NCBI RefSeq assembly: GCF_018129965.1
Contig: NZ_JAFCKW010000001.1
Span: 372,001 to 436,000 of the forward strand
Direction of reading: 5' to 3'
Length of the DNA stretch: 64,000 bases
Source: Bradyrhizobium diazoefficiens
Lineage (GTDB): Bacteria > Pseudomonadota > Alphaproteobacteria > Rhizobiales > Xanthobacteraceae
Both the position numbers and the translations under genes were made by a program. Positions 1 through 64,000 of the stretch are shown here, one piece after another. The notes beneath the pieces were generated by a model. It ran no database searches. It was given only the letters and a program-made list of their open reading frames with translations, and had not been told where the DNA came from. Within the stretch, counting starts at the first letter, position 1; the number at the start of each line of letters is the position of its first letter.

Positions 1-2
1 TC

Positions 3-695
3 ATTGTAAATTCCGCAGGAAACGAGATCGCCGGGACGCTGACGTTCGACACCGTCGAGGCCAAGGACTGGGTCAAGGCAAGCCTCGAAGACCTCGTTCC
101 TGTGCCGGCGGGGCGCTTCGTCGTGCACGGCAGCCACGACCGCGACCGCGTCGCGCCGAACAAGCTCGCCATCGAAATCGAGGCGGCGCTCGCCTTCGGC
201 ACCGGCCACCACGGCACCACCCGCGGATGTTTACTGTTGCTTGACCATGTCCTGAAAAGCGTCCGGCCGGCCCGTGTGCTCGACCTCGGCACCGGAACGG
301 GCGTCTTGGGAATAGCGGCGGCGAAGGCGCTGCATCGCGCGGTCCTGGCTTCCGACATCGACCCGCCTTCGGTGCGGGTGGCGGCCGAGAACGCGGCGCT
401 GAACGAGACCGGACATCTGGTCCGGGTGGTCCGCGCCACCGGCTTCGCCGCGCCGGATTTTGCCAGATGCGGCCCTTTCGACCTGGTGCTGGCCAACATC
501 CTTGCTAATCCGTTAAGGCAATTGGCCGGTCCCATGGCGCGGCACCTTGCCCCCGGCGCCCGCATCATCCTCTCCGGCCTGCTCACCCACCAAGCCCCCG
601 CCGTGATCGCCGCCTACCGCGCGCGCGGCCTCGTGCCACTGCGGCACCTGCGGATCGAGGGATGGAGCAGTCTGTTGCTCAGGAGAATGTCGTAG
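3..695 (+). CDS. prmA: Ribosomal protein L11 methyltransferase, 3' part
   Basis: SAM-dependent methyltransferase that methylates ribosomal protein L11 in the cytoplasm. The frame is open from the window edge, so the N-terminus lies outside; about 230 residues are visible. The family motif AFGTGHHGTTRGCL is followed by the SAM-binding glycine loop VLDLGTGTGVLGIAAAK and then by LANILANPL, which corresponds to the NILA/NPL catalytic motif of this family. The stop is TAG at 693-695. The downstream gap holds short palindromes. The identification is firm; only the 5' end is missing. Confidence 0.93.
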   Translation: MVNSAGNEIAGTLTFDTVEAKDWVKASLEDLVPVPAGRFVVHGSHDRDRVAPNKLAIEIEAALAFGTGHHGTTRGCLLLLDHVLKSVRPARVLDLGTGTGVLGIAAAKALHRAVLASDIDPPSVRVAAENAALNETGHLVRVVRATGFAAPDFARCGPFDLVLANILANPLRQLAGPMARHLAPGARIILSGLLTHQAPAVIAAYRARGLVPLRHLRIEGWSSLLLRRMS

Positions 696-824
696 GGTGG
701 GTTAGCCTCACGGATGGCGCAAAGCGCAAGCCGCGAGGCTAACTCACCACGTTGCCTTATCATCGGACAGGAGTTGGTGGGTTACGCCTTCGGCTAACCC
801 ACCCTGCGCGACTTCGCTGCCGAG
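696..824. repeat. Intergenic palindromic repeat
   Basis: Two related GGTGGGTTA-type blocks follow prmA. The second (776-803) folds into a near-perfect hairpin with arms GGTGGGTTA and TAACCCACC around a short GCC-TTC-GGC stem. Such elements are common between rhizobial genes. It may end prmA transcription, but no T-tract follows. Confidence 0.55.
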
Positions 825-1004
825 CTACTCCATCGGCTTCTCGTCCCTGCGCATGGCGCGTTGGCCCTGCAGCGCGCGCCTTGCGCGGCGCTCGGCGAAA
901 CGATCGATCATCTGGCTGATGAGGCCGCGCGGCTTCTTCGGTGTCGTGGCGACCGGTGCGCGGCGGACCGGCGGCGAAATCTTCTCAAACGTGAACGCTG
1001 GCAT
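825..1004 (-). CDS. Small basic hypothetical protein (59 aa)
   Basis: A short reading frame on the minus strand gives a 59-residue protein starting MPAFTFEKISPPVRR and ending RRDEKPME. It is rich in Arg, with an amphipathic-looking stretch SQMIDRFAERRARRALQGQR at residues 30-49. A GAGGGGA purine run lies about 9 nt before the ATG. It has no signal peptide or membrane segment. It is convergent with prmA and divergent from the aminopeptidase gene. I do not recognise a function. The clean ribosome site and protein-like composition favour a real gene over the overlapping plus-strand frames. Confidence 0.55.
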   Translation of the reverse strand: MPAFTFEKISPPVRRAPVATTPKKPRGLISQMIDRFAERRARRALQGQRAMRRDEKPME

Positions 1005-1192
1005 CGTGTGTCCCCTCGCCGTTGAGATGAACCACTTGCTCGAATTTCCCTGTTATCCGGACGAAGCGCAACTGCTGCATCCTGTACTCCACTCAATTCG
1101 AATGGAACTTTTCAAGCACAGTCCGTGCCAGAAGCGACCTCAATTGCGTCTACATTGCGGAGTGATCCGCATGATCCTACACTGAACCCATC

Positions 1193-3022
1193 ATGTTCGA
1201 AGCGCACTTCCAGACTTTCGAGGAGCCCGAGGCCGGCGTCGCACTGACGGCGCGCCTGGCCGCGCTCCGCGAAGAACTCGCCCGCCGCAAGCTGACCGGC
1301 TTCGTCGTTCCGCGCGCCGACCAGCAGCAGAACGAATATGTTCCGCCCTCGGAAGAGCGGCTGGCCTGGCTGACCGGCTTTACCGGTTCGGCGGGATTGG
1401 CCGTCGTGCTGGTCCATCAAGCCGCTGTCTTCGTCGACGGTCGCTATACGATTCAGGCGGCCAAGCAAGTCGACGCCAGGGCCTGGACGGTGGAATCGCT
1501 GATCGATCCGCCTCCGGAAAGCTGGGTGACGGCGCACCTGCAGGCCGGCGACCGCCTCGGATTTGATCCCTGGTTGCACACTTCTGCGGCAGCCGAGCGC
1601 CTGTCCGCTGCCTGCGCCAAGGCCGGCGCGGAGCTGGTCGCGGTCGACAGCAATCCGGTCGATGCGATCTGGCAGGACCGTCCTCAGCCGCCGCTCGCTC
1701 CCGTTGCCGTTCACAGCCTGCAGAATGCCGGCGTCGCCGAGGCCGAGAAGCTCACGCAGATCCGCAGCGAGATCGGCAGGCTCGGCGCCGACGCGCTGGT
1801 GCTGTCCGACAGCCATGCCGTGGCGTGGACCTTCAACATCCGCGGCGCCGACGTCGCGCACACGCCGCTGCCGCTGTCCTATGCGCTGGTCCCCAGGGAT
1901 GGTCGTCCCACCATCTTCATCGACCACCGCAAGCTCTCTAACCTGACACGCGACCATCTCGAACAGTCAGCCGACGTGCGCGAGCCCGATGCGATGGCGC
2001 CGACGTTGATGGCGCTGGCCGGGAGCGGAGCGGCAATCGCGCTGGACAACGCGACCGCAGCCGAAGCCCTCAGCCGGCTGATTTCGGGCGCAGGTGGCAA
2101 GCCGATGCGCGGCAGCGATCCGGTTGCGCTGCTCAAGGCGGTCAAGAACGCGACCGAGATCAAGGGCACGCAGACGGCGCACCGGCGCGACGCGATCGCG
2201 CTGGCGCGCTTCCTCGCCTTCATCGACAAGGAGGCGGCAAGCGGCAGGCTCACCGAGATCGACGCGGTCGAGGCCCTGGAGACGTTCCGCCGCGACACCG
2301 GTGCACTGAAGGACGTGTCGTTTCCGACCATCTCCGGCACCGGCCCGAACGGCGCCATCGTGCACTACCGCGTCACCCGCAAGAGCAACCGCCGGATCGT
2401 GCCGGGCGATCTGCTGCTGATCGACTCCGGCGCGCAATATGAAGACGGCACCACCGACGTCACCCGTACCATGGCCGTGGGCGACCCTACGCCTGAGATG
2501 CGCGACCGCTTCACCCGCGTGCTGCGCGGCCACATCGCGATCGCGCGCGCGATCTTCCCCGACGGCACCACCGGCGCGCAGCTCGACACGCTGGCACGGC
2601 AATATCTGTGGGCCGCCGGCATCGATTTCGAGCACGGCACCGGCCACGGCGTCGGCAGCTATCTTTCGGTGCATGAGGGGCCGGCGCGGATCTCGAAGCT
2701 CGGCACCACCGCACTGAAGCGCGGCATGATCCTCTCCAACGAGCCGGGCTATTACAAGACCGACGGTTTCGGCATCCGCATCGAGAACCTCGAGCTCGTG
2801 GTCGAAGCCGACATCAAGGGCGCCGAGAAGCCGATGAACGCGTTCGAGACGCTGACGCTGGCGCCGATCGACCGCCGGCTGATCGACGTCGCGATGCTGG
2901 GCAAGGACGAACTCGACTGGCTGAACGCCTACCACGCCCGCGTCCGGGCCGAGGTGCGCCCGGCGCTGGACGAGGCGACCCGGGCCTGGCTCGATCAGGC
3001 GACGGCGGAACTGAAGCCCTAA
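1193..3022 (+). CDS. pepP: Xaa-Pro aminopeptidase, M24B family
   Basis: Metallopeptidase that removes an N-terminal residue preceding proline. At 609 residues it has the long layout of two creatinase-like N-terminal domains (about 12-310) plus a C-terminal pita-bread catalytic domain (about 325-540) and a short tail domain, as in eukaryotic APP1. The five metal ligands are visible: Asp in LLLIDSGAQ, Asp in TTDVTRTM, His in GTGHGVGSYL, Glu in ILSNEPGYY and Glu in GIRIENLE. There is no signal peptide, so it is cytosolic. It stands alone, with a palindromic repeat after its stop. The ATG has no clear Shine-Dalgarno sequence. Confidence 0.93.
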   Translation: MFEAHFQTFEEPEAGVALTARLAALREELARRKLTGFVVPRADQQQNEYVPPSEERLAWLTGFTGSAGLAVVLVHQAAVFVDGRYTIQAAKQVDARAWTVESLIDPPPESWVTAHLQAGDRLGFDPWLHTSAAAERLSAACAKAGAELVAVDSNPVDAIWQDRPQPPLAPVAVHSLQNAGVAEAEKLTQIRSEIGRLGADALVLSDSHAVAWTFNIRGADVAHTPLPLSYALVPRDGRPTIFIDHRKLSNLTRDHLEQSADVREPDAMAPTLMALAGSGAAIALDNATAAEALSRLISGAGGKPMRGSDPVALLKAVKNATEIKGTQTAHRRDAIALARFLAFIDKEAASGRLTEIDAVEALETFRRDTGALKDVSFPTISGTGPNGAIVHYRVTRKSNRRIVPGDLLLIDSGAQYEDGTTDVTRTMAVGDPTPEMRDRFTRVLRGHIAIARAIFPDGTTGAQLDTLARQYLWAAGIDFEHGTGHGVGSYLSVHEGPARISKLGTTALKRGMILSNEPGYYKTDGFGIRIENLELVVEADIKGAEKPMNAFETLTLAPIDRRLIDVAMLGKDELDWLNAYHARVRAEVRPALDEATRAWLDQATAELKP

Positions 3023-3070
3023 CGCGCATGGCGCTGCGCGGTTGGCGGAAGGCTTTCGTCCCACCACCGC

Positions 3071-3172
3071 TGTCGTGCCCCGCGAAGGCGGGGCATCAAG
3101 TATTCCGAGACAGAAGACGTATGCGGAGGGGCCGCAGCGTACTGGATTCCCCGCTTTCGCGGGGAATGACAC
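3071..3172. repeat. Dispersed palindromic repeat, family 1 copy A
   Basis: This ~100-bp element lies in the 3023-3325 gap, which otherwise shows nothing. It has a hairpin at each end: GCCCCGCGAAGGCGGGGC on the left and TCCCCGCTTTCGCGGGGAAT on the right. The segment between them contains ACTGGATT. Related copies with the same layout occur at 23105-23207 and 44408-44525. They are probably non-autonomous repeats of the REP/BIME kind. Confidence 0.7.
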
Positions 3173-3325
3173 CAGTGATGAGTCACTCCCGAAGCGCCCG
3201 ATCGGTCGCCATCCTGCCCTCATCATGACCGTCCCGGAATCCGTATGGCCGCATTCCGAAACGCCGATATCCGTCTTGTGCGGGCACGCTACAGTCAGAT
3301 TCGGATTTCGACGAGACGGACCCCC

Positions 3326-4600
3326 ATGCACGGCATGATCAGCAGACCGCCTGAGGCGGCGAAGAACATCGCGACCTCGCGCGTGGTGTTGCTGCTGCTG
3401 GTCGTCATGACCGGGATCGCGCCGATCTCACTCTACATGCTGGTTCCGGCGCTGCCGGTGCTGGCGACGAATTTCGGCAGCGACATCTCGATCGCGCAGA
3501 TGACCGTGTCGCTCTACATGGTCGGCATCGCACTCTCGCAACTGATCATGGGACCGCTGTCGGACAGGTTCGGGCGGCGCCCGGTGCTGCTCGGCGGGCT
3601 GACGCTGATGGTCCTGGCCAGCGTCGCCTGCATCTTCGCGCAAACTCTGCCGGAACTGATCGCCGCGCGCTTCTTGCAGGCCCTGGGCGGCGCCACCGGC
3701 ATGGTGGTGAGCCGCGCGATCATCCGCGACATTTACGAGCGCGACCGCGTCGCCTCGATGATCAGCCTCGTGGTCGCGGCGCTGATGATCGGGCAGATGG
3801 TGTCGCCGCTGACCGGCGGCCTGATCGAGACCGCCTTCGGCTGGCGCGCGATCTTCTACGCCATCACCATCGCCGCGATCCTCGTCGCCGTCGGCATCGC
3901 CGTCGCGCTGCCGGAGACGCGCCGCACCCGCGCGGCCGGCAGCGGCTTTCGCGGCGACGTCGGCATGCTGATCCGGAACCGCGCCTTCGTCGGTTATGTC
4001 ATGTGCCAAGTGCTGGCCTCGCAGATCATCTTCACCTTTGCCGGCGGCGGTCCCTACATCGTGGTGACCCAGATGGGCCGCACCAGCGCCGAATATGGCG
4101 CGTGGTTCGCAACGACCGGCTTTGCCTATCTGGTCGGCAATCTGCTCTGCGTGCGCTTTGCGCCGCGCCACTCGCTCGAAAGGCTGATCTGGCTCGGGCT
4201 CGGCCTGCAACTCTGCGGCAGCCTCTTGAACCTGCTCTGGAGTTTTACGGGATGGAACGAGGCGCCCGGCTGGCTGTTCGGCACCCAGATGATCGTAATG
4301 GCCGGCAATGCCTTCGTGATGGCGAACTCGGCCGCCGGCGCCATCAGCATCCGCCCCGAAGCCGCCGGCACCGCGTCGGGCGCGATGGGCTTCCTGCAGC
4401 AGGGCACCGGCGCGCTGATGTCGCAGTTCGGCGCCTATCTCGGCGGCCACTCCGCAACCACGCTGCCGCTCACGTCCGCGGTGCTGGCGATCTCGCTGCT
4501 CTGCGCCTGCATGATGATCTTCGTCGTGCCCCGCCGCGAACTGATGGTGAGCGAGACGCTGATCGAACAGGCGGAGGAGGAGGAGAGCGGGATGATGTGA
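3326..4600 (+). CDS. MFS drug-resistance transporter, Bcr/CflA type
   Basis: Inner-membrane proton-driven exporter of the major facilitator superfamily (424 residues, about 12 membrane segments). The start chosen is the ATG giving MHGMISRPPEAAKN; the frame is open further upstream, but that stretch is not protein-like. The MFS loop 2-3 motif GPLSDRFGRRPVLLGG is present, as is the Bcr/CflA-like MTVSLYMVGIALSQLIMGPL helix. The C-terminus is acidic (EQAEEEESGMM). The substrate cannot be read from sequence. It is convergent with ligA across a 26-bp perfect inverted repeat. Confidence 0.85.
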   Translation: MHGMISRPPEAAKNIATSRVVLLLLVVMTGIAPISLYMLVPALPVLATNFGSDISIAQMTVSLYMVGIALSQLIMGPLSDRFGRRPVLLGGLTLMVLASVACIFAQTLPELIAARFLQALGGATGMVVSRAIIRDIYERDRVASMISLVVAALMIGQMVSPLTGGLIETAFGWRAIFYAITIAAILVAVGIAVALPETRRTRAAGSGFRGDVGMLIRNRAFVGYVMCQVLASQIIFTFAGGGPYIVVTQMGRTSAEYGAWFATTGFAYLVGNLLCVRFAPRHSLERLIWLGLGLQLCGSLLNLLWSFTGWNEAPGWLFGTQMIVMAGNAFVMANSAAGAISIRPEAAGTASGAMGFLQQGTGALMSQFGAYLGGHSATTLPLTSAVLAISLLCACMMIFVVPRRELMVSETLIEQAEEEESGMM

Positions 4601-4625
4601 GGGTTTTCCGGTGACGCCTTCTTCC

Positions 4626-4766
4626 TTCTCCCCTTGTGGGAGAAGGTGGCGCGCGTAGCGCGCCGGATGAGGGGTCTCTCTCCGCGCAGCCCCCTCTCAA
4701 ATTTTGAACTCGAGGATAGCACCCCTCATTCGGCGCTTCGCGCCACCTTCTCCCACAAGGGGAGAA
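4626..4766. repeat. Perfect 26-bp inverted repeat between convergent genes
   Basis: The left arm (4626-4651) and right arm (4741-4766) are exact reverse complements over 26 nt, and each arm contains its own small hairpin (CTCCCCTTGTGGGAG). It sits between the exporter stop and the ligA stop. It could stop transcription in both directions and belongs to the dispersed repeat complement of the genome. Confidence 0.75.
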
Positions 4767-4774
4767 AAGAAGAG

Positions 4775-7304
<2,530 letters not shown>

Positions 7305-7327
7305 CAGTCGATTTGCAACTGACGCCG

Positions 7328-7405
7328 TCTCCCGGGATGGCTCGAAGAGCTACGCCCGGAATCTCGGGATTCCGGGTTCGATGCTTCGCATCGCCCCGGA
7401 ACGAC
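7328..7405. repeat. Palindromic repeat, right flank of the GIY-YIG gene
   Basis: Direct repeat of the 6946-7021 element: it shares CCGGGATGG, CGCCCGGAAT-like and GATTCCGGGTTCG blocks and the CGCCCCGGAA-CGACG end. It lies between the GIY-YIG stop and the recN stop and may also end recN transcription. Confidence 0.7.
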
Positions 7406-7414
7406 GATGCTCAT

Positions 7415-9085
7415 CTAACTCGCCGCCTTGAGCAGGCGGTCCGCGGCCGCCCTCGCCTCGGCGGTGATCTCGGCGCCGGCGAGCATGCGGGCGATTTCCT
7501 CGCGGCGGTGGTCGGCGGCCAGTGCGTTGACGCGGGTGGCGACGCGTTTGCCCTTGTCCAGCGCGTCCTTCGAGATCAGCAGGTGCTGGTCGGCCCGGGC
7601 GGCGACCTGGGGGGCATGGGTCACGGCCATCACCTGCACCTTGCCGGCAAGCCGCGCCAGCCGCGCGCCGATGGCGTCCGCGACCGCGCCGCCGACGCCG
7701 GTGTCGATCTCGTCGAAGACGAGCGTCGGCGCCGAGCCGCGATCGGACAGGACGACTTTGAGTGCGAGCAGGAAGCGCGAGAGTTCGCCGCCGGAGGCGA
7801 CCTTCATCATCGGACCGGGCTTGGTGCCCGGATTGGTCTGCACCCAGAACTCGACGCGGTCGAAACCCTGCGGGCCGGGCGCGGCCTCGTCGGTCGTCAC
7901 CTGGGTCATGAACTTGGCGCGTTCGAGCTTGAGCGGCGCGAGCTCGGCGTTGACGGCCTTGTTGAGCTTCTCCGCCGACTTCTGCCGCGCCAGCGACAGC
8001 TTCTTGGCGGCAGCCGCATAGCGGCCATCGGCCTCGATCGCGGCCTGCTCCAGTTTCTTGAGCCGCGAGGCGCCAGCATCGATCAGCACGACGTCGGCGG
8101 CATATTTGGCGGCCAGCGCGGCGAGCCCGTCGACCGGCGTCGAATATTTGCGGGAGGCGGCGCGCAGAGCGAACAGGCGCTCCTCGATGCGTTCGAGTTC
8201 GGACGGATCGAAATCCGTCGCGGCGAGCGCGGCCAGCAGATGCTGGTCGGCTTCCTCCAGCGCGTTGATCGCGATGTCGATCGCCTTCACCGCGGGCTCA
8301 ACCAGCGCCGGCGAGTTGACGCCGCGGCGCTCCAGCCGGCGCACGGCAGCCGCCAGCGCCGCAACCGGCGAGTTGTGGCCGCCGACCACCTCCTGCGCCT
8401 CGCGCAGGTCGGAGGCGATCTTCTCGCCCTGCATCATGGTGGTGCGGCGGGAGGCGAGCGAGGTCTCCTCGCCATCCTTGGGCGCGAGCTGCTTCAGCTC
8501 GTCCGAGGCGTGGCGCAGATAGTCGGCCTCGCGCGCGGCGCGCTCCATGCCGGCGCGATGCTCTTCCAGCGCGGTGTTGGCGGTGCGGCGCGCATCCCAG
8601 AGCTGCTCGACGGCCGCGACATCCTTTTCGAGCCCGGCAAAGGCATCGAGCAGGCGGCGGTGGGTGGCGGCATCGACCAGCGCCCGCTCGTCATGCTGGC
8701 CGTGGATCTCGACCAGGGCGGCGCCGACCGCCTTCAGCGTCTGCACGCTGATCGACTGGTCGTTGATGAAGGCGCGGGTGCGGCCGTCGGCGAGCTGAAC
8801 CCGGCGCAGAATCATCTCGCCGGTATCGTCGAGGCCGTTCTCGGCGAGGATCTTTGCTGCAGGGTGATTTTTGGGGATATCGAACGAGGCCGTGACCTGC
8901 CCCTGCTCGGCGCCATGGCGCACGAGGCCGGCGTCGCCGCGGCCGCCGAGCGCCAGCGCAAAAGCATCGAGCAGGATCGATTTTCCCGCACCGGTCTCGC
9001 CGGTCAGAACCGCGAGGCCCGTCGCGAATTCGATATCGAGCCGCTCGATCAGGACGATGTCACGGATCGACAGACGCGCCAGCAT
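7415..9085 (-). CDS. recN: DNA repair protein RecN
   Basis: SMC-like ATPase for double-strand break repair (556 residues). The N-terminal Walker A is TGETGAGKSILLDAF and is preceded by the family signature MLARLSIRDIVLIERLDI. A long coiled-coil region spans about 160-360. The C-terminal half carries SGGELSRFLLALK (signature) and TLVFDEIDTGVGG (Walker B), then VTHAPQVAARAD. Only 12 bp separate it from the upstream bamD gene on the same strand, so the two are probably cotranscribed. No LexA box was identified by eye. Confidence 0.95.
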   Translation of the reverse strand: MLARLSIRDIVLIERLDIEFATGLAVLTGETGAGKSILLDAFALALGGRGDAGLVRHGAEQGQVTASFDIPKNHPAAKILAENGLDDTGEMILRRVQLADGRTRAFINDQSISVQTLKAVGAALVEIHGQHDERALVDAATHRRLLDAFAGLEKDVAAVEQLWDARRTANTALEEHRAGMERAAREADYLRHASDELKQLAPKDGEETSLASRRTTMMQGEKIASDLREAQEVVGGHNSPVAALAAAVRRLERRGVNSPALVEPAVKAIDIAINALEEADQHLLAALAATDFDPSELERIEERLFALRAASRKYSTPVDGLAALAAKYAADVVLIDAGASRLKKLEQAAIEADGRYAAAAKKLSLARQKSAEKLNKAVNAELAPLKLERAKFMTQVTTDEAAPGPQGFDRVEFWVQTNPGTKPGPMMKVASGGELSRFLLALKVVLSDRGSAPTLVFDEIDTGVGGAVADAIGARLARLAGKVQVMAVTHAPQVAARADQHLLISKDALDKGKRVATRVNALAADHRREEIARMLAGAEITAEARAAADRLLKAAS

Positions 9086-9097
9086 GGAACCAAATTC

Positions 9098-9988
9098 CTA
9101 GCCGAGGCCCATCTTCTTGAAGGTCTTGCTGATCCAGGACCCCTGATTCTCGCTCGGCTCGAGACCGCCGGATTTTACAAGATTATAGGCGTCCTTGTAC
9201 CAGCGGCTGTCAGGAAAATTGTGCCCGAGAACGGCGGCCGCGGTCTGGGCCTCGCCGACGATGCCGATCGCCATATAGGCCTCGGTCAGCCGGTACAGGG
9301 CCTCCTCGACATGGCGGGTGGTCTGGTACTGCGTCACGACGGCCTTGTAGCGGTTGATCGCCGCCGTGTAGTCGCGTTTCTGCATGTAGTAGCGGCCGAC
9401 GTTCATTTCCTTGCCGGCGAGCTGGTCGCGCGCACCCTCGATCTTGGCCTTGGCCGAGGTGGCGTATTCGGACGTCGGATATTTGCGCACCACCTCTTCC
9501 AGCGCGGCGATCGCCTTCTCGGTGCGGGCCTGGTCGCGGCTGATGTCGGGAATCTGGTCGTAATGCGATGCGGCGATCAAATATTGCGCATAGGCCGCGT
9601 CCGGACTGCCGGGATGCAGCGTCACGTAGCGGGTCGCAGAGCCGATACAGCCGTCATAATCGCCGCCCTGGTAGGACGCATAGGCCGACATCAACAGCGA
9701 TTTGCGGGCCCAGTCGGAATAAGGATGCTGGCGGTCGACCTCCTCGAACTTCTTGTTCGCCGCCTTCATGTCCTTCTTCTCGTTCATGAGGTACAGGCCC
9801 TCATTGTAGATCTTGTCGGCGGGCTCCTCGACGAAGGTGTCGTCCTTGGCGGTGAACTTGTCCCAGAGCGATCCGGTGCCGCAGCCGGCTAGCGGCAGCG
9901 CGAGCATCATCAGGGTCGCAGCCTGAAGCAGCCCACGGGACCGCGACGAGACCGGAAGATATTCGCGCGTCATACGCTGTGCCGACAT
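9098..9988 (-). CDS. bamD: Outer-membrane assembly lipoprotein BamD
   Basis: Lipoprotein of the BAM complex that inserts beta-barrel proteins into the outer membrane. From the ATG at 9988 (MSAQRMTREYL) it has 296 residues; the ATG at 9973 is also possible. The signal peptide ends in the lipobox LPLAGCG, so Cys is lipidated. The mature part is a TPR array with the family phrase PADKIYNEGLYLMNEKKD at its start and RHVEEALYRLTEAY later. It precedes recN and follows lpxC, both on the same strand. Confidence 0.93.
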   Translation of the reverse strand: MSAQRMTREYLPVSSRSRGLLQAATLMMLALPLAGCGTGSLWDKFTAKDDTFVEEPADKIYNEGLYLMNEKKDMKAANKKFEEVDRQHPYSDWARKSLLMSAYASYQGGDYDGCIGSATRYVTLHPGSPDAAYAQYLIAASHYDQIPDISRDQARTEKAIAALEEVVRKYPTSEYATSAKAKIEGARDQLAGKEMNVGRYYMQKRDYTAAINRYKAVVTQYQTTRHVEEALYRLTEAYMAIGIVGEAQTAAAVLGHNFPDSRWYKDAYNLVKSGGLEPSENQGSWISKTFKKMGLG

Positions 9989-10231
9989 GAATTTAAGACC
10001 TGACGCCCTGTGATGCGGTGCCGCCAACCCATGACCCCGTCACGGGCGCGAAATGGTGCCGTGGTGCCTGCCCTGCACCCACGCGGATGTATCCGAAAAA
10101 CGATCGTTAACCAACGGTATGAGCAGGCATTTCGCCCGGATTAAGGCGAACGTGCCGCAATGCTGGCCGATCATGGTTACCAGGAGTTTCCAGGGATGGG
10201 CCCGCAACAAATGCCCGGAAGAGCAGTCCTG

Positions 10232-11194
10232 TCAGGACACGTCCGGGCCGTAGGCCGCCGCGATCCGGCCGCCGACGATGCCGCGACCGGTTTCAGCCAC
10301 GGGACGGGTGGTGCGGCGGGCCGCCTCGCCCTCGACGACGCGCCAAGCGGTGCGGTCTGCGAGCAGTGCTGTCAGGACAGCATGGTTGAGCTTGTGACCG
10401 CCACGAAGCGAACGGTAGGCGCCGAGCAGCGGCAGGCCGGCCAGCGCGAGGTCGCCGATCACGTCCAGAACCTTGTGGCGGGCGCATTCATCGGCGTAGC
10501 GAAGGCCCTCGGTGTTGAGCAGCCGCTCGTCGTCGAACACAACGGTGTTGTCGAAGGAGGCTCCGAGCGCGTAACCCGCGCTCCACAGCCGCGCGACGTC
10601 GCACATCAGGCCGAAAGTCCGGGCGCGACCGACTTCGCGGCGGAATCGCTCCGGGCTGAGGTCGAATTCGTAGCTCTGCCGGCCGATGACGGGATTGGTG
10701 AAGTCGATCTCGACCTCGGCGCGGAACCCGTTGGCGTAGGGGCGGATCTCACCGAAGGAGTCGCCGATCTTGACCGAGATCGGCTTCAAAACCTCAATGA
10801 AACGGCGCTGCGCCGGCTGGTTGACGATACCGGCCTGGTCGATCGCCGCAACGAAGGCTGCAGCACTGCCGTCCATGATCGGCACTTCCGGACCGTCGAT
10901 CTCGATGGTGGCGTTGTCAACGCCCATGCCCCGCAGCGCAGCAAGCACATGCTCGGCGGTGGACACCAGCGGACCGCTGCGATCACCAAGCACGGTGGCA
11001 AAATCGGTCGCGATCACCTGATCGGCGGTCGCCTGGACTTCGCGGTCACTTCCCTCAAGCCCGGTGCGGACAAAAATAAAACCTGCATCGACAGGCGCAG
11101 GTCCAAGCGTGAGGGTCACAGGAAGACCGGAGTGAACGCCTACGCCGGCCACGGTGGCTTGCGCGCGAAGCGTTGTTTGCCGGCTAAATTTCAT
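10232..11194 (-). CDS. lpxC: UDP-3-O-acyl-N-acetylglucosamine deacetylase LpxC
   Basis: Zinc deacetylase for the first committed step of lipid A synthesis (320 residues). It starts MKFSRQTTLRAQATVAGVGVHSG, a typical LpxC opening. The zinc ligands are visible as His in STAEHVLAALRG, His in ARHKVLDVIGDLAL and Asp in the same block. The catalytic His is in GGHKLNHAVL. It follows ftsZ on the same strand, the usual alphaproteobacterial order, but a strong hairpin and a 362-bp gap separate the two, so lpxC probably has its own promoter. The gap upstream (to 11497) is AT-richer than average and holds no gene. Confidence 0.96.
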   Translation of the reverse strand: MKFSRQTTLRAQATVAGVGVHSGLPVTLTLGPAPVDAGFIFVRTGLEGSDREVQATADQVIATDFATVLGDRSGPLVSTAEHVLAALRGMGVDNATIEIDGPEVPIMDGSAAAFVAAIDQAGIVNQPAQRRFIEVLKPISVKIGDSFGEIRPYANGFRAEVEIDFTNPVIGRQSYEFDLSPERFRREVGRARTFGLMCDVARLWSAGYALGASFDNTVVFDDERLLNTEGLRYADECARHKVLDVIGDLALAGLPLLGAYRSLRGGHKLNHAVLTALLADRTAWRVVEGEAARRTTRPVAETGRGIVGGRIAAAYGPDVS

Positions 11195-11497
11195 CAGGAA
11201 CCCGCCCCACTACGACCCACTGCGACTTATACTGAACTCGATCGACCGGCCCAGGCCGCCCGTCCGAATCCGTATCCCCAAGTCACGGCAAACCATAATC
11301 ACTGCCTCAAACAGCGCCAACTCACGCTTTTTTACCGATTGTTACCCCAAACCTGCCGTATTCGCGCCAAGGCTTAACCAAATTGCGCCGGGTTTCGAGG
11401 CCGTTATCAGCAGCTTTACTGAACCACCAAACCGGTAATTAATGATTTAAAATCAGTTGCTTGAGTACGCAACCCGGATCTGCGCGGGGACAAAAGG

Positions 11498-11533
11498 AAA
11501 GGTCCCGGCAAGCTTCCCGCCGGGACCTTTTTT
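11498..11533 (-). terminator. Rho-independent terminator after ftsZ
   Basis: Arms GGTCCCGGC (11501-11509) and GCCGGGACC (11519-11527) form a perfect 9-bp GC-rich stem with a 9-nt loop. Read on the minus strand, it is followed by TTTCCTTTTG. It lies just beyond the ftsZ stop and would end the long dcw transcript. It also has six Ts on the plus side, so it may work in both directions. Confidence 0.8.
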
Positions 11534-11556
11534 CGTCTGCCTTATTGTAACAATCC

Positions 11557-13362
11557 TCAGGTCGCCTGACGCCTCAGGAAGGCCGGGATATCAAGATGGT
11601 CGTCGCCCTGTGGCGCCGGCGCAACAGGCGCCGGACGGCCATGCATGTCCAGACCTTGCGGCGCGGGACGGCGAGCATACTCAGATACCGGCTCGGTAGA
11701 AGCGACCTGCTGCGCCACGCTCTTCTGCGGCCGGCGATCCGGCAGCGGCGGCATCGCGGGACCGGCGGTGCGGGCGGCGACCGGTGCCTCGCTCTCCTCG
11801 TCGCGGCGGCCGAGGCCGACATTGGCGAGGCGCTGCAGCAGCGACAGCCGGCTCTTCTGCGGGGTCTCTTCTTCCAACTCGCCGCGGGCCTGGCGCAGCT
11901 CGGCCTGGGCCGGCATCGGCAGATCCTCGAGGCGCGGCATCCGCGGCGCACGCACGGGCGCGCGCTCGGCCTGCGGCGGGATGAAGGTTTCCGGCGTCAT
12001 CGGCTCATGCGCGGCGAGCGGCGCCTGTTCGGGCTCCGGGAACAGCGTGGGCTTCTGGGCGATCGGGCGCACGGTGACGTCGCCATAGGTCTGCATCGGC
12101 GCGGGCGCCTGCGGGACGTCCGCAACGGCAGCCGCGATGGCGGCGAGCGCGGCGCGCTCGACGTTCGGACGCGGCGCCATCGGCGCGGCAGCGGCCGGAG
12201 CCGCGGCGGGGATCTGCGCTTCCAGCTTCTGGGCGCGTTCGGCCAGACGCTGGTTGTCGGCGCGCAGCCGCGCGGTCAGGTCGGCAAGACGGCTCTCGGC
12301 GGCAACGGCCGGAGCCGCCGGCGCCTGAACCTGCTGCGGCTGCGGCGCGGCGTTCGCGACCGGGGCGCTGGTGCCCTGGGTGTTGCGGGCGATCGTCGCC
12401 TGCTCGATGCCGGTGGCAACGACCGAGACGCGGATCAGGCCGTCGAGCGCTTCGTCGAAGGTGGCGCCGACGATGATGTTGGCGTCCTGATCGACTTCCT
12501 CGCGGATGCGGGTGGCGGCTTCGTCGACCTCGAACAGGGTCAGGTCCTTGCCGCCGGTGATCGAGATGAGGAGACCCTTGGCGCCCTTCATCGAGCTGTC
12601 GTCGATCAGCGGGTTGGCGATCGCGGCTTCAGCGGCTGTCAGCGCGCGCTTGTCGCCGGAAGCTTCGCCCGTGCCCATCATCGCCTTGCCCATTTCGCGC
12701 ATGACGGCGCGCACGTCGGCGAAGTCGAGGTTGATCAGGCCTTCCTTGACCATCAGGTCGGTGATGCAGGCAACGCCGGAGTAGAGCACCTGGTCGGCCA
12801 TCGCGAAGGCGTCGGCAAAGGTGGTCTTCTCGTTGGCGACCCGGAACAGGTTCTGGTTCGGGATGATCAGGAGCGTATCGACGACCTTGTGCAGCTCGTT
12901 GATGCCCGCTTCCGCGGTGCGCATCCGGCGGCCGCCCTCGAAGTGGAACGGCTTGGTCACCACGCCGACGGTGAGGATACCCATGTCGCGCGCGGTCTTG
13001 GCGATGACGGGCGCCGCACCGGTGCCGGTGCCGCCGCCCATGCCGGCGGTGACGAACACCATGTTGGCGCCCGACAGATGGTCGCGCAATTCGTCGATGA
13101 CCTCTTCCGCCGCCGCCGCGCCGACATTCGGCTGCGAGCCGGCGCCGAGGCCCTGCGTCACCGCCGTTCCCATCTGCACGATGCGCTGCGCCTTCGACAT
13201 CGTCAGCGCCTGCGCGTCGGTGTTGGCGACCACGAAGTCGACGCCCTGGAGGCCCGCCGTGATCATGTTGTTGACGGCGTTGCCACCGGCGCCGCCGACG
13301 CCGAATACGGTGATCCGGGGCTTCAGTTCGTGAATATCAGGAACATTGATGCTGATGGTCAT
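11557..13362 (-). CDS. ftsZ: Cell division protein FtsZ
   Basis: Tubulin-like GTPase that forms the division ring (601 residues). The GTP-binding signature [10 protein letters not shown] is at about 109-118, and the T7-loop region ([16 protein letters not shown]) is at about 215-230. The conserved core ends near residue 320. An unusually long linker of some 270 residues follows, rich in Ala, Pro and Gln, and then the C-terminal peptide DIPAFLRRQ that binds FtsA and other partners. It lies 87 bp downstream of ftsA on the same strand. The long linker is normal for this order but about five times that of E. coli. Confidence 0.97.
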
Positions 13363-13449
13363 GTTTGCCTCTCGATCACGCGCGCGTGGGTTCGCCCCGG
13401 CCGGCGGCCGCGGGTGTTGGTAAAAGTCGGGAATTGCGGAAATCCGTCA

Positions 13450-14772
13450 TCAGAAGCCCTCGCGTAGCCATCGTCCGACCTTTCCGAAATAACCGCCGGT
13501 CCCTGTCCTGACCTGCTGCCGCGTATGCCGCGGTTCGACATGTTCCTGGTGAACATATTGCGGGTAGACGAGGAGGCCGGCCGGCACCGCGAACGCGGCG
13601 TTCTTCGCCTCGTTGGGCAGCCGGCCGAAACCGAGCGGACGTCCGACCCGCACGGGCCGGCCGAGAATCTGCGTGCCGAGTTCGACGAGACCGGTGAGCT
13701 GGGATGCACCGCCCGACAGCACGACGCGGCCGTTCGGCTCCGAGGCGAAGGGCGAATCCTTCAGCTTGTCCCGAACCATTTCGAAGACTTCCTCGGCACG
13801 GTGCTTGACGATATTGGCGATGGTCGCGCGGGAGACGATCTGCGGCAGATCCTGCTCGTCACCGGCTGTCGGTACAGACATCAGCTCACGCGAGTCCGAT
13901 CCGCCGGTGATGACGGTGCCGTATAACGTCTTGATTCGCTCGGCATCGGCAATGGTCGCCGAGAGTCCGCGCGCCAGATCCATCGTGATGTGTTGCCCGC
14001 CGACCGCAAACCCCGCCGCGTGCACGAAACGCCCGCCGGAATAGACCGCGATCGTGGTGGTGCCCGCGCCCATCTCGACGACGGCGGCGCCGAGATCGGC
14101 CTCGTCGTCGGTCAGCACCGACAGGCCGGCCACATAGGGGCTCGCCGCCATCGCTTCGACGTTGATGTGGCAGCGTTCCACCGCCAGCATCAGGTTCCGC
14201 GCCACGGTGGCGTCGCAGGTGACGACGTTCATGTCGACACCGAACTGGTGGGCAACCATGCCGCGGGGATCGCGGATGCCCTTGACGCCGTCGAGCGTGT
14301 AACCAACCGGCAGGGCGTGCAGCACGGTGCGGCCTTCGCCGGTGGCGTGACGCATGCCGGTGGAGGTGACGCGGCTGACGTCGGCCGGGGTCACGGCGCC
14401 GCCGCGGATGTCGGCTGCGGCTTCGACGAGCTGGCCGGAGAGCCGGCCACCGGATACCGACAACAGCACGGATTCGACCCGCACCTTGGCCATTTTCTCG
14501 GCAAGCCCGACGGCCTGGCGAACACCCTGCTCGCATTCGGCCAGATCGACCACCGCGCCGGCCTTCATGCCGCGCGACTGGATCTGGCTGTACCCGATCA
14601 GCTCCACCGCGTGGGTGCGGCCGCGCAACGCGTCGTTCGGCGCCGACGGCTTCAGCCGCGCGATCATGCAGGCGATCTTGCTGGTGCCGATATCGAGGCA
14701 GGCGACGAGACCGCCGCGCTTCTGCGGCATCTGGCGCGTCTTCGGCGTCTGGGTGCGATCAAGACCGGTCAT
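13450..14772 (-). CDS. ftsA: Cell division protein FtsA
   Basis: Actin-like ATPase that tethers FtsZ to the membrane and recruits later division proteins (440 residues). The start chosen is the ATG at 14772, which overlaps the ftsQ stop by 4 bp (ATGA); the open frame extends further but only through ftsQ. The phosphate-1 loop ACLDIGTSKIACMIARL, an insertion 1C domain with VLLSVSGGRLSGQ, the connecting VVEMGAGTTTIAVYSGG loop and VVLSGGASQLTGL are present. The C-terminus ends in GYFGKVGRWLREGF, the amphipathic membrane-binding helix. Confidence 0.95.
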   Translation of the reverse strand: MTGLDRTQTPKTRQMPQKRGGLVACLDIGTSKIACMIARLKPSAPNDALRGRTHAVELIGYSQIQSRGMKAGAVVDLAECEQGVRQAVGLAEKMAKVRVESVLLSVSGGRLSGQLVEAAADIRGGAVTPADVSRVTSTGMRHATGEGRTVLHALPVGYTLDGVKGIRDPRGMVAHQFGVDMNVVTCDATVARNLMLAVERCHINVEAMAASPYVAGLSVLTDDEADLGAAVVEMGAGTTTIAVYSGGRFVHAAGFAVGGQHITMDLARGLSATIADAERIKTLYGTVITGGSDSRELMSVPTAGDEQDLPQIVSRATIANIVKHRAEEVFEMVRDKLKDSPFASEPNGRVVLSGGASQLTGLVELGTQILGRPVRVGRPLGFGRLPNEAKNAAFAVPAGLLVYPQYVHQEHVEPRHTRQQVRTGTGGYFGKVGRWLREGF

Positions 14773-15803
14773 GCAGCGTCCCCGGCCTTTTTCTTCTTCT
14801 TGTCCTTGAACAGATCTTCGCGCGCCTTGGCGGCGTCCTCGGAGAGCTGCACCACGAGGCGATCGGGCAGGCGCATGTCGACGGCGACGATGTCGCGCGA
14901 GAACAGCCTGTCTTCCTTGTCGAGCTTCGACAGCATCGCGAGCGCGTTGCCGACGTCCTGCTCGGGCAGGCGGATGTCGAGACCGTCCTTGAGCCTCAGG
15001 TTCCAGCGACGCTCGCCGACATAGATGGCCGCCTTGGTCACCGAATTGATCTGCGGATAGCGCGCCAGCAGCGCCAGGAAATCGCGGGCCTGCGAGTCGG
15101 CCCCCTCGCCGACCACGAGCGGCAGCGACAGGAACCGCCGCGATACGTAGGGTTCGAGCACCGCGCCGTCGTCGGCGATGACGGAGAGCCGGCCAGCCTC
15201 CTGCCACAGCGCGAACGCCTGACGCTCGGTGATGTCGATCATGAGCCGGCCCGGATAGAGCTTCAACACGGTCGCATCCGCGATCCAGGGATTGGCCTTG
15301 AGCTTGTCGCGCACGGAATCGGCATCGAGGAACAGCAGCGAGGATCGGCCGCTGACGCCGCCGATGGCGAGGATTTCGTCCTGGCTGAGCTGCTTGCGGC
15401 CGTTGATCGCGACCGAGGTGATGCGGAAGCCGGCGGAATTGGCCATTGCGTTGCGGGCATCGCTGACCGCCGTGATGAAATCCTGGAGATGACCGCCCTT
15501 GACGATGCCCAGGCCGCAGCTTCCGAGCAGCAGCAGCACGGTCATGGTGATCCCGACCCGGCGCGGCGCATAGCGCTCGACCAGCGCGACCAGTCGCGGC
15601 GGCGGTTCGCGCTCGACGACGGGCCTGGATCTGGTCTTCGCCCTGTCCTTGGCGCTCGCGCGGGCCTCGTCGCGTCTCTGGTCGAGCTTGTCCTGCACCC
15701 ACTCGCGCAGAAGCACGACCGCTCCGATAGCGGCCGCCTTCAGGTCAGCTTGGGGCCTCAGCGATCTGAAAAGCGACCGGGTGAGGCTTCCTGCTCCATC
15801 CAT
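14769..15803 (-). CDS. ftsQ: Cell division protein FtsQ
   Basis: Bitopic divisome protein that links early and late division proteins (344 residues). A basic cytoplasmic N-terminus (about 1-75) is followed by one membrane segment near 78-98 (VGITMTVLLLLGSCGLGIVKG). The POTRA domain (FRITSVAINGRKQLSQDEILAIGGV) and the FtsQ beta domain come next, ending in a Lys-rich tail. Its stop overlaps the ftsA start. The 349-bp gap before it suggests a separate ftsQAZ promoter. Confidence 0.93.
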   Translation of the reverse strand: MDGAGSLTRSLFRSLRPQADLKAAAIGAVVLLREWVQDKLDQRRDEARASAKDRAKTRSRPVVEREPPPRLVALVERYAPRRVGITMTVLLLLGSCGLGIVKGGHLQDFITAVSDARNAMANSAGFRITSVAINGRKQLSQDEILAIGGVSGRSSLLFLDADSVRDKLKANPWIADATVLKLYPGRLMIDITERQAFALWQEAGRLSVIADDGAVLEPYVSRRFLSLPLVVGEGADSQARDFLALLARYPQINSVTKAAIYVGERRWNLRLKDGLDIRLPEQDVGNALAMLSKLDKEDRLFSRDIVAVDMRLPDRLVVQLSEDAAKAREDLFKDKKKKKAGDAA

Positions 15804-16152
15804 TGCACGAGCTCGTCAACAGTTTCCCCGCGACACTGCGCGGATCCTGGCGAACGTGACGTCTCGGTCTTGCCGGGCCGGGTCCTGGTCTTCAGCAGAA
15901 GAAGCCTCTCCCGTTCAAAGCGTTCGCTGGAGGTGACATCACCCAAAGCAGCTCACGCGCCGGCGGCCGAAACGCCATATGCGCCACCAGCGTTAACCTT
16001 CGGATGTCCTGGTAAACAAAAGGTAAAGTTCGTTAACGCCGGATGCTTTTTGCCCAGGCGCGTGAGGCATTTATGCCGCGATGAGCGGCATTTTACCGGT
16101 TTTGGGTTCCAAAACGGGCCATTTCGCCCATTTGGCCGTTAACCAGTCCTAA
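15804..16152. promoter_or_regulatory. ddl-ftsQ gap with three GTTAAC motifs
   Basis: The largest gap inside the dcw cluster. No convincing gene is seen; the short minus frame 15758-15946 overlaps ftsQ out of frame and is not protein-like. Three GTTAAC hexamers occur at 15992, 16032 and 16138, in a genome where AT-rich palindromes are scarce. GTTAACC resembles half-sites of the cell-cycle regulator CtrA, which controls ftsQA and ftsZ in Caulobacter. A regulatory role here is inference, because no full TTAA-N7-TTAA site is present. Confidence 0.35.
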
Positions 16153-17145
16153 CTATTTCCGCACACCCCGTCCGGCGAGTTCGACCAGGCCGCGCAGGAA
16201 GTCGACGAATTCGATACCTTCGGCCTTCAACGCCTTGGGGTAGAGCGACGACTTGGTCAGCCCGGGCAGCGTGTTGGTCTCGAGATAAACCAGGCCCTTG
16301 TCCGACACGATGAAGTCCGAGCGGGAATAACCGGTGCAGGACATCGCGCGATGCGCCAGCATCGCCTGCTGCTGGAGCGCAGCGGTGATCTCGGGCGAAA
16401 AACGGCCGGGGCAGATCTCCTGGGTCGACTTCAGGAGATATTTTGCGGCGTAGTCGAAATTGCCCTCGCCCGGAATGATCTCGATTGGCGGCAGCGAGAT
16501 GATCGACCCGTCGGTGCGCTCCAGCACGCCGCAGGTCGCCTCGACGCCGGCGATGTAGGGCTCGATCACGTAATCTTCGTGCTTCGCCGCGTTGCGGACC
16601 GCGACGAGATCCTGCCTTGAATTGACGAAGATCAGGCCGTAGCTCGATCCGTCGCGGGCCGGCTTTGCGATCAGCCGGCCATATTCGGCGAAGGCCTCGT
16701 CAATCCTGTCCAGCGCAATGTTGGCCGGCGGCGTCACGCCGCCGAGCGCTGCGAAATGCTTGGCCGCGATCTTGTCGAAAGCCAGATGCGAGGAGGCCGA
16801 GCCCGATCCGGTGAAGGGCACGCCGCGCGCCTCGCACATCACCTGCAATTCGCCGTTCTCCGCGCGTCCACCATGCAGGCCGAGCACCAGCACGCGGTCT
16901 TCCGCCTTGGCCCGGTCGAGCGCCTGCGCCAGCGGAATGCCGGATGTGCCCGGCTTGAACTCGTCCTCGAACGGGCGGGCATGCTCCAGCAGCTGCTGCG
17001 ACTGCACCACATGCACCTTGTCCTCGACGTCCCACCACCACAGATCGGCCTCGGGCAGCGCCTGATGCAGCGCCTGGGCCGAGGCGACCGAAACCAGACG
17101 TTCGCGGTTGGAGCCGCCGAAGAGGATGGTGATGCGCATGTTCAT
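16153..17145 (-). CDS. ddlB: D-alanine--D-alanine ligase, divergent form
   Basis: ATP-grasp enzyme that makes the D-Ala-D-Ala dipeptide for peptidoglycan. The ATG at 17145 (MNMRITILFGGSNRERLVS) is preferred over a frame-extending ATG at 17163; the protein has 330 residues. The Ddl blocks HGGRAENGELQVMCE, VPFTGSGSASSHLAFDKIAAK and the C-terminal YLETNTLPGLTKSSLYPKA are recognisable. Compared with classical Ddl, the N-terminal GGxSxEHxVS motif is degraded to GGSNRERLVS, and the middle is shortened. Its position between murB and ftsQ supports the role. Confidence 0.85.
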   Translation of the reverse strand: MNMRITILFGGSNRERLVSVASAQALHQALPEADLWWWDVEDKVHVVQSQQLLEHARPFEDEFKPGTSGIPLAQALDRAKAEDRVLVLGLHGGRAENGELQVMCEARGVPFTGSGSASSHLAFDKIAAKHFAALGGVTPPANIALDRIDEAFAEYGRLIAKPARDGSSYGLIFVNSRQDLVAVRNAAKHEDYVIEPYIAGVEATCGVLERTDGSIISLPPIEIIPGEGNFDYAAKYLLKSTQEICPGRFSPEITAALQQQAMLAHRAMSCTGYSRSDFIVSDKGLVYLETNTLPGLTKSSLYPKALKAEGIEFVDFLRGLVELAGRGVRK

Positions 17146-17164
17146 AGCCCCAAATCTCTCCATT

Positions 17165-17292
17165 TCGTCATTCCGGGGCGCGACGAAGTCGCGAGCCCGG
17201 AAGCCATTTATCCACCGTCTCTGTGGCCCGATGGATTCTCAGATGCGCAATTGCGCATCATAGCTCTTGCTTCGCGAGCCCCGGAATGACAC
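17165..17292. repeat. Dispersed palindromic repeat, family 2
   Basis: This element fills the ddlB-murB gap. It begins GTCATTCCGGGGCGCGACG and ends CGAGCCCCGGAATGACAC, so the two ends are inverted copies. Related elements occur at 35570-35673 and, more diverged, at 6946-7021 and 7328-7405. Confidence 0.65.
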
Positions 17293-18213
17293 TCACGCGG
17301 ATACCCCGATCCGCTTGATTTCCCAGTGTAGCTCAATTCCGGAATTGGCCTTCACACGTTCCCGCACGGTCTCGCCAAGCGTCTCGATATCGTGTGCGCT
17401 GGCATCGCCCGTGTTGATGAGGAAATTGCAATGCATCTCCGACACCTGCGCGCCGCCGACGCGCAAGCCGCGGCAGCCGGCGGCATCGACCAGCTTCCAG
17501 GCGGAATGACCCGGCGGATTCTTGAAGGTCGAGCCGCCAGTCTTCTCGCGAATAGGCTGCGCGGTCTCGCGATGGCTTTGCACCTCCGCCATGCGCGCAC
17601 GGATCGCCTCGGCATCCTTGATTTGGCCACGAAAGCGCGCGGACGTGAAGATGATCGAAGGATCGACGCCGCTGCTGCGGTAGACGAATTTCATGTCGGC
17701 ATTGGAGAAGACATGCTTCGTGCCATCGCGCCCGATGCCGGTGGCCTCGATCAGTACGTCCTTCGTCTCGCCACCATTGGCCCCGGCATTCATGCGCAGC
17801 GCGCCGCCGATGGTGCCGGGAATGCCGAAGTAGAATTCCAGCCCGCCGACATTGGCGGATGCGGCGACTTCCGCCACGCGCTTGTCCAGCGCGGCAGCGC
17901 CCGCCGTGACGACATCGCCGCTCGCGCTCGCCTCGCCAAAGGCGCGCGGCGCAAGACGGATCACCACGCCCGCAAGGCCGCCATCACGCACGATCAAGTT
18001 GGAGCCGACGCCGACGGCGTAGACGGGAATGTCGCCGGCGAGATGCGCGAGGAAGTAGGCGAGATCGTCCTCGTCCGCCGGCGTGAACAGCACCTGTGCG
18101 GGACCGCCGACGCGGAACCAGGTGAGCTCGGCGAGCGACTGGTTCGCCAGCAGCCGGCCGCGCAGTTGCGGCATCGCGGCTTTGAGAGCGGGCGTGATGT
18201 CGGGAAAGCTCAT
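17293..18213 (-). CDS. murB: UDP-N-acetylenolpyruvoylglucosamine reductase MurB
   Basis: FAD enzyme that reduces UDP-GlcNAc-enolpyruvate to UDP-MurNAc. The start at 18213 ([16 protein letters not shown]) has an excellent GAGGAGG ribosome site; the longer frame reads into a repeat. The protein has 306 residues. The FAD-binding blocks [34 protein letters not shown] and [18 protein letters not shown] are present. The active-site region [23 protein letters not shown] is also present, with a Ser in GGSTFKNP. This is a type I/IIb-style short MurB. Confidence 0.96.
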
Positions 18214-18251
18214 GCCGCCTCCTCGCGTGAGATTGGCATAATCTCTCCGTT

Positions 18252-18350
18252 CCCTCCCCCCTTGTGGGGGAGGGTCAGGGAGGAGGGTAGCCCCACGCGA
18301 TATCTGGGTTTGTGGCTGCCCCCCTCCCCCGCCCTTCCCCACAAGGGGGG
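18252..18350. repeat. Inverted repeat between murC and murB
   Basis: The left part (18252-18274) reads CCCTCCCCCCTTGTGGGGGAGGG, itself a hairpin. The right part (18332-18350) is CCCTTCCCCACAAGGGGGG, an imperfect inverted copy. It resembles the element at 4626-4766. It lies inside the dcw operon, so it would have to be read through if murB is cotranscribed. Confidence 0.65.
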
Positions 18351-18400
18351 AGAGAGCGCAGTTTGCCGTGGGGCTGTCAGTGAGACTCTCATGAGAGCTC

Positions 18401-19804
18401 TCACCCCAGCGCCTTCAATTCGTCGGGCAAGGCATAGGCCCATTGCGTGATGTTGCCTGCACCGAGGCATACGACGAGGTCGCCGGACTTCGCCAATCCC
18501 TTGACGATGCCCGCGAGCTCCGACGCGGCCGGCAGCGGGATCACGTCGCGGTGGCCGTGGGCACGCAGGCCCGAGACGAAATGGTCGCGATCGACGCCGT
18601 CGATCGGCGCTTCACCCGCAGCATAGACGTCGGCGACGACGACTGAATCGGCGTCGTTGAAGCAGGTGCAGAATTCCTCGAACAGCGATTGCAGGCGGGT
18701 GTAGCGATGCGGCTGCACCACGGCGATGATCTTGCCGTTGGTGGATTCCCGCGCCGCCTTCAGCACCGCCGCGATCTCGACGGGATGATGGCCGTAATCG
18801 TCGATGACGGTGACGCCGTTCCACTCGCCGGTCTTGGTGAAGCGGCGCTTGACGCCGCCGAAGCCGGCGATCGCCTTGCGGATCGCCTCGTCCGACACGC
18901 CGAGCTCGCGCGCGACCGCGATCGCCGCCGTCGCGTTGGAGGCATTGTGGCGACCCGGCATCGGCAGCATCAGATCGGCGATCTCGTGCACCGCGCCGGT
19001 CGCGCGATCGCGGAACGCGACCTTGAACTTCGAACCGCCGCCCATCGGGGTGAGATCGGCCAGCCGCACATCGGCCTGCGGATTTTGACCGTAGGTGATG
19101 ATGCGGCGATCCTCGATCCTGCCGACGAGGCTCTGCACCACGGGATGATCGATGCACATCACGGCGAAGCCGTAGAATGGCAGGTTCTCGACGAACTGGC
19201 GGAAGGCGTCCTGCACCGCCTCGAAAGTCTTGAAGTGATCGAGATGTTCGGGATCGACATTGGTGACGATCGCGACATCGGTCGGCAGCTTGAGGAATGT
19301 GCCGTCGCTCTCGTCGGCTTCGACCACCATCCACTCGCCGGCGCCGAGGCGCGCGTTCGAGCCATAGGCGTTGATGATGCCGCCATTGATGACGGTGGGA
19401 TCGAGGTCGCCGGCATCGAGCAGCGTTGCGACCATCGTGGTCGTCGTGGTCTTGCCGTGCGTGCCCGCGATCGCAACGCAGCTCTTCAGCCGCATCAGTT
19501 CGGCCAGCATCTCGGCGCGACGCACCACGGGGATGCGCCGCTCACGCGCCGCCATCAGTTCCGGATTGTCGCGCTTGATCGCGGAGGACACGACCACGAC
19601 ATCGGCACCGTCGACGTTCTCGGCCTTGTGGCCGACCGAGACCTTGGCACCCTTCTTGCGCAGACGATCCAGATTGTAATTGTCGGAGGCATCCGAGCCC
19701 TGCACGGCATAGCCGAGATTGACCAGTACCTCGGCGATCCCGCTCATGCCGATCCCGCCGATCCCGACGAAGTGGATGGGTCCGATCTCGCGCGGCAGTC
19801 TCAT
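18401..19804 (-). CDS. murC: UDP-N-acetylmuramate--L-alanine ligase MurC
   Basis: Adds L-Ala to UDP-MurNAc, the first step of stem peptide synthesis (467 residues, cytoplasmic). The UDP-binding loop [17 protein letters not shown] starts the protein. The ATP loop is [20 protein letters not shown]. The Mur ligase middle-domain motif [15 protein letters not shown] and the C-terminal [14 protein letters not shown] complete the family pattern. The gene sits between murB and a membrane protein of unknown function rather than directly after murG. Confidence 0.97.
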
Positions 19805-19927
19805 GCTCTGTTCCCCGACCTCGCCGCCGCAGGGGCAGCCCTGGCTAAAGGTTTGCGGATCAAATCAGCCGCATTCGTGACCATTGGATGCCTCGCTTTC
19901 GCTGGCGATGACAAGACAAATCTGCCG

Positions 19928-20554
19928 TCAAGACAGGCTCGGATCGGCGGGAATCGAGGCGCCGCATGTCGGGCAGAACTTGTCGCCCCAGCTAACGTCA
20001 TGGCCGAACGGGCAGTGCCGCTGGAGATTCGAAAGCCCTCGCCGATAGGCCGTGGTCAGGACCGCGAGACCCGCAGAATAGAAGGCCATCCAGTGGCCGG
20101 AAAAGCCGTGGAGCACGACAGCGGGAAGGTCACCACCCGGCTGCTTGGCTGGCCCGTGCCCCGTCAGGACGAAGAAGATCGCAAAATTCACGATGGCATA
20201 GATGAAGAACCCACGCGTCATGTACTGCATCCAGGGAGGGCATCCCGAGAGCGCGACCTTCCAGAAATCCTTGCGGCTGGTGCCGCCGGCCATCTTCATG
20301 GACAGCAACACGACCGGAATCCAGAGCGGGAAAATCCCTATATGGAGAACATAGAACAGCGTTGCGCCAACCCCCACCCCGAACAGAGAGAGGATGTGGG
20401 TCGCCAGACTGAGCACGAGCCCGCACGCGGCATAAATCATCAAGGGCAGAAGCAACAACTGCGTCATGAGATGATGAACGATAAGCCGTCGCCCGGAGGT
20501 GGGCGGAGAATTCAGATCATGCCTAGCATGTTCTGAGATCGAAGCGCGACTCAT
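19928..20554 (-). CDS. Membrane protein with C-terminal zinc ribbon, inserted between murG and murC
   Basis: I do not recognise this 208-residue protein. After a polar N-terminus (1-28) it has about four hydrophobic segments (roughly 29-55, 58-85, 112-132 and 148-168). It ends in a small Cys motif CPFGHDVSWGDKFCPTCGAS (starting near residue 185), which looks like a zinc ribbon on the cytoplasmic or periplasmic face. Its stop lies 123 bp before murC; it follows the murG stop (20576 side) closely on the same strand. Its place inside the dcw cluster suggests cotranscription with cell wall genes. A role in division is only a guess; it could be a later insertion. Confidence 0.75.
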   Translation of the reverse strand: MSRASISEHARHDLNSPPTSGRRLIVHHLMTQLLLLPLMIYAACGLVLSLATHILSLFGVGVGATLFYVLHIGIFPLWIPVVLLSMKMAGGTSRKDFWKVALSGCPPWMQYMTRGFFIYAIVNFAIFFVLTGHGPAKQPGGDLPAVVLHGFSGHWMAFYSAGLAVLTTAYRRGLSNLQRHCPFGHDVSWGDKFCPTCGASIPADPSLS

Positions 20555-20575
20555 GGTTGCGTGAGAAATGAGCCG

Positions 20576-21676
20576 TCAGATTCCTGCGACTTTGACCACC
20601 AGATCGGCCAGCCGTTCGGCTGCATCGCGCCGGCCGGCGCCGCGGGCGGCCGCGGCCATGGCCGCAAGGCGCGCGGGCTCGGCGGCGAAGGCGGAGATCT
20701 CCGCAGCCAATCGGTCGGAGGTGAACTCGGTCTGCGGGATGCGGATCGCGCCGTTGACCTGCGACAGCACGCCGGCATTGGCAAACTGGTCCTGGTCGAT
20801 CGCGCCTGGCAGCGGCACCAGGATCGAGGGCCGGCCGATCGCGGCGAGCTCGGCCACCGTGCCGGCGCCGGAGCGCGACACCACCAGATGGTTGGCGGCG
20901 AGCCGCGCCGGCAGGTCGGTGAAGAACGGCGCGAGTTCGGCATTGATCTTGAGCCTGTCGTAGACCGTGCGCACGCGGCTCATGTCCTCGTCACGGACCT
21001 GCTGGGTGATGATCAACCTGCTCCACAATGAAGGCTCGAGCCGCTCGATGGCGCCCGGCACGATGTCCGACATGATGCGCGCGCCCTGGCTGCCGCCGAC
21101 GACCAGCAGCCGCAGCGGCCCGTCCACCTCAGGCGCCGCATAGGGCACGGCGGCCGCGGCCAGAATCGCCGGACGCATCGGCGTGCCGACCGTCGTGGTC
21201 TTGCCCGCAAGCGCCGGGTCGCGGTCGAGCACGCCGGGCAACGAGGTCGCGATGGCGCGGACACGGCTCGACAGGAAACGGTTGGCGCGGCCGAGCACGG
21301 CGTTGGCATCGTGGATGATGCCGGGCACGCCGGCCAGTTTCGCCGCGACCAGCGGCGGCAGCGTCGGATAGCCACCGAAGCCGACGACCGCGACCGGCTT
21401 CAATCGCTTGATCAGGCGATAGGCCGAGAGCGTGCCGGTGGCGAGCGTGAGGCCGGCATAGGCGAGCTGCAACGGATTGCGGCCGCGCGCGGTCTCGCTC
21501 GCGACGACGTCGATCATGTCCTTGCTGAACAGCCCGCTGTAGCGCAGCGCGCGCTCGTCGGTGACGAGGCGGACGCGAAAGCCGCGCCGGATCAATTCGA
21601 CGCCGAGCGCCTCGGCCGGAAACAGATGACCGCCGGTGCCGCCCGCGGCGAGAAGAATCAGGGGGGAGGTGTCCAT
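20576..21676 (-). CDS. murG: Lipid II synthase MurG
   Basis: GT28 glycosyltransferase that transfers GlcNAc to lipid I on the inner leaflet of the membrane (366 residues). The N-terminal glycine loop LLAAGGTGGHLFPAEALGVEL, the acceptor-domain VVGFGGYPTLPPLVAA and the donor-binding VVGGSQGARIMSDIVP are present, as are VSRSGAGTVAELAAIGRPSI and PLPGAIDQDQFANA. It lies between ftsW and the zinc-ribbon membrane protein gene. A palindromic repeat (about 21730-21840) separates it from ftsW. Confidence 0.97.
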   Translation of the reverse strand: MDTSPLILLAAGGTGGHLFPAEALGVELIRRGFRVRLVTDERALRYSGLFSKDMIDVVASETARGRNPLQLAYAGLTLATGTLSAYRLIKRLKPVAVVGFGGYPTLPPLVAAKLAGVPGIIHDANAVLGRANRFLSSRVRAIATSLPGVLDRDPALAGKTTTVGTPMRPAILAAAAVPYAAPEVDGPLRLLVVGGSQGARIMSDIVPGAIERLEPSLWSRLIITQQVRDEDMSRVRTVYDRLKINAELAPFFTDLPARLAANHLVVSRSGAGTVAELAAIGRPSILVPLPGAIDQDQFANAGVLSQVNGAIRIPQTEFTSDRLAAEISAFAAEPARLAAMAAAARGAGRRDAAERLADLVVKVAGI

Positions 21677-21729
21677 GGAGGGGAGTTTTACAGGGACTTT
21701 TGCGGCATTGCGAGCGAGCTACACGGTGC

Positions 21730-21840
21730 GCGTGCCCCGGGCGCAGCGCAGAGCTCTTGCGGTGCGCTGCTGAACCGGGGCCCACGGATGCGGCATCCTG
21801 GGTCCCGGATCTGCGCTTCGCTTGTCCGGGACACAGGAGC
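21730..21840. repeat. Intergenic palindromic repeat in the ftsW-murG gap
   Basis: The gap holds a GC-rich element with CCCCGGGCGCAGCGCAGAGC near its start and GCTTGTCCGGGACACAGG near its end. It resembles the element at 33221-33342, which contains CCGGACGCGCGCAGCGCGAG and TGCGTCCGGGGCACG. It is probably a dispersed repeat and is not coding. Confidence 0.5.
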
Positions 21841-21842
21841 GA

Positions 21843-22994
21843 CTACGCGTAGCTGCGCATCGCCTCGGCGTGGCCGCTGGCCTCGACCTCGGTGCGCGGG
21901 CGCAGCCGCGTCAGCGCCAGCATCATGCCGACACCATAGGCGAGCGACACGATCGAAGAGCCGCCGTAGGAGATGAAGGGCAGCGTCATGCCCTTGGCGG
22001 GGATGAGCTGGAGGTTGACCGACATGTTGATGGCGGCCTGAACCCCGAACAGGATCGCGAGACCCGAGGCGGCGAAGCGTGAGAACATGTCCTCATTGGC
22101 ATAGGCGCGCGACAGCGTGCGGATGACGACGAAGGCGAACAGCGCCAGCATGGCAAGGCACAGGATGATGCCGAACTCTTCGGCGGCGACCGCGAACACG
22201 AAATCGGTGTGGCTGTCCGGCAGGCTGCGCTTGGCAATGCCCTCGCCCGGTCCAAGCCCGAACCAGCCGCCGTTGTAGAAGGCCTCCATCGCGGTATCGA
22301 CCTGGAAGGTGTCGCCGGAGGCCGGATTCATGAAGCGCTTGATGCGGCCCGCGACATGCGGGACGAACAGATAGGCGCTGAACAGGCCGGCCGCGCCGAG
22401 GCCGGCGAGCCCGAACACCCAGATCATGCGCATGCCCGCGATGAAGAACAGCGATCCCCACACCATCAGGATCAGCATGGTCTGGCCGAAGTCCGGCTCC
22501 ATCACCAGCAGCGACACCAGCATCAACAGCAGCACCAGCGCCATCGTGGTCGCCGGCATCTCCGGCCGCCGGGTCGATTCCGCGAACAGCCAGGCGGCGA
22601 TCACGACGAACGAGGGTTTGGCGATTTCGGAGGCCTGGATATTGACGCCGAGCAGCGTGATCCAGCGCCGCGAGCCCTTCACCTCAGGACCGATCGCGAG
22701 CGTCACCACGATCAGGATGATGCTGAGGGTGAAGATGATCAGCGCCGAACGGCGGATCGCACGCGGCGACAGGAAGGACACGCCGAGCAGCACCATGAAG
22801 GACGGTGCCAGGAACATCACGTGCCGGCTGAAGAAGTGGAACGGATCGAGCCCGATGCGGGTCGCGACCGACGGGCTCGCCGCCAGCGACAGGATGACGC
22901 CGGTCAGCATCAGCAACAGGATCGCGCCGAACAGCGGCTTGTCGACGGTCCACCACCACTCGGAAAAGGGGGTGCGTTCTTCACGGGAGAGCAT
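21843..22994 (-). CDS. ftsW: Septal peptidoglycan polymerase FtsW
   Basis: SEDS-family glycosyltransferase that polymerises lipid II at the septum with FtsI (383 residues, about 10 membrane segments). The N-terminus starts MLSREERTPFSEWWWTVDKP, typical of alphaproteobacteria. The conserved KRWITLLGVNIQASEIAKPSF-like region appears as SRRWITLLGVNIQASEIAKP. The large loop contains GEGIAKRSLPDSHTDFVFAVAAEEFG, and the last part has PFISYGGSSIVSLAYGVGM. It lies between murD and murG. Confidence 0.96.
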   Translation of the reverse strand: MLSREERTPFSEWWWTVDKPLFGAILLLMLTGVILSLAASPSVATRIGLDPFHFFSRHVMFLAPSFMVLLGVSFLSPRAIRRSALIIFTLSIILIVVTLAIGPEVKGSRRWITLLGVNIQASEIAKPSFVVIAAWLFAESTRRPEMPATTMALVLLLMLVSLLVMEPDFGQTMLILMVWGSLFFIAGMRMIWVFGLAGLGAAGLFSAYLFVPHVAGRIKRFMNPASGDTFQVDTAMEAFYNGGWFGLGPGEGIAKRSLPDSHTDFVFAVAAEEFGIILCLAMLALFAFVVIRTLSRAYANEDMFSRFAASGLAILFGVQAAINMSVNLQLIPAKGMTLPFISYGGSSIVSLAYGVGMMLALTRLRPRTEVEASGHAEAMRSYA

Positions 22995-23104
22995 GGGCAG
23001 CCGGCTTTCGGACGGAGGTCAGCCCATTGGTCGCCGAGGTTGGTTACCGGGTGGTTAAGGAAACGCGGATGTTTGGAGATGATCCGCCGGGACCACGCAA
23101 CTGA

Positions 23105-23207
23105 CTGTCATGCCCCGGCTCGACCGGGGCATCCAGTACGCCGCGGCCGCTCGGCTCAAGCGTAGTCTCTGGAATACTGGATCACCCGCCTTCGCGGGTG
23201 ACGACAG
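23105..23207. repeat. Dispersed palindromic repeat, family 1 copy B
   Basis: Begins CTGTCATGCCCCGGCTCGAC with the hairpin CCCCGGCTCGACCGGGG. It contains ATCCAGTACGCCGCGG and CTCTGGAATACTGGATCAC, and ends in the hairpin ACCCGCCTTCGCGGGT before GACGACAG. It has the same plan as 3071-3172 and 44408-44525 and lies in the murD-ftsW gap. Confidence 0.75.
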
Positions 23208-23228
23208 CGAGCAATAGGACACCGCGCC

Positions 23229-24629
23229 CTACACCACGGGCTTCACGCCCGGCAGCGCCTGCACCAGTTCGCGGAATTTTGCGCCACGGATCTCGAAGTT
23301 GCGATACTGGTCGAACGAGGCGCAGGCCGGCGACAGCAGCACGACGGCATCTTGCAGCCCCGAGGCTTCAGCATCACGCGCCGCGTGCTCGACCGCAACG
23401 TCGAGCGTCTGGCTGATCTCGTGCGCGACGTGCGAACCGAGCGTACCGGAAAATTCCTGCGCGGCCTCGCCGATCAGATAGGCCTTGCGGATGCGGGGGA
23501 AGAATCCCGTGAGGCCAGTGATGCCGCCTGCCTTCGGCTTGCCCCCGGCGATCCAGAAGATGTCTGCAAAGGACGACAGCGCATGCGCGGTGGCGTCAGC
23601 ATTGGTGCCCTTGGAATCGTTCACGAACAGCACATTGCCGCGACGGCCAACCTGCTCCATGCGATGCGCGAGGCCCGGGAAGCTGCGCAGGCCGTTCTGG
23701 AGCATATCGAGATTGATCCCCATCGCGAGCGCGGCAGCCGCGGCACAGGCTGCATTCTGCGCGTTGTGCTGGCCGCGCAGCGAGCCAATGCCGCCGAGAA
23801 CGGCGACTTCGCTGCTCGCGCCGCCCGCGGTGCGCAAGATGGTGCCGTGCTCGACATGGATACCGCTCGCCAGCGGATTCTTCACGGAGATGCGTACCAC
23901 ATTCTTGCCGGCGCGATCGAGCCGGTCGGCGATGTCGCGGCAGAAGCCGTCGTCGACGCCGACGATGGACGTGCCGCCGGCCTGCACGCCCGCGACGAGA
24001 CGCTCCTTCACCGCAGCATAGTGCTCGATGGTGCCGTGGCGATCGATGTGGTCTTCGCTGACATTGAGCAGAATGCCGACGGAGGGATCGAGCGAGGGCG
24101 TGAGGTCGATCTGGTAGGACGACATCTCGATGACGTGGACGCGGCCCGTGCCTGGCGGCTCCAGCGACAGGATCGCGGTGCCGATATTGCCGCCCATCTG
24201 GGTGTCGTAGCCGGCGACTTTCGTGAGATGCGCGATCAGCGCCGTGGTGGTCGACTTGCCGTTGGTGCCGGTGATGGCGACAAATGGCGCATCAGGTGCA
24301 TGCCGCCGCCGCTCCCGGCAGAACAGCTCAATGTCGCCGATCACTTCGACGCCGGCTTCGTGCGCCTTCAGCACGCTCCAGTGCGGCACCGGATGAGTCA
24401 GCGGCACGCCGGGCGCGAGCACGAGCGCGGCGAAATTCGCCCATGAGACGTTGCGCAGATCGGCGCTGATGAAGCCGGCCTGCACCGCCTTGGCGACGTT
24501 CTCGGCATTGTCGTCGGCAGCGATCACCTCGGCGCCGCCCGCCTTCAGCGCGTGGCAGGAGGCGAGCCCCGAGCCGCCGAGGCCGAACACCGCAACCGTC
24601 TTGCCGGCGAAGGAGGTGACCGGGATCAT
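23229..24629 (-). CDS. murD: UDP-N-acetylmuramoyl-L-alanine--D-glutamate ligase MurD
   Basis: Adds D-Glu to UDP-MurNAc-L-Ala (466 residues). The N-terminal Rossmann loop is [21 protein letters not shown]. The ATP loop is [18 protein letters not shown], then [11 protein letters not shown], the metal and nucleotide motif [14 protein letters not shown], and the C-terminal [17 protein letters not shown]. It starts 10 bp after the mraY stop on the same strand. Confidence 0.97.
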
Positions 24630-24639
24630 GGCGTGACCG

Positions 24640-25743
24640 TCAGCGCAGCTTCAGGGTGGAGAGGCCGGCAAGCGCCAGCATCACCGAGATGATCCAGAAG
24701 CGGATCACGATCTGCGGCTCGGTCCAGCCGAGCTGCTCGAAATGGTGGTGGATCGGCGCCATCCGGAAGATGCGCTTGCCCGTGAGCTTGAACGACACCA
24801 CCTGGACGATGACGGAGACCGCCTCCAGCACGAACAGGCCACCGATCACCGCGAGCACGATCTCGTGCTTCACCGCGACAGCGATCGAACCCAGCATGCC
24901 GCCGAGCGCGAGCGAGCCGGTGTCGCCCATGAAGATCGAGGCCGGCGGCGCGTTGAACCAGAGGAAGCCGAGGCCGGCGCCCAGCAGCGCGCCGCAGAGC
25001 ACGGCGAGCTCACCGGTGCCGGCGACATATTTGATCTGGAGATAGTCGGCGAACACGGCGTTGCCAGCGAGATAGGCGATCATCGCAAAGCTCGCGGTCG
25101 CAATCATCACCGGCACGATGGCGAGACCGTCGAGACCGTCGGTGAGATTCACCGCATTACCGGCGCCGACGATGACGAAGGCGCCGAACACGACGAAGAA
25201 CCAGCCGAAATGCAGCACCGTGTCCTTCAGGAAGGGAATGGTCAGCGCGGTCGAGGCGGGATCGCGGTTCAGGCGCACCAGCGCGTAGCAGGCCACCAGC
25301 GCGATCGCGGCCTCGATCAGCAGCCGAAGCTTGCTGCCGAACCCGGTCGTGGTCTGCTTGGTCACCTTGAGGTAATCGTCATAGAAGCCGACGAAGCCGA
25401 AGCCGAGCGTTACCGCCAGCACGATCCAGACATAGGGGTTGAGCGGATTGGCCCACAGCACCGTGCCGACCGTGAGGCCGGACAGGATCATCAGCCCGCC
25501 CATGGTGGGCGTGCCCTTCTTGGCGAGGTGCGACTGCGGACCGTCGGCGCGGATCGGCTGGCCCTTGCCCTGGCGCAGGCGAAGATGATCGATGATCCAG
25601 GGCCCGAACAAGAACACGAACAGCGCCCCGGTGACGACGGCGCCGCCGGTGCGGAAGGTGATGTAGCGGAAGACGTTCAGGAAGGTGCGAACGGCACCGA
25701 AGCCCGGAAATGTGTTGGAAAGCTCGATCAGCCAGTAAAACAT
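24640..25743 (-). CDS. mraY: Phospho-MurNAc-pentapeptide transferase MraY
   Basis: Membrane enzyme that transfers phospho-MurNAc-pentapeptide to undecaprenyl phosphate, making lipid I (367 residues, about 10 membrane segments). The signatures are [24 protein letters not shown] with the catalytic [31 protein letters not shown] and [13 protein letters not shown]. It lies between murF (77 bp upstream) and murD. Confidence 0.97.
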
Positions 25744-25819
25744 TCAGACGGTCCTATGGCGCCTTTGCACGCGCACGCTTGGTCTCGGTCTCGATGGGAA
25801 ACAGCGTCTTCCAAGCAGT

Positions 25820-27199
25820 TTACGCCTTTGCCTGCAAGGCGGCCACCAGGGCTGGCACAAACTTGTTGACCCAGAACATCTTCTTGCTGCCCTTGACAAC
25901 CACGACATCGCCTGCCCTCAGCAGGCCAGCCACCTCGCCCGGCTTCAGCGTGGCGGGATCGTGGTGCCAGCCGAGCCCCTTGCCCGCCGGCAGGACGTCA
26001 TAGAGATGACGCATCAGGGGGCCGACGCAGTAGACCCCGTCGATGCCGTCGAGATGGCTGGCGAGGCCGGTGTGATAGGTTGGCGCGTCATCGCCCAGTT
26101 CCAGCATGTCACCGAGCACCGCAATGCGGCGGCCGCCGGTGACGTTGCGCGCCTGCAGGCTCTGCAGCGCAGCCGCCACGCTGGCCGGATTGCCGTTGAA
26201 ACTGTCGTCGATCACGGTGACGCCGCCGACCGCCTGCTCGACACCGCGGCCGGTCATGATGCCGACCCGGTCGAGCTTGATCGCGAGCGTCGATGCGTCG
26301 AGATTCGCGGCGCGGATCGAGGCGAGCGCGGCCAGCGCGTTCTGGACGCGGTGCGGCGCACCCGGCGTCAGGCTGAAGGCGATTTCCGTCTTCCCGATCA
26401 TGGCGACGACCTGCCAGCTCTCGCCATGCGGCGCGTGCGCGACCTCGTGCACCTCGGCATGCTCGCCGAAACGAATGACCTTGCCCTTCCATTCCGACGC
26501 CTTGAGCCCCGCGGGCAGCACCAGCACGCCGTCCGCGGGCAGGCCGAGCGCGATCGACACCTTCTCGCGGCGGATGGCCTCGAGCGAGCCGAGCTTCTCC
26601 AGATGCACCGGCTGGACGTTGACGACGAGCGCGACGGTCGGCCGCGTCAATTCGGCGAGCCGCGCGATTTCGCCTGGCTGGTTCATGCCCATCTCGACGA
26701 CCCAGAGGCTGGCATCGGGCCGCGCGTTGCACAGCGTCAGCGGCACACCCCAGAAATTGTTGAAGCTCGACGGGCTGGCATAGGCACCCGGATAGGCCGC
26801 GAGGAATTCCTTGGTGCTGGTCTTGCCGGCGCTGCCGGTGAGCCCGATCACAGGCCCATGGAAGCGCGCGCGTGCAGCGCGCGCGAGACCCCAGAGGCCG
26901 TCGATCAGCGTGTCCTTGACGACGATCTGCGGAATCCGGATGCCCGCGATCTCGTGCGGCACGATCATCGCGGCCGCGCCGGACGCCTCCGCCTTGTCCG
27001 CGAACTCCCAGCCGTCACGCGCGCTGGCGAAGGCCGAGATGAAGCCGCCGCTCGGCGTGCCGCTCAGCGCGACGAACAGGCTGCCCGGCTTCACGAGGCG
27101 GCTGTCCTGCGTGACGAAATCGATTCCAGTGTCCGGGAATGATCCGGTCGCGCCCAGCGCGCGCGCCACCTCGGCAACCGTCCATAGTGGAGCGCTCAT
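25820..27199 (-). CDS. murF: UDP-MurNAc-tripeptide--D-Ala-D-Ala ligase MurF
   Basis: Adds the D-Ala-D-Ala dipeptide made by Ddl (459 residues). The ATP loop is IGLTGSAGKTSTKEFLAAY. The preceding N-terminal domain has DSRLVKPGSLFVALSG. VVEMGMNQPGEIARL and VIDDSFNGNPASVAAAL are typical MurF blocks. The start codon overlaps the murE stop by 4 bp, showing translational coupling. No frame break is seen. Confidence 0.97.
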   Translation of the reverse strand: MSAPLWTVAEVARALGATGSFPDTGIDFVTQDSRLVKPGSLFVALSGTPSGGFISAFASARDGWEFADKAEASGAAAMIVPHEIAGIRIPQIVVKDTLIDGLWGLARAARARFHGPVIGLTGSAGKTSTKEFLAAYPGAYASPSSFNNFWGVPLTLCNARPDASLWVVEMGMNQPGEIARLAELTRPTVALVVNVQPVHLEKLGSLEAIRREKVSIALGLPADGVLVLPAGLKASEWKGKVIRFGEHAEVHEVAHAPHGESWQVVAMIGKTEIAFSLTPGAPHRVQNALAALASIRAANLDASTLAIKLDRVGIMTGRGVEQAVGGVTVIDDSFNGNPASVAAALQSLQARNVTGGRRIAVLGDMLELGDDAPTYHTGLASHLDGIDGVYCVGPLMRHLYDVLPAGKGLGWHHDPATLKPGEVAGLLRAGDVVVVKGSKKMFWVNKFVPALVAALQAKA

Positions 27200-28668
27200 G
27201 CATCCCTCGACGCTAATGCGGCGGCGACCGCCTCGTGATCACTGAAGGGCAGCACCTCGCCGCCGACGATTTGCCCGGTCTCGTGGCCCTTGCCGGCGAT
27301 GAGCAGCGCATCGCCGTCTTCCAATTCCTCGATCGCGGTGCGTATCGCCGCAGCGCGGTCGCCGATTTCGCGGGCGCCCTTGGCCGTAGCGAGGATCTCG
27401 GCGCGGATCGCCTCCGGCTTCTCGCTGCGCGGATTGTCGTCGGTGACGATGACGACATCGGCATTCTCCGCCGCGATCTCGCCCATGATCGGACGCTTGC
27501 CCGCATCGCGATCGCCGCCTGCGCCGAACACGACCACCAGCCTGCGCCCGGCGTAGGGCCGCAGCGCCTGCAGCGCCTTTGCCAGCGCGTCGGGCTTGTG
27601 CGCGTAGTCGACGAAGATCGGCGCACCGTTGCGCTCGCCGACGCGCTCGAGCCGTCCCTTGGCACCTTCGAGATGTTCGAGGCTCGCGAACACGTCGGCC
27701 GCATCGCTGCCGGTGCCGATGGCGAGGCCGGCCGACACCAGCGCGTTCTCGATCTGGAATTCGCCGGCCAGCGGCAGCCGGGTCGCATAGCGCCTGCCGC
27801 GATGTTCGAGCGCGATCACTTGCGAAAAACCTTCGACCGAGGCGCCGCCCAGGCGAATGCCCTCGCCTGCCCCATCGCCATTGCGGCCGACCGCCATCAC
27901 GCGCAGGCTGCGCGATGTTGCAGCGTCGATCGCCTCCGCCGAGCAATCATGATCGGCCGAGATCACAGCAGCGCCTCCGGGCAGGACCAGTTCGCGAAAC
28001 AGGCGAAGCTTCGCCGCAAGGTAATGCGCCACGGTCGGATGGTAGTCCATGTGGTCGCGCGAGAGATTGGTGAAGCCGGCGGCCGACACGCGCACGCCAT
28101 CGAGGCGGTACTGGTCGAGCCCGTGCGAGGACGCCTCGAAGGCGAGATGCGTGACACCATCGCGCGCGATCTCATCCAGCTGCCGGTGCAGCGCGATCGG
28201 ATCCGGCGTCGTCAGCGAGCCGTACACCGTGCGCTTTGGCGAGACGAGACCGATGGTGCCGATGCTGGCGGCGACGTGTCCCAGCCGCTGCCAGATCTGC
28301 CGCGTGAATGCGGCGACCGAGGTCTTGCCGCTGGTGCCGGTGACCGCGGCAATCGTCGCCGGCTGCGCGGGGAAGAATCTTGCCGCGGCGAGCGCCAGCG
28401 CGAGGCGCGGATTGGTTACCGCGATGAAAGGCACCTTGCTGCCATCCGGCGCGTGGTCGCCGACCACCGCCACGGCGCCTGCGGCAATCGCGGCATCGAT
28501 GAAACGGGCGCCGTCGGTCTTGCTGCCGGCGAGCGCGAAGAAGAGATCGCCGGGCTTGACGACGCGGCTGTCGAGCGCAACGCCGGTGACCTCGAGCGCC
28601 GCGACCGCGGGCTCGATGGCGGCGTCATTGCCCAGAACGTCCTTGCTGAGGAGGTCGCGCAGCTTCAT
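27196..28668 (-). CDS. murE: UDP-MurNAc-dipeptide--meso-diaminopimelate ligase MurE
   Basis: Adds the third stem-peptide residue. The start at 28668 ([14 protein letters not shown]) is preferred to the open frame up to 28713, giving 490 residues. The ATP loop is [17 protein letters not shown]. The motif DDNPRSE near residue 400 is the signature of meso-diaminopimelate specificity, as opposed to lysine. [20 protein letters not shown] is also typical. It overlaps murF and lies 85 bp after ftsI. Confidence 0.97.
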
Positions 28669-28753
28669 GGTTGTCCAGTCGACAGACCGTGCCGGAAAGC
28701 CGAATCTTCGCAAAAAGCCCGACTCGGCGGCGGCAACGGCTTACCCCGTTTGA

Positions 28754-30520
28754 TTACTGGGTTGTCCTGGATGCTGCAAGAATAAGGCGGTCGGACGGCG
28801 GCAAATCGAACCGCGGCTCGATACCCAGAAGCGGCGCGATCCGCTCGATCACCTTGCCGCCGGTCGGCACCGCGTTCCAGCCCGAGGTGATGAAACCCTT
28901 CGTTTCGGGAATCGCCTGCGGCTCGTCCAGCATGACCAGGATCTGATACTTCGGATCGTCGCAGGGCATGATGGCGGTGAAGGAGTTGAGCACTCGCTTC
29001 TTGGCATAGCGGCCATTGATGACCTTTTCGGACGTGCCGGTCTTGCCGCCGACATAATAGCCCTTGACGTCGGCGGTCTTGGCGGTCCCGACTTCGGCAT
29101 TGAGCCTCATCAGGAACCGCATCTTGTCGCTGGTCTCCGTCTTGATGACGCGCTTGGCCATCGCCGCCGCTTCCTCTTCGCTGCGCTTCAGGAAGGTCGG
29201 AGGAATCAAATAGCCGCCGTTCACCAGCGAGTTGATGCCCATGACCGCCTGGAGCGGCGCCACCGACATGCCCTGGCCGAACGCGATCGTCACCGTGTTC
29301 AGCTCGCCCCAGCGCCGTGGCACCAGCGGCGCCGCGCTTTCCGGCAACTCGGTGCGCAGCCGCGTCAACTGACCCATCTTGGCAAGGAACGCCTTGTGCG
29401 CCTCGACGCCCTGGCTGAGCGCGATCCGCGCGGCTCCGATATTGGAGGAATAGGTGAACACTTCCTTGGTGTTGATGAAGCGTCCAAGCGCGTGGCTGTC
29501 GTGGATGGTGAACTTGCCGTAGTGCAGGTTGCCGCGCGCATCCCACGACGAATTCAGATTGATCTTTCCGGAGTCGAGCGCCATCGCCAGCGTGAACGCC
29601 TTGAACGTCGAGCCCATCTCGTAGACGCCGGTGGTGAGGCGGTTGATACGGTCGGGGTCGTGTGCTTCCTTCGGGTTGTTGGGATCGAAGTCCGGCAGCG
29701 AGACCATCGCCACGATCTCGCCGGTCTTGACGTTGGAGACGATGCCGGAGGCCGCCTTGGCGTGGAACTTTTCCTTGGCCTTGAGCAACTCGTCGCGCAG
29801 CGCATGCTCGACGCGCAGATCGATCGACAGCTCGATCGGCTTCTGCAGGCGGTCCGTGGCAAAACCGGCGCGGTGGAGATCGGCGAGCCCCTGATTGTCG
29901 AGCCACTTCTCCATCCCGGCGATGCCCTGGTTGTCGATGTTGACGAGACCGATGAGGTGGGCGACCTCGTTGCCGGTCGGATAGACGCGCTTGTTCTCGC
30001 GCAGGAAGCCGATGCCGGGAATGCCGAGCTTGTGGATATCCTGCTGCTGCTTGGGCGTGATCTCGCGCTTCAGCCAGACGAAGCCCTTGCGCGTCCGCAG
30101 CCGCTCGCGCACCTCGGCCTCGTCGAGGTCGGGCACGGTGGCGGTCAGCAACTCGATCGCCTCGTCCTTGTCGATGATGCGGCGCGGCTCGCCGAACAGG
30201 CTCGACGCCTTGACGTCGGTCGCCAGGATCGCGCCGTTGCGGTCGACGATGTCGGGCCGTGCGGTCGCGACCACCTCCTGCGACGCGGCGCGGCGCGCGC
30301 TGTGGGCATCGGCGCCGATCGCGAACATCACGAGCCGGCCGCCGATCAGCAGGTAGACCGAGGCAAAGGCGAGCATCGCAAGCCCGACGCGCGCCCGCGC
30401 CTTCGCGGCGCGGTCGACATTGCGCCCGTACAGCAGGCTGCGGATCAGCCGCTGCCCCCAGGGCTCGGTTGGCGGCTCGGTCGGCTTTGCCAGAGGTTTG
30501 GCCGCTGTCTCAGCGCTCAT
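28754..30520 (-). CDS. ftsI: Septal transpeptidase FtsI (PBP3)
   Basis: Class B penicillin-binding protein that cross-links septal peptidoglycan (588 residues). A cytoplasmic tail (1-44) leads to one membrane segment near 46-66. The pedestal domain precedes the transpeptidase domain with the active-site tetrad STFK in [16 protein letters not shown] in [13 protein letters not shown] and KTGT in [11 protein letters not shown]. The start overlaps the ftsL stop by 4 bp. This is the FtsW partner. Confidence 0.96.
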
Positions 30521-30909
30521 TGCTTGTCCTCGGGCCGGGGTACGGAACCCGTCACCGTATCCGGATCGCTCGCGGCTTCGATGGTGTTGAGCATGGCTCC
30601 GATCGGGTCGGGCTCGCCCGGCCTGAACATCCGCGGCGGACGCTCCGGCAGGTTCTTCAGCGAGTCATATTGCGTCGCGTTGACCGGCTTGAGCGGCAGA
30701 TGCCGTTCAGCCAGGCCTTGCAGGCGCAAGGGCGCATCGAGCTTGGCCCATTCGGAACGCAGCGACGCGATCGCGTCGCGCTGCTCGCGGATTTCCGCAT
30801 GCAGCCGCAGCACCTTCTCGGTGCGGGCGGTCGAGTCCATCTTGATCCGGTAGACATAGGCCGCCGCGAAGATCAGCGCGCCGATGACGAGGAGGTGGAT
30901 GAAGCGCAT
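30517..30909 (-). CDS. ftsL: Cell division protein FtsL
   Basis: Short bitopic divisome protein (130 residues). One membrane segment lies at about 4-20 (IHLLVIGALIFAAAYVYRI). It is followed by a periplasmic coiled coil (TEKVLRLHAEIREQRDAIAS) and the RLQGLAERHLPLKPV block, which matches alphaproteobacterial FtsL. The C-terminus is Pro-rich and not conserved. It sits between rsmH (3 bp) and ftsI (4-bp overlap), the expected place. Sequence conservation of FtsL is low, so the call leans on position and topology. Confidence 0.88.
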   Translation of the reverse strand: MRFIHLLVIGALIFAAAYVYRIKMDSTARTEKVLRLHAEIREQRDAIASLRSEWAKLDAPLRLQGLAERHLPLKPVNATQYDSLKNLPERPPRMFRPGEPDPIGAMLNTIEAASDPDTVTGSVPRPEDKQ

Positions 30910-30912
30910 GTG

Positions 30913-31902
30913 TCAGCCTCCCCTCATCAGGTCGGAGAGTTTCGGCCAGGACGATGGCTCGCCATCGTGATGCGCGGGCGCCGAGGTCCGCTCGGCGGCG
31001 CGCAGCTTGGCCGAACGCGCGCGCGGATTGCGAGCGACTTCCTCGTCTCCGGCGACGACGGGCCGCCGCGTCAGCAGTTGGAAGCTCGGAGCCGTTTGCG
31101 CCACCTCCGGCAGATGCCGCGAGCCGCCGCCCGTCTTGCTGCGCTCGGCGAGGAAATTCTTGACGATGCGGTCTTCCAGCGAATGGAACGAGACCACCAC
31201 GAGCCGGCCGCCGGGGCTGAGCACGCGCTCGGCGGCAGCCAGCGCGGTCTGCAGCTCTTCGAGTTCTTCGTTGACGAAGATGCGAAGGGCCTGGAACGTC
31301 CGCGTCGCCGGATGAATCTCGCCGGGCTTGGAGCGCACCACCCGGCCGACGAGGTCCGCGAGCGAACGGGTGGTGGTGAACGGCGTCTCCTGACGGTCCG
31401 CCACGATGGCGCGGGCGATGCGGCGCGACTGCCGCTCCTCGCCGAAGAGATAGATGATGTCGGCAAGATCGCTTTCGGAAGCGCGCGCGACGATGTCGGC
31501 CGCGGTCGGTCCCGCCTGCCCCATCCGCATGTCGAGCGGGCCGTCGAGGCGGAACGAGAAGCCACGGCCGGCCTGGTCGAGCTGCATCGAGGACACCCCG
31601 ACATCCATGACGACGCCGTCAACGGCATCAACGCCGTGCGCCGCGCAGACTTCGGCGAGATTGGAGAAGCGGTCCTCGACCAGCGTCAGCCGGCCCGCGG
31701 AGCGCGCGACCAGATCGGCGCCGCCTGCGATCGCCGTCCGGTCGCGGTCGATCGCGATCAGCCGGGTTCCCGGCACGTCGAGAATGGCGCGGCTGTAGCC
31801 GCCGGCGCCGAAGGTGGCGTCGACATAGATGCCCCCCTCGCGCGGCGCGAGATGGTCGATCGCCTCGCGGCCGAGAACGGGGATGTGCGGGGCCGAGCTC
31901 AT
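30913..31902 (-). CDS. rsmH: 16S rRNA (cytosine-1402-N4)-methyltransferase RsmH
   Basis: SAM-dependent methyltransferase (formerly MraW) acting on C1402 of 16S rRNA; first gene of the dcw cluster here. The start at 31902 ([18 protein letters not shown]) matches the family opening and gives 329 residues; the frame is open to 32091, but that part is not protein-like. The SAM motif [16 protein letters not shown], the block [35 protein letters not shown] and the C-terminal [11 protein letters not shown] are clear. No mraZ gene lies upstream. Confidence 0.96.
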
Positions 31903-32041
31903 GCGCCAGGCCCACCGAGCGTCCAACCGAAATCTGGGACGAGCGAGCCCATTACGCCTCGAATAATTCCGCGTCGCGGCGGTTCCACGACCCAACCCCT
32001 GTACAGCACGGTATCCGGGCCCGGTCGCCCTGAGTGGCAAA

Positions 32042-32054
32042 CCCAGTTTTCCCA
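32042..32054 (-). promoter_or_regulatory. Possible MraZ box upstream of rsmH
   Basis: On the minus strand the sequence reads TGGGAAAACTGGG, i.e. two TGGG units separated by 5 nt, which is the spacing of MraZ boxes in the mraZ promoters of other bacteria. It lies about 140 nt upstream of the rsmH start in the 31903-32331 gap. The third repeat is missing and no mraZ gene is nearby, so this may be chance or a relic. The rest of the gap holds no gene. Confidence 0.35.
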
Positions 32055-32331
32055 GCGGAATTTGTCGGGCAGCCATGGGATTTCGAGCCAAATACGCTTT
32101 GGCCGCCTCCGGACACGGGTCGGCTCTTCATTCCTCAGTAACGACCCTTAGCGTTAAGAAAGCGTTGATCGACTGGTTACAAGTCGAAAAGGTGAAGTGG
32201 CGGTGATGCCTCATCCACACACCCGCTCAAAATGCATCCGTTAACCGCGCCGTGCGATTGCGCCCAAGCGAGGGTAAAGGAATAGTAAAGAGAAGGGCTT
32301 GGCCCACTCTCCATTCCGATTTGAGCTGTCT

Positions 32332-33195
32332 ATGTCGTCCGGTTCGTCCACACCGTCTGGATCTGATTCGAAGCGTCAGCGCGTTCTCCCGGTTCCCAAG
32401 GCCGCGGCGACCATGCGGACGTTCGAACCGGATTCGTCCATCGTCTCCGACATCATCCCCTCGCCGAACCATGGCGAGCGCAACAGGGGCCGGCAGCCGG
32501 ACATGATCGTGCTGCACTACACCGGGATGCCCGATGTCGAGGGCGCGCTGGCGCGGCTGTGCACGGCAGGCACCGAAGTGTCGGCGCATTACGTCGTGCT
32601 CGAGGACGGCCGCATCGTGCAATGCGTGCCCGAGGCGAGGCGCGCCTGGCACGCCGGCGTCTCATCCTGGGCCGGCGAGGACGACATCAATTCCTGCTCA
32701 ATCGGCATCGAGATCATCAATCGCGGCCACGACTGGGGCTATCCGGAGTTCCCGCTGCGCCAGATCGCCGCCGTGATCGCGCTGTGCCGCGGCATCATGC
32801 TTCGCCGCAAGGTGCCTGCGCACAGGGTGCTCGGCCATTCCGACGTCGCGCCGGCGCGCAAGAAGGACCCCGGCGAGAAATTTCCGTGGCATTCGCTGGC
32901 CAATTCCGGCGTCGGCCACTGGGTCACGCCCGCGCCCGTCGTGCGCGGCGAGAGCCTGATGCTCGGCACCATCAGCGACGAGGTGCTGAGCCTGCAGCGC
33001 GCGCTCGCCCGATACGGCTATGGCGTGCCGCTGACCGGCAAATACGACGCCGCGACGATGGAAGTCGTCACCGCCTTCCAGCGCCATTTCCGCCCGGCGC
33101 GGCTCGATGGCGTCGCCGATCATTCGACGCTGTCGACATTGCAGGCGCTGCTGGCGAGCCTGCCGGCGGAGACGAAGGTCGCCGCGTCGAAGTGA
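32332..33195 (+). CDS. N-acetylmuramoyl-L-alanine amidase, AmiD-like
   Basis: Zinc amidase that cleaves the MurNAc-L-Ala bond, probably in recycling or remodelling. The amidase_2 domain has MIVLHYTGM (first His ligand), HAGVSSWAGEDDINSCSIGIEI (second His region) and VLGHSDVAPARKKDPGEKF (third His). A peptidoglycan-binding domain (LQRALARYGYGVPLTGKYDAATMEVVTAFQ) follows at about 215-275. No signal peptide is visible, so a cytosolic role as in AmpD is possible. The start is uncertain: TTG 32299, ATG 32332 or ATG 32413. It is divergent from the dcw cluster. Confidence 0.88.
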   Translation: MSSGSSTPSGSDSKRQRVLPVPKAAATMRTFEPDSSIVSDIIPSPNHGERNRGRQPDMIVLHYTGMPDVEGALARLCTAGTEVSAHYVVLEDGRIVQCVPEARRAWHAGVSSWAGEDDINSCSIGIEIINRGHDWGYPEFPLRQIAAVIALCRGIMLRRKVPAHRVLGHSDVAPARKKDPGEKFPWHSLANSGVGHWVTPAPVVRGESLMLGTISDEVLSLQRALARYGYGVPLTGKYDAATMEVVTAFQRHFRPARLDGVADHSTLSTLQALLASLPAETKVAASK

Positions 33196-33220
33196 CGGCA
33201 AGACTGCCGCCACTCTCATG

Positions 33221-33342
33221 TCCCGGACGCGCGCAGCGCGAGCCGGGACCGAGTCGGCAACACGATCCGCGGCAGTCGATGGGCCCCGGCTCTGCAGCGC
33301 AGCGCTGAAGACGCGCTGCGCTGCGTCCGGGGCACGCGAGAC
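33221..33342. repeat. Palindromic repeat between convergent genes
   Basis: This element separates the amidase stop from the sigma-factor stop. It contains CCCGGACGCGCGCAGCGCGAG near the start, a GGGCCCCGGCTCTGCAGCGC core, and GCGCTGCGTCCGGGGCACG at the end, giving inverted ends. It resembles 21730-21840. Confidence 0.55.
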
Positions 33343-34575
33343 CTACTCCAGCTCCCTCATCCGTCGCGCATACAGCCGTCGCAACGGCTCAAGCTGCGTC
33401 GCCTCCGCGGCCGCGATATACGCTTCGCGCGCCTCGTCCTTCCGGCCCAGCCTTCGCAACAGATCCGCACGCACTGCCGGCAGCAGTTCATAGCCCTTCA
33501 GCGCGCCGCGCGCGCTGATCGCATCGACGAGATCGAGGGCGCGGGCGGGTCCGTCGACCATCGAAACGGCGGCGGCGTGGTTGAGCTCGATCACCGGCGA
33601 CGGACCGATGCGCAGCAGCACCTCGTAGAGCCCCGCGATCTGCGGCCAGTCGGTCTGCTGGTAGCTCGGCGCGCGCGCATGCAGCGCGGCGATCGCGGCC
33701 TGCACGACATAGGCTTGCGGCCGGCCGGGCGTGCCAAGCGCATCATCGACCAGACGCAGCCCGTCCTCGATCTGCGCGCGGTCCCAAAGCGTGCGGTCCT
33801 GTTCTTCGAGCAGCACGATGTCGCCGGCCGAATTCGCGCGGCCCGCACGGCGGGCATCGTGCAGCAGCATCAACGCCAGCAGGCCCTTGATGCCGGCGCG
33901 ACCGGGCATCAACCGGTCGAGCAAACGGCCGAGCCGGATCGCCTCGGCCGCGAGATCCGACCGCATCAGATTGGCACCCGAGGTTGCGACATAGCCTTCG
34001 GTGAAGACGAGATAGACCACCGCGAGCACGCCATCGAGCCGGGGTGCCAGCGCGTCACGCTCCGGTACCTCGTAGGGAATGCCGGCAAGCCTGATCTTCT
34101 GCTTGGCGCGAACCAGGCGCTGCGACATCGCCTCCTCGCTGACGAGAAAGGCGCGCGCGACCTGCGCGGTCGAGAGCCCGCAGACGGTGCGCAGCGTCAG
34201 CGCGACCTGAACCTCCGGCGAAAACGCGGGATGGCAGCAGGTGAAGATCAGCCGCAGCATGTCGTCGTCGAGCATCGCCGGCGGCTCGTCGCCGGCTTGG
34301 ACATTCAGCTCGAGTTCATGCACGAGCTGTTGCGCCTTGCCGCGGAAGACAACCTGGCGGCGGACCCGATCGATCGCCTTGTGCCTCGCGACGTTGACCA
34401 GCCAGGCGCGCGGATGATCCGGCAGTTCGCACGCCGTCCAGCGCTCCAGCGCAACGGCAAAGGCGTCCTGCAGCGCGTCCTCGGCGAGATCGAAATCCCC
34501 GACGAGGCGGATCAGCGTAGCCAGCGCCCGCCCCGCCTCGTCGCGGAATATCCTGTCGATCTCGCCCGGATTCAT
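33343..34575 (-). CDS. ECF sigma factor with C-terminal TPR-like extension (ECF42 type)
   Basis: Alternative RNA polymerase sigma factor (410 residues). Sigma region 2 (about 10-75) has LVGDFDLAEDALQDAFAVAL and HPRAWLVNVARHKAIDRVRR. Sigma region 4 (about 110-170) has LTLRTVCGLSTAQVARAFLV. A C-terminal extension of about 240 residues carries EGYVATSGANLMRSDLAAEAIRL and TPR-like helices; this extension defines the ECF42 group. No anti-sigma gene is adjacent. As is typical, its partner gene encodes a DGPF-domain protein, 22 bp upstream, suggesting an operon. Confidence 0.92.
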   Translation of the reverse strand: MNPGEIDRIFRDEAGRALATLIRLVGDFDLAEDALQDAFAVALERWTACELPDHPRAWLVNVARHKAIDRVRRQVVFRGKAQQLVHELELNVQAGDEPPAMLDDDMLRLIFTCCHPAFSPEVQVALTLRTVCGLSTAQVARAFLVSEEAMSQRLVRAKQKIRLAGIPYEVPERDALAPRLDGVLAVVYLVFTEGYVATSGANLMRSDLAAEAIRLGRLLDRLMPGRAGIKGLLALMLLHDARRAGRANSAGDIVLLEEQDRTLWDRAQIEDGLRLVDDALGTPGRPQAYVVQAAIAALHARAPSYQQTDWPQIAGLYEVLLRIGPSPVIELNHAAAVSMVDGPARALDLVDAISARGALKGYELLPAVRADLLRRLGRKDEAREAYIAAAEATQLEPLRRLYARRMRELE

Positions 34576-34597
34576 GGGTCGCTATGCGGTTCAGCCG

Positions 34598-34951
34598 TTA
34601 CTTGTCGTAGACCCAGATCGGCCGCACCTCGATCGACCCGATGCGTGCACCCGGAATGCGCGCGGCAATCTCGATCGCCGCATTGAGATCCTTGGCCTCG
34701 ACGAGATAGTAGCCACCGAGTTGCTCGCGCGTCTCCGCGAACGGGCCGTCGGTCGTCAGCGTCTTGCCGTCGCGAACCCGCACCGTCGTTGCTGTCGTGG
34801 TCGGCTGCAAACGGTCGCCGGCCTTGAAATTGCCGCTCTGGACGATGCCTTGGGTGAAGGTCTGGTATTCGGCCAGCATCTTCTGGCCGGTCGCCGGGTC
34901 CATCTTCGCGTACTCGACCTCGTTCTGGTAGATCATCAGCAGATATTGCAT
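34598..34951 (-). CDS. DGPF/YCII-related domain protein
   Basis: A 117-residue cytoplasmic protein of the YCII-related family, with MQYLLMIYQNE at the start and the DGPF motif in TTDGPFAETREQLGGYYLVE. The start at 34951 has a GGGAG ribosome site; the frame upstream is not conserved-looking. Genes of this family commonly accompany ECF42 sigma factors, as here. The molecular activity is unknown; YCII relatives resemble dehalogenase-type or muconolactone-isomerase folds. Confidence 0.9.
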   Translation of the reverse strand: MQYLLMIYQNEVEYAKMDPATGQKMLAEYQTFTQGIVQSGNFKAGDRLQPTTTATTVRVRDGKTLTTDGPFAETREQLGGYYLVEAKDLNAAIEIAARIPGARIGSIEVRPIWVYDK

Positions 34952-35063
34952 CGCGTGCTCCCGTTGTTCGGCTGTATCGCCGACACCCAGTCGAACGAGT
35001 CCGCCTCCAAACGACATCTTCAGGATAAATTATTGTGGGCAAAGCGCGCGCGATGATCTTCGC

Positions 35064-35098
35064 TTGACGAAACCGTCACAAATGCCCATGCGTTGACC
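35064..35098 (+). promoter_or_regulatory. Likely rnpB promoter
   Basis: TTGACG at 35064-35069, preceded by C, matches the rhizobial -35 consensus CTTGAC and lies about 35 nt before the RNA start. The -10 region at the right spacing (around 35086-35092) is a poor match. Confidence 0.4.
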
Positions 35099-35515
35099 GT
35101 CAGTCGGCCGGACGGCTGCTCCGGCAACGGTCGAAAGACCGCCGGGGAGGAAAGTCCGGGCTCCCTTGACATACGGTGCCGGATAACGTCCGGCGGGGGC
35201 GACCCCAGGGAAAGTGCCACAGAGAACGAACCGCTCCCTCCTCGGAGGAAGTAAGGGTGAAAAGGTGCGGTAAGAGCGCACCGCGGCTCCGGCAACGGAA
35301 CCGGCATGGTAAACCCCACCGGGAGCAAAACCGAATAGGGACGGCAAATGCGGGCCGATCGCGCAAGCGATAACGCCGCGGGGCGATGTCAGGCCCGCCG
35401 TCCGGGTAGGTTGCTCGAGGCCATGTGCAAACATGGTCCCAGAGGAATGGCCGTCACGTATCGTGCGCGCAAGCGCGCGGTGCCTTACAGAACCCGGCTT
35501 ACAGGCCGGCTGATA
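35099..35515 (+). ncRNA. rnpB: RNase P RNA, bacterial type A
   Basis: Catalytic RNA that matures tRNA 5' ends. The conserved P3-P4 segment GAGGAAAGTCCGGGCTCC lies at about 35147-35165. The 3' part has the expected ACAGAACCCGGCTTACAGGC block. P1 can be formed between TCAGTCGGCC (35100-35109) and GGCCGGCTGA (35504-35513), with one G-U pair. The AGAGGAATGGCCGTCACG block of alphaproteobacterial RNase P is also visible near 35441. Exact ends are set from P1 and may be off by a few nucleotides. Confidence 0.95.
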
Positions 35516-35524
35516 TCTTGCAAC

Positions 35525-35557
35525 GAGGGGTTCGATGCCGACAGCATCGGACCCCTC
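35525..35557 (+). terminator. rnpB terminator hairpin
   Basis: GAGGGGTTCGATGC (35525-35538) pairs with GCATCGGACCCCTC (35544-35557) in a 14-bp stem with one G-U pair and a 5-nt loop, ten bases after the RNase P RNA. ACCATTTTG follows, so the T-tract is short. Confidence 0.7.
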
Positions 35558-35569
35558 ACCATTTTGAGG

Positions 35570-35673
35570 GTGTCATTCCGGGGCGTGCGCAGCACGAGCC
35601 CGGAATCCATCGCGCGGCACAGTTAGAGAGGAATGGATTCCGGGCTCTCGCTTCGCGATCCCTGGAATGACGG
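35570..35673. repeat. Dispersed palindromic repeat, family 2
   Basis: Begins GTGTCATTCCGGGGCGTGCG and ends CTTCGCGATCCCTGGAATGA, with GAGCCCGGAATCCAT and ATGGATTCCGGGCTC as inner inverted arms. It resembles 17165-17292. It lies between rnpB and the DUF983 gene. Confidence 0.7.
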
Positions 35674-35679
35674 CGAGGA

Positions 35680-36114
35680 TCAGGCCGCGCGGCTGTCCGC
35701 CTGCACGAAGACTGGTGCAAGCCGATCAGCGTCGCGACGCAGCTTGCCCGCCTCGAAGCCGTGCATGCCGATCTGCCATTGCAGGCCGACGATGGCGCCC
35801 TTGGTCGGTTGCAACAGCGCGAGCGAGGCAAACAGCGTCAGCGGCAGCCAAACCGCCAGTTGCAGCCAGATCGCCGGCGCATAGGCCGTCTCGACCGCGA
35901 GGATCGCCGGCACCACGAGATGGCCAACCACGACCATCACGAGATAGGCCGGGAAGTCATCGGCACGCTGATGAAACAGCTCTTCTCCGCAATGGTCGCA
36001 GGAATCGGCCACCTTGAGGAAATGGCCGAACATGTGTCCCTTGCCGCAGTTCGGGCACTTGCCCAGAAAACCGCGCCACATCGCCTTCGACAGAGAGACC
36101 GAACCGGTTGCCAT
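35680..36114 (-). CDS. DUF983 membrane protein with zinc-finger motif
   Basis: A 144-residue protein of the DUF983 family. The N-terminal half holds a four-Cys cluster, CPNCGKGHMF then CDHCGEELFHQRADDFPAY. Two membrane segments follow (about 53-75 and 80-101). The start at 36114 (MATGSVSLSKAMWRGF) has a GAGGT ribosome site; an ATG at 36144 would add ten residues. It is divergent from the MocR-type regulator, whose direct-repeat operator lies in the shared upstream region. The function is unknown. Confidence 0.88.
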   Translation of the reverse strand: MATGSVSLSKAMWRGFLGKCPNCGKGHMFGHFLKVADSCDHCGEELFHQRADDFPAYLVMVVVGHLVVPAILAVETAYAPAIWLQLAVWLPLTLFASLALLQPTKGAIVGLQWQIGMHGFEAGKLRRDADRLAPVFVQADSRAA

Positions 36115-36138
36115 GACAGCACCTCTTCCTTTCCGCTG

Positions 36139-36168
36139 ATCCATACAATAATATCCTGTATCCATACA
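36139..36168. promoter_or_regulatory. Direct-repeat operator between DUF983 and MocR genes
   Basis: ATCCATACA occurs at 36139-36147 and again at 36160-36168, i.e. 21 bp apart, two helical turns. MocR/PdxR regulators bind direct repeats of about this size in their own divergent promoters. It lies just upstream of the regulator start, so autoregulation and control of the DUF983 gene are plausible. Confidence 0.6.
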
Positions 36169-36178
36169 TTCAAAGGAT

Positions 36179-37564
36179 ATGGGCCTGAATTGCATGGATT
36201 GGACCCCTACAATCTCGGAGCTGAACGGGCCGCGCTACCAGCGCATCGTCGAGGCCATGGAGGCCGACATCGCGTCCGGCCGGCTGGTGCGCGGCCAGCA
36301 ACTGCCGACGCAGCGCGCGCTGGCAAAGTTGCTCGGCATCGACCTGACCACGGTGACCCGCGCCTACACCGAGGCGCGCCGCCGCGGCATTCTGGAGGCC
36401 CGCGTCGGACAGGGCTCGTTCGTGTCGGAGACCAGCGCGCGGCGTGCGGTCGACCTGCCGCATCCCGTCGCGATCGACCTCTCGATGAATGTGCCGCCGC
36501 ATCCGCTGGACGCGCAGCTCGACGAACGCATCATGGCGGGGATCGAAGCCATGCGCGCGCAATCGGGTTTGACGGCGCATCTCAACTACCAGCCGCCCGG
36601 CGGCAGCTTGCATGAGCGCGAGGTCGCAGCGAAGTGGCTGCGCGCGCGCGTGCCACACGCACATGCCGACAGGCTCGTGATCTTTCCCGGCACGCAGACG
36701 ATCCTGTTCAATGTGCTCGCTGATCTTGCCCGGCCCGGCGACGTCGTGCTGACGGAAGCGTTGACCTTCCCCGGCATCAAGGCCGCCGCGGCGCGGCTCG
36801 GCGTCAAGCTGGTCGGCGTCGCGATGGACGACGGCGGCATCCTGCCCGATGCCCTGGCGAAGGCTTGCCGCACACACAGCCCGAACGCCGTCTATCTCGT
36901 TCCGACGCTGCACAATCCGACCACCACGACGCTGTCCGCCGAACGGCGCGGTGCCATCGCAAAAATCATCCGCGATGCCGATACGTGTCTGATCGAGGAC
37001 GACGCCTACGGCCTGCTCGATCGCGCGGCCTCGCCGATCGCCAACCTCGTTCCCGAGCGGACATATCTTGCAACAACGCTGTCGAAATGCATCGCGCCGG
37101 CGCTGCGGGTTGCCTATCTCTTGACGCCCGATCACGCCGCGCAGCAGCAGATGCGCAGCTTTTTGCAGGCAACCGTCCAGATGCCGGCGCCGCTGATGGT
37201 CGCGCTGGTGACGCATTGGATCGAGACCGGCATCGCCGATCGCATCATCACCGCCATTCGGAGCGAGGCGATCGGCCGCCAGCAGCTCGCGCAGCGCGCC
37301 CTGAAGGGCTTTCAGTTCACGGCCAGGCCTGCCGCCCATCATCTGTGGCTGCGGCTGCCGGAAGATCGCCCCGACATCGCGGCGCATCTGCTGCGGAATG
37401 GACTTGCCGTCGTCGCCGGCGATGCGTTCACGGTGGACGGGACACCGCCGCATGCAGCGCGCGTCTCGCTCGGCGCCGCGCGCAACAGGGCGGAATTGAC
37501 CGAAGCGCTGCGCATCCTCGCCGGCGCGCTGCACAAGCCCGCCGACATCAGGCAGATCGTCTAG
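36179..37564 (+). CDS. MocR-type transcription regulator (GntR HTH plus aminotransferase domain)
   Basis: A 461-residue regulator. The N-terminal winged helix (about 15-80) has RYQRIVEAMEADIASGRLVRG and LPTQRALAKLLGIDLTTVTRAY. A linker leads to an aminotransferase class I/II domain (about 110-450) with the PLP contacts NPTTTTLS, IEDDAYGLLD and TTLSKCIAPALRVAY, where Lys in LSKC would bind PLP. The ligand is unknown. It may control the divergent DUF983 gene through the direct repeat upstream. Confidence 0.93.
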   Translation: MGLNCMDWTPTISELNGPRYQRIVEAMEADIASGRLVRGQQLPTQRALAKLLGIDLTTVTRAYTEARRRGILEARVGQGSFVSETSARRAVDLPHPVAIDLSMNVPPHPLDAQLDERIMAGIEAMRAQSGLTAHLNYQPPGGSLHEREVAAKWLRARVPHAHADRLVIFPGTQTILFNVLADLARPGDVVLTEALTFPGIKAAAARLGVKLVGVAMDDGGILPDALAKACRTHSPNAVYLVPTLHNPTTTTLSAERRGAIAKIIRDADTCLIEDDAYGLLDRAASPIANLVPERTYLATTLSKCIAPALRVAYLLTPDHAAQQQMRSFLQATVQMPAPLMVALVTHWIETGIADRIITAIRSEAIGRQQLAQRALKGFQFTARPAAHHLWLRLPEDRPDIAAHLLRNGLAVVAGDAFTVDGTPPHAARVSLGAARNRAELTEALRILAGALHKPADIRQIV

Positions 37565-37672
37565 AGCATCATCGGTTCTGATTGAAGCAGAACCGAAACT
37601 CTCAATTCTCGTTTTGACGCGTTTTCTTCACGCGAATCGGCATCCACTTCGCTCGACAACGCTCTGGATCAC
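37564..37672. repeat. Dispersed rhizobial palindromic repeat
   Basis: Starts AGAGCATCATCGGTTCTGAT and ends GCTCGACAACGCTCTGGA. It contains the hairpin GGTTCTG...CAGAACC and the stretch GTTTTGACGCGTTTTCTTCAC. It has the look of a repeat widely scattered in Bradyrhizobium and relatives (from memory). Frames through it (such as 37602-37799 minus) are repeat translations, not genes. Confidence 0.65.
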
Positions 37673-37926
37673 TGGTGATGGCGGCGATGGCGGAGGCGAA
37701 CAACCGGCGTTGGGCCTGACGGGTAGGCCGCATAGGCCTCGCTGGGCACCACCGTCTCGCTACGCGCCGCGCGTCCCGCAGGCGTGAGCTGGCCGCCATT
37801 CAGCACATCGCGGTCGGGATGGGCCGCCTGATAGGCCGCGGGCTCGGAAAACTGCGCCTGCGCCAGCGTCGGCATCAACGCCGCCGATAACAGGGCGGCC
37901 GCGACGGCCTTGTTCGCGCGAGTCAT
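37669..37926 (-). CDS. Small exported hypothetical protein
   Basis: An 85-residue protein. A signal peptide is clear: basic MTRANK, hydrophobic AVAAALLSAALMPTL and the cleavage motif AQAQF. The mature part is short, with AAYQAAHPDRDVLNGGQLTPAGRA, and ends His/Arg-rich (RLRHRRHHQ), which could bind metal or nucleic acid. The ATG at 37926 is chosen because GGAG lies 8 nt upstream; the ATG at 37932 is too close to it. I do not recognise a function. Confidence 0.7.
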   Translation of the reverse strand: MTRANKAVAAALLSAALMPTLAQAQFSEPAAYQAAHPDRDVLNGGQLTPAGRAARSETVVPSEAYAAYPSGPTPVVRLRHRRHHQ

Positions 37927-38164
37927 GATCATGCTCCATCATCTGGTTCGGGGCAGTCCAATCGGCGCACGATCGCGTCGGGTGGGCCCCGGTTTGAAGT
38001 ACGACCATCATGTAGGCCCGTCTTCCGCGATCGCCCATCATCGCGCCGCAGCCGGGGATCACGCTTGCGTGCGGTTTTGAGATTGACCTTCATGGCTGCG
38101 GCCGTGCTATGCGGGCAGCGGCGATCAACAATTCGGGATCGCCCATTGCGACAAGGACGATCGG

Positions 38165-38908
38165 TTGGAAACGTTCACTTACGCGCTGCTGCTGTTTGGC
38201 GCATTGGCCGGCGGCTTCGTCTCGGGCTTGGCCGGCTTCGGCACCGCGCTGATGGCGCTCGGCATCTGGCTCTACGTCCTGCCGCCATCGCTTGCGGTAC
38301 CGCTGGTCTTGATCTGCTCGGTCATCGCGCAGACCTCGACGCTGCCGTCGATGTGGAAGAGTTTCGATCTCTCGCTGGTGTGGCCGTTCCTGATCGGAGG
38401 ACTGATCGGCGTTCCCTTGGGGACCATGATGGTCGCCTCCGCCGATCCAAAGGTGTTCAAGCTGAGCGTCGGCGTACTGCTGCTGATCTTCCCGAGCGCG
38501 CTGTTCCTGAACAAGAAGCCGCTCGCCGTCAAATTCGGCGGCCGGATCGCGGATGGTGCGATCGGCTTTGCCGGCGGCATTCTCGGCGGCCTTGCCGGAC
38601 TGTCGGGGCCGCTGCCGATCCTCTGGGCCAACATCCGTGTCTGGAACAAGCATGAGCGGCGCGGCATCTTCCAGCTCTTCAATTTCACGGTGCTGGCCAC
38701 CGCGCTGATCGTGCAGACGGCATCGGGCCTCGTCGCATTCAAGGTGGTCTGGCTCGCGCTGGTCGCCTTTCCGGGCACGCTGCTCGGCGCATGGGCCGGC
38801 GCGCGGGTCTACCACGCGCTGAGCGACAAGCATTTTGGCGACGTCGTGCTCGGCCTGTTGTTCCTGTCGGGCGTCGGCCTGGTCTGGAATAGCTTCACGG
38901 CCCATTGA
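38165..38908 (+). CDS. TauE/SafE family sulfite/anion permease
   Basis: Inner-membrane protein of 247 residues with about eight membrane segments. The first repeat reads FGALAGGFVSGLAGFGTALMAL, and the second repeat has GAIGFAGGILGGLAGLSGPLPIL, the paired glycine-rich motifs of TauE/SafE carriers. The likely start is a TTG with AAGGA 8-12 nt upstream. Family members export sulfite, sulfoacetate or related anions, but the substrate here is not known. It stands alone. Confidence 0.88.
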   Translation: METFTYALLLFGALAGGFVSGLAGFGTALMALGIWLYVLPPSLAVPLVLICSVIAQTSTLPSMWKSFDLSLVWPFLIGGLIGVPLGTMMVASADPKVFKLSVGVLLLIFPSALFLNKKPLAVKFGGRIADGAIGFAGGILGGLAGLSGPLPILWANIRVWNKHERRGIFQLFNFTVLATALIVQTASGLVAFKVVWLALVAFPGTLLGAWAGARVYHALSDKHFGDVVLGLLFLSGVGLVWNSFTAH

Positions 38909-38982
38909 CCGGTGTTCACCGACATGGCCGCATCCTCCGATCGGAGGATGCGGCATGCCGGAAACATTCCTATTGATCCGCT

Positions 38983-39351
38983 TCAGAAGCTGAGTGTGGC
39001 GGCGCCGCCCTTGATCAGCTCGTGCATCGCGCTCGCACCGGAGATGACAACGCCATCCAGCAGGTCCTCCTGCGCGTAACCGCGGCTCTTGACGCAGGGC
39101 GTGCAGGCCCAGAGCTTGCCGCCCCGGTTCATGAAATCGCGCAGCATGGCGGCGAGGCCATCGAGCGGCTTGACCTGCGTGAGATCGGCGGCGCCGTGCC
39201 GCACGATGTCGACGCCGGCGCTGGAAAGAAAGATCGAGACCTTCAGGCCGGCCGTCATCCCGCCAAGCGCGATGGTCACGCCAACGGACGACAATTCGTG
39301 GTCGATGCCATGCGTAATGACGACGACCAGATCACGTGGCTCGGTATTCAA
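38983..39351 (-). CDS. DsrE family protein
   Basis: A 122-residue cytoplasmic protein with the DsrE/DsrF-like fold: the first strand DLVVVITHGIDHE, the glycine-rich TIALGGMTAGLKVSIFLSSAGVDIVR and a single candidate active Cys pair in GGKLWACTPCVKSRGY. Relatives move sulfur between persulfide carriers. It is divergent from an AraC-type regulator (61 bp gap), suggesting regulation by it. Confidence 0.85.
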   Translation of the reverse strand: MNTEPRDLVVVITHGIDHELSSVGVTIALGGMTAGLKVSIFLSSAGVDIVRHGAADLTQVKPLDGLAAMLRDFMNRGGKLWACTPCVKSRGYAQEDLLDGVVISGASAMHELIKGGAATLSF

Positions 39352-39412
39352 TTTGTTACCTCTTCAATCGTTTTGTGAGTTTCAATCCTAGTTACCCGAG
39401 GACCGGCCGACC

Positions 39413-40483
39413 ATGACCAGGACCCCGCAAGTCTTGACCGAAACGCCGTCTGATCTTTTGTCCGAGGTGTTGGGCAGCATGCATGTTGCCGGCACCGTGC
39501 TCCTGCGCGCCGAATTTCGCGAGCCCTGGGCGGTGACGACGCCGGAAGCGTGCCAGCTTGCCCGGCTGCTGCCACTGCGCACCGAGCGGATCATCCCTTT
39601 CCACATCATCGCATCAGGCAGCTGCTGGATGGAGCTGGACGGGCACGCACCGGTGCAGTTGAACGAGGGCGACGTCGTCGTGCTTCCCTATGGCGACAGT
39701 CATCGGCTCCGCGGACGCGAGCCGATCGTGCCCATGCAGGTCGGCGGCCTGTTGCCGCGCCCGCCCTGGACGGACGTCGTCATCCTCGAGCATGGCGGCA
39801 TAGGTCCCGTCACGCGGATCATCTGCGGATTTCTTCAGTGCGACGAATTGCTGTTTCACCCCGTGCTGCGTCATTTGCCCGTGGTGCTGCACGTCAGTCC
39901 GCAAGGCCCCGCCGACGAATGGCTGGCCAGCACGATCCGCCACACTGCGGCGGAAGCGAGCACGCCGCGGCCTGGGTCGCGCAGCCTGCTGGATCGTCTG
40001 GCGGAGGTGATGTTCGTCGAGATCCTGCGCAAGCACATGCAGGGACTGCCGGCGAGCGAACTCGGATGGTTCGCCGCCATCAACGACCAGGTCGCCGGCG
40101 CTGGCCTCAGGCACCTGCATGCCATGCCGTTCCACGACTGGACGGTCGAAGACCTGGCCCGCCGCATCGGGGTGTCGCGCACCGTGCTGGCCGAACGTTT
40201 CAAGCAGTTTCTCGATCAGCCGCCGATGCAGTATCTCGTTCACTGGCGCCTGCGGCTGGCCGCGCACGCGCTGACGTCAGGTGCGACGCCGATCAAGTCG
40301 ATCGCCTGCCAGAGCGGCTACGAATCCGAGGCGGCCTTCAGCAGGGCCTTCAAGCGTCACTTCGGCGTGCCGCCGGGAGTCTGGCGCAGACGCTCGTCTT
40401 CGCGCCCGTCCATCGCCGGGAACGCCCCGCCGCGCTTTGCGTTGAGCGCCATACCGCCGGCGACGCCGACGCCGAGCACATAG
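39413..40483 (+). CDS. AraC family regulator with N-terminal cupin
   Basis: A 356-residue regulator. The N-terminal cupin_6 sensor (about 10-200) has the phrases HIIASGSCWMELDG, GDVVVLPYGDSHRL and GPVTRIICGFLQCDE. The C-terminal double HTH (about 230-325) has WTVEDLARRIGVSRTVLAERF and IKSIACQSGYESEAAFSRAFKRHFG. The last 25 residues are disordered-looking and overlap the convergent O-antigen ligase gene by 127 bp. It likely regulates the divergent DsrE gene. Confidence 0.92.
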   Translation: MTRTPQVLTETPSDLLSEVLGSMHVAGTVLLRAEFREPWAVTTPEACQLARLLPLRTERIIPFHIIASGSCWMELDGHAPVQLNEGDVVVLPYGDSHRLRGREPIVPMQVGGLLPRPPWTDVVILEHGGIGPVTRIICGFLQCDELLFHPVLRHLPVVLHVSPQGPADEWLASTIRHTAAEASTPRPGSRSLLDRLAEVMFVEILRKHMQGLPASELGWFAAINDQVAGAGLRHLHAMPFHDWTVEDLARRIGVSRTVLAERFKQFLDQPPMQYLVHWRLRLAAHALTSGATPIKSIACQSGYESEAAFSRAFKRHFGVPPGVWRRRSSSRPSIAGNAPPRFALSAIPPATPTPST

Positions 40484-41694
40484 ATCCAGCCCGAGGTGAA
40501 ATCGAACAGATGCGTGTTCAATAGCGAGGACAGCATGTTCTGGACGACCACCAGCAAGCCGATCCAGCAAGCCAGCCCCTCGCCACGAAACATCAGCAGG
40601 TGCGAAAACCACAACGCATAGAGGATCAGCACGCCGGTGGCGCCCCACTGCACGGCAACGCTGAGCGTCTGGTTGTGCGGGTTGCTGACGATCTCGCTCC
40701 GCAGCGGATCCACCTTTGGATCGACCGCCACGCTTGCGAACAGGCCGCGGATCGACCCGGTGCCGTGACCGATCAGCGGCGCGTCCGCGATGAACCCGAG
40801 GGACTTCCGCCAGTATTCCAGCCGCGAGCCCATCCCGCTGACCTGCCTGTCCTGCATGCTCACCTGGTAGTCGTTGTGGAATTTCGCAATGGTCGCGCGC
40901 AGATGCGGCGAGACGTTCCAGAGCAGGATGGCTGCCAGCACCATCGCGCCGGCCGCGATCAAGGCGGTGCGGCGGCGCAGATGCAGCAGGCCGAACACCA
41001 CGAGCAGGAACGGCAGCGTCACCAGCGCCGTGCGCGAGACCACGACGAACATCATGTTGGCGAGGAAGCCGGCCGCAAGTAACGCGAACAGTGCGGCGGC
41101 CCGAACGCGGCCCTGCCGGAACAGCGTCGCGGCAGGATAAAGCACCGCGATCGCACAGAGCGCGAATTCCTGGCTCTGGTCGATATAGTTGCGCACCGCG
41201 ATCCCGCTCTCGACCTTGTAGGGTCCGCGCGACAGATAGAGCTTGAGCGAGAGGCCGGGGTCGAGCGCGACGGCGAAGGAGTACAGCGTCAGCAGCGCGC
41301 AGGACGCCAGGAACGCCGAAAACACCCAATTGCCATAAGGCCAGCGCTCGAACTGGTAGATCAGGAGCGGCACCACCAGCAATTTTGTCACCGGACCGAG
41401 GGCATGGATCCGCTCTGGCCAGGGCGCCTCGGACCAGAGCGTGCCGAGCGCGGCGAGGACCACCAGGACGATCGGCAGCAGGCAGACCGGGCGCAGCAGC
41501 GAGCGCGGAAACGCGCGCAGATCGAGAAAGGCGAAGGCGATCAGCCAGGGGATCAGCGCAAACGTCAGCCCGGTGGTCGTCCACGGCAGCAGCAGCGCGA
41601 CGAGCGCGACGAAGCGGGCCGGCGTACGGTAGCGCGCCGCCCAGATCGCCGCGAGCCAGGACCCCGGCTTCTGCTCGTTCACCACTCCGTCCAT
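40357..41694 (-). CDS. O-antigen ligase-like (Wzy/WaaL) membrane protein
   Basis: Inner-membrane protein of 445 residues with about 11-12 hydrophobic segments and one large periplasmic loop (about 270-345). The loop and its edge hold GSRLEYWRKSLGFIADAPLIGHGTGS and SNPHNQTLSVAVQWG, the pattern of the Wzy_C/O-antigen ligase family with its conserved His. It may ligate or polymerise surface glycan, but no other polysaccharide genes are adjacent. Its 3' end overlaps the araC-type gene tail to tail. Confidence 0.85.
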   Translation of the reverse strand: MDGVVNEQKPGSWLAAIWAARYRTPARFVALVALLLPWTTTGLTFALIPWLIAFAFLDLRAFPRSLLRPVCLLPIVLVVLAALGTLWSEAPWPERIHALGPVTKLLVVPLLIYQFERWPYGNWVFSAFLASCALLTLYSFAVALDPGLSLKLYLSRGPYKVESGIAVRNYIDQSQEFALCAIAVLYPAATLFRQGRVRAAALFALLAAGFLANMMFVVVSRTALVTLPFLLVVFGLLHLRRRTALIAAGAMVLAAILLWNVSPHLRATIAKFHNDYQVSMQDRQVSGMGSRLEYWRKSLGFIADAPLIGHGTGSIRGLFASVAVDPKVDPLRSEIVSNPHNQTLSVAVQWGATGVLILYALWFSHLLMFRGEGLACWIGLLVVVQNMLSSLLNTHLFDFTSGWIYVLGVGVAGGMALNAKRGGAFPAMDGREDERLRQTPGGTPK

Positions 41695-41767
41695 TCCGCC
41701 CCTATATAGCCGCCATCCCCACGGCGAGGCAAATTAGCCGGGGCCGCGGGGACAGAACAAGGCGTCG

Positions 41768-42227
41768 CTAGACAGGCTTGCGGGCGAGCGGCGCAAGGGG
41801 CTCCGGCGGCGCCCTCTCCTCGTGCGGCCGCGCAAGGCGTTTGCCGAACTCGCGGCGCAGCAGCCAAACGCTCAACGCAGCCTGCAGCGTTGTCGCGGCG
41901 ATCGACAGGTACCAGACGTGCTCGATGCGGAAGCCCGGCCACGTCGAGAGCCAGATCGCCGGCAGCGAATAGGTCAATACGCGTGTCGCCGAGCTCAGGA
42001 GCACCGGCTTGGTGTTGCCGAGGCCCTGGAACATGCTGGAGCAGGTGAAGATCAGGCCCTGCGCCACCATGTTGAGCGAGATGACTCGCAAGAACAGGTA
42101 GGCGATCCTCATGGTTTCCTGGTCGTTGGAGAATCCAGCGAGCAGCATCTGCGGCTTCAGTTGCGCCGGGACCATGAATGCGATCATCACGGCGGAGGTG
42201 ATCAGCGCCGTCTTGACGGCGCGCCTG

Positions 42228-42229
<2 letters not shown>
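41768..42229 (-). pseudogene. 3' remnant of a MATE family exporter
   Basis: About 150 residues match the C-terminal third of MATE efflux proteins: RRAVKTALITSAVMIAFMVP, YLFLRVISLNMVAQGLIFTC, SSMFQGLGNTKPVLLSS and HVWYLSIAATTLQAALSVWL. The N-terminal two thirds are absent. The MATE-like sequence begins exactly at the stop of the upstream ABC exporter gene, in another frame, so the open frame to 42319 is only out-of-frame ABC sequence. This looks like a deletion scar. A short product from an internal start cannot be excluded. Confidence 0.65.
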
Positions 42230-44027
<1,798 letters not shown>

Positions 44028-44557
44028 GGCATCATCCGGCCGCTTCTGGCGCGAGCCGGCTCCATCGATGGACGCAAGTCCGCCACGAGGGCCGGACGGC
44101 GTCACTTGAGACTGATTTTGACTTGGGAAGCGGAGCGATCGGGACGTGTTGCCCAATCAAAGCTGGCGGAAGAGGCCTCTAGGAGGCCGAGCACATACCG
44201 AGCCAGACCATCATCGAGCGCGGGCGTGTGATCTGCGAATGCGACGAAATCATGCAAATCTCTCCCCGGTTCGAATGAATGAGATGCGCTTTATAGATGT
44301 ATCGTTTTCGGTTTGCAACGGGGCCCGCGCGAGATCACGGACGAGTGTTGCAATTTGGTTGGAGAGACGCTGTGGTGGGCAGCGGTGCCGCTCCCCCCAA
44401 TTCTCCGCTGTCATCCTCCGCGAAGGCGGAGGATCCAGTACGCCGCAGCGGATGTGGTGAGAGCGAATTCTTCGACGACGGCCTCTGGAATACTGGATCG
44501 CCCGGTCAGGGCCGGGCGATGACACCGCATGTTAGGCTCGTCCAATTTGGACAGCCG
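44028..44557. other. Non-coding gap with repeat
   Basis: About 530 bp between the ABC exporter start and the EmrB-like stop. No frame looks like a protein. The right third is a dispersed palindromic repeat, listed separately; the rest is plain sequence that may hold the ABC exporter promoter. Confidence 0.6.
44408..44525. repeat. Dispersed palindromic repeat, family 1 copy C
   Basis: Begins CTGTCATCCTCCGCGAAGGC with the hairpin CCTCCGCGAAGGCGGAGG, then ATCCAGTACGCCGCAG, CTCTGGAATACTGGATCGC and a terminal hairpin CGCCCGGTCAGGGCCGGGCG before ATGACACC. It has the same plan as 3071-3172 and 23105-23207. Confidence 0.75.
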
Positions 44558-46141
44558 CTAATGCGCGTCGCCGCCGCCGGTCAGCGAGGCCGGCTTGTTC
44601 AGCAGCGTCACCAGCAGGCTGAGGCCGAGATAGAACAGTGTCAGGATGAAGAAGGCGTCGCCATAGCCCATCACCGCGGCCTGGCGATGCACGATCTGGC
44701 TGAGCTGCTTCATCGCCATCAGCGTGGAATCGCCGAGCCCCTGGAACTTCTGCTGCAGCAGGGTCAGGGTCTCGGTCGCGGTCGCATTGCCCCAGGTCAC
44801 GCGCTCCTGGAGGCGGGTGATGTGCAGATCGGTACGGTCGTTGAGCACGGTGTTGATCACGGCGAGCCCGACCGCGCCGCCGAGATTGCGCATCAGGTTG
44901 AACAGGCCGCTCGCGTTCTTCACTCTCTCGGGCGCCAGCGTACCGAGCGCGATGTTGTTGGTCGGCACCATCGCGAACATCATGCCGACGCCGCGCAGGA
45001 TCTGCGGGATCAGCAGCTCGTAGAAATCGTAGTCGCGGGTGATCCAGGTCATCTGGTAGGAGCCGATCGCGAACGTGATCAGCCCGAACGCGATCATGTA
45101 GCGCATGTCGACCTTGACCATGAGACGGCCGACCAGCGGCGCGACCAGGAACATGGTCATGCCGGAGACGAACATGGTCTCGCCGATCATCAGCGCGCTG
45201 TAGCCGCGCACTTCGGCGAGGTAGCGCGGATAGATGTAGGTGAGACCGTAGAGGCCGATGCCGATGCAGAACTGCAGCAGGCAGCCGATCGCGAAATTGC
45301 GGTTGGAGAAGGTGCGCAAATTGACGATCGGCTCGGCTGCCGTGAACACGCGCCAGAAGAATGCGATCGCCGAGATTGCGCAGATCCAGGCGCAGATCGC
45401 AACGGAGGTGTCCTGCATCCATTCGTGCTGCGGACCCTCCTCCAGCACGTATTCCAGCGTGCCGAGGAAACCCGCCATGAACATCAGGCCCCACCAGTCG
45501 AAGCGGTCGAGCAATTCGAAATGCGGCTGGTCGAAATCGACCAGCAGCCACACGCCGATGGTGATGCCGATGCCGGGCACGACGTTGATGAAGAACAGCC
45601 AGTTCCACGACATCAGGTCGGTGATGTAGCCGCCGACCGTCGGGCCGATGGTCGGGGCCAGCGTCGCGACAAGACCGATGATGGGACCGACGATGTGGAA
45701 TTTGGAGCGCGGAAACACCGTATAGGCCGAGGCAAACACCGTCGGGATCATGCCGGCGCCGAGAAAGCCCTGCAGCGCGCGCCAGAGGATCATCTCCTCG
45801 ATCGTGGTGGCAAAGCCGCAGAGCAGGCTCGATATCGTGAAGCCCGCCGCCGAGATCGCGAACAGCATCCGCGTGCCGAACGCGCGGGAGAGAAAGCCCG
45901 ACAGCGGGATCGCGATGACTTCGGCAATCAGATAGGCGGTCTGGACCCAGGCGACCTCGCTCGAGCTTGCCGACAGTCCGGCCTGGATTTCACTGAGCGA
46001 TGCCGAGACGATCTGGATGTCCAGGATCGACATGAACATCCCGAACACCATGATAATGAAGGCGAACAGCCGCTTCGGCGCGATGCGGTCCGAAGCGGGG
46101 TTCGCCATCATGGCGGGTGGAGCAGTGGTGGCGTTCGCCAT
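44558..46141 (-). CDS. DHA2 family MFS exporter, EmrB-like
   Basis: Inner-membrane drug/proton antiporter of the 14-helix DHA2 type (527 residues). N-terminal helices carry QIVSASLSEIQAGLSASSSEVAWVQTAYLIAEVIAIPLSGFLSR, the TMS1-2 pattern of EmrB/QacA-like pumps, and GPTVGGYITDLMSWNWLFFINVVPG is the antiporter motif C region. It is 30 bp downstream of an EmrA-like adaptor gene, so the pair forms a tripartite pump with an outer-membrane channel encoded elsewhere. The divergent TetR gene probably represses it. Confidence 0.92.
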   Translation of the reverse strand: MANATTAPPAMMANPASDRIAPKRLFAFIIMVFGMFMSILDIQIVSASLSEIQAGLSASSSEVAWVQTAYLIAEVIAIPLSGFLSRAFGTRMLFAISAAGFTISSLLCGFATTIEEMILWRALQGFLGAGMIPTVFASAYTVFPRSKFHIVGPIIGLVATLAPTIGPTVGGYITDLMSWNWLFFINVVPGIGITIGVWLLVDFDQPHFELLDRFDWWGLMFMAGFLGTLEYVLEEGPQHEWMQDTSVAICAWICAISAIAFFWRVFTAAEPIVNLRTFSNRNFAIGCLLQFCIGIGLYGLTYIYPRYLAEVRGYSALMIGETMFVSGMTMFLVAPLVGRLMVKVDMRYMIAFGLITFAIGSYQMTWITRDYDFYELLIPQILRGVGMMFAMVPTNNIALGTLAPERVKNASGLFNLMRNLGGAVGLAVINTVLNDRTDLHITRLQERVTWGNATATETLTLLQQKFQGLGDSTLMAMKQLSQIVHRQAAVMGYGDAFFILTLFYLGLSLLVTLLNKPASLTGGGDAH

Positions 46142-46171
46142 GGTCTGACCTCGCAGCGCCCGGAAGCGCGC

Positions 46172-47494
46172 CTACTGCGGATGGATCATGGTGGGATCGT
46201 CGAGATCGATCTCGCTGTCGGCGTCGGCCGCGCCCTTGTTGGTGTCGACCGTCGCATACACCGACATGCCGGCACGCAGCAGGTTCTGCCGGGCGACCGA
46301 TTTCGGCACGCGGATGCGGACCGGCACGCGCTGCACGATCTTGGTGAAGTTGCCGGTGGCGTTGTCGGGCGGCAGCAGCGTGAACACCGAGCCCGAACCC
46401 GCCGCGATGCTGTCGACGACGCCCGCGAACTTGCGCATGCCGTAGGCATCGACCTTGATCGTCACGGGCTGGCCGGGACGGATCCGCTTGAGCTGCGTTT
46501 CCTTGAAATTGGCGTCGATATAGACGTTGTCGAGCGGCACGACGTTGCCGAGGCGCTGGCCGACCGCGACGAAGTCGCCGGCACTGACGAGGCGGTTGGA
46601 GAAGACGCCGTCGACCGGCGCGCGAACCGCAGTGAAGGCAAGATCGCGTTCGGCCTTGGCGAGCGAGGTCTTGAGTTCGGCGAGTTGCGCCTGCGCTTCG
46701 GCCTGCTGGGCCCTGGTGACGTCGACATTGCTGACGGCGACGTCATAGGCGGCCTGCGCGGCCTTGACGGCCGCGGCGCCCTGATCGCGTCCGGCTTCCG
46801 AAGTCTCGAACGTGGCGCGGGAGGCAAAGCCCTTGTTGCTCAGCGCCTGCTGCCGCTCATAATCGAGATCGGCGCGCTTGAGGCCGGCTTCGGCCGAAAC
46901 GAGCTGCGCCTTGGCCTGCACGACCTGGCTTTCCTGCGCGGCGATCTGGCGGCCGATGCGGTCGATCGTGGCCTGCTGGGTCGCGATCCGCGTCGTGGCC
47001 GCGTCGACCGCGATCTTGTAGTCGCCGTCGTCGATGCGCAGGACGATATCGCCCGCGCGCACCGAGCCGTTGTCACCGACGAGAATCGCGGAGATGTGGC
47101 CGGCGACGCGCGCGCCGAGCATGGTGTTGTTGGCGCGGACATAGGCGTCGTCGGTGGCGACATAGAAGCGGCCGACCAGCGTGTAGTAGCCGGCATAGCC
47201 GGCTGCTGCGAGCGCCAGCACGAGACCGATGCCCATCATGACGACCTTGCGCTTGCCGGACTTGCCGGCAGCGGCGGGTGCGCCGGGCGCAGATGCATCG
47301 GGGGCCGGCTTGTCGGTCACGGGTTTCTCGGTGACCTCGCCGCGGCGCCTGGCTTCCTCGGCCACGTGAGCGCGCAACTGCTCGGCCAGGGCGGCAGATT
47401 TTTCCGTCGTTGCTTCACTGCCAGCCTGCTCCGGCGTCGTCTCCACCGCTTCCTGGCGAAGGACGCGCGCAGCCTGGTCTCTCGATACGGCCAT
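46172..47494 (-). CDS. HlyD/EmrA family membrane fusion protein
   Basis: Periplasmic adaptor of the drug pump (440 residues). A long cytoplasmic N-terminus (1-75, acidic/Ala-rich) precedes one membrane segment (KVVMMGIGLVLALAAAGYAGYY). The biotinyl-lipoyl halves flank a long alpha-helical hairpin: VRANNTMLGARVAGHISAIL before and FTAVRAPVDGVFSNRLVSAG after. The beta-barrel has VYIDANFKETQLKRIRPGQP. It is the promoter-proximal gene of the emrAB-type pair. Confidence 0.92.
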   Translation of the reverse strand: MAVSRDQAARVLRQEAVETTPEQAGSEATTEKSAALAEQLRAHVAEEARRRGEVTEKPVTDKPAPDASAPGAPAAAGKSGKRKVVMMGIGLVLALAAAGYAGYYTLVGRFYVATDDAYVRANNTMLGARVAGHISAILVGDNGSVRAGDIVLRIDDGDYKIAVDAATTRIATQQATIDRIGRQIAAQESQVVQAKAQLVSAEAGLKRADLDYERQQALSNKGFASRATFETSEAGRDQGAAAVKAAQAAYDVAVSNVDVTRAQQAEAQAQLAELKTSLAKAERDLAFTAVRAPVDGVFSNRLVSAGDFVAVGQRLGNVVPLDNVYIDANFKETQLKRIRPGQPVTIKVDAYGMRKFAGVVDSIAAGSGSVFTLLPPDNATGNFTKIVQRVPVRIRVPKSVARQNLLRAGMSVYATVDTNKGAADADSEIDLDDPTMIHPQ

Positions 47495-47570
47495 AACGGC
47501 CTCCCCAATAAAAGCGCGATAAGGACGGCCGCCCTGCGGCCGGATGTCCCATCGGCTGTCCCAAATATCA

Positions 47571-47591
47571 TTGACCGAACGGTTCGGTCAA
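47571..47591. promoter_or_regulatory. Perfect 21-bp palindrome, likely TetR operator
   Basis: TTGACCGAAC-G-GTTCGGTCAA is an exact inverted repeat with a single central base. It lies in the 195-bp gap between the divergent pump and TetR genes, 77 nt before the adaptor start. Size, symmetry and position fit a TetR-family operator that controls both directions. Confidence 0.85.
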
Positions 47592-47689
47592 TATACATAA
47601 TATTCCCGATCGAACCGTACTGGCCCGAATCCTTTATTTAGGTTTCATGGTTCGGATCCGATCCAAAAACCTTCCGAGACGCTGAACCA

Positions 47690-48325
47690 ATGGTTGTAGT
47701 CGGTCGCGAACATCTGCACGTCATCCAAGAGGAGGACAGCTCCAAGCGCCGCCAGATCCTGGACGGCGCGCGCAAGGTGTTCATGGATCTGGGTTTCGAC
47801 GGCGCCAGCATGGGCGAGATCGCGCGCGCGGCCGGCGTCTCCAAGGGTACGCTCTACGTCTATTTCGCCGACAAGACCGCGCTGTTCGAAGCCATCCTCG
47901 AGGAGGAAGCGCTCCAATACGGCCAGGTCGTCTTCAATTTCGACCCTGCCCGCGATGTCGAGACCACCCTGAAGGAATTCGCGCTCGCCTATAATCGCCT
48001 GCTCTGCCGGCCCGGCGGCGGGTCGGCGATCCGCACCGTGATGGCGATCGCCGAGCGCATGCCCGACGTCGGCCGCCGCTATTATGCCCGGGTGCTGGAC
48101 CAGACCATCAACCGCCTCTCCGATTATCTGAAAGCCCATGTCGCCTCCGGCGATCTCAAGATTGCCGACTGCGATCTGGCGGCCTCGCAGTTCATGGAAC
48201 TGTGCAAGGCTTCACTCTTCCTGCCCTTCGTGTTCCAGGCCGCGCCCGCGCCGTCGGAAGCGCGCATGACCGAGGTGGTCGACAGCGCGACGCGGATGTT
48301 TCTGGCGGCGTATCAGGCGAAGTAG
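47690..48325 (+). CDS. TetR family repressor of the EmrAB-type pump
   Basis: A 211-residue regulator. The N-terminal HTH (about 18-65) reads SSKRRQILDGARKVFMDLGF then MGEIARAAGVSKGTLYVYFADKTALFEAI, the classical TetR pattern. The C-terminal domain is of the AefR/YcdC-like kind, with AIAERMPDVGRRYYARVLDQ. It is divergently transcribed from the pump genes with a perfect palindrome between them. Inducers are unknown. Confidence 0.93.
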   Translation: MVVVGREHLHVIQEEDSSKRRQILDGARKVFMDLGFDGASMGEIARAAGVSKGTLYVYFADKTALFEAILEEEALQYGQVVFNFDPARDVETTLKEFALAYNRLLCRPGGGSAIRTVMAIAERMPDVGRRYYARVLDQTINRLSDYLKAHVASGDLKIADCDLAASQFMELCKASLFLPFVFQAAPAPSEARMTEVVDSATRMFLAAYQAK

Positions 48326-48378
48326 CGACAAGCCGGCCACGCGTTGCCGGCCATTCCAGCTGCGCTATATTTGGGGTC

Positions 48379-48720
48379 ATGTCCCGTGACCTTCGCCCGC
48401 CCGTCGATATCCTCCACTACGAGATCGTTCAGGAACAGGCCTCCGCGCTTGGACGAATGGGCCGCACGCTCGAACAGGCGCTGACGCGCTTGCGCGAGTT
48501 CGACGCCGTCCATGCGCTGCCGGAGGTGCCCGCCTCGCTGCAGGCGGCGAGGCGCAAGCTGGTGATGGACGCCGGCCAGGCGCTCTGGATGCTGGTGGTG
48601 CAACGGGAGTCATCCGGCCTGCGCGACAGCCGCCACATCATGCGGACCTACAACGTCCCGGCCGAGGTGCAGCACTGCATGGGGCTGGCGCCTGCGCCAA
48701 TGAAGCCGGCTGTGAAGTAA
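48379..48720 (+). CDS. DUF6665-type small protein
   Basis: A 113-residue soluble protein that starts MSRDLRPPVDILHYEIVQEQ. It is mostly helical, with EQASALGRMGRTLEQALTRL and a final Cys-containing segment YNVPAEVQHCMGLAP. The frame is open upstream to 48202 but that part overlaps the TetR gene. I assign it to the DUF6665 group from memory of rhizobial proteins with the same opening; no function is known. It follows the TetR gene by 53 bp on the same strand. Confidence 0.75.
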   Translation: MSRDLRPPVDILHYEIVQEQASALGRMGRTLEQALTRLREFDAVHALPEVPASLQAARRKLVMDAGQALWMLVVQRESSGLRDSRHIMRTYNVPAEVQHCMGLAPAPMKPAVK

Positions 48721-48730
48721 CCTCGCCGGG

Positions 48731-49318
48731 CTACGCCTCGATCTCCTCCATGCGCCGCCAGGGGTGCAGGACGCGCCGCCCCTGCCTGGCGAAGCCGAAC
48801 ACATGGCCGCCGCCGGTCGGCTGATCGTGGATGCGATCGATCGGATGACCGGCGTAGTGGCAGTACAGCAGCGTGCCGACGGCACCATGGCCGACGAAGA
48901 GAACATCGCCGGGACGATTGCGCGCCAGCACCGCCTCGGCCTCGCCCAAGATGCGCGCCTGTGCATCCACGGCGCGCTCCCAGCCGCGAACGCTGAGATG
49001 GGGCCGGGCAAAGAATTGATCGGCGACCTCTTCGAACTCGGCCGGCTTCAGGAAGCCGGTCGCCGAACGGTCGTTCTCATGCATGGCCTCGCGGATCTCG
49101 ATCATGATGCCGAGCGGGCCTGCAATGATCCCGGCAGTCTCGATCGCCTTGCGCTCGCCGCTGGAGATGATCTGCGTGGTGTTCGCAAGCCAGCTCGCCT
49201 GCGCGACCGTCTCGGTTCTTGCGCGCCCGACCGCGCTCAGGCCCCATTGCGGCACGGGCATGTCGGGATCGATTTGGACCTGCGGGTGGGTAAGATAGCG
49301 GACGATGTCGGTTGTCAT
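48731..49318 (-). CDS. Histidine phosphatase family protein with altered RHG motif
   Basis: A 195-residue protein of the phosphoglycerate mutase-like superfamily. The C-terminal half has DVLFVGHGAVGTLLYCHYAG with the second catalytic His, and SGERKAIETAGIIA matches the SxxxRAxxTA block. The first motif, normally RHG, reads YLTHPQV, so the phospho-acceptor His is kept but the preceding Arg is Thr. Activity may be altered. It lies 1 bp after the extensin-like gene on the same strand, which suggests an operon. Confidence 0.85.
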   Translation of the reverse strand: MTTDIVRYLTHPQVQIDPDMPVPQWGLSAVGRARTETVAQASWLANTTQIISSGERKAIETAGIIAGPLGIMIEIREAMHENDRSATGFLKPAEFEEVADQFFARPHLSVRGWERAVDAQARILGEAEAVLARNRPGDVLFVGHGAVGTLLYCHYAGHPIDRIHDQPTGGGHVFGFARQGRRVLHPWRRMEEIEA

Positions 49319-49319
49319 C

Positions 49320-50513
49320 TCAATCGTCGTTGTCTTCGTCGTCGTCCTGCTTGCGCGTCGTGCTCTTGCGCGATCCGAGCGAGCCGGTGACGGTGGGATC
49401 GCGCCGCCCGGCGTAAGGATTGCGTTGCTGGGCCCGCCCTGCGACCTCTTCGCCGGAGACCGCGGCGGGCTGGCAGATCAGGCGGCGGCTGGCGCGGCGC
49501 ATCAGATCCACGTGGATGTGGTCGTAGTGGTAGACGTTCGAGCCCGGCGCCAGCACCGTAGTGAAATGCGCGCATGCGCCCGACTGCACGTCGCGCAGGA
49601 ACCCCTGCTCTTCCGGCATGCCGCGCCAGCCGTCCTTCACGGTGACGCGGCGGCCGTCGGCGAGCACGAAGGCTGCGACGTCGAGCGCATTGCCAAAGGC
49701 ATGCTCGGAGATGTGGGCATGGGAATTGCCGTTCATGCCGCGGCAGGAATAGGCGGAGATCTGCTTGATCTCGGCGACGCGCACGCCGAACCACCGCATC
49801 GCCGATGGCTGCACCGTATCGGCGAGCCAGCGGTCGAGCTCGGAGACGATCGGACAGGCCAGCGTCGCGACCGGCTTGATCGCAACGGGGCCGACCGCGG
49901 TAACGGGATTGCCCTGTGCAGGACCGAGGCGCGGCAGCGGCTGTTGCGCGGGCGGCTGCGCATAGGGCGCCGCCGATCGCGCCGGATAGCTCGGGGAATT
50001 CATGTAGCGTGCGGCGCCCGCGGCATCGGTGCCCTCGGGCGGCAGGTCGATCTCGTCTTCCTGCGGCGCCACGCCGGGGGCGCTGAGCGACACCGGACCT
50101 GACGGCGCGCCATAGCCGGAGGGCTGGCGCACCGCGCTCTCGGGATAGTTCGAGCGCTGCGGATAATTCTGGCTCTGCGGATAGGTCGATCGCGGCGGGG
50201 TCACCGGCCAGCGCGGCTGATTGCCGACGCTCCCCGGCGGACGCAGATCCTCGTCGGCAAAACCAACGCTGCTGTCGCCTTCGCCAAGAGCTGCGACCTT
50301 CAAGGGATATTCGGCGCCGCACATGCCGGGGCCGGAGATGGGCTCGATGCGGACGATGTCAGGGCCTTCCTTGACCGCGCCCGATTTCAGGCACGCCGCT
50401 TCGGCCTCGGCCCGCCACGGTTCGCGCTCGGCCTGGAAAAAGCCGCGTCCGCAACCCGCAAGCGAAACAAGGACGATGGAGCCGACGAGATACAAACGAA
50501 CTCCGCGCGTCAT
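49320..50513 (-). CDS. Extensin-like domain lipoprotein
   Basis: A 397-residue exported protein. The signal peptide VRLYLVGSIVLVSLAGCGRG ends in a lipobox (LAGC), so it is probably a lipoprotein. A Pro/Tyr/Gln-rich low-complexity stretch (about 95-205) is followed by the extensin-like C-terminal domain (about 215-350) with CPIVSELDRWLADTVQPSAM, SAYSCRGMNGNSHAHISEHAFGNALD and a final HYDHIHVDLMRR. The His and Asp residues resemble those of D,D-carboxypeptidase-like folds, so peptidoglycan may be the substrate. It is the first gene before the histidine phosphatase gene. Confidence 0.88.
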   Translation of the reverse strand: MTRGVRLYLVGSIVLVSLAGCGRGFFQAEREPWRAEAEAACLKSGAVKEGPDIVRIEPISGPGMCGAEYPLKVAALGEGDSSVGFADEDLRPPGSVGNQPRWPVTPPRSTYPQSQNYPQRSNYPESAVRQPSGYGAPSGPVSLSAPGVAPQEDEIDLPPEGTDAAGAARYMNSPSYPARSAAPYAQPPAQQPLPRLGPAQGNPVTAVGPVAIKPVATLACPIVSELDRWLADTVQPSAMRWFGVRVAEIKQISAYSCRGMNGNSHAHISEHAFGNALDVAAFVLADGRRVTVKDGWRGMPEEQGFLRDVQSGACAHFTTVLAPGSNVYHYDHIHVDLMRRASRRLICQPAAVSGEEVAGRAQQRNPYAGRRDPTVTGSLGSRKSTTRKQDDDEDNDD

Positions 50514-50714
50514 GCGCGCACGTTGGGTGAATTTACTTAAAGACTCTTCAACGCTTTGATTTCAGTGTTCTTTAACCATGCCGGCCGGCCCCATGCGAAG
50601 GCTGCCTCTGACGAGGGACAGCGGGACTGACTTTTTCGGACAACGACGTTCTGTTAACCATGAGCCTCGTGCGCAAAGCGGCGCACATCGGGAGCACCCC
50701 CGGGGAGCAACGTC

Positions 50715-50798
50715 ATGACATTCGCCTGGAGACTGAGCGTTGTCACCGCGTATCTCGCCATGGCCCTTGTCGGCGTGATCGTGCTCGGCATGATCTAG
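50715..50798 (+). CDS. 27-residue membrane peptide
   Basis: A very short frame: MTFAWRLSVVTAYLAMALVG then VIVLGMI and a TAG stop. A GGGGAG ribosome site lies about 8 nt before the ATG. The peptide is almost entirely one hydrophobic helix after a short Trp-Arg start, as in known single-pass membrane microproteins. No neighbour explains it. Conservation is what would decide whether it is real. Confidence 0.55.
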   Translation: MTFAWRLSVVTAYLAMALVGVIVLGMI

Positions 50799-50952
50799 CG
50801 ACGACGATCGACCAGCATCGTAGATTAGGCAAAGCGACTTGTCCGCCGCAGAGCGAAGGCGGAAGCGTGCCACCGGCTCTATCGCGGAGGTCGATGGTGG
50901 GCACGGCGCAACTGCGCCTTTGCCCACCTCCGATTCCGAACTCGCGGACGAC

Positions 50953-51747
50953 CTACGACCGCGCACCCCATTGCCGCGAGGTCGTGATCATCTGCTCGTG
51001 CTGCTCCTCAACCCGCGTCCAGTCGTTGCCGGAGCACCAGAAGCGGCCAATCGCGCAGGCCTCGACGCGGAGCTTGCCGGAAGCCGTCAACGTCATCCGT
51101 CCGTAATAGGTGCTGCCGCTGGAGCGGCTGTAGATGCTGCCGGTCCAGACGTCGTGCGTCTTCGGCTTCATGTTGACAAGCACGCTCTCGCCCCGGCTCG
51201 ATGCTTCGGTGAGCGCGAAACCGCAAAGTGAACGCCCACAGCGTTCGATTCGAACCGTGCCCTTGGCACCATCGCTCTCCCATTCACCGATCGGCGAGGA
51301 GGCCGATTCCTCGTTGCCGCGCTGCGCGATGGTCGTGCCCTGCTTGATCTCGGGCTCTGGAATGACAGCCGGCGGCTCCATGCGCGGCTCGTCAACCGCA
51401 ACAGCATTCGGCGCTTCGAGTCTTGGCACCGGCGGAGGCGCAACGGGCTGCGACATCGTGGCAGCAAGAGCGGGGGCGGGTATCGGAGCGGCTTGCACTG
51501 GCCTCACCGCAGCAATCGGCTGTGGCGCCTGCACGACCGGCGCCTGCCGCGGGACCGTGTCGACATCATCCGTCCTCCGCAGGCTGCGACCGGAAATCGA
51601 AACACAGGAACTCGACCGGCAATTGCGCGGCGCCTCGACATGGAACCGGTGGCCGCCAACCGAGAATGAGTAGGAACCGGCCTGGGCCGCAGGCACACTC
51701 GCCGTCAGTGCGATCGCCATGCCAAGCGAAGTCACGAGCCGCGTCAT
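50953..51747 (-). CDS. Exported DUF2147-like protein, copy A
   Basis: A 264-residue secreted protein. The signal peptide MTRLVTSLGMAIALTASVPAAQAG is clear, and the start at 51747 has GGGAGGGG upstream. Its layout is an N-terminal module (SYSFSVGGHRFHVEAPRNCR, two Cys), a Pro/Ala-rich linker (about 70-140) and a C-terminal DUF2147-like domain with SPIGEWESDGAKGTVRIERCG, CGFALTEASS and EACAIGRFWCSGNDWTRV. The paralogue at 51943 on the other strand has the same layout. The function is unknown. Confidence 0.85.
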   Translation of the reverse strand: MTRLVTSLGMAIALTASVPAAQAGSYSFSVGGHRFHVEAPRNCRSSSCVSISGRSLRRTDDVDTVPRQAPVVQAPQPIAAVRPVQAAPIPAPALAATMSQPVAPPPVPRLEAPNAVAVDEPRMEPPAVIPEPEIKQGTTIAQRGNEESASSPIGEWESDGAKGTVRIERCGRSLCGFALTEASSRGESVLVNMKPKTHDVWTGSIYSRSSGSTYYGRMTLTASGKLRVEACAIGRFWCSGNDWTRVEEQHEQMITTSRQWGARS

Positions 51748-51942
51748 CGACCCCTCCCTTCTGTGTCGCGACGAGATTACGCGGGATGCCCGGCGGCTGA
51801 ATGTGCGCTGCCTCACCCAGCGGCGGCGGCCCCCTTGTGACGTCCATCACGGAAGGCACGACCGGCACGGCCTAGGGTCGAACCACGCTTCATCCACCAG
51901 CGACTTCAGTCCATCGGGACCACGCATCTTTCGGAGGTTGTC

Positions 51943-52707
51943 ATGAACAAGCTCACCATCGCCGCCACCGCGCTCTTCCTCGCCTCGACCGCCGCAGCCC
52001 ATGCCGGCAATACGATCTCGTTCCAGATCGAAGGCCAGCACATCCGCATCGAGACGCCGCGCAACTGCGCGTCACTCAACTGCGTGACGATCGTCGCACC
52101 GGGCCTGTCCGACAAGCCGATCAAGCTCAACAACATCAACCTCAATGGCCTTGGCGGCTCCAAGGACGATGACGTCGACACCACGCCGGCTCCGGCGACC
52201 ACGACCGCGCAGCCCGCGCCGGCTCCGGTGCAGCAGCAAGCCGTGCAGCAGGCCCCGGTCCAGGCGACTGCGCCGGCCGCCCCCGCGGTTGCTCCTGCGA
52301 CGACGATGGCCGCCGCGCCGTCGTCGGTTGATACGACGATGCAGCCCGCACCCGTTGCTGCGCCCGCTCCGGTCGCGGTCGCTCCTGCTCCGGCCCCGGT
52401 TGCCGCTGCGCCCGTGGCGATGGCCAATTCGCCGATCGGCATCTGGGCGACCGAAGAGAACAAGGGCAATGTCCGTGTCGAGCAGTGCGGCGCCAATCTC
52501 TGCGGCTACGCCGAGAAGACCAACGAGCGCATCCTGATCGACATGAAGCCCGACGGCGCCAAGTGGAGCGGCCGCATCCACGATCCCGACTCCGACCGCA
52601 ATTACGACTCGACGATCGCGATGAAGGGCCCGAATGCGATGCGCGTGCAGGGCTGTGCCTTCGGCGGCATGTTCTGCGGCGGCCAGACCTGGAAGCGCGT
52701 GAGCTGA
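51943..52707 (+). CDS. Exported DUF2147-like protein, copy B
   Basis: A 254-residue secreted protein starting MNKLTIAATALFLASTAAAHAG (signal peptide). It repeats the design of the divergent neighbour: FQIEGQHIRIETPRNCASLNC at the start of the mature part, a long Ala/Pro/Val linker (about 75-160) and a C-terminal domain with SPIGIWATEENKGNVRVEQCG, LCGYAEKTNERILIDMKPDG and GCAFGGMFCGGQTWKRV. Conserved Cys pairs in both suggest disulfides in the periplasm. The 195-bp gap between the two is a shared divergent promoter. Confidence 0.87.
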   Translation: MNKLTIAATALFLASTAAAHAGNTISFQIEGQHIRIETPRNCASLNCVTIVAPGLSDKPIKLNNINLNGLGGSKDDDVDTTPAPATTTAQPAPAPVQQQAVQQAPVQATAPAAPAVAPATTMAAAPSSVDTTMQPAPVAAPAPVAVAPAPAPVAAAPVAMANSPIGIWATEENKGNVRVEQCGANLCGYAEKTNERILIDMKPDGAKWSGRIHDPDSDRNYDSTIAMKGPNAMRVQGCAFGGMFCGGQTWKRVS

Positions 52708-53041
52708 CGGTGAAGTTTTCGTCCCATACGATTGTCATCCCGGGCGGTGCAAAGCATCGACCCGGGATTCCGTGCGACGGCGTCGTCCCTTCCCCTGACC
52801 CTGAGGAGCCTGCGCAGCGGGCGTCTCGAAGGGCGAGGCCCGGATCGACAGCCGGGCCTGCATGGTTCTCGCGGCGATGCGAAGCATCGTCGGTTGCGCG
52901 CGCAAGGGCGCGCTCCTCACCATGAGGAGAGCGTGTGGCGTTTGAACGTTCGCCCCTCCCGTGCGACAGATGTTCATCCGCCATTCAGCCGGCCCCGGTT
53001 GATATCGGCCGATTTCGCCTCGCTCTCACCGGGACCTGCTC
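52708..53041. other. Gap with degenerate repeat
   Basis: About 330 bp before the FecR-domain gene. The left part (from 52733) has GTCATCCCGGGCGGTGCAAAG and GACCCGGGATTCC, like the family-2 repeats, followed by more GC-rich palindromic sequence. No frame looks like a gene. Confidence 0.5.
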
Positions 53042-53050
53042 GTGATTTCA

Positions 53051-54475
53051 ATGGTGGCCTGGCGCCGCTTCGTCCTTGCGCTTCCGATGCTGGCGCTGCC
53101 GCTGGCCGGCGCGGACAATGCATGCGCATCCGATGCGATCGAGCTTGCTCAGGCACAGCCACAGGCCCAGCCCGCGCCCGCCCCCTCGCCGGCGCCATCG
53201 GCCTCCCCGACACCGGCCGCCGACGCACAACCCGCCGCCGTCGAGCCGATCGGCAACGTCGCGACCGTGACCGGGATCGCGACCGTGATCCGCGACAGGA
53301 ACTCGTATCCGCTGCGCGTGCGCGACGACATCTATCTCAACGACGTCGTGCAGACCTCGTCGAACTCCTCGCTCGGCATCACCTTCAACGACGCGACCAC
53401 ATTCAACCTCTCGGCCAGTTCGAAGATCACCATCGACAATTACGTCTATGAGGACGGCGGCAAGCAGAACGCGGGCCTTTTCGACATCGGCAAGGGCACA
53501 GTCGCATTCGTCGCCGCGGCGGTGGCGAAGACCGGCGACATGAAGATCACGACGCCGACGGCGACGCTCGGAATCCGCGGCACCACCGGCGTCGTCGACG
53601 TGCCGGAAGGCGCGGCCGCGACCCGCACCAACAACGTCAACATCAAGCTTTATCCCGACGCGGACGGGCGGGTCGGGCATATCGACGTCAACGACCGCAC
53701 CAGCGGCACGCGGCTCGGTGCGCTGACGCAGGCCGCGAGCGGATTTGCGATCCGGCCTGGCGCCGGCGGCCCCGGTGGCATGCGCTACGCAGCCGTGCCG
53801 ATCACGATTCCCGCACAGCAGATCGCGCGCGACCGCAGCTTCGTCAGCCAGGTGCATCTGGCGCAGACCACGGGCCGGCAGATCGTCACCGAGCAGCGCG
53901 ACTTCCGCCGCGCCAACCCCGGCGCGAGCAGCCGCATCCCGCGTCCGCTTCAGCCGCCGCAGCAACAACAATTGCGTCCGAACACCACGCCGGGCCAGCA
54001 GCCGAACGGCCAGCCGGGCCAGAACAACCGTCCGGGTCAGCAGCAGCCGGGCACGCCGGGCCGCCAGGGTGCGCAGCCGCCGCAGCGGCAAGGCAAAGGA
54101 CAAGGACAAGGCGGCGCCGTCCAGCCGGGCAACCCGCGCGCGGGTCAGGGACAGCAGCAACAGCAGAAGGGTAACGGTCCGCCGGCAGGCGCACCGCGGG
54201 CCGGTCAAGGCACCCAGCCCAACGGCGCGCCCCAAATCCAGCAGCCGCCGACCAATGGACCGAGGCAATCGCAGCCTGGAGACGTCGCGCCGCCACAGCC
54301 TCAAACACCCCGCACGGGATTGCAGCCCGGCCAGCCGGCCCTGCCGCCCGCGGCTCGGCAGCCAGGCGGCGCGCAGCGCCAGGGCGGATTGCAGCAGCGC
54401 CTGCCCGGCACGCAACGTCCCGCGGCGCCGCGCAAACCGGCGCCGGCCTTGAAAGACAAGAAAGAGCGCAGGTAG
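53051..54475 (+). CDS. FecR-domain exported protein with P/Q/G-rich tail
   Basis: A 474-residue protein from ATG 53051 (GTG 53042 also possible). A signal peptide (about 1-27, ACASDAIELAQA) is followed by a Pro/Ala linker and a FecR domain (about 70-190). The FecR domain has VATVTGIATVIRDRNSYPLR, GDTV-like LNDVVQTSSNSSLGITFNDA and LGIRGTTGVVDVPEG. The C-terminal 200 residues are extremely rich in Gln, Pro, Gly and Arg and look disordered and very basic. FecR domains occur in periplasmic signalling and surface proteins. No sigma factor or TonB receptor is adjacent. It ends 120 bp before the candidate peptide cluster. Confidence 0.8.
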   Translation: MVAWRRFVLALPMLALPLAGADNACASDAIELAQAQPQAQPAPAPSPAPSASPTPAADAQPAAVEPIGNVATVTGIATVIRDRNSYPLRVRDDIYLNDVVQTSSNSSLGITFNDATTFNLSASSKITIDNYVYEDGGKQNAGLFDIGKGTVAFVAAAVAKTGDMKITTPTATLGIRGTTGVVDVPEGAAATRTNNVNIKLYPDADGRVGHIDVNDRTSGTRLGALTQAASGFAIRPGAGGPGGMRYAAVPITIPAQQIARDRSFVSQVHLAQTTGRQIVTEQRDFRRANPGASSRIPRPLQPPQQQQLRPNTTPGQQPNGQPGQNNRPGQQQPGTPGRQGAQPPQRQGKGQGQGGAVQPGNPRAGQGQQQQQKGNGPPAGAPRAGQGTQPNGAPQIQQPPTNGPRQSQPGDVAPPQPQTPRTGLQPGQPALPPAARQPGGAQRQGGLQQRLPGTQRPAAPRKPAPALKDKKERR

Positions 54476-54595
54476 CGCCGCCGCTTTGGCGTTGCCTGTC
54501 GGCCGAGCGCGCGCTATCGCAACGGCGCCTCCGCGACCGGACGACCGGGCGTGTGAACGGCACCCTATTCGAGCCATCGAAGTCAGGCCGATCCC

Positions 54596-55780
54596 TTGGA
54601 ACGCTTACCGCCGTCAGCTCCCCGGTCCTCGATTGATCTGCTTGGCCGAATTCTGGACGTCCGGCCCTCGGAGTCCGCGTCGATGGCGCTGCGCCTCGCG
54701 TTTTTTGCGCCGTCATTTTCCTGGCAGGAACTGATCGACTTCGCGAACGCCCAGCACATTCTTCCGGCCGTCGTCTGGTCGCTGCGCAGCCGCGGACTCC
54801 TGCTGCCGCTGCCGGCCACCATGAATTCCAGGACTCGCGAAACCCACGTCACGCAGCGGCTGACCCAGGCCTATGACCGGCACCTGGCTCTGCAGCACGA
54901 CCTTCGCGATCAGTTGCTCGCAATCCTCGCCGCCTTCAACGAGCGGGGGATCGTACCACTCCTGATCAAGGGCGCCCGGCATCTGCTGACGCAGGAGAGC
55001 TGGTGGGTTGCGCGTGGGATGCGCGACCTCGACATCATGGTCCGGCCCGAAAAGGCCGAGCGCGCCAGGGATATCCTGACCGAACTTGGCTACAAGCCGG
55101 ACTATGAACCGGAGCTCGAAGGACAACATCATCTGCCGCAGATGCGACGCGAGGGGTGGAACGGAGCCATCGAGATTCATATTGCCCCGCTCGCCTTCAA
55201 CGGCGCCCATCTGATGAGTGCCGGCGAGGCCTGGGATATGTCGCAGGCCGGAGAGGTCGAAGGACGACAATTCCGGGTCCTGCCGGCTGCCTGGCACGTC
55301 CTCCACGGCCTGCTGCATCATCAAGTCGTCGATTGTGGATACCGGCGGCGTGTGCTCGCGCTGAAGGGATTGTGGGAGTTTTCGATCGGAACCAACGCGC
55401 TCACCGCACAGGAGATCGCGGAGATCGCCGCGCACATGGAGCGGCGGGGCAGCCTTGAGGTTCTCGCGGACTGGCTTGTCCAGGCGCATCTGGTGTTCGC
55501 GCTGCCGCTGCCCGACACCCTCGACATCTCCAACGCGGCACGCGCCAGCGCGCAAGCGACGCTGGCACGCGCGGATTGGCCCTATCCGCTGCGCAGGGTG
55601 TTCTACATCGCGGATCAGTTGCGCTTTGCCTTCAGTCCCGAGACGCTTGCGCTGCGCTATCAATACCGCGGCAACAATTCGAAGCTCGACATGGCGATCC
55701 GCCATCTCGGCTTCCTCGCCCGGAAATACCGCACCGGCGCGCTCGACAGGATTTTCGGCAGTAAGGATCGTCTTTCCTGA
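54596..55780 (+). CDS. Nucleotidyltransferase-fold protein of peptide-modification type
   Basis: A 394-residue soluble protein of the uncharacterised nucleotidyltransferase family (NTP_transf_5). The motifs are PLLIKGARHLLTQ (LLKG block), then RGMRDLDIMVRPEKAERARDIL with the paired acidic residues, LGYKPDYEPELEGQHHLPQM and the strand GAIEIHIAPLAF. The HGLLHHQVVDCGYRRRVLAL helix is also typical. Such proteins recur in ribosomal-peptide clusters, including lasso-peptide clusters, with PqqD-like and HprK-like proteins. Here it is convergent with the seven-gene minus-strand cluster. Its reaction is unknown; nucleotidylation of the peptide or a sugar is inference. Confidence 0.82.
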   Translation: MERLPPSAPRSSIDLLGRILDVRPSESASMALRLAFFAPSFSWQELIDFANAQHILPAVVWSLRSRGLLLPLPATMNSRTRETHVTQRLTQAYDRHLALQHDLRDQLLAILAAFNERGIVPLLIKGARHLLTQESWWVARGMRDLDIMVRPEKAERARDILTELGYKPDYEPELEGQHHLPQMRREGWNGAIEIHIAPLAFNGAHLMSAGEAWDMSQAGEVEGRQFRVLPAAWHVLHGLLHHQVVDCGYRRRVLALKGLWEFSIGTNALTAQEIAEIAAHMERRGSLEVLADWLVQAHLVFALPLPDTLDISNAARASAQATLARADWPYPLRRVFYIADQLRFAFSPETLALRYQYRGNNSKLDMAIRHLGFLARKYRTGALDRIFGSKDRLS

Positions 55781-55837
55781 AGCAAGCCGAGCCGTGTTTG
55801 ACGAACCGGTCTCCGATTCGCTCGAAACCGCTTCAGT

Positions 55838-56983
55838 CTATGCAGACGATGCCCTCGCCTCGGCAAGGCGCGCCTTTAGTTCGCAAGCTTGGGGATCGGC
55901 CGACGCAAGCGCAGCGCGGCGATACCAGATCGCGGCCTCGCGAAACCGTCCGGCCCGGAAATGGCACAGTGCGAGCGCCTCCGGCGCGTCGCGCGAGAAC
56001 AGCAGCTTGTCGTAGGAGTTCAGTGGATCGACAAAGTTGTCGGGGTCGATCCCGGCCAGCCGCTCGAGGATCGGACGCGCTTCCTCCTCATGCCCGGCCT
56101 CGATTGCCAGCTTGGCCCTGTTCCACTGCATCACGAGATTGCCGGGAAACAGCCGCAGGGCTTCGTCCAGGATCTCCTGCACCGGCTCGCCGCGCCGGTG
56201 CAGCGCCTCGATCAGGGCGGCAAACGGCAAACTGCAGCTCTCGTCGGATTGTCTTTCATGTTCGGTCCGCGCTGCCACCACGCCACGCCGCCAGGCCGCG
56301 ATCGCCCCATCCTCGTCACCCGCCAGTTCCAGGGTTTCTCCCAGGTGCCACCAGCAATAGGAGCGGTCGGCATTGTCGGCGAGATAGGCGCGCAGCAGGC
56401 CGAGATTGCGTGGCACCTTGTGTTCCTGGCTTCCCTCGTAGCCGATGTGGCGGAGCGCGATGTCGCAAACCCCGACGTCGCGGCGATCGGTCTTCTGCAG
56501 ATCGGCGATGGACGCGCGAACGCTCTCGTGAATGACGCCGCGAAACCGGATCGAGGGATGGTTGCGAAACAGCCGGAGCTCGGGACAGGGCGTCCATCCA
56601 TCGCGCAATGAAAGTTGGAGACGCCAGGCCAGCTTGCTGTCGTCCCCAATGGCGCGCGTCCAGATCGCCGGATCGGAGACCTGGAGCCGCTCATCGGCAT
56701 CGATATAGAGAATCCAGTCGCCGTGCGCCCGCTCGATCGCAAAGTTTCGAGCCGCGGAAAAATCGTCGCACCATGCGAAGGAATGCAATGACACGGGGTA
56801 GCGCGCCGCCCGCGCGACCGTGTCATCCCGAGATCCCGTATCGACGACGACGATCTCGTCGACGACGCCGACCAGAGAGGCGAGGCAATCGTTGATGAAA
56901 CCCGATTCGTCACGAACGATCAGAGTCGCGGACACACGCGGCGTGGGCGCGTCGAGACGTGTTCGACTGACAATCGGCTCCAA
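55838..56983 (-). CDS. Family 2 glycosyltransferase with TPR-like C-terminus
   Basis: A 381-residue cytoplasmic GT-A enzyme. The N-terminal domain has VSATLIVRDESGFINDCLASL, DEIVVVDTGSRDDTVARAA, DDFSAARNFAIERAHGDW and the metal-binding ILYIDADERL. The C-terminal half (about 205-375) is TPR-like, with WWHLGETLELAGDEDGAIAAW. This architecture resembles SunS, which glycosylates a peptide, and also general GT2/TPR proteins. It is the last gene of the minus-strand cluster, 138 bp after the first peptide gene. Confidence 0.88.
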   Translation of the reverse strand: MEPIVSRTRLDAPTPRVSATLIVRDESGFINDCLASLVGVVDEIVVVDTGSRDDTVARAARYPVSLHSFAWCDDFSAARNFAIERAHGDWILYIDADERLQVSDPAIWTRAIGDDSKLAWRLQLSLRDGWTPCPELRLFRNHPSIRFRGVIHESVRASIADLQKTDRRDVGVCDIALRHIGYEGSQEHKVPRNLGLLRAYLADNADRSYCWWHLGETLELAGDEDGAIAAWRRGVVAARTEHERQSDESCSLPFAALIEALHRRGEPVQEILDEALRLFPGNLVMQWNRAKLAIEAGHEEEARPILERLAGIDPDNFVDPLNSYDKLLFSRDAPEALALCHFRAGRFREAAIWYRRAALASADPQACELKARLAEARASSA

Positions 56984-57121
56984 AGGTCGCGCTCGGGCTC
57001 AACAAAACGCCATCGAAGCCCGGGAAGACCCCGGACTGCATCTCATATTTATCCCCACCGCAGAAATGTCCACAGCAGGGCTATGGGGAGCGCGGCCTGT
57101 ATCTGGCCTTTGCCGTGTGAC

Positions 57122-57319
57122 TCAGGTCGGGGTCCTGATTCCCGACCCCGTGCCGTTGACGGCAGCCACCGCCTTGGAAATGCTCAATCCGTCCATGGCG
57201 AACGAGGCGACAATCGGTGCCACGAAGGCGGTTCCGGTGAGCAGACGGCTCAATGTTTTACGCTTGCTGTCGTCCAGACCGGCGACGGAGTTTTCAATAT
57301 TCGAGTTTTTTTCAGTCAT
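57122..57319 (-). CDS. Candidate modified-peptide precursor 1 (65 aa)
   Basis: A 65-residue peptide starting MTEKNSNIENSVAGLDD, with a GGGAAG ribosome site before the ATG. Residues 18-35 are SKRKTLSRLLTGTAFVAP, identical in the neighbour. A short hydrophobic run and DGLSISKAVA follow, then the 13-residue tail AVNGTGSGIRTPT. The middle looks like a Sec/Tat-type signal sequence with a KR motif and an A-x-A cleavage site (A50-V-A52). The tail has Ser/Thr next to Gly and Pro, suited to O-glycosylation or phosphorylation. The last codons also form a 7-bp hairpin (CGGGGTC...GACCCCG). It is one of two paralogues in the cluster. Confidence 0.75.
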   Translation of the reverse strand: MTEKNSNIENSVAGLDDSKRKTLSRLLTGTAFVAPIVASFAMDGLSISKAVAAVNGTGSGIRTPT

Positions 57320-57379
57320 TTCATTCACTTCCCAACTAACCAACACACAAAGAGATTTACGCCGCTGAGGCGAAATTCC

Positions 57380-57406
57380 GGCTTTTATACATGAAATTCA
57401 AGTGCT
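57380..57406 (-). promoter_or_regulatory. Conserved upstream element of peptide gene 1
   Basis: On the minus strand: AGCACTTGAATTT, 7 variable nt, then AAAAGCC. The same blocks with the same spacing lie upstream of peptide gene 2 at nearly the same distance from the ATG (60 versus 61 nt). TTGAAT could be a -35 box, with GAATTT 17 nt further on as -10. The surrounding sequence is AT-rich. Confidence 0.6.
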
Positions 57407-57425
57407 TGCTATTTAACGAGCACCG

Positions 57426-57620
57426 TCAAGCTGGAGAGATGCCGGACCCGGTCCCGTTTGTTACAGCAAAGGCCTTGGAAATGACCAGTCCATCCATGGC
57501 AAAGGAGGCAACGACAGGTGCAACGAAGGCTGTGCCGGTGAGGAGCCGGGACAGCGTTTTCCGCTTGCTCTCATCCAGACCGGTGACGGCGCTTTCAACG
57601 TTCGAATTCTGATCAGTCAT
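57426..57620 (-). CDS. Candidate modified-peptide precursor 2 (64 aa)
   Basis: A 64-residue paralogue of precursor 1: by my count 49 of the first 61 residues are identical. It starts MTDQNSNVESAVTGLDE, shares the invariant SKRKTLSRLLTGTAFVAP block, has DGLVISKAFA with an A-x-A site (A50-F-A52) and ends VTNGTGSGISPA. The shared tail core is NGTGSGI; the last residues differ (SPA versus RTPT). The start at 57620 is chosen by homology with the other copy; the frame upstream is not similar. It follows the HprK-like gene by 114 bp and has its own copy of the promoter-like element. Confidence 0.75.
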   Translation of the reverse strand: MTDQNSNVESAVTGLDESKRKTLSRLLTGTAFVAPVVASFAMDGLVISKAFAVTNGTGSGISPA

Positions 57621-57681
57621 TATGGCAGTATCCAACAACATCGACGCGCACGAACCGACAATAGGCTGGCTGCGACATTGT

Positions 57682-57708
57682 GGCTTTTGTGACCAAAATT
57701 CAAGTGCT
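57682..57708 (-). promoter_or_regulatory. Conserved upstream element of peptide gene 2
   Basis: On the minus strand: AGCACTTGAATTT, 7 variable nt, then AAAAGCC, matching the element at 57380-57406 in 20 of 20 flanking positions. TTGAAT plus CAATGT at 17-nt spacing is a possible promoter. Part of it lies just before the HprK-like stop codon. Confidence 0.6.
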
Positions 57709-57734
57709 GGTTCCAACATTCAACGCATTATCGG

Positions 57735-58565
57735 TTACGAAGTTTGGTGGTCGCAGGCCCGATCGATGCAACGGAGCGCCTGGTCGTGGTCGCCGAGCGA
57801 CAGATCGTAGCCATTAGCAGCGGAGCATAGCGATACGATTGCCCCGATTGCGGCGCCGCGGGCGTCCTCCCGCAATCCGATTTCCTGCATGATTTCCTGG
57901 ACCAGCCACATCGTCGGCACCGGCCGGATCGAGGAATAGCCTCCATGATTCGCCCGCAGCAGGATGATGAGATCGGCCGGCCCTTCCTCGATACGCCAAT
58001 CGAGCCCCAGCAACCTTGGGTCGAGATTGTAGATGCGCTGATCGAGATGGTCGGTCAGGTAGCCGAGTTGAGGCAGGATATCCACGAGCTCGGGCACCAG
58101 CCGAATCGAGCCCTCCTTGACGCGAAGCCCCCGCGGCCGCGCCACGACCCGTCCGTGCCGAATGAAGACGTTTTCATCGCCCTCGATCCGGTAACCGTGC
58201 AGAAGCAGCCGCAGGGTCAGCGTGGTCTTGCCGGTGCCCTTGTCCCCGACCAACAGCAGCCGGCGGTCGCCTCGGCGCAGGCAAGCCGCGTGCAGCACCG
58301 GCGCGCCAGGCAGATCGTCGATCGACAGTTGGAAGACGTGGCCCTGGACCATTTCGACCACGCCCCGCACGTTGAATTTTTCACCGAGCAGATCGTCGCC
58401 GTGGAAGATCCTGTAGGCCAGGCCGTGGCGATCGACGCGTATCGTCGAATCGATCGCAGACGCTCCCGCGATGTCCGGATCGCATGCGAGAAACTGCAAC
58501 GCGTCCAGCACGGCGTCATCTTCCGATTGCAACGAGATACGGCGTCGCAACGTCCGCGTGATCAC
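57735..58565 (-). CDS. HprK-like kinase of a peptide-modification system
   Basis: A protein of 276 residues from a GTG whose bases overlap the PqqD-like stop (GTGA), the usual sign of coupling; an ATG at 58613 would overlap more. The P-loop LLLVGDKGTGKTTLTLRLLLHG lies at about 104-125, preceded by GAPVLHAACLRRGDRRL. A later DENVFIRHGRVVARPRGLRV is the region after the acidic Mg-binding pair. It resembles the C-terminal kinase domain of HPr kinase but has no HPr gene beside it. Related kinases phosphorylate a serine of a lasso peptide (paeninodin). It matches what is called HprK-related kinase A in family collections, from memory. Confidence 0.8.
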   Translation of the reverse strand: MITRTLRRRISLQSEDDAVLDALQFLACDPDIAGASAIDSTIRVDRHGLAYRIFHGDDLLGEKFNVRGVVEMVQGHVFQLSIDDLPGAPVLHAACLRRGDRRLLLVGDKGTGKTTLTLRLLLHGYRIEGDENVFIRHGRVVARPRGLRVKEGSIRLVPELVDILPQLGYLTDHLDQRIYNLDPRLLGLDWRIEEGPADLIILLRANHGGYSSIRPVPTMWLVQEIMQEIGLREDARGAAIGAIVSLCSAANGYDLSLGDHDQALRCIDRACDHQTS

Positions 58566-58831
58566 TTCGGGGTGCAGAGAAGCACCCCTTCGCGGATCAG
58601 CGAATCCAGACAATTCGACACGTCATCGTGCATCCTCGGCGCCAGTTCGAAGGCCGTCGCCACTCTCGAAACGATATCGCTCTTGTCCCGCCGGCCATCG
58701 CAGAATTCAAAGATGACGGCGGCCGTCTTGTTCAGATAGTGAACCTTGTCGCGGGCCGTCTGGTAGACGATGTATCCGTCCGGCACTTCGTGAACCTCGA
58801 GGCCCTCGGCGCGGTCGATCAAGTCAGCCAT
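58562..58831 (-). CDS. PqqD-like peptide-binding protein
   Basis: An 89-residue protein of the PqqD/RiPP recognition element fold. It begins MADLIDRAEGLEVHEVPDG, then YIVYQTARDKVHYLNKTAAVIFEFCDG, where the LN-x-TA-x-IFEFCDG helix is the PqqD hallmark, followed by the winged-helix part SDIVSRVATAFELAP and DDVSNCLDSLIREGVL. Proteins of this fold bind leader peptides and present them to modifying enzymes. It overlaps both neighbours: 8 bp with the upstream glycosyltransferase gene and 4 bp with the kinase gene, so the three are translated together. Confidence 0.88.
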   Translation of the reverse strand: MADLIDRAEGLEVHEVPDGYIVYQTARDKVHYLNKTAAVIFEFCDGRRDKSDIVSRVATAFELAPRMHDDVSNCLDSLIREGVLLCTPK

Positions 58832-60137
58832 TCATCAATTCCTCAAATCGCAGGTTGGACGCAGCGGGAGCGAGCGACCCGGCGGCCATCTGTATCGCAA
58901 AATTGCCGACGACCCCCGCCCACCGGGCACGATCATAATCCGACCGTACCCGGTTTCGTGCGTTGTCGGCAATTCGCCGCGCCAGCGCTCCCTCGGTTAA
59001 AATCGCATGGCAGGCGGCGCCGAACTGCTCGGCTCCATCGGCCAGCAGAATATCGCGTCCGTTCCTGAAACGAAGCCCTGCGGCGCCGAGCCGCGTGGAG
59101 ACTGACGGAACGCCGTGCGCGGCCGCCTCGAGCAGCTTGATCCTGGTCCCGCCACCAGCGCGCAGCGGGGCAATGGCAAGGGCGGCTCCGGCGTACAGCG
59201 GCGCGATTTCGGGCACGGGCCCGGTGACCAATATCCCGCGCCGGGTGGAGAGGCGACCGAGACGCGCGGACGCGCCACCCCCGGCAATCACCAAACGAAG
59301 CCCGTCAGGCAGGCCCCTGACCAGCCCGGGCCATACGCGGGACACGAACCACTCCACCGCATCAGCATTCGGTTCGTATCCGAGCGTCCCGACGAAGAGC
59401 ACGGTGCGAGCCCGCTGCCGGACCGCAACGGCGCGACGGCGCGCCTGCGCGGTCACGACATTGGGCACGACCAGGACGCGTTCGTGACCGGCCTCGCACG
59501 CGAGCGACGCGCAGTCGCCGCGTGATGCTGCGAAAAGAACATCGAATTGGGCCAGCGATTGTCGCGCAAGCGTGCGGAATGCATCGGCCTCGCATGACGC
59601 CCATTCCGCCTGCAACACCGAGCCTCTTCGGCGATGCATCAACCCGATCGATTGCTGTGTCGCGATGTCGTTCTCATCGCAATCCAGGATCAGGCGCGTG
59701 CCATCGCTCCGCGATCCGACGGCGCGCGACAGAGCTGCCAGATAGAGCCGTGACAGGTGCACGACCGCATAGCGGGCCGCGCCGATCCAGGAGCGCAATT
59801 CCTCGAGGATCGGCTCGGTGATCCCGGCCGCCAGCGACGGCTGGCCATAGTGACGAAATGCGTCCAGACGGGCTTGCGGATCCCGCAAGCGGGCCACCAG
59901 CCCGAAGTGAGACCCGGCGCGCGGCGCGATGATGACGTGACGCACGCAGCGCGCCGTCACGAAGGAGGTCACCTCCGCAGCCTGTCCGGCAACGGGGACG
60001 ACGACAAGATCGATGTCGAAATGCCGGGAGTAGGCCTCGAGAAAAAAGCCGACGCGCATGGCAAGGCCGTTGCCCTCTTCAGCGGGCATGACCGGCGATA
60101 TGAACAGCAGCTTCTTCCGAGGCAGTGCCGGACTCAT
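58824..60137 (-). CDS. Family 4 glycosyltransferase
   Basis: A 437-residue GT-B enzyme. The N-terminal domain has KLLFISPVMPAEEGNGLAMRVGFFLEAYSRHF. The C-terminal domain has TVLFVGTLGYEPNADAVEWFV, LRLVIAGGGASARLGRL, VTGPVPEIAPLYAGAALAIAPL and the donor-binding GGGTRIKLLEAAAHGVPSVST, as in glycosyl_trans_1/4 proteins. Sugar and acceptor are not known. Its stop overlaps the PqqD-like start, and it begins 15 bp after the MNN1-like gene, so it belongs to the operon. Confidence 0.9.
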   Translation of the reverse strand: MSPALPRKKLLFISPVMPAEEGNGLAMRVGFFLEAYSRHFDIDLVVVPVAGQAAEVTSFVTARCVRHVIIAPRAGSHFGLVARLRDPQARLDAFRHYGQPSLAAGITEPILEELRSWIGAARYAVVHLSRLYLAALSRAVGSRSDGTRLILDCDENDIATQQSIGLMHRRRGSVLQAEWASCEADAFRTLARQSLAQFDVLFAASRGDCASLACEAGHERVLVVPNVVTAQARRRAVAVRQRARTVLFVGTLGYEPNADAVEWFVSRVWPGLVRGLPDGLRLVIAGGGASARLGRLSTRRGILVTGPVPEIAPLYAGAALAIAPLRAGGGTRIKLLEAAAHGVPSVSTRLGAAGLRFRNGRDILLADGAEQFGAACHAILTEGALARRIADNARNRVRSDYDRARWAGVVGNFAIQMAAGSLAPAASNLRFEELMNG

Positions 60138-60152
60138 CGTTGCGAACCCCAG

Positions 60153-61676
60153 TCACTCGATCCGGCGATAATTCTTGGGATCGATCGCGCGCGGGTGAAC
60201 ACTCCGATCGCGCGTCGCCTGCAGGCGTACATCCCGCGCGTCGGACAAACCATCGGCCCACGACCTGAGTGCGGCGATCCAGCCCTGGTCGATCGCCGCG
60301 CCTTCGAGGTGTTCCAGGAGACGCTCGGGAACGTCGTCGAAACTGCGATTGAGAAATGACAAGGCTGCGCGCAACTGCTCTTCGACCAGCGCATCGCGCC
60401 CGCCGCGCAGCAGACCCGAGTCCAGAAGGGCGTCCAGGGCGACGGAGGACGACCGCGCGACACGGACTTGATCCGCATGGGGCCAACTCAGCGCATCCTT
60501 GCGGGACACCAGCCTTGCATCAAAAGCGGGCGACGGGCGCGACGCCCCCGCCCAGGAGCCATCGGCGCAGGGAAACAGTTCGACGGTCAGCTGCGTCGCC
60601 GAAAAGAACTGCAGGACATTGCCTTGCGCCTTTTCCACCACGGCCCAATGCTGCTCGTATTCGGCGCGGCCCTCGCCGACGCGGCCGCCGGATAGCAGCT
60701 CGAGCGTTCTCTGCGGCACGACCGACGTCGAATAGTTGAACCATCTGTCGGCAATCAGCAGGCCTTCCGCATCGGACGAGGCCCTGGACCGCGCCGGTGG
60801 ATGGAACGCCACGCCGGTCCATTTGCTGCGCAGTTCGGCGAGAGCTTCATCGCAGGAGCCGTTGAATCGCTCGTCGCAAACCGGACGATTGGCGCCCATG
60901 AGATTCCATTTCGACAGAGTGCGATGATGCACGAACGGCTCGCCGAACGGGTCGCGCTGGATCATGTCGTGGTCGAACGGATAGGGCCGATGTTCGATCA
61001 GACCAACGTCGAGACCAGCCAGTTCAGCGGCGATCAGAAACGTATCCTTGTCGCCATGGAGGAAGCCGTAGACGTCTTCCCAGTGCTCGTTCAAGAGCAT
61101 CGCAAGATCGAGGAGCGGCCAGCATCGCCGCTTGTCCAGGGCGATGATGCTGGACTCGAAGCTCACGCAATCCCTCGGCGGCAGGCCGACCTTGCTCCAT
61201 ATTCCGTTCTCTTTGGTGAGATCGAGATTGTCCGGCCAGAACAGGGCCGGTGCCGAACGATAAACGTCCCAATCGAACACGGTTTCGGGATCGACCAGCG
61301 GGATGGTGTCGGCATCCAGAAACAGGACTTCCTGAAACCTGCTGTTCGCGATCGCATAAGGCTTCAGGGGCCATCCACCCGAGACGCGCGCCGGGTATAG
61401 CGAGATCATCTGCTCGGCATCGACGACCTCGACGCCCAGCTCTTCCAGGATCAGTTGCATCCCCTCGCTGATCTCGCGGCGTCCCAGGTGCCAGACCTGG
61501 ATGGGCAGGCTGCAACCAAGCTTTCGGCGCAGCGTCCAGATCAGCATCCAGGCGCATGTGAAGTAGCGCAGACCACCCGCACAGGTGACGATTCCGCGCC
61601 CGGCGAAACGACCCTCGGGACAAATGGCTGGAGCGGCCTGCCGGCGCCGCAGTTCGGCAGCAAGAATGCTTTGCAT
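60153..61676 (-). CDS. MNN1-like (GT71) putative mannosyltransferase
   Basis: A 507-residue protein. The first 300 residues match the MNN1/GT71 family known mainly from fungi: GRGIVTCAGGLRYFTCAWML, LPIQVWHLGRREIS, LKPYAIANSRFQEVLFLDADTIPLVDP with the DxD metal site, and WPDNLDLTKENGIW. The domain also has SFESSIIALDKRRCWPLLDLA and GDKDTFLIAAEL. The last 200 residues are unlike the fungal enzymes and may bind the peptide. It is the first gene of the minus-strand operon and divergent from an Anp1-like gene. Confidence 0.78.
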   Translation of the reverse strand: MQSILAAELRRRQAAPAICPEGRFAGRGIVTCAGGLRYFTCAWMLIWTLRRKLGCSLPIQVWHLGRREISEGMQLILEELGVEVVDAEQMISLYPARVSGGWPLKPYAIANSRFQEVLFLDADTIPLVDPETVFDWDVYRSAPALFWPDNLDLTKENGIWSKVGLPPRDCVSFESSIIALDKRRCWPLLDLAMLLNEHWEDVYGFLHGDKDTFLIAAELAGLDVGLIEHRPYPFDHDMIQRDPFGEPFVHHRTLSKWNLMGANRPVCDERFNGSCDEALAELRSKWTGVAFHPPARSRASSDAEGLLIADRWFNYSTSVVPQRTLELLSGGRVGEGRAEYEQHWAVVEKAQGNVLQFFSATQLTVELFPCADGSWAGASRPSPAFDARLVSRKDALSWPHADQVRVARSSSVALDALLDSGLLRGGRDALVEEQLRAALSFLNRSFDDVPERLLEHLEGAAIDQGWIAALRSWADGLSDARDVRLQATRDRSVHPRAIDPKNYRRIE

Positions 61677-61742
61677 AGCAATGATTTCGCGGCACTATCG
61701 TCATATGAAGTGTTTGTCGTCAATCCCGTTCTGGCCGGTGCA

Positions 61743-62507
61743 ATGAACCAGCGTTCCGCCACTGTTCTCGTCCTCACACCCGTCAAGACCGCCTCCCGAT
61801 TTCTCGACGGCTATTTCGCCGGCCTCGAATCCCTGACCTATCCGCGTCACCTGCTGTCGCTCGGCATTCTCGAAGGCGACAGCCTCGACGACACCGCCAT
61901 CCAGATCGAACAGCGCCTGACGCGCTGCGCGGCCGATTTCAACCGCGTCACCTATGTCCACAAAGACTTCAATTTCCAGATTCCGGCATCAATGCCCCGG
62001 TACATGGATATCTTCCAGCCGCAGCGACGCGCCATCCTGGCGAAGGCACGCAACACACTGCTGTTTCGGGCGCTGGGCGACGAGGATTGGGTGCTGTGGC
62101 TGGACGTCGACGTCGAGGAATATCCCGCCGACATCATCGAGCGCCTGCTGGCCGTGGGGCGCGACATCGTCCATCCGAACTGCGTGACCGACTATGGCGG
62201 CCCCAGCTTCGATCGCAACGCCTGGAGCGATGGCGGTCGCCTGCATATGAGCGACATGCGCGGCCAGGGCCTGGTCAGGCTCGAATCCGTCGGGGGAACG
62301 ATGCTGCTGGTACGGGCCGACCGCCATCGGGAGGGATTGGTGTTTCCGCCGTTTTTCTATGGCGCCCGCAGCCGCTGGATCAGGGATCCGCATCCGCTGA
62401 CCGGCGCGGCGAGCGGGGAAATCGAAACCGAAGGCCTCGCCATGATGGCCAAGGACATGGGCATCGAATGCTGGGGCCTTCCCGACCTGGAGATCCTGCA
62501 CAAGTGA
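61743..62507 (+). CDS. Anp1-like (GT62) putative mannosyltransferase
   Basis: A 254-residue GT-A protein. It begins with ATVLVLTPVKTASRFLDGYF, then LTYPRHLLSLGILEGDSLDD, RAILAKARNTLLFRALGDED and WVLWLDVDVEEYPADIIERLL with the DxD site, and continues IVHPNCVTDYGGPSFDRNAW. These are the ordered blocks of Anp1/Van1/Mnn9, the fungal alpha-1,6-mannan polymerase subunits. The ATG at 61743 lacks a strong ribosome site; the frame is open further upstream, overlapping the divergent gene. The C-terminus DLEILHK matches the family end. No signal anchor is seen, so it acts in the cytoplasm. Confidence 0.78.
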   Translation: MNQRSATVLVLTPVKTASRFLDGYFAGLESLTYPRHLLSLGILEGDSLDDTAIQIEQRLTRCAADFNRVTYVHKDFNFQIPASMPRYMDIFQPQRRAILAKARNTLLFRALGDEDWVLWLDVDVEEYPADIIERLLAVGRDIVHPNCVTDYGGPSFDRNAWSDGGRLHMSDMRGQGLVRLESVGGTMLLVRADRHREGLVFPPFFYGARSRWIRDPHPLTGAASGEIETEGLAMMAKDMGIECWGLPDLEILHK

Positions 62508-62546
62508 GGCGCTGCCCGCATTGACCTGCAGCGACGATCCACCGAC

Positions 62547-63113
62547 TCACGCCTCCCCGCGCAGCCACGCCTTCATCTTCTGCAACAGACCATGCGGCAG
62601 CTCATCGACGGAGCCCGGTTCGGCCGGTGTCAGCGTCTGCAGGACGGCATCGATATCCTCGGTGGCGAGCGGCGGCGTAATGTCGGCGTCGGTAGGCGCG
62701 AGGCCGGCGGCCGCGAGCGCGATCGGACCGATCTGCGTCAGGAACACGCGCTCGTACTCACGCGACAACCGTGCGAGCGCGTCCTCGAGCGGTAGCCAGT
62801 CGACGGCCTTGATGTCGTTCATCAGCTTGCGGACCGGCCCGCCCTCGGCCTCCATGCGCCAGAAATGCACGACCTTGGCGCGGCCGCCCGACTGATAGAC
62901 GAGCGTGCCCAGAAATTCGTGGATGGCGACCTCGTGGCCGGTCTCTTCCAGCACCTCGCGGTGCGCGGCCTGCTTCGGCGTTTCGCCGTCGTCGAGCTTG
63001 CCCTTGGGCAAGACCCATTCGTTGCGCTTGCGCTGGCGCACGATGGCGATCAGCGGCGGCGCGCCACGCCGCAACACAATCCCACCCGCCGCCATCACCG
63101 GCGCCCGCGCCAT
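62547..63113 (-). CDS. Nudix hydrolase
   Basis: A 188-residue protein from ATG 63113 (a TTG at 63146 would add 11 residues). The Nudix box is complete: GKLDDGETPKQAAHREVLEETGHEV, split here by eye as G-x5-E-x7-REVLEETGH. It starts APVMAAGGIVLRRGAPPLIAIVRQ and continues VVHFWRMEAEGGP, like bacterial diadenosine polyphosphate or nucleotide hydrolases. The C-terminus (about 120-188) extends beyond the domain. The substrate is unknown. It lies 66 bp downstream of psd on the same strand. Confidence 0.9.
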   Translation of the reverse strand: MARAPVMAAGGIVLRRGAPPLIAIVRQRKRNEWVLPKGKLDDGETPKQAAHREVLEETGHEVAIHEFLGTLVYQSGGRAKVVHFWRMEAEGGPVRKLMNDIKAVDWLPLEDALARLSREYERVFLTQIGPIALAAAGLAPTDADITPPLATEDIDAVLQTLTPAEPGSVDELPHGLLQKMKAWLRGEA

Positions 63114-63179
63114 CACCAGACCCGTATCGTCAATTCGTCCCCGCAAACGATATAGGCGGCGGGGACGGCGGATTGAAGA

Positions 63180-64000
63180 CTAGTTTTTGCGCAGCAGCGC
63201 TTGACCCGCCCGAATGCGGGTGCCTTCGGCGATGCCCTCGCAGAAGGTGAAGTCGCCGGGCGCCAGGATGATGATCGTGGAGCCGTGCTCGAACCAGCCG
63301 AGCTCCTCGCCCTTGGTCACGTTGACGTCGCACGGGAAATTGACCGGCCCCTTCGTCTGCGCGTTCAGCACCATGTCGAGGAAATGCAGGCGGATGCTAG
63401 CGACCAGGATCGCGGCGACCGGCACCAGCGTCACGGCTTCGCCGGAGCTGAGATGCGTGCGGATCACCGCGCGCTCGTTCTTGCAGAACAGCCGCTCGAC
63501 CCGCTTCAGCGCAATCGGATTGACGTTCCAGACGTCGCCATGGATCAAGGTGACGCGCTCGATATGCGCATCATAAGGCGCGTGGAAGCGGTGATACATG
63601 CTCGAGGTCAGCCGCAACGTGACGAAGCTTCCGTTGCGGTGCTGATCGACCAGCGCGGAATCGCCGAGCAGGTCGAGCAGCGAATAGGGCGCGCCCTTGA
63701 CCTGGAACAGCTCGGTGTCCGCGATCCGGCCATGGGCGCCGACGATGCCGTCGGAGGGACTGGCGACGACGGACAGGTCCGGATCGAACGGCCGCAGGCC
63801 CGGCTTGAGCTCCCGGGTGAAGCAATCATGCAGGCTCCTGAAATGGGTCTTGCGCGCCTCCGACAGATCGAGGTCCGAGAACAGCTTCCACAGCGCGATC
63901 GAGCCGTCGCGAACGAGCGGGTTCTCGATCTTGGAGAACCAGCCCATGAAGCGGGTCAGGGCCGCGCGGGGGATGCGGTTGGTCAACAGGAAGTTGAGGT
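63180..64000 (-). CDS. psd: Phosphatidylserine decarboxylase, 3' part
   Basis: Pyruvoyl enzyme making phosphatidylethanolamine at the inner membrane. The frame runs off the window edge (LNFLLTNRIPRAALTRF visible), so the first residues are missing; about 273 are visible. Charge-relay residues appear as Asp in VASPSDGIVGAHGRI, His in MYHRFHAPYDAHIE and the self-cleavage Ser in GWFEHGSTIIILAPG. The chain splits before this Ser to give the alpha subunit with its pyruvoyl group. The TTG at 63986 is only an internal codon. Confidence 0.95.
   Translation of the reverse strand, partial: LNFLLTNRIPRAALTRFMGWFSKIENPLVRDGSIALWKLFSDLDLSEARKTHFRSLHDCFTRELKPGLRPFDPDLSVVASPSDGIVGAHGRIADTELFQVKGAPYSLLDLLGDSALVDQHRNGSFVTLRLTSSMYHRFHAPYDAHIERVTLIHGDVWNVNPIALKRVERLFCKNERAVIRTHLSSGEAVTLVPVAAILVASIRLHFLDMVLNAQTKGPVNFPCDVNVTKGEELGWFEHGSTIIILAPGDFTFCEGIAEGTRIRAGQALLRKN

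Follow-up and report, generated by a model that had tools for sequence, protein, structure and literature searches.

The analyzed DNA of Bradyrhizobium diazoefficiens contains an accessory gene cluster that probably directs the biosynthesis of small glycosylated RiPPs guided by an RRE, with an Asn-linked first sugar, extension of the glycan by further glycosyltransferases and accessory roles for a kinase and a nucleotidyltransferase. All coordinates refer to the 64,000-nt window, i.e. the whole stretch of DNA that was analyzed (GCF_018129965.1, NZ_JAFCKW010000001.1, 372,001 to 436,000).

Genetic organization of the cluster

The positions, strands and gaps of the nine genes, as described in the original prediction, all agree with the nucleotide sequence. 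The gaps within the minus-strand run (15, −8, −4, 114, 106 and 138 bp) are given for a kinase gene starting at GTG 58565. The identified features are as follows:

54471..62545: accessory island, inserted between the genes of a FecR-domain protein and a NUDIX protein
54596..55780 (+): NTP_transf_5-family protein with a nucleotidyltransferase fold (Pfam PF14907, 84 bits)
55838..56983 (−): SunS/ThuS-like GT2-TPR glycosyltransferase, proposed to attach the first sugar to the peptide
57122..57319 (−): peptide 1 (65 aa), with motif FVAPIVASFAM, an A-V-A site and NGTG in the core
57155..57157 (−): codon of the position-locked Asn55 of peptide 1, 13 residues behind the motif
57426..57620 (−): peptide 2 (64 aa), with motif FVAPVVASFAM, an A-F-A site and NGTG in the core
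57456..57458 (−): codon of the position-locked Asn55 of peptide 2
57735..58565 (−): HprK-like kinase; TTG at 58613 is an alternative open start
58562..58831 (−): PqqD-like protein, a discrete RRE (Pfam PqqD, 40.2 bits; cut-off 23.4)
58824..60137 (−): GT4 glycosyltransferase (stp1/TIGR03087-like), above the Pfam cut-off
60153..61676 (−): Mannosyl_trans3 (MNN1-like) glycosyltransferase (Pfam PF11051, 94.6 bits)
61743..62507 (+): Anp1-family glycosyltransferase, divergent (Pfam PF03452, 163 bits); the ATG at 61743 was preferred to a long upstream extension

Pfam cut-offs were passed for NTP_transf_5, GT2 and TPR, PqqD, GT4, Mannosyl_trans3 and Anp1. The cluster is an accessory insertion of approximately 8.1 kb: in 16 of the 19 same-genus loci examined the flanking genes are joined directly, without the island, whose G+C content is 62.9%, compared to 65.9% in the remaining window. 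No tRNA genes were found within the window, and a search for exact repeats of at least 9 bp common to both island edges identified none.

Related clusters and their gene content

Eleven further clusters related to that of the window (together clade 1, 12 clusters) and eight distant clusters sharing the GT2-TPR gene (clade 2) were found. Each clade-1 cluster contains a PqqD gene and one to seven peptides; the GT2-TPR gene is present in 11 of the 12, HprK together with the nucleotidyltransferase also in 11, and Mannosyl_trans3 and Anp1 in 10 each. GT4 is missing in some of them, e.g. L020 and L024, whose peptides have Thr-rich cores. Some sister clusters carry additional genes, encoding GT10 or GT90 plus a sulfotransferase.

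Since eight of the clusters beyond that of the window were first reached via the peptide, the fair tests of linkage are searches with PqqD and with GT2-TPR. The PqqD query, run against genome contigs, revealed a peptide beside six of six PqqD loci, three of which lie on contigs already in the set. The GT2-TPR query matched 13 of 397 genomes and yielded 14 clusters, 13 of them with a peptide; of the eight that were new, seven have a [FY]xxPx[VIM] peptide adjoining GT2-TPR, and six have PqqD. Within the 20 kb examined for each locus, no PqqD was found in L135 or L136 and no peptide in L136. Two outcomes that would have refuted the original prediction did not arise: clusters reached independently of the peptide contain one (6/6 and 13/14), and all strong peptide matches have PqqD and glycosyltransferase neighbours.

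The original prediction, which regarded the two peptides as RiPP substrates that are phosphorylated or nucleotidylated and then glycosylated, is partly supported and largely right: the peptides are conserved, contain a motif of the RRE type and adjoin glycosyltransferases and a PqqD-like protein. Its obligatory phosphorylation or nucleotidylation step is not supported. L032 contains the peptide, PqqD, GT2-TPR, GT4 and Anp1, yet a search of its MAG for HprK gave no match at E ≤ 0.01, and an HprK-like gene is present in only one of the eight distant 20-kb loci.

Precursor peptides

Purifying selection acts on both peptides (dN 0.14, dS 1.15 between them); these values, together with the homologous peptides in other clusters, indicate that they are more than chance ORFs. 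Neither has a family match above cut-off, and a DUF677 match to peptide 1 was at chance level (E 0.1). In each precursor a short spacer links the motif-bearing leader to a short core of variable sequence; in most of clade 1 this spacer ends in A-x-A. The RRE-binding-like motif [FY]xxPx[VIM]x[ST][FYM] is common to all peptides found. S74 domains occur in two peptides, and that of L032 has a long C-terminal part.

The clade-1 leader resembles signal peptides of the (K/R)R type, frequently with an A-x-A site, which may explain why an exporter and a protease are missing from the cluster. Such a leader, combined with A-x-A in most of clade 1, an island rich in glycosyltransferases, and the S74 domains and long C-terminal part mentioned above could also be expected of small secreted Tat-signal proteins whose glycosylation is incidental, encoded in a surface-polysaccharide island that PqqD, the kinase and the nucleotidyltransferase regulate or whose glycan they anchor to the envelope. 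This explanation is improbable, as no polysaccharide flippase or polymerase family was detected among the nine genes (Pfam), and the (K/R)R stretch is missing from most clade-2 peptides, although these retain the motif and the Asn.

PqqD-like protein

A phmmer search with the single PqqD sequence returned unrelated chains only; a profile was required, and this matched TfuB1 (6jx3, E 0.0013). The predicted structure (pLDDT 86.9) matches lasso RREs: its top Foldseek matches are TbiB1-leader complexes, with an E value of 1.1e-3 and none below 0.001. All eight PqqD-like homologues compared have N34 and an acidic residue at position 70; these positions may correspond to N33 and D70 of LppB, which are leader contacts (PMC13381572). 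As in RRE-dependent RiPPs generally, a protein with the RRE fold is encoded next to a short precursor whose leader motif is conserved, and judging from fold and motif the PqqD-like protein probably grips the peptide by its leader half.

Glycosyltransferase, kinase and nucleotidyltransferase

The GT2-TPR protein scores below the curated NCBIfam SunS cut-off (TIGR04195; 63.1 bits, cut-off 350), and its sequence matches in the PDB include GmaR (1.3e-24) and SunS (1.3e-12). Its predicted structure (pLDDT 91.5) matches the RiPP glycosyltransferases SunS/ThuS (Foldseek, SunS 4e-20 over 384 columns), with a domain arrangement that differs from SunS, given the rmsd of 12-14 Å in full-length superpositions. 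The acceptors of SunS and GmaR are Cys or Ser/Thr, and we know of no GT2 enzyme that transfers to Asn.

The kinase is only weakly related to HprK_rel_A (50.1 bits, cut-off 200) and Pfam Hpr_kinase_C (13.9 bits, cut-off 33.3); a PDB profile search matched HPr kinase (1ko7, 1.5e-5). By analogy, the NTP_transf_5 protein may have a PsmN/LppN-like role. Both enzymes look accessory.

A position-locked Asn in the core

In the clusters that contain both GT2-TPR and a peptide (18; L033 without GT2-TPR and L136 without a peptide were omitted), the distance from the motif to an Asn is 13-15 residues in 17 clusters and 13-17 residues in all 18. In 20,000 shuffles, the 13-15 offset was reached in a mean of 4.0 and a maximum of 11 clusters, a figure that is not a true probability, since the clusters are related by descent; L133, L135, L136 and L137 represent a single genus. 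Thirteen further residue types were tested, and none is shared by the clusters. Among 22 of the 31 known peptides, offsets 11-17 contain Asn in 22, Ser in 12, Thr in 12, Tyr in 5 and Cys in 1.

The residue varies with the glycosyltransferase: L033 lacks both GT2-TPR and an Asn at that offset and retains HprK, the nucleotidyltransferase and PqqD, whereas L032 retains GT2-TPR and the Asn and lacks HprK, both loci being MAG contigs that are possibly incomplete or mis-binned. From these sequence comparisons, the Asn is the likeliest acceptor of the first sugar, but it could instead be a recognition or processing residue, and in clade 1 the Ser/Thr at position +2 could be the true acceptor. A canonical N-x-S/T sequon was dropped as a rule, since clade 2 has GN without Ser/Thr.

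If the Asn served for recognition only, the products could be O-glycosylated or glycosyl-phosphate RiPPs, in which the kinase phosphorylates the Ser/Thr of NGT/NGS, NTP_transf_5 adds a sugar to the phosphate and the glycosyltransferases extend it. This would fit the joint occurrence of HprK and the nucleotidyltransferase in 11 of the 12 clade-1 clusters and the Ser/Thr at +2 in 20 of 24 clade-1 peptides; the Thr/Pro-rich cores of L020 and L024 point to O-glycosylation. PsmK/PsmN (PMC9266682) and LppK (PMC13381572) provide precedents; the addition of a sugar to phosphate is the proposed role of PsmN. We nevertheless consider it rather unlikely, because the Asn is kept where no kinase was found (L032 and six of the seven peptide-bearing clade-2 clusters), in L138, whose peptide tail contains no Ser, Thr or Cys, and in two L023 cores (NLPV and NIPA) without Ser/Thr behind it.

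A role of the Asn in backbone processing (e.g. cleavage or cyclisation adjoining it), with no tie to sugars, is highly improbable. It would agree with the location of the Asn at most two residues from the C terminus in six of seven clade-2 peptides and with an ATP-grasp-like protein in seven of the eight clade-2 loci; however, the Asn tracks GT2-TPR, and the 12 clade-1 loci have no ATP-grasp protein (20 clusters tested in total), yet the Asn occurs in 11 of them, all with GT2-TPR.

Proposed biosynthetic pathway

In the preferred reading, with Asn as the acceptor, (i) the PqqD-like RRE, as its fold and the motif suggest, would bind the leader motif in the cytoplasm and present the core to the SunS-like GT2-TPR, (ii) this enzyme would add the first sugar, most likely to the Asn approximately 14 residues behind the motif, (iii) the glycan would be lengthened by the GT4, MNN1-like and Anp1-like enzymes and (iv) the HprK-like kinase and NTP_transf_5 protein, as judged from their families (cf. 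LPPs and pseudomycoidin), would add an accessory phosphate or phospho-sugar. The resemblance of clade-1 leaders to (K/R)R signal peptides indicates that export and cleavage may proceed via the host Tat/Sec route and signal peptidase I.

More tentatively, the clusters may define a RiPP class in which an RRE directs a SunS-like GT2 to N-glycosylate a single locked Asn in the cytoplasm, MNN1/Anp1-type enzymes (in sister clusters GT10, GT90 and a sulfotransferase) build an elaborate glycan, and the clade-1 leader doubles as the export signal. If true, N-glycosylation would here proceed by a route that uses neither oligosaccharyltransferases nor GT41 and does not always require the N-x-S/T sequon. 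With Asn as acceptor, it would represent leader-directed cytoplasmic N-glycosylation and provide bacterial uses for MNN1/Anp1-type enzymes; the proposal names one residue as a testable acceptor. It would also join two RiPP logics, RRE-guided kinase/nucleotidyltransferase peptides and SunS-type glycopeptides, which to our knowledge have so far been described only separately. Among the matches listed for titles and abstracts and for open-licence PMC papers, neither a peptide family combining PqqD with a SunS-like GT2-TPR nor the locked Asn was found.

Comparison with known systems

Glycocins such as sublancin and thurandacin are glycosylated by SunS/ThuS, whose overall glycosyltransferase fold the GT2-TPR model shares. 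Unlike in glycocins, an RRE is present here and GT2-TPR falls below the curated SunS cut-off. Glycocin precursors contain Cys and nested disulfides; neither window peptide contains Cys, which makes both S-glycosylation and disulfides impossible in them. With lasso peptides of the pseudomycoidin/paeninodin type the cluster shares an RRE, an HprK-like kinase and a nucleotidyltransferase; in these peptides phosphate and hexose additions are described in the accessible part of PMC9266682. In contrast, neither a macrolactam synthetase (C) nor a B2 protease occurs among the nine genes, as had been noted originally.

The closest known system, judged from the available part of PMC13381572, is that of the LPP RiPPs (linear polyphosphorylated peptides), e.g. 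Paenibacillus alginolyticus lpp, which carry polyphosphorylated Ser in the core. Both have a discrete RRE, an HprK-like kinase and an NTP transferase (all present in 11 of the 12 clade-1 clusters, including that of the window), one to three precursors in which the leader is conserved and the core varies, a YxxPxV leader motif (F/YxxPxV here), signal-peptidase-like processing (predicted here) and a patchy distribution. Only the [FY]xxPxV portion of the LPP consensus YxxPxVLxHQxIxFETxxS is shared by the peptides found here. LPPs are reported mainly from Bacillota, with an SpI peptidase and an MsbA-like transporter, neither of which was detected by Pfam among the nine genes of the window. The available text of PMC13381572 reports neither a SunS-like GT2-TPR nor a locked Asn in LPPs; here the SunS-like glycosyltransferase is the shared enzyme, and the kinase and nucleotidyltransferase are absent from some clusters.

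The HPr-rel-A system (TIGR04352/TIGR04353) likewise combines a kinase, a PqqD-like protein and a nucleotidyltransferase with a neighbouring RR-leader protein, whose leader motif differs from that of the cluster. A standard HPr-rel-A system was rejected on the scores of the kinase (TIGR04352, 50.1 bits; cut-off 200) and PqqD (TIGR04353, 22.1 bits; cut-off 35), and in the loci with TIGR04352 above cut-off (L077-L082) no match to GT2-TPR, MNN1-like or Anp1-like proteins was found. The findings further point to exported RR-leader proteins as candidate substrates of HPr-rel-A systems.

Weak matches, viral contigs and plasmids

In-frame reading of the weak peptide matches L008-L014 (seven genomes) and L019 revealed no motif; by eye, L009 and L011 resemble ArsR-type regulators. 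Two other loci were left uncounted: the weak match L090, which holds no such peptide, and L089 (G998), with an RR-leader peptide containing YVAPVI without the full motif and a Cys/Pro-rich tail. None of 40 pattern matches in viral contigs was a relative. In plasmids, Anp1-like relatives were present in six records (Azospirillum, Gemmobacter) and GT2 matches in 140 records.

Gene organization of the cluster

The original prediction described nine genes (window positions 54596-62507) as a candidate glycosylated ribosomal-peptide system with two tandem precursors. The positions and gaps proposed for all nine were confirmed (with a GTG start for the HprK-like kinase gene at 58565), as were the domain calls: NTP_transf_5 (nucleotidyltransferase, NTase), GT2 plus TPR, PqqD, GT4, Mannosyl_trans3 (MNN1-like) and Anp1 all exceeded their Pfam cut-offs. 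The kinase is a weak relative of HprK_rel_A (50 bits against a cut-off of 200). Peptides 1 and 2 are 65 and 64 aa long, respectively, and gave no family match over cut-off in domain searches. Since their silent-site divergence lies far above that of coding sites (dS 1.15, dN 0.14), both look like genes under selection.

The PDB sequences closest to the GT2-TPR protein are those of GmaR (1.3e-24) and SunS (1.3e-12). The top six Foldseek matches of its model (pLDDT 91.5) were SunS/ThuS structures (4e-20 to 3e-18), the next falling to 1e-8, with TM scores of 0.55-0.65 and an rmsd of 12-14 Å over the full length or about 5 Å in shorter alignments. SunS and GmaR use Cys or Ser/Thr as acceptors; neither window peptide contains Cys, which excludes a SunS-type S-link for them. 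Transfer to Asn by such an enzyme would be an N-glycosylation route outside oligosaccharyltransferases and GT41.

The PqqD-like protein matched TfuB1 in a profile search (E 0.0013), and its model (pLDDT 86.9) was most similar to TbiB1-leader complexes (E 1.1e-3, probability 1.00, TM 0.68-0.79), no Foldseek E value falling below 0.001. In an alignment of eight sequences N34 is invariant and residue 70 is acidic in all eight. By inspection, these residues may correspond to N33 and D70 of LppB from the linear polyphosphorylated peptide (LPP) system, which are leader contacts (PMC13381572).

Related clusters

Twelve clusters of the window type (clade 1) were identified: the window, L020 (a second cluster in the same genome), L021, L023, L024, L028, L032, L033 and L068-L071; L021, L023 and L024 share contigs with L029, L031 and L030, respectively. 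PqqD and peptide genes occur in all 12, the peptide count being partly circular because several clusters were reached through a peptide query. GT2-TPR is present in 11 (absent from L033), HprK and NTase in 11 each (L032 being the exception), and MNN1-like and Anp1 genes in 10 each. Tandem peptide copies number seven in L068, four in L023 and three in L069.

Queries with PqqD and GT2-TPR are free of this circularity, and both upheld the expectation that homologous neighbourhoods carry such peptides. Peptides were present at all six PqqD-query loci, and in 13 of the 14 clusters (13 genomes) recovered with GT2-TPR from 397 genomes of the order. Six of these clusters were already known; the other eight (L132-L139) are more distant (clade 2). 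In seven of them a short peptide with the leader motif described below adjoins GT2-TPR, and six contain PqqD. No PqqD was found within 20 kb in L135 and L136, and no peptide within 20 kb in L136. HprK occurs in one (L133). An ATP-grasp-like protein is encoded near GT2-TPR in 7/8 distant loci (L132-L138), compared with 0/12 in clade 1, and is a possible alternative tailoring enzyme; one of three such proteins checked with Pfam passed an ATP-grasp cut-off.

A conserved asparagine in the precursors

Every precursor counted contains [FY]xxPx[VIM]x[ST][FYM], which resembles the motif [Y/W]xxPx[L/V/I/F/A] of lasso and LPP leaders (PMC13381572). Clade-1 leaders carry (K/R)R ahead of it and, in most cases, A-x-A behind it. 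When one peptide was picked per cluster, excluding L033 (without GT2-TPR) and L136 (without a peptide), Asn was located 13-15 residues past the motif in 17 of 18 GT2-TPR clusters, and at offset 17 in L021. In 20,000 within-tail shuffles a mean of 4.0 and a maximum of 11 of the 18 clusters had Asn at offset 13-15; since the clusters are related by descent, this result denotes conservation and gives no independent P value. Among 22 peptides (a subset of the 31 known, taking a single tandem copy from L068 and from L069 and excluding L033), offsets 11-17 included Asn in all 22, Ser in 12, Thr in 12, Tyr in 5 and Cys in 1 (14 residue types tested). The Asn lies mostly in N-x-S/T in clade 1 (20/24 peptides, L033 counted); in clade 2 it forms GN, no more than two residues from the C terminus in 6/7 peptides.

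Two natural deletions bear on the role of this residue. L033 retains NTase, HprK, PqqD and GT4, lacks GT2-TPR (the best GT2 in its MAG scores 51 bits, whereas the true L032 homologue reaches 512), and its peptide has no Asn at the locked offset. L032 retains both GT2-TPR and the Asn, and no HprK was detected in its MAG at E≤0.01. These patterns tie the Asn to the glycosyltransferase and not to the kinase, with a single case each; both come from MAGs, in which genes may be missing or contigs wrongly binned.

The cores vary. Those of L020 and L024 are Thr/Pro-rich; the L020 cluster (9763-17459) has a Thr-rich, mucin-like core, with GT90 and sulfotransferase genes alongside. GT10 genes occur in L023, L070 and L071. 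In L021 (9637-10071) and L028 (11227-11664) leader and core are followed by a fused endosialidase chaperone domain (Peptidase_S74; Pfam scores of 33 and 32 bits), which begins roughly where the window peptides stop. S74 domains self-cleave, and such cleavage would release a peptide resembling those of the window. The L032 peptide extends into a long C-terminal region for which Pfam gave no confident assignment. The L139 peptide (10650-10925) has a core in which a 12-residue unit with several Asn occurs three times, near-exactly.

Proposed pathway and relation to known systems

In the most likely pathway, the PqqD-like RRE would bind the leader, the SunS-like GT2-TPR would then glycosylate the core, and the remaining glycosyltransferases would extend the glycan; kinase and NTase may supply an optional phosphate or phospho-sugar, and in clade 1 general signal-peptide machinery would export and cleave the product. 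Given a glycosylated RiPP, we lean modestly towards Asn as the first acceptor, and otherwise towards Ser/Thr. There are precedents for such steps: LppK phosphorylates core Ser3 and LppN was silent in the heterologous host (PMC13381572), and PsmN is held to place a hexose on phospho-Ser (PMC9266682).

LPPs are the nearest described family found, with half of the parts in common; the cluster departs from them in peptidase, transporter and leader consensus, and also falls outside the glycocins (SunS/ThuS glycopeptides). Among the matches listed from the open-licence PMC literature, none described a peptide family with PqqD and a SunS-like GT2-TPR, or the locked Asn. The cluster is classed as a new variant within RRE-dependent RiPPs; were the Asn link true, there would be a credible case for a new RiPP class.

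Genomic island and distribution

The flanks were compared at 20 listed loci (19 plus the window's own) from 38 matching genomes of 40. In 16 of the 19 loci of the genus (L141-L159) the FecR-domain gene (Pfam assignment) and the NUDIX gene that flank the cluster in the window adjoin each other directly, the empty sites joining window positions 54,445-54,485 to 62,542-62,553. In L146 and L147 the NUDIX gene abuts sequence at 52.7 kb, and L159 is uninformative. The G+C content of the island is 62.9%, versus 65.9% for the remaining window. A short element (window 4615-4777) is also present between the FecR-domain and NUDIX genes of L153, L156 and L157.

The peptide family is rare: matches were obtained in 1/195 genomes of the genus (its own), 10/198 of the family at E≤0.1 (three with a genuine peptide), 5/397 of the order (own genome included) and, of 385 in the class, its own only (two other weak matches uncounted). 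In another genome of the class (G998), L089:1441-1680 encodes an RR-leader peptide that combines the motif YVAPVI with a tail rich in Cys and Pro.

At 16 other HprK-type loci, 63 small ORFs lay within 1.5 kb of the kinase, and 14 of them encoded RR-leader proteins with a hydrophobic stretch, versus 8 of 220 elsewhere; the proteins near the kinase are possible substrates of the HPr-rel-A system. They were found near the kinase in L073, L074, L077-L082, L084 and L086, some of these loci having TIGR04352 over cut-off; the second L080 ORF and the L083 ORF look spurious, and no RR-leader ORF was detected in this survey in L072, L075, L076, L085 or L087. Elsewhere in the window, two adjacent divergent genes (50953-51816 and 51943-52707) have C-terminal domains that appear similar by eye and are apparent paralogues.
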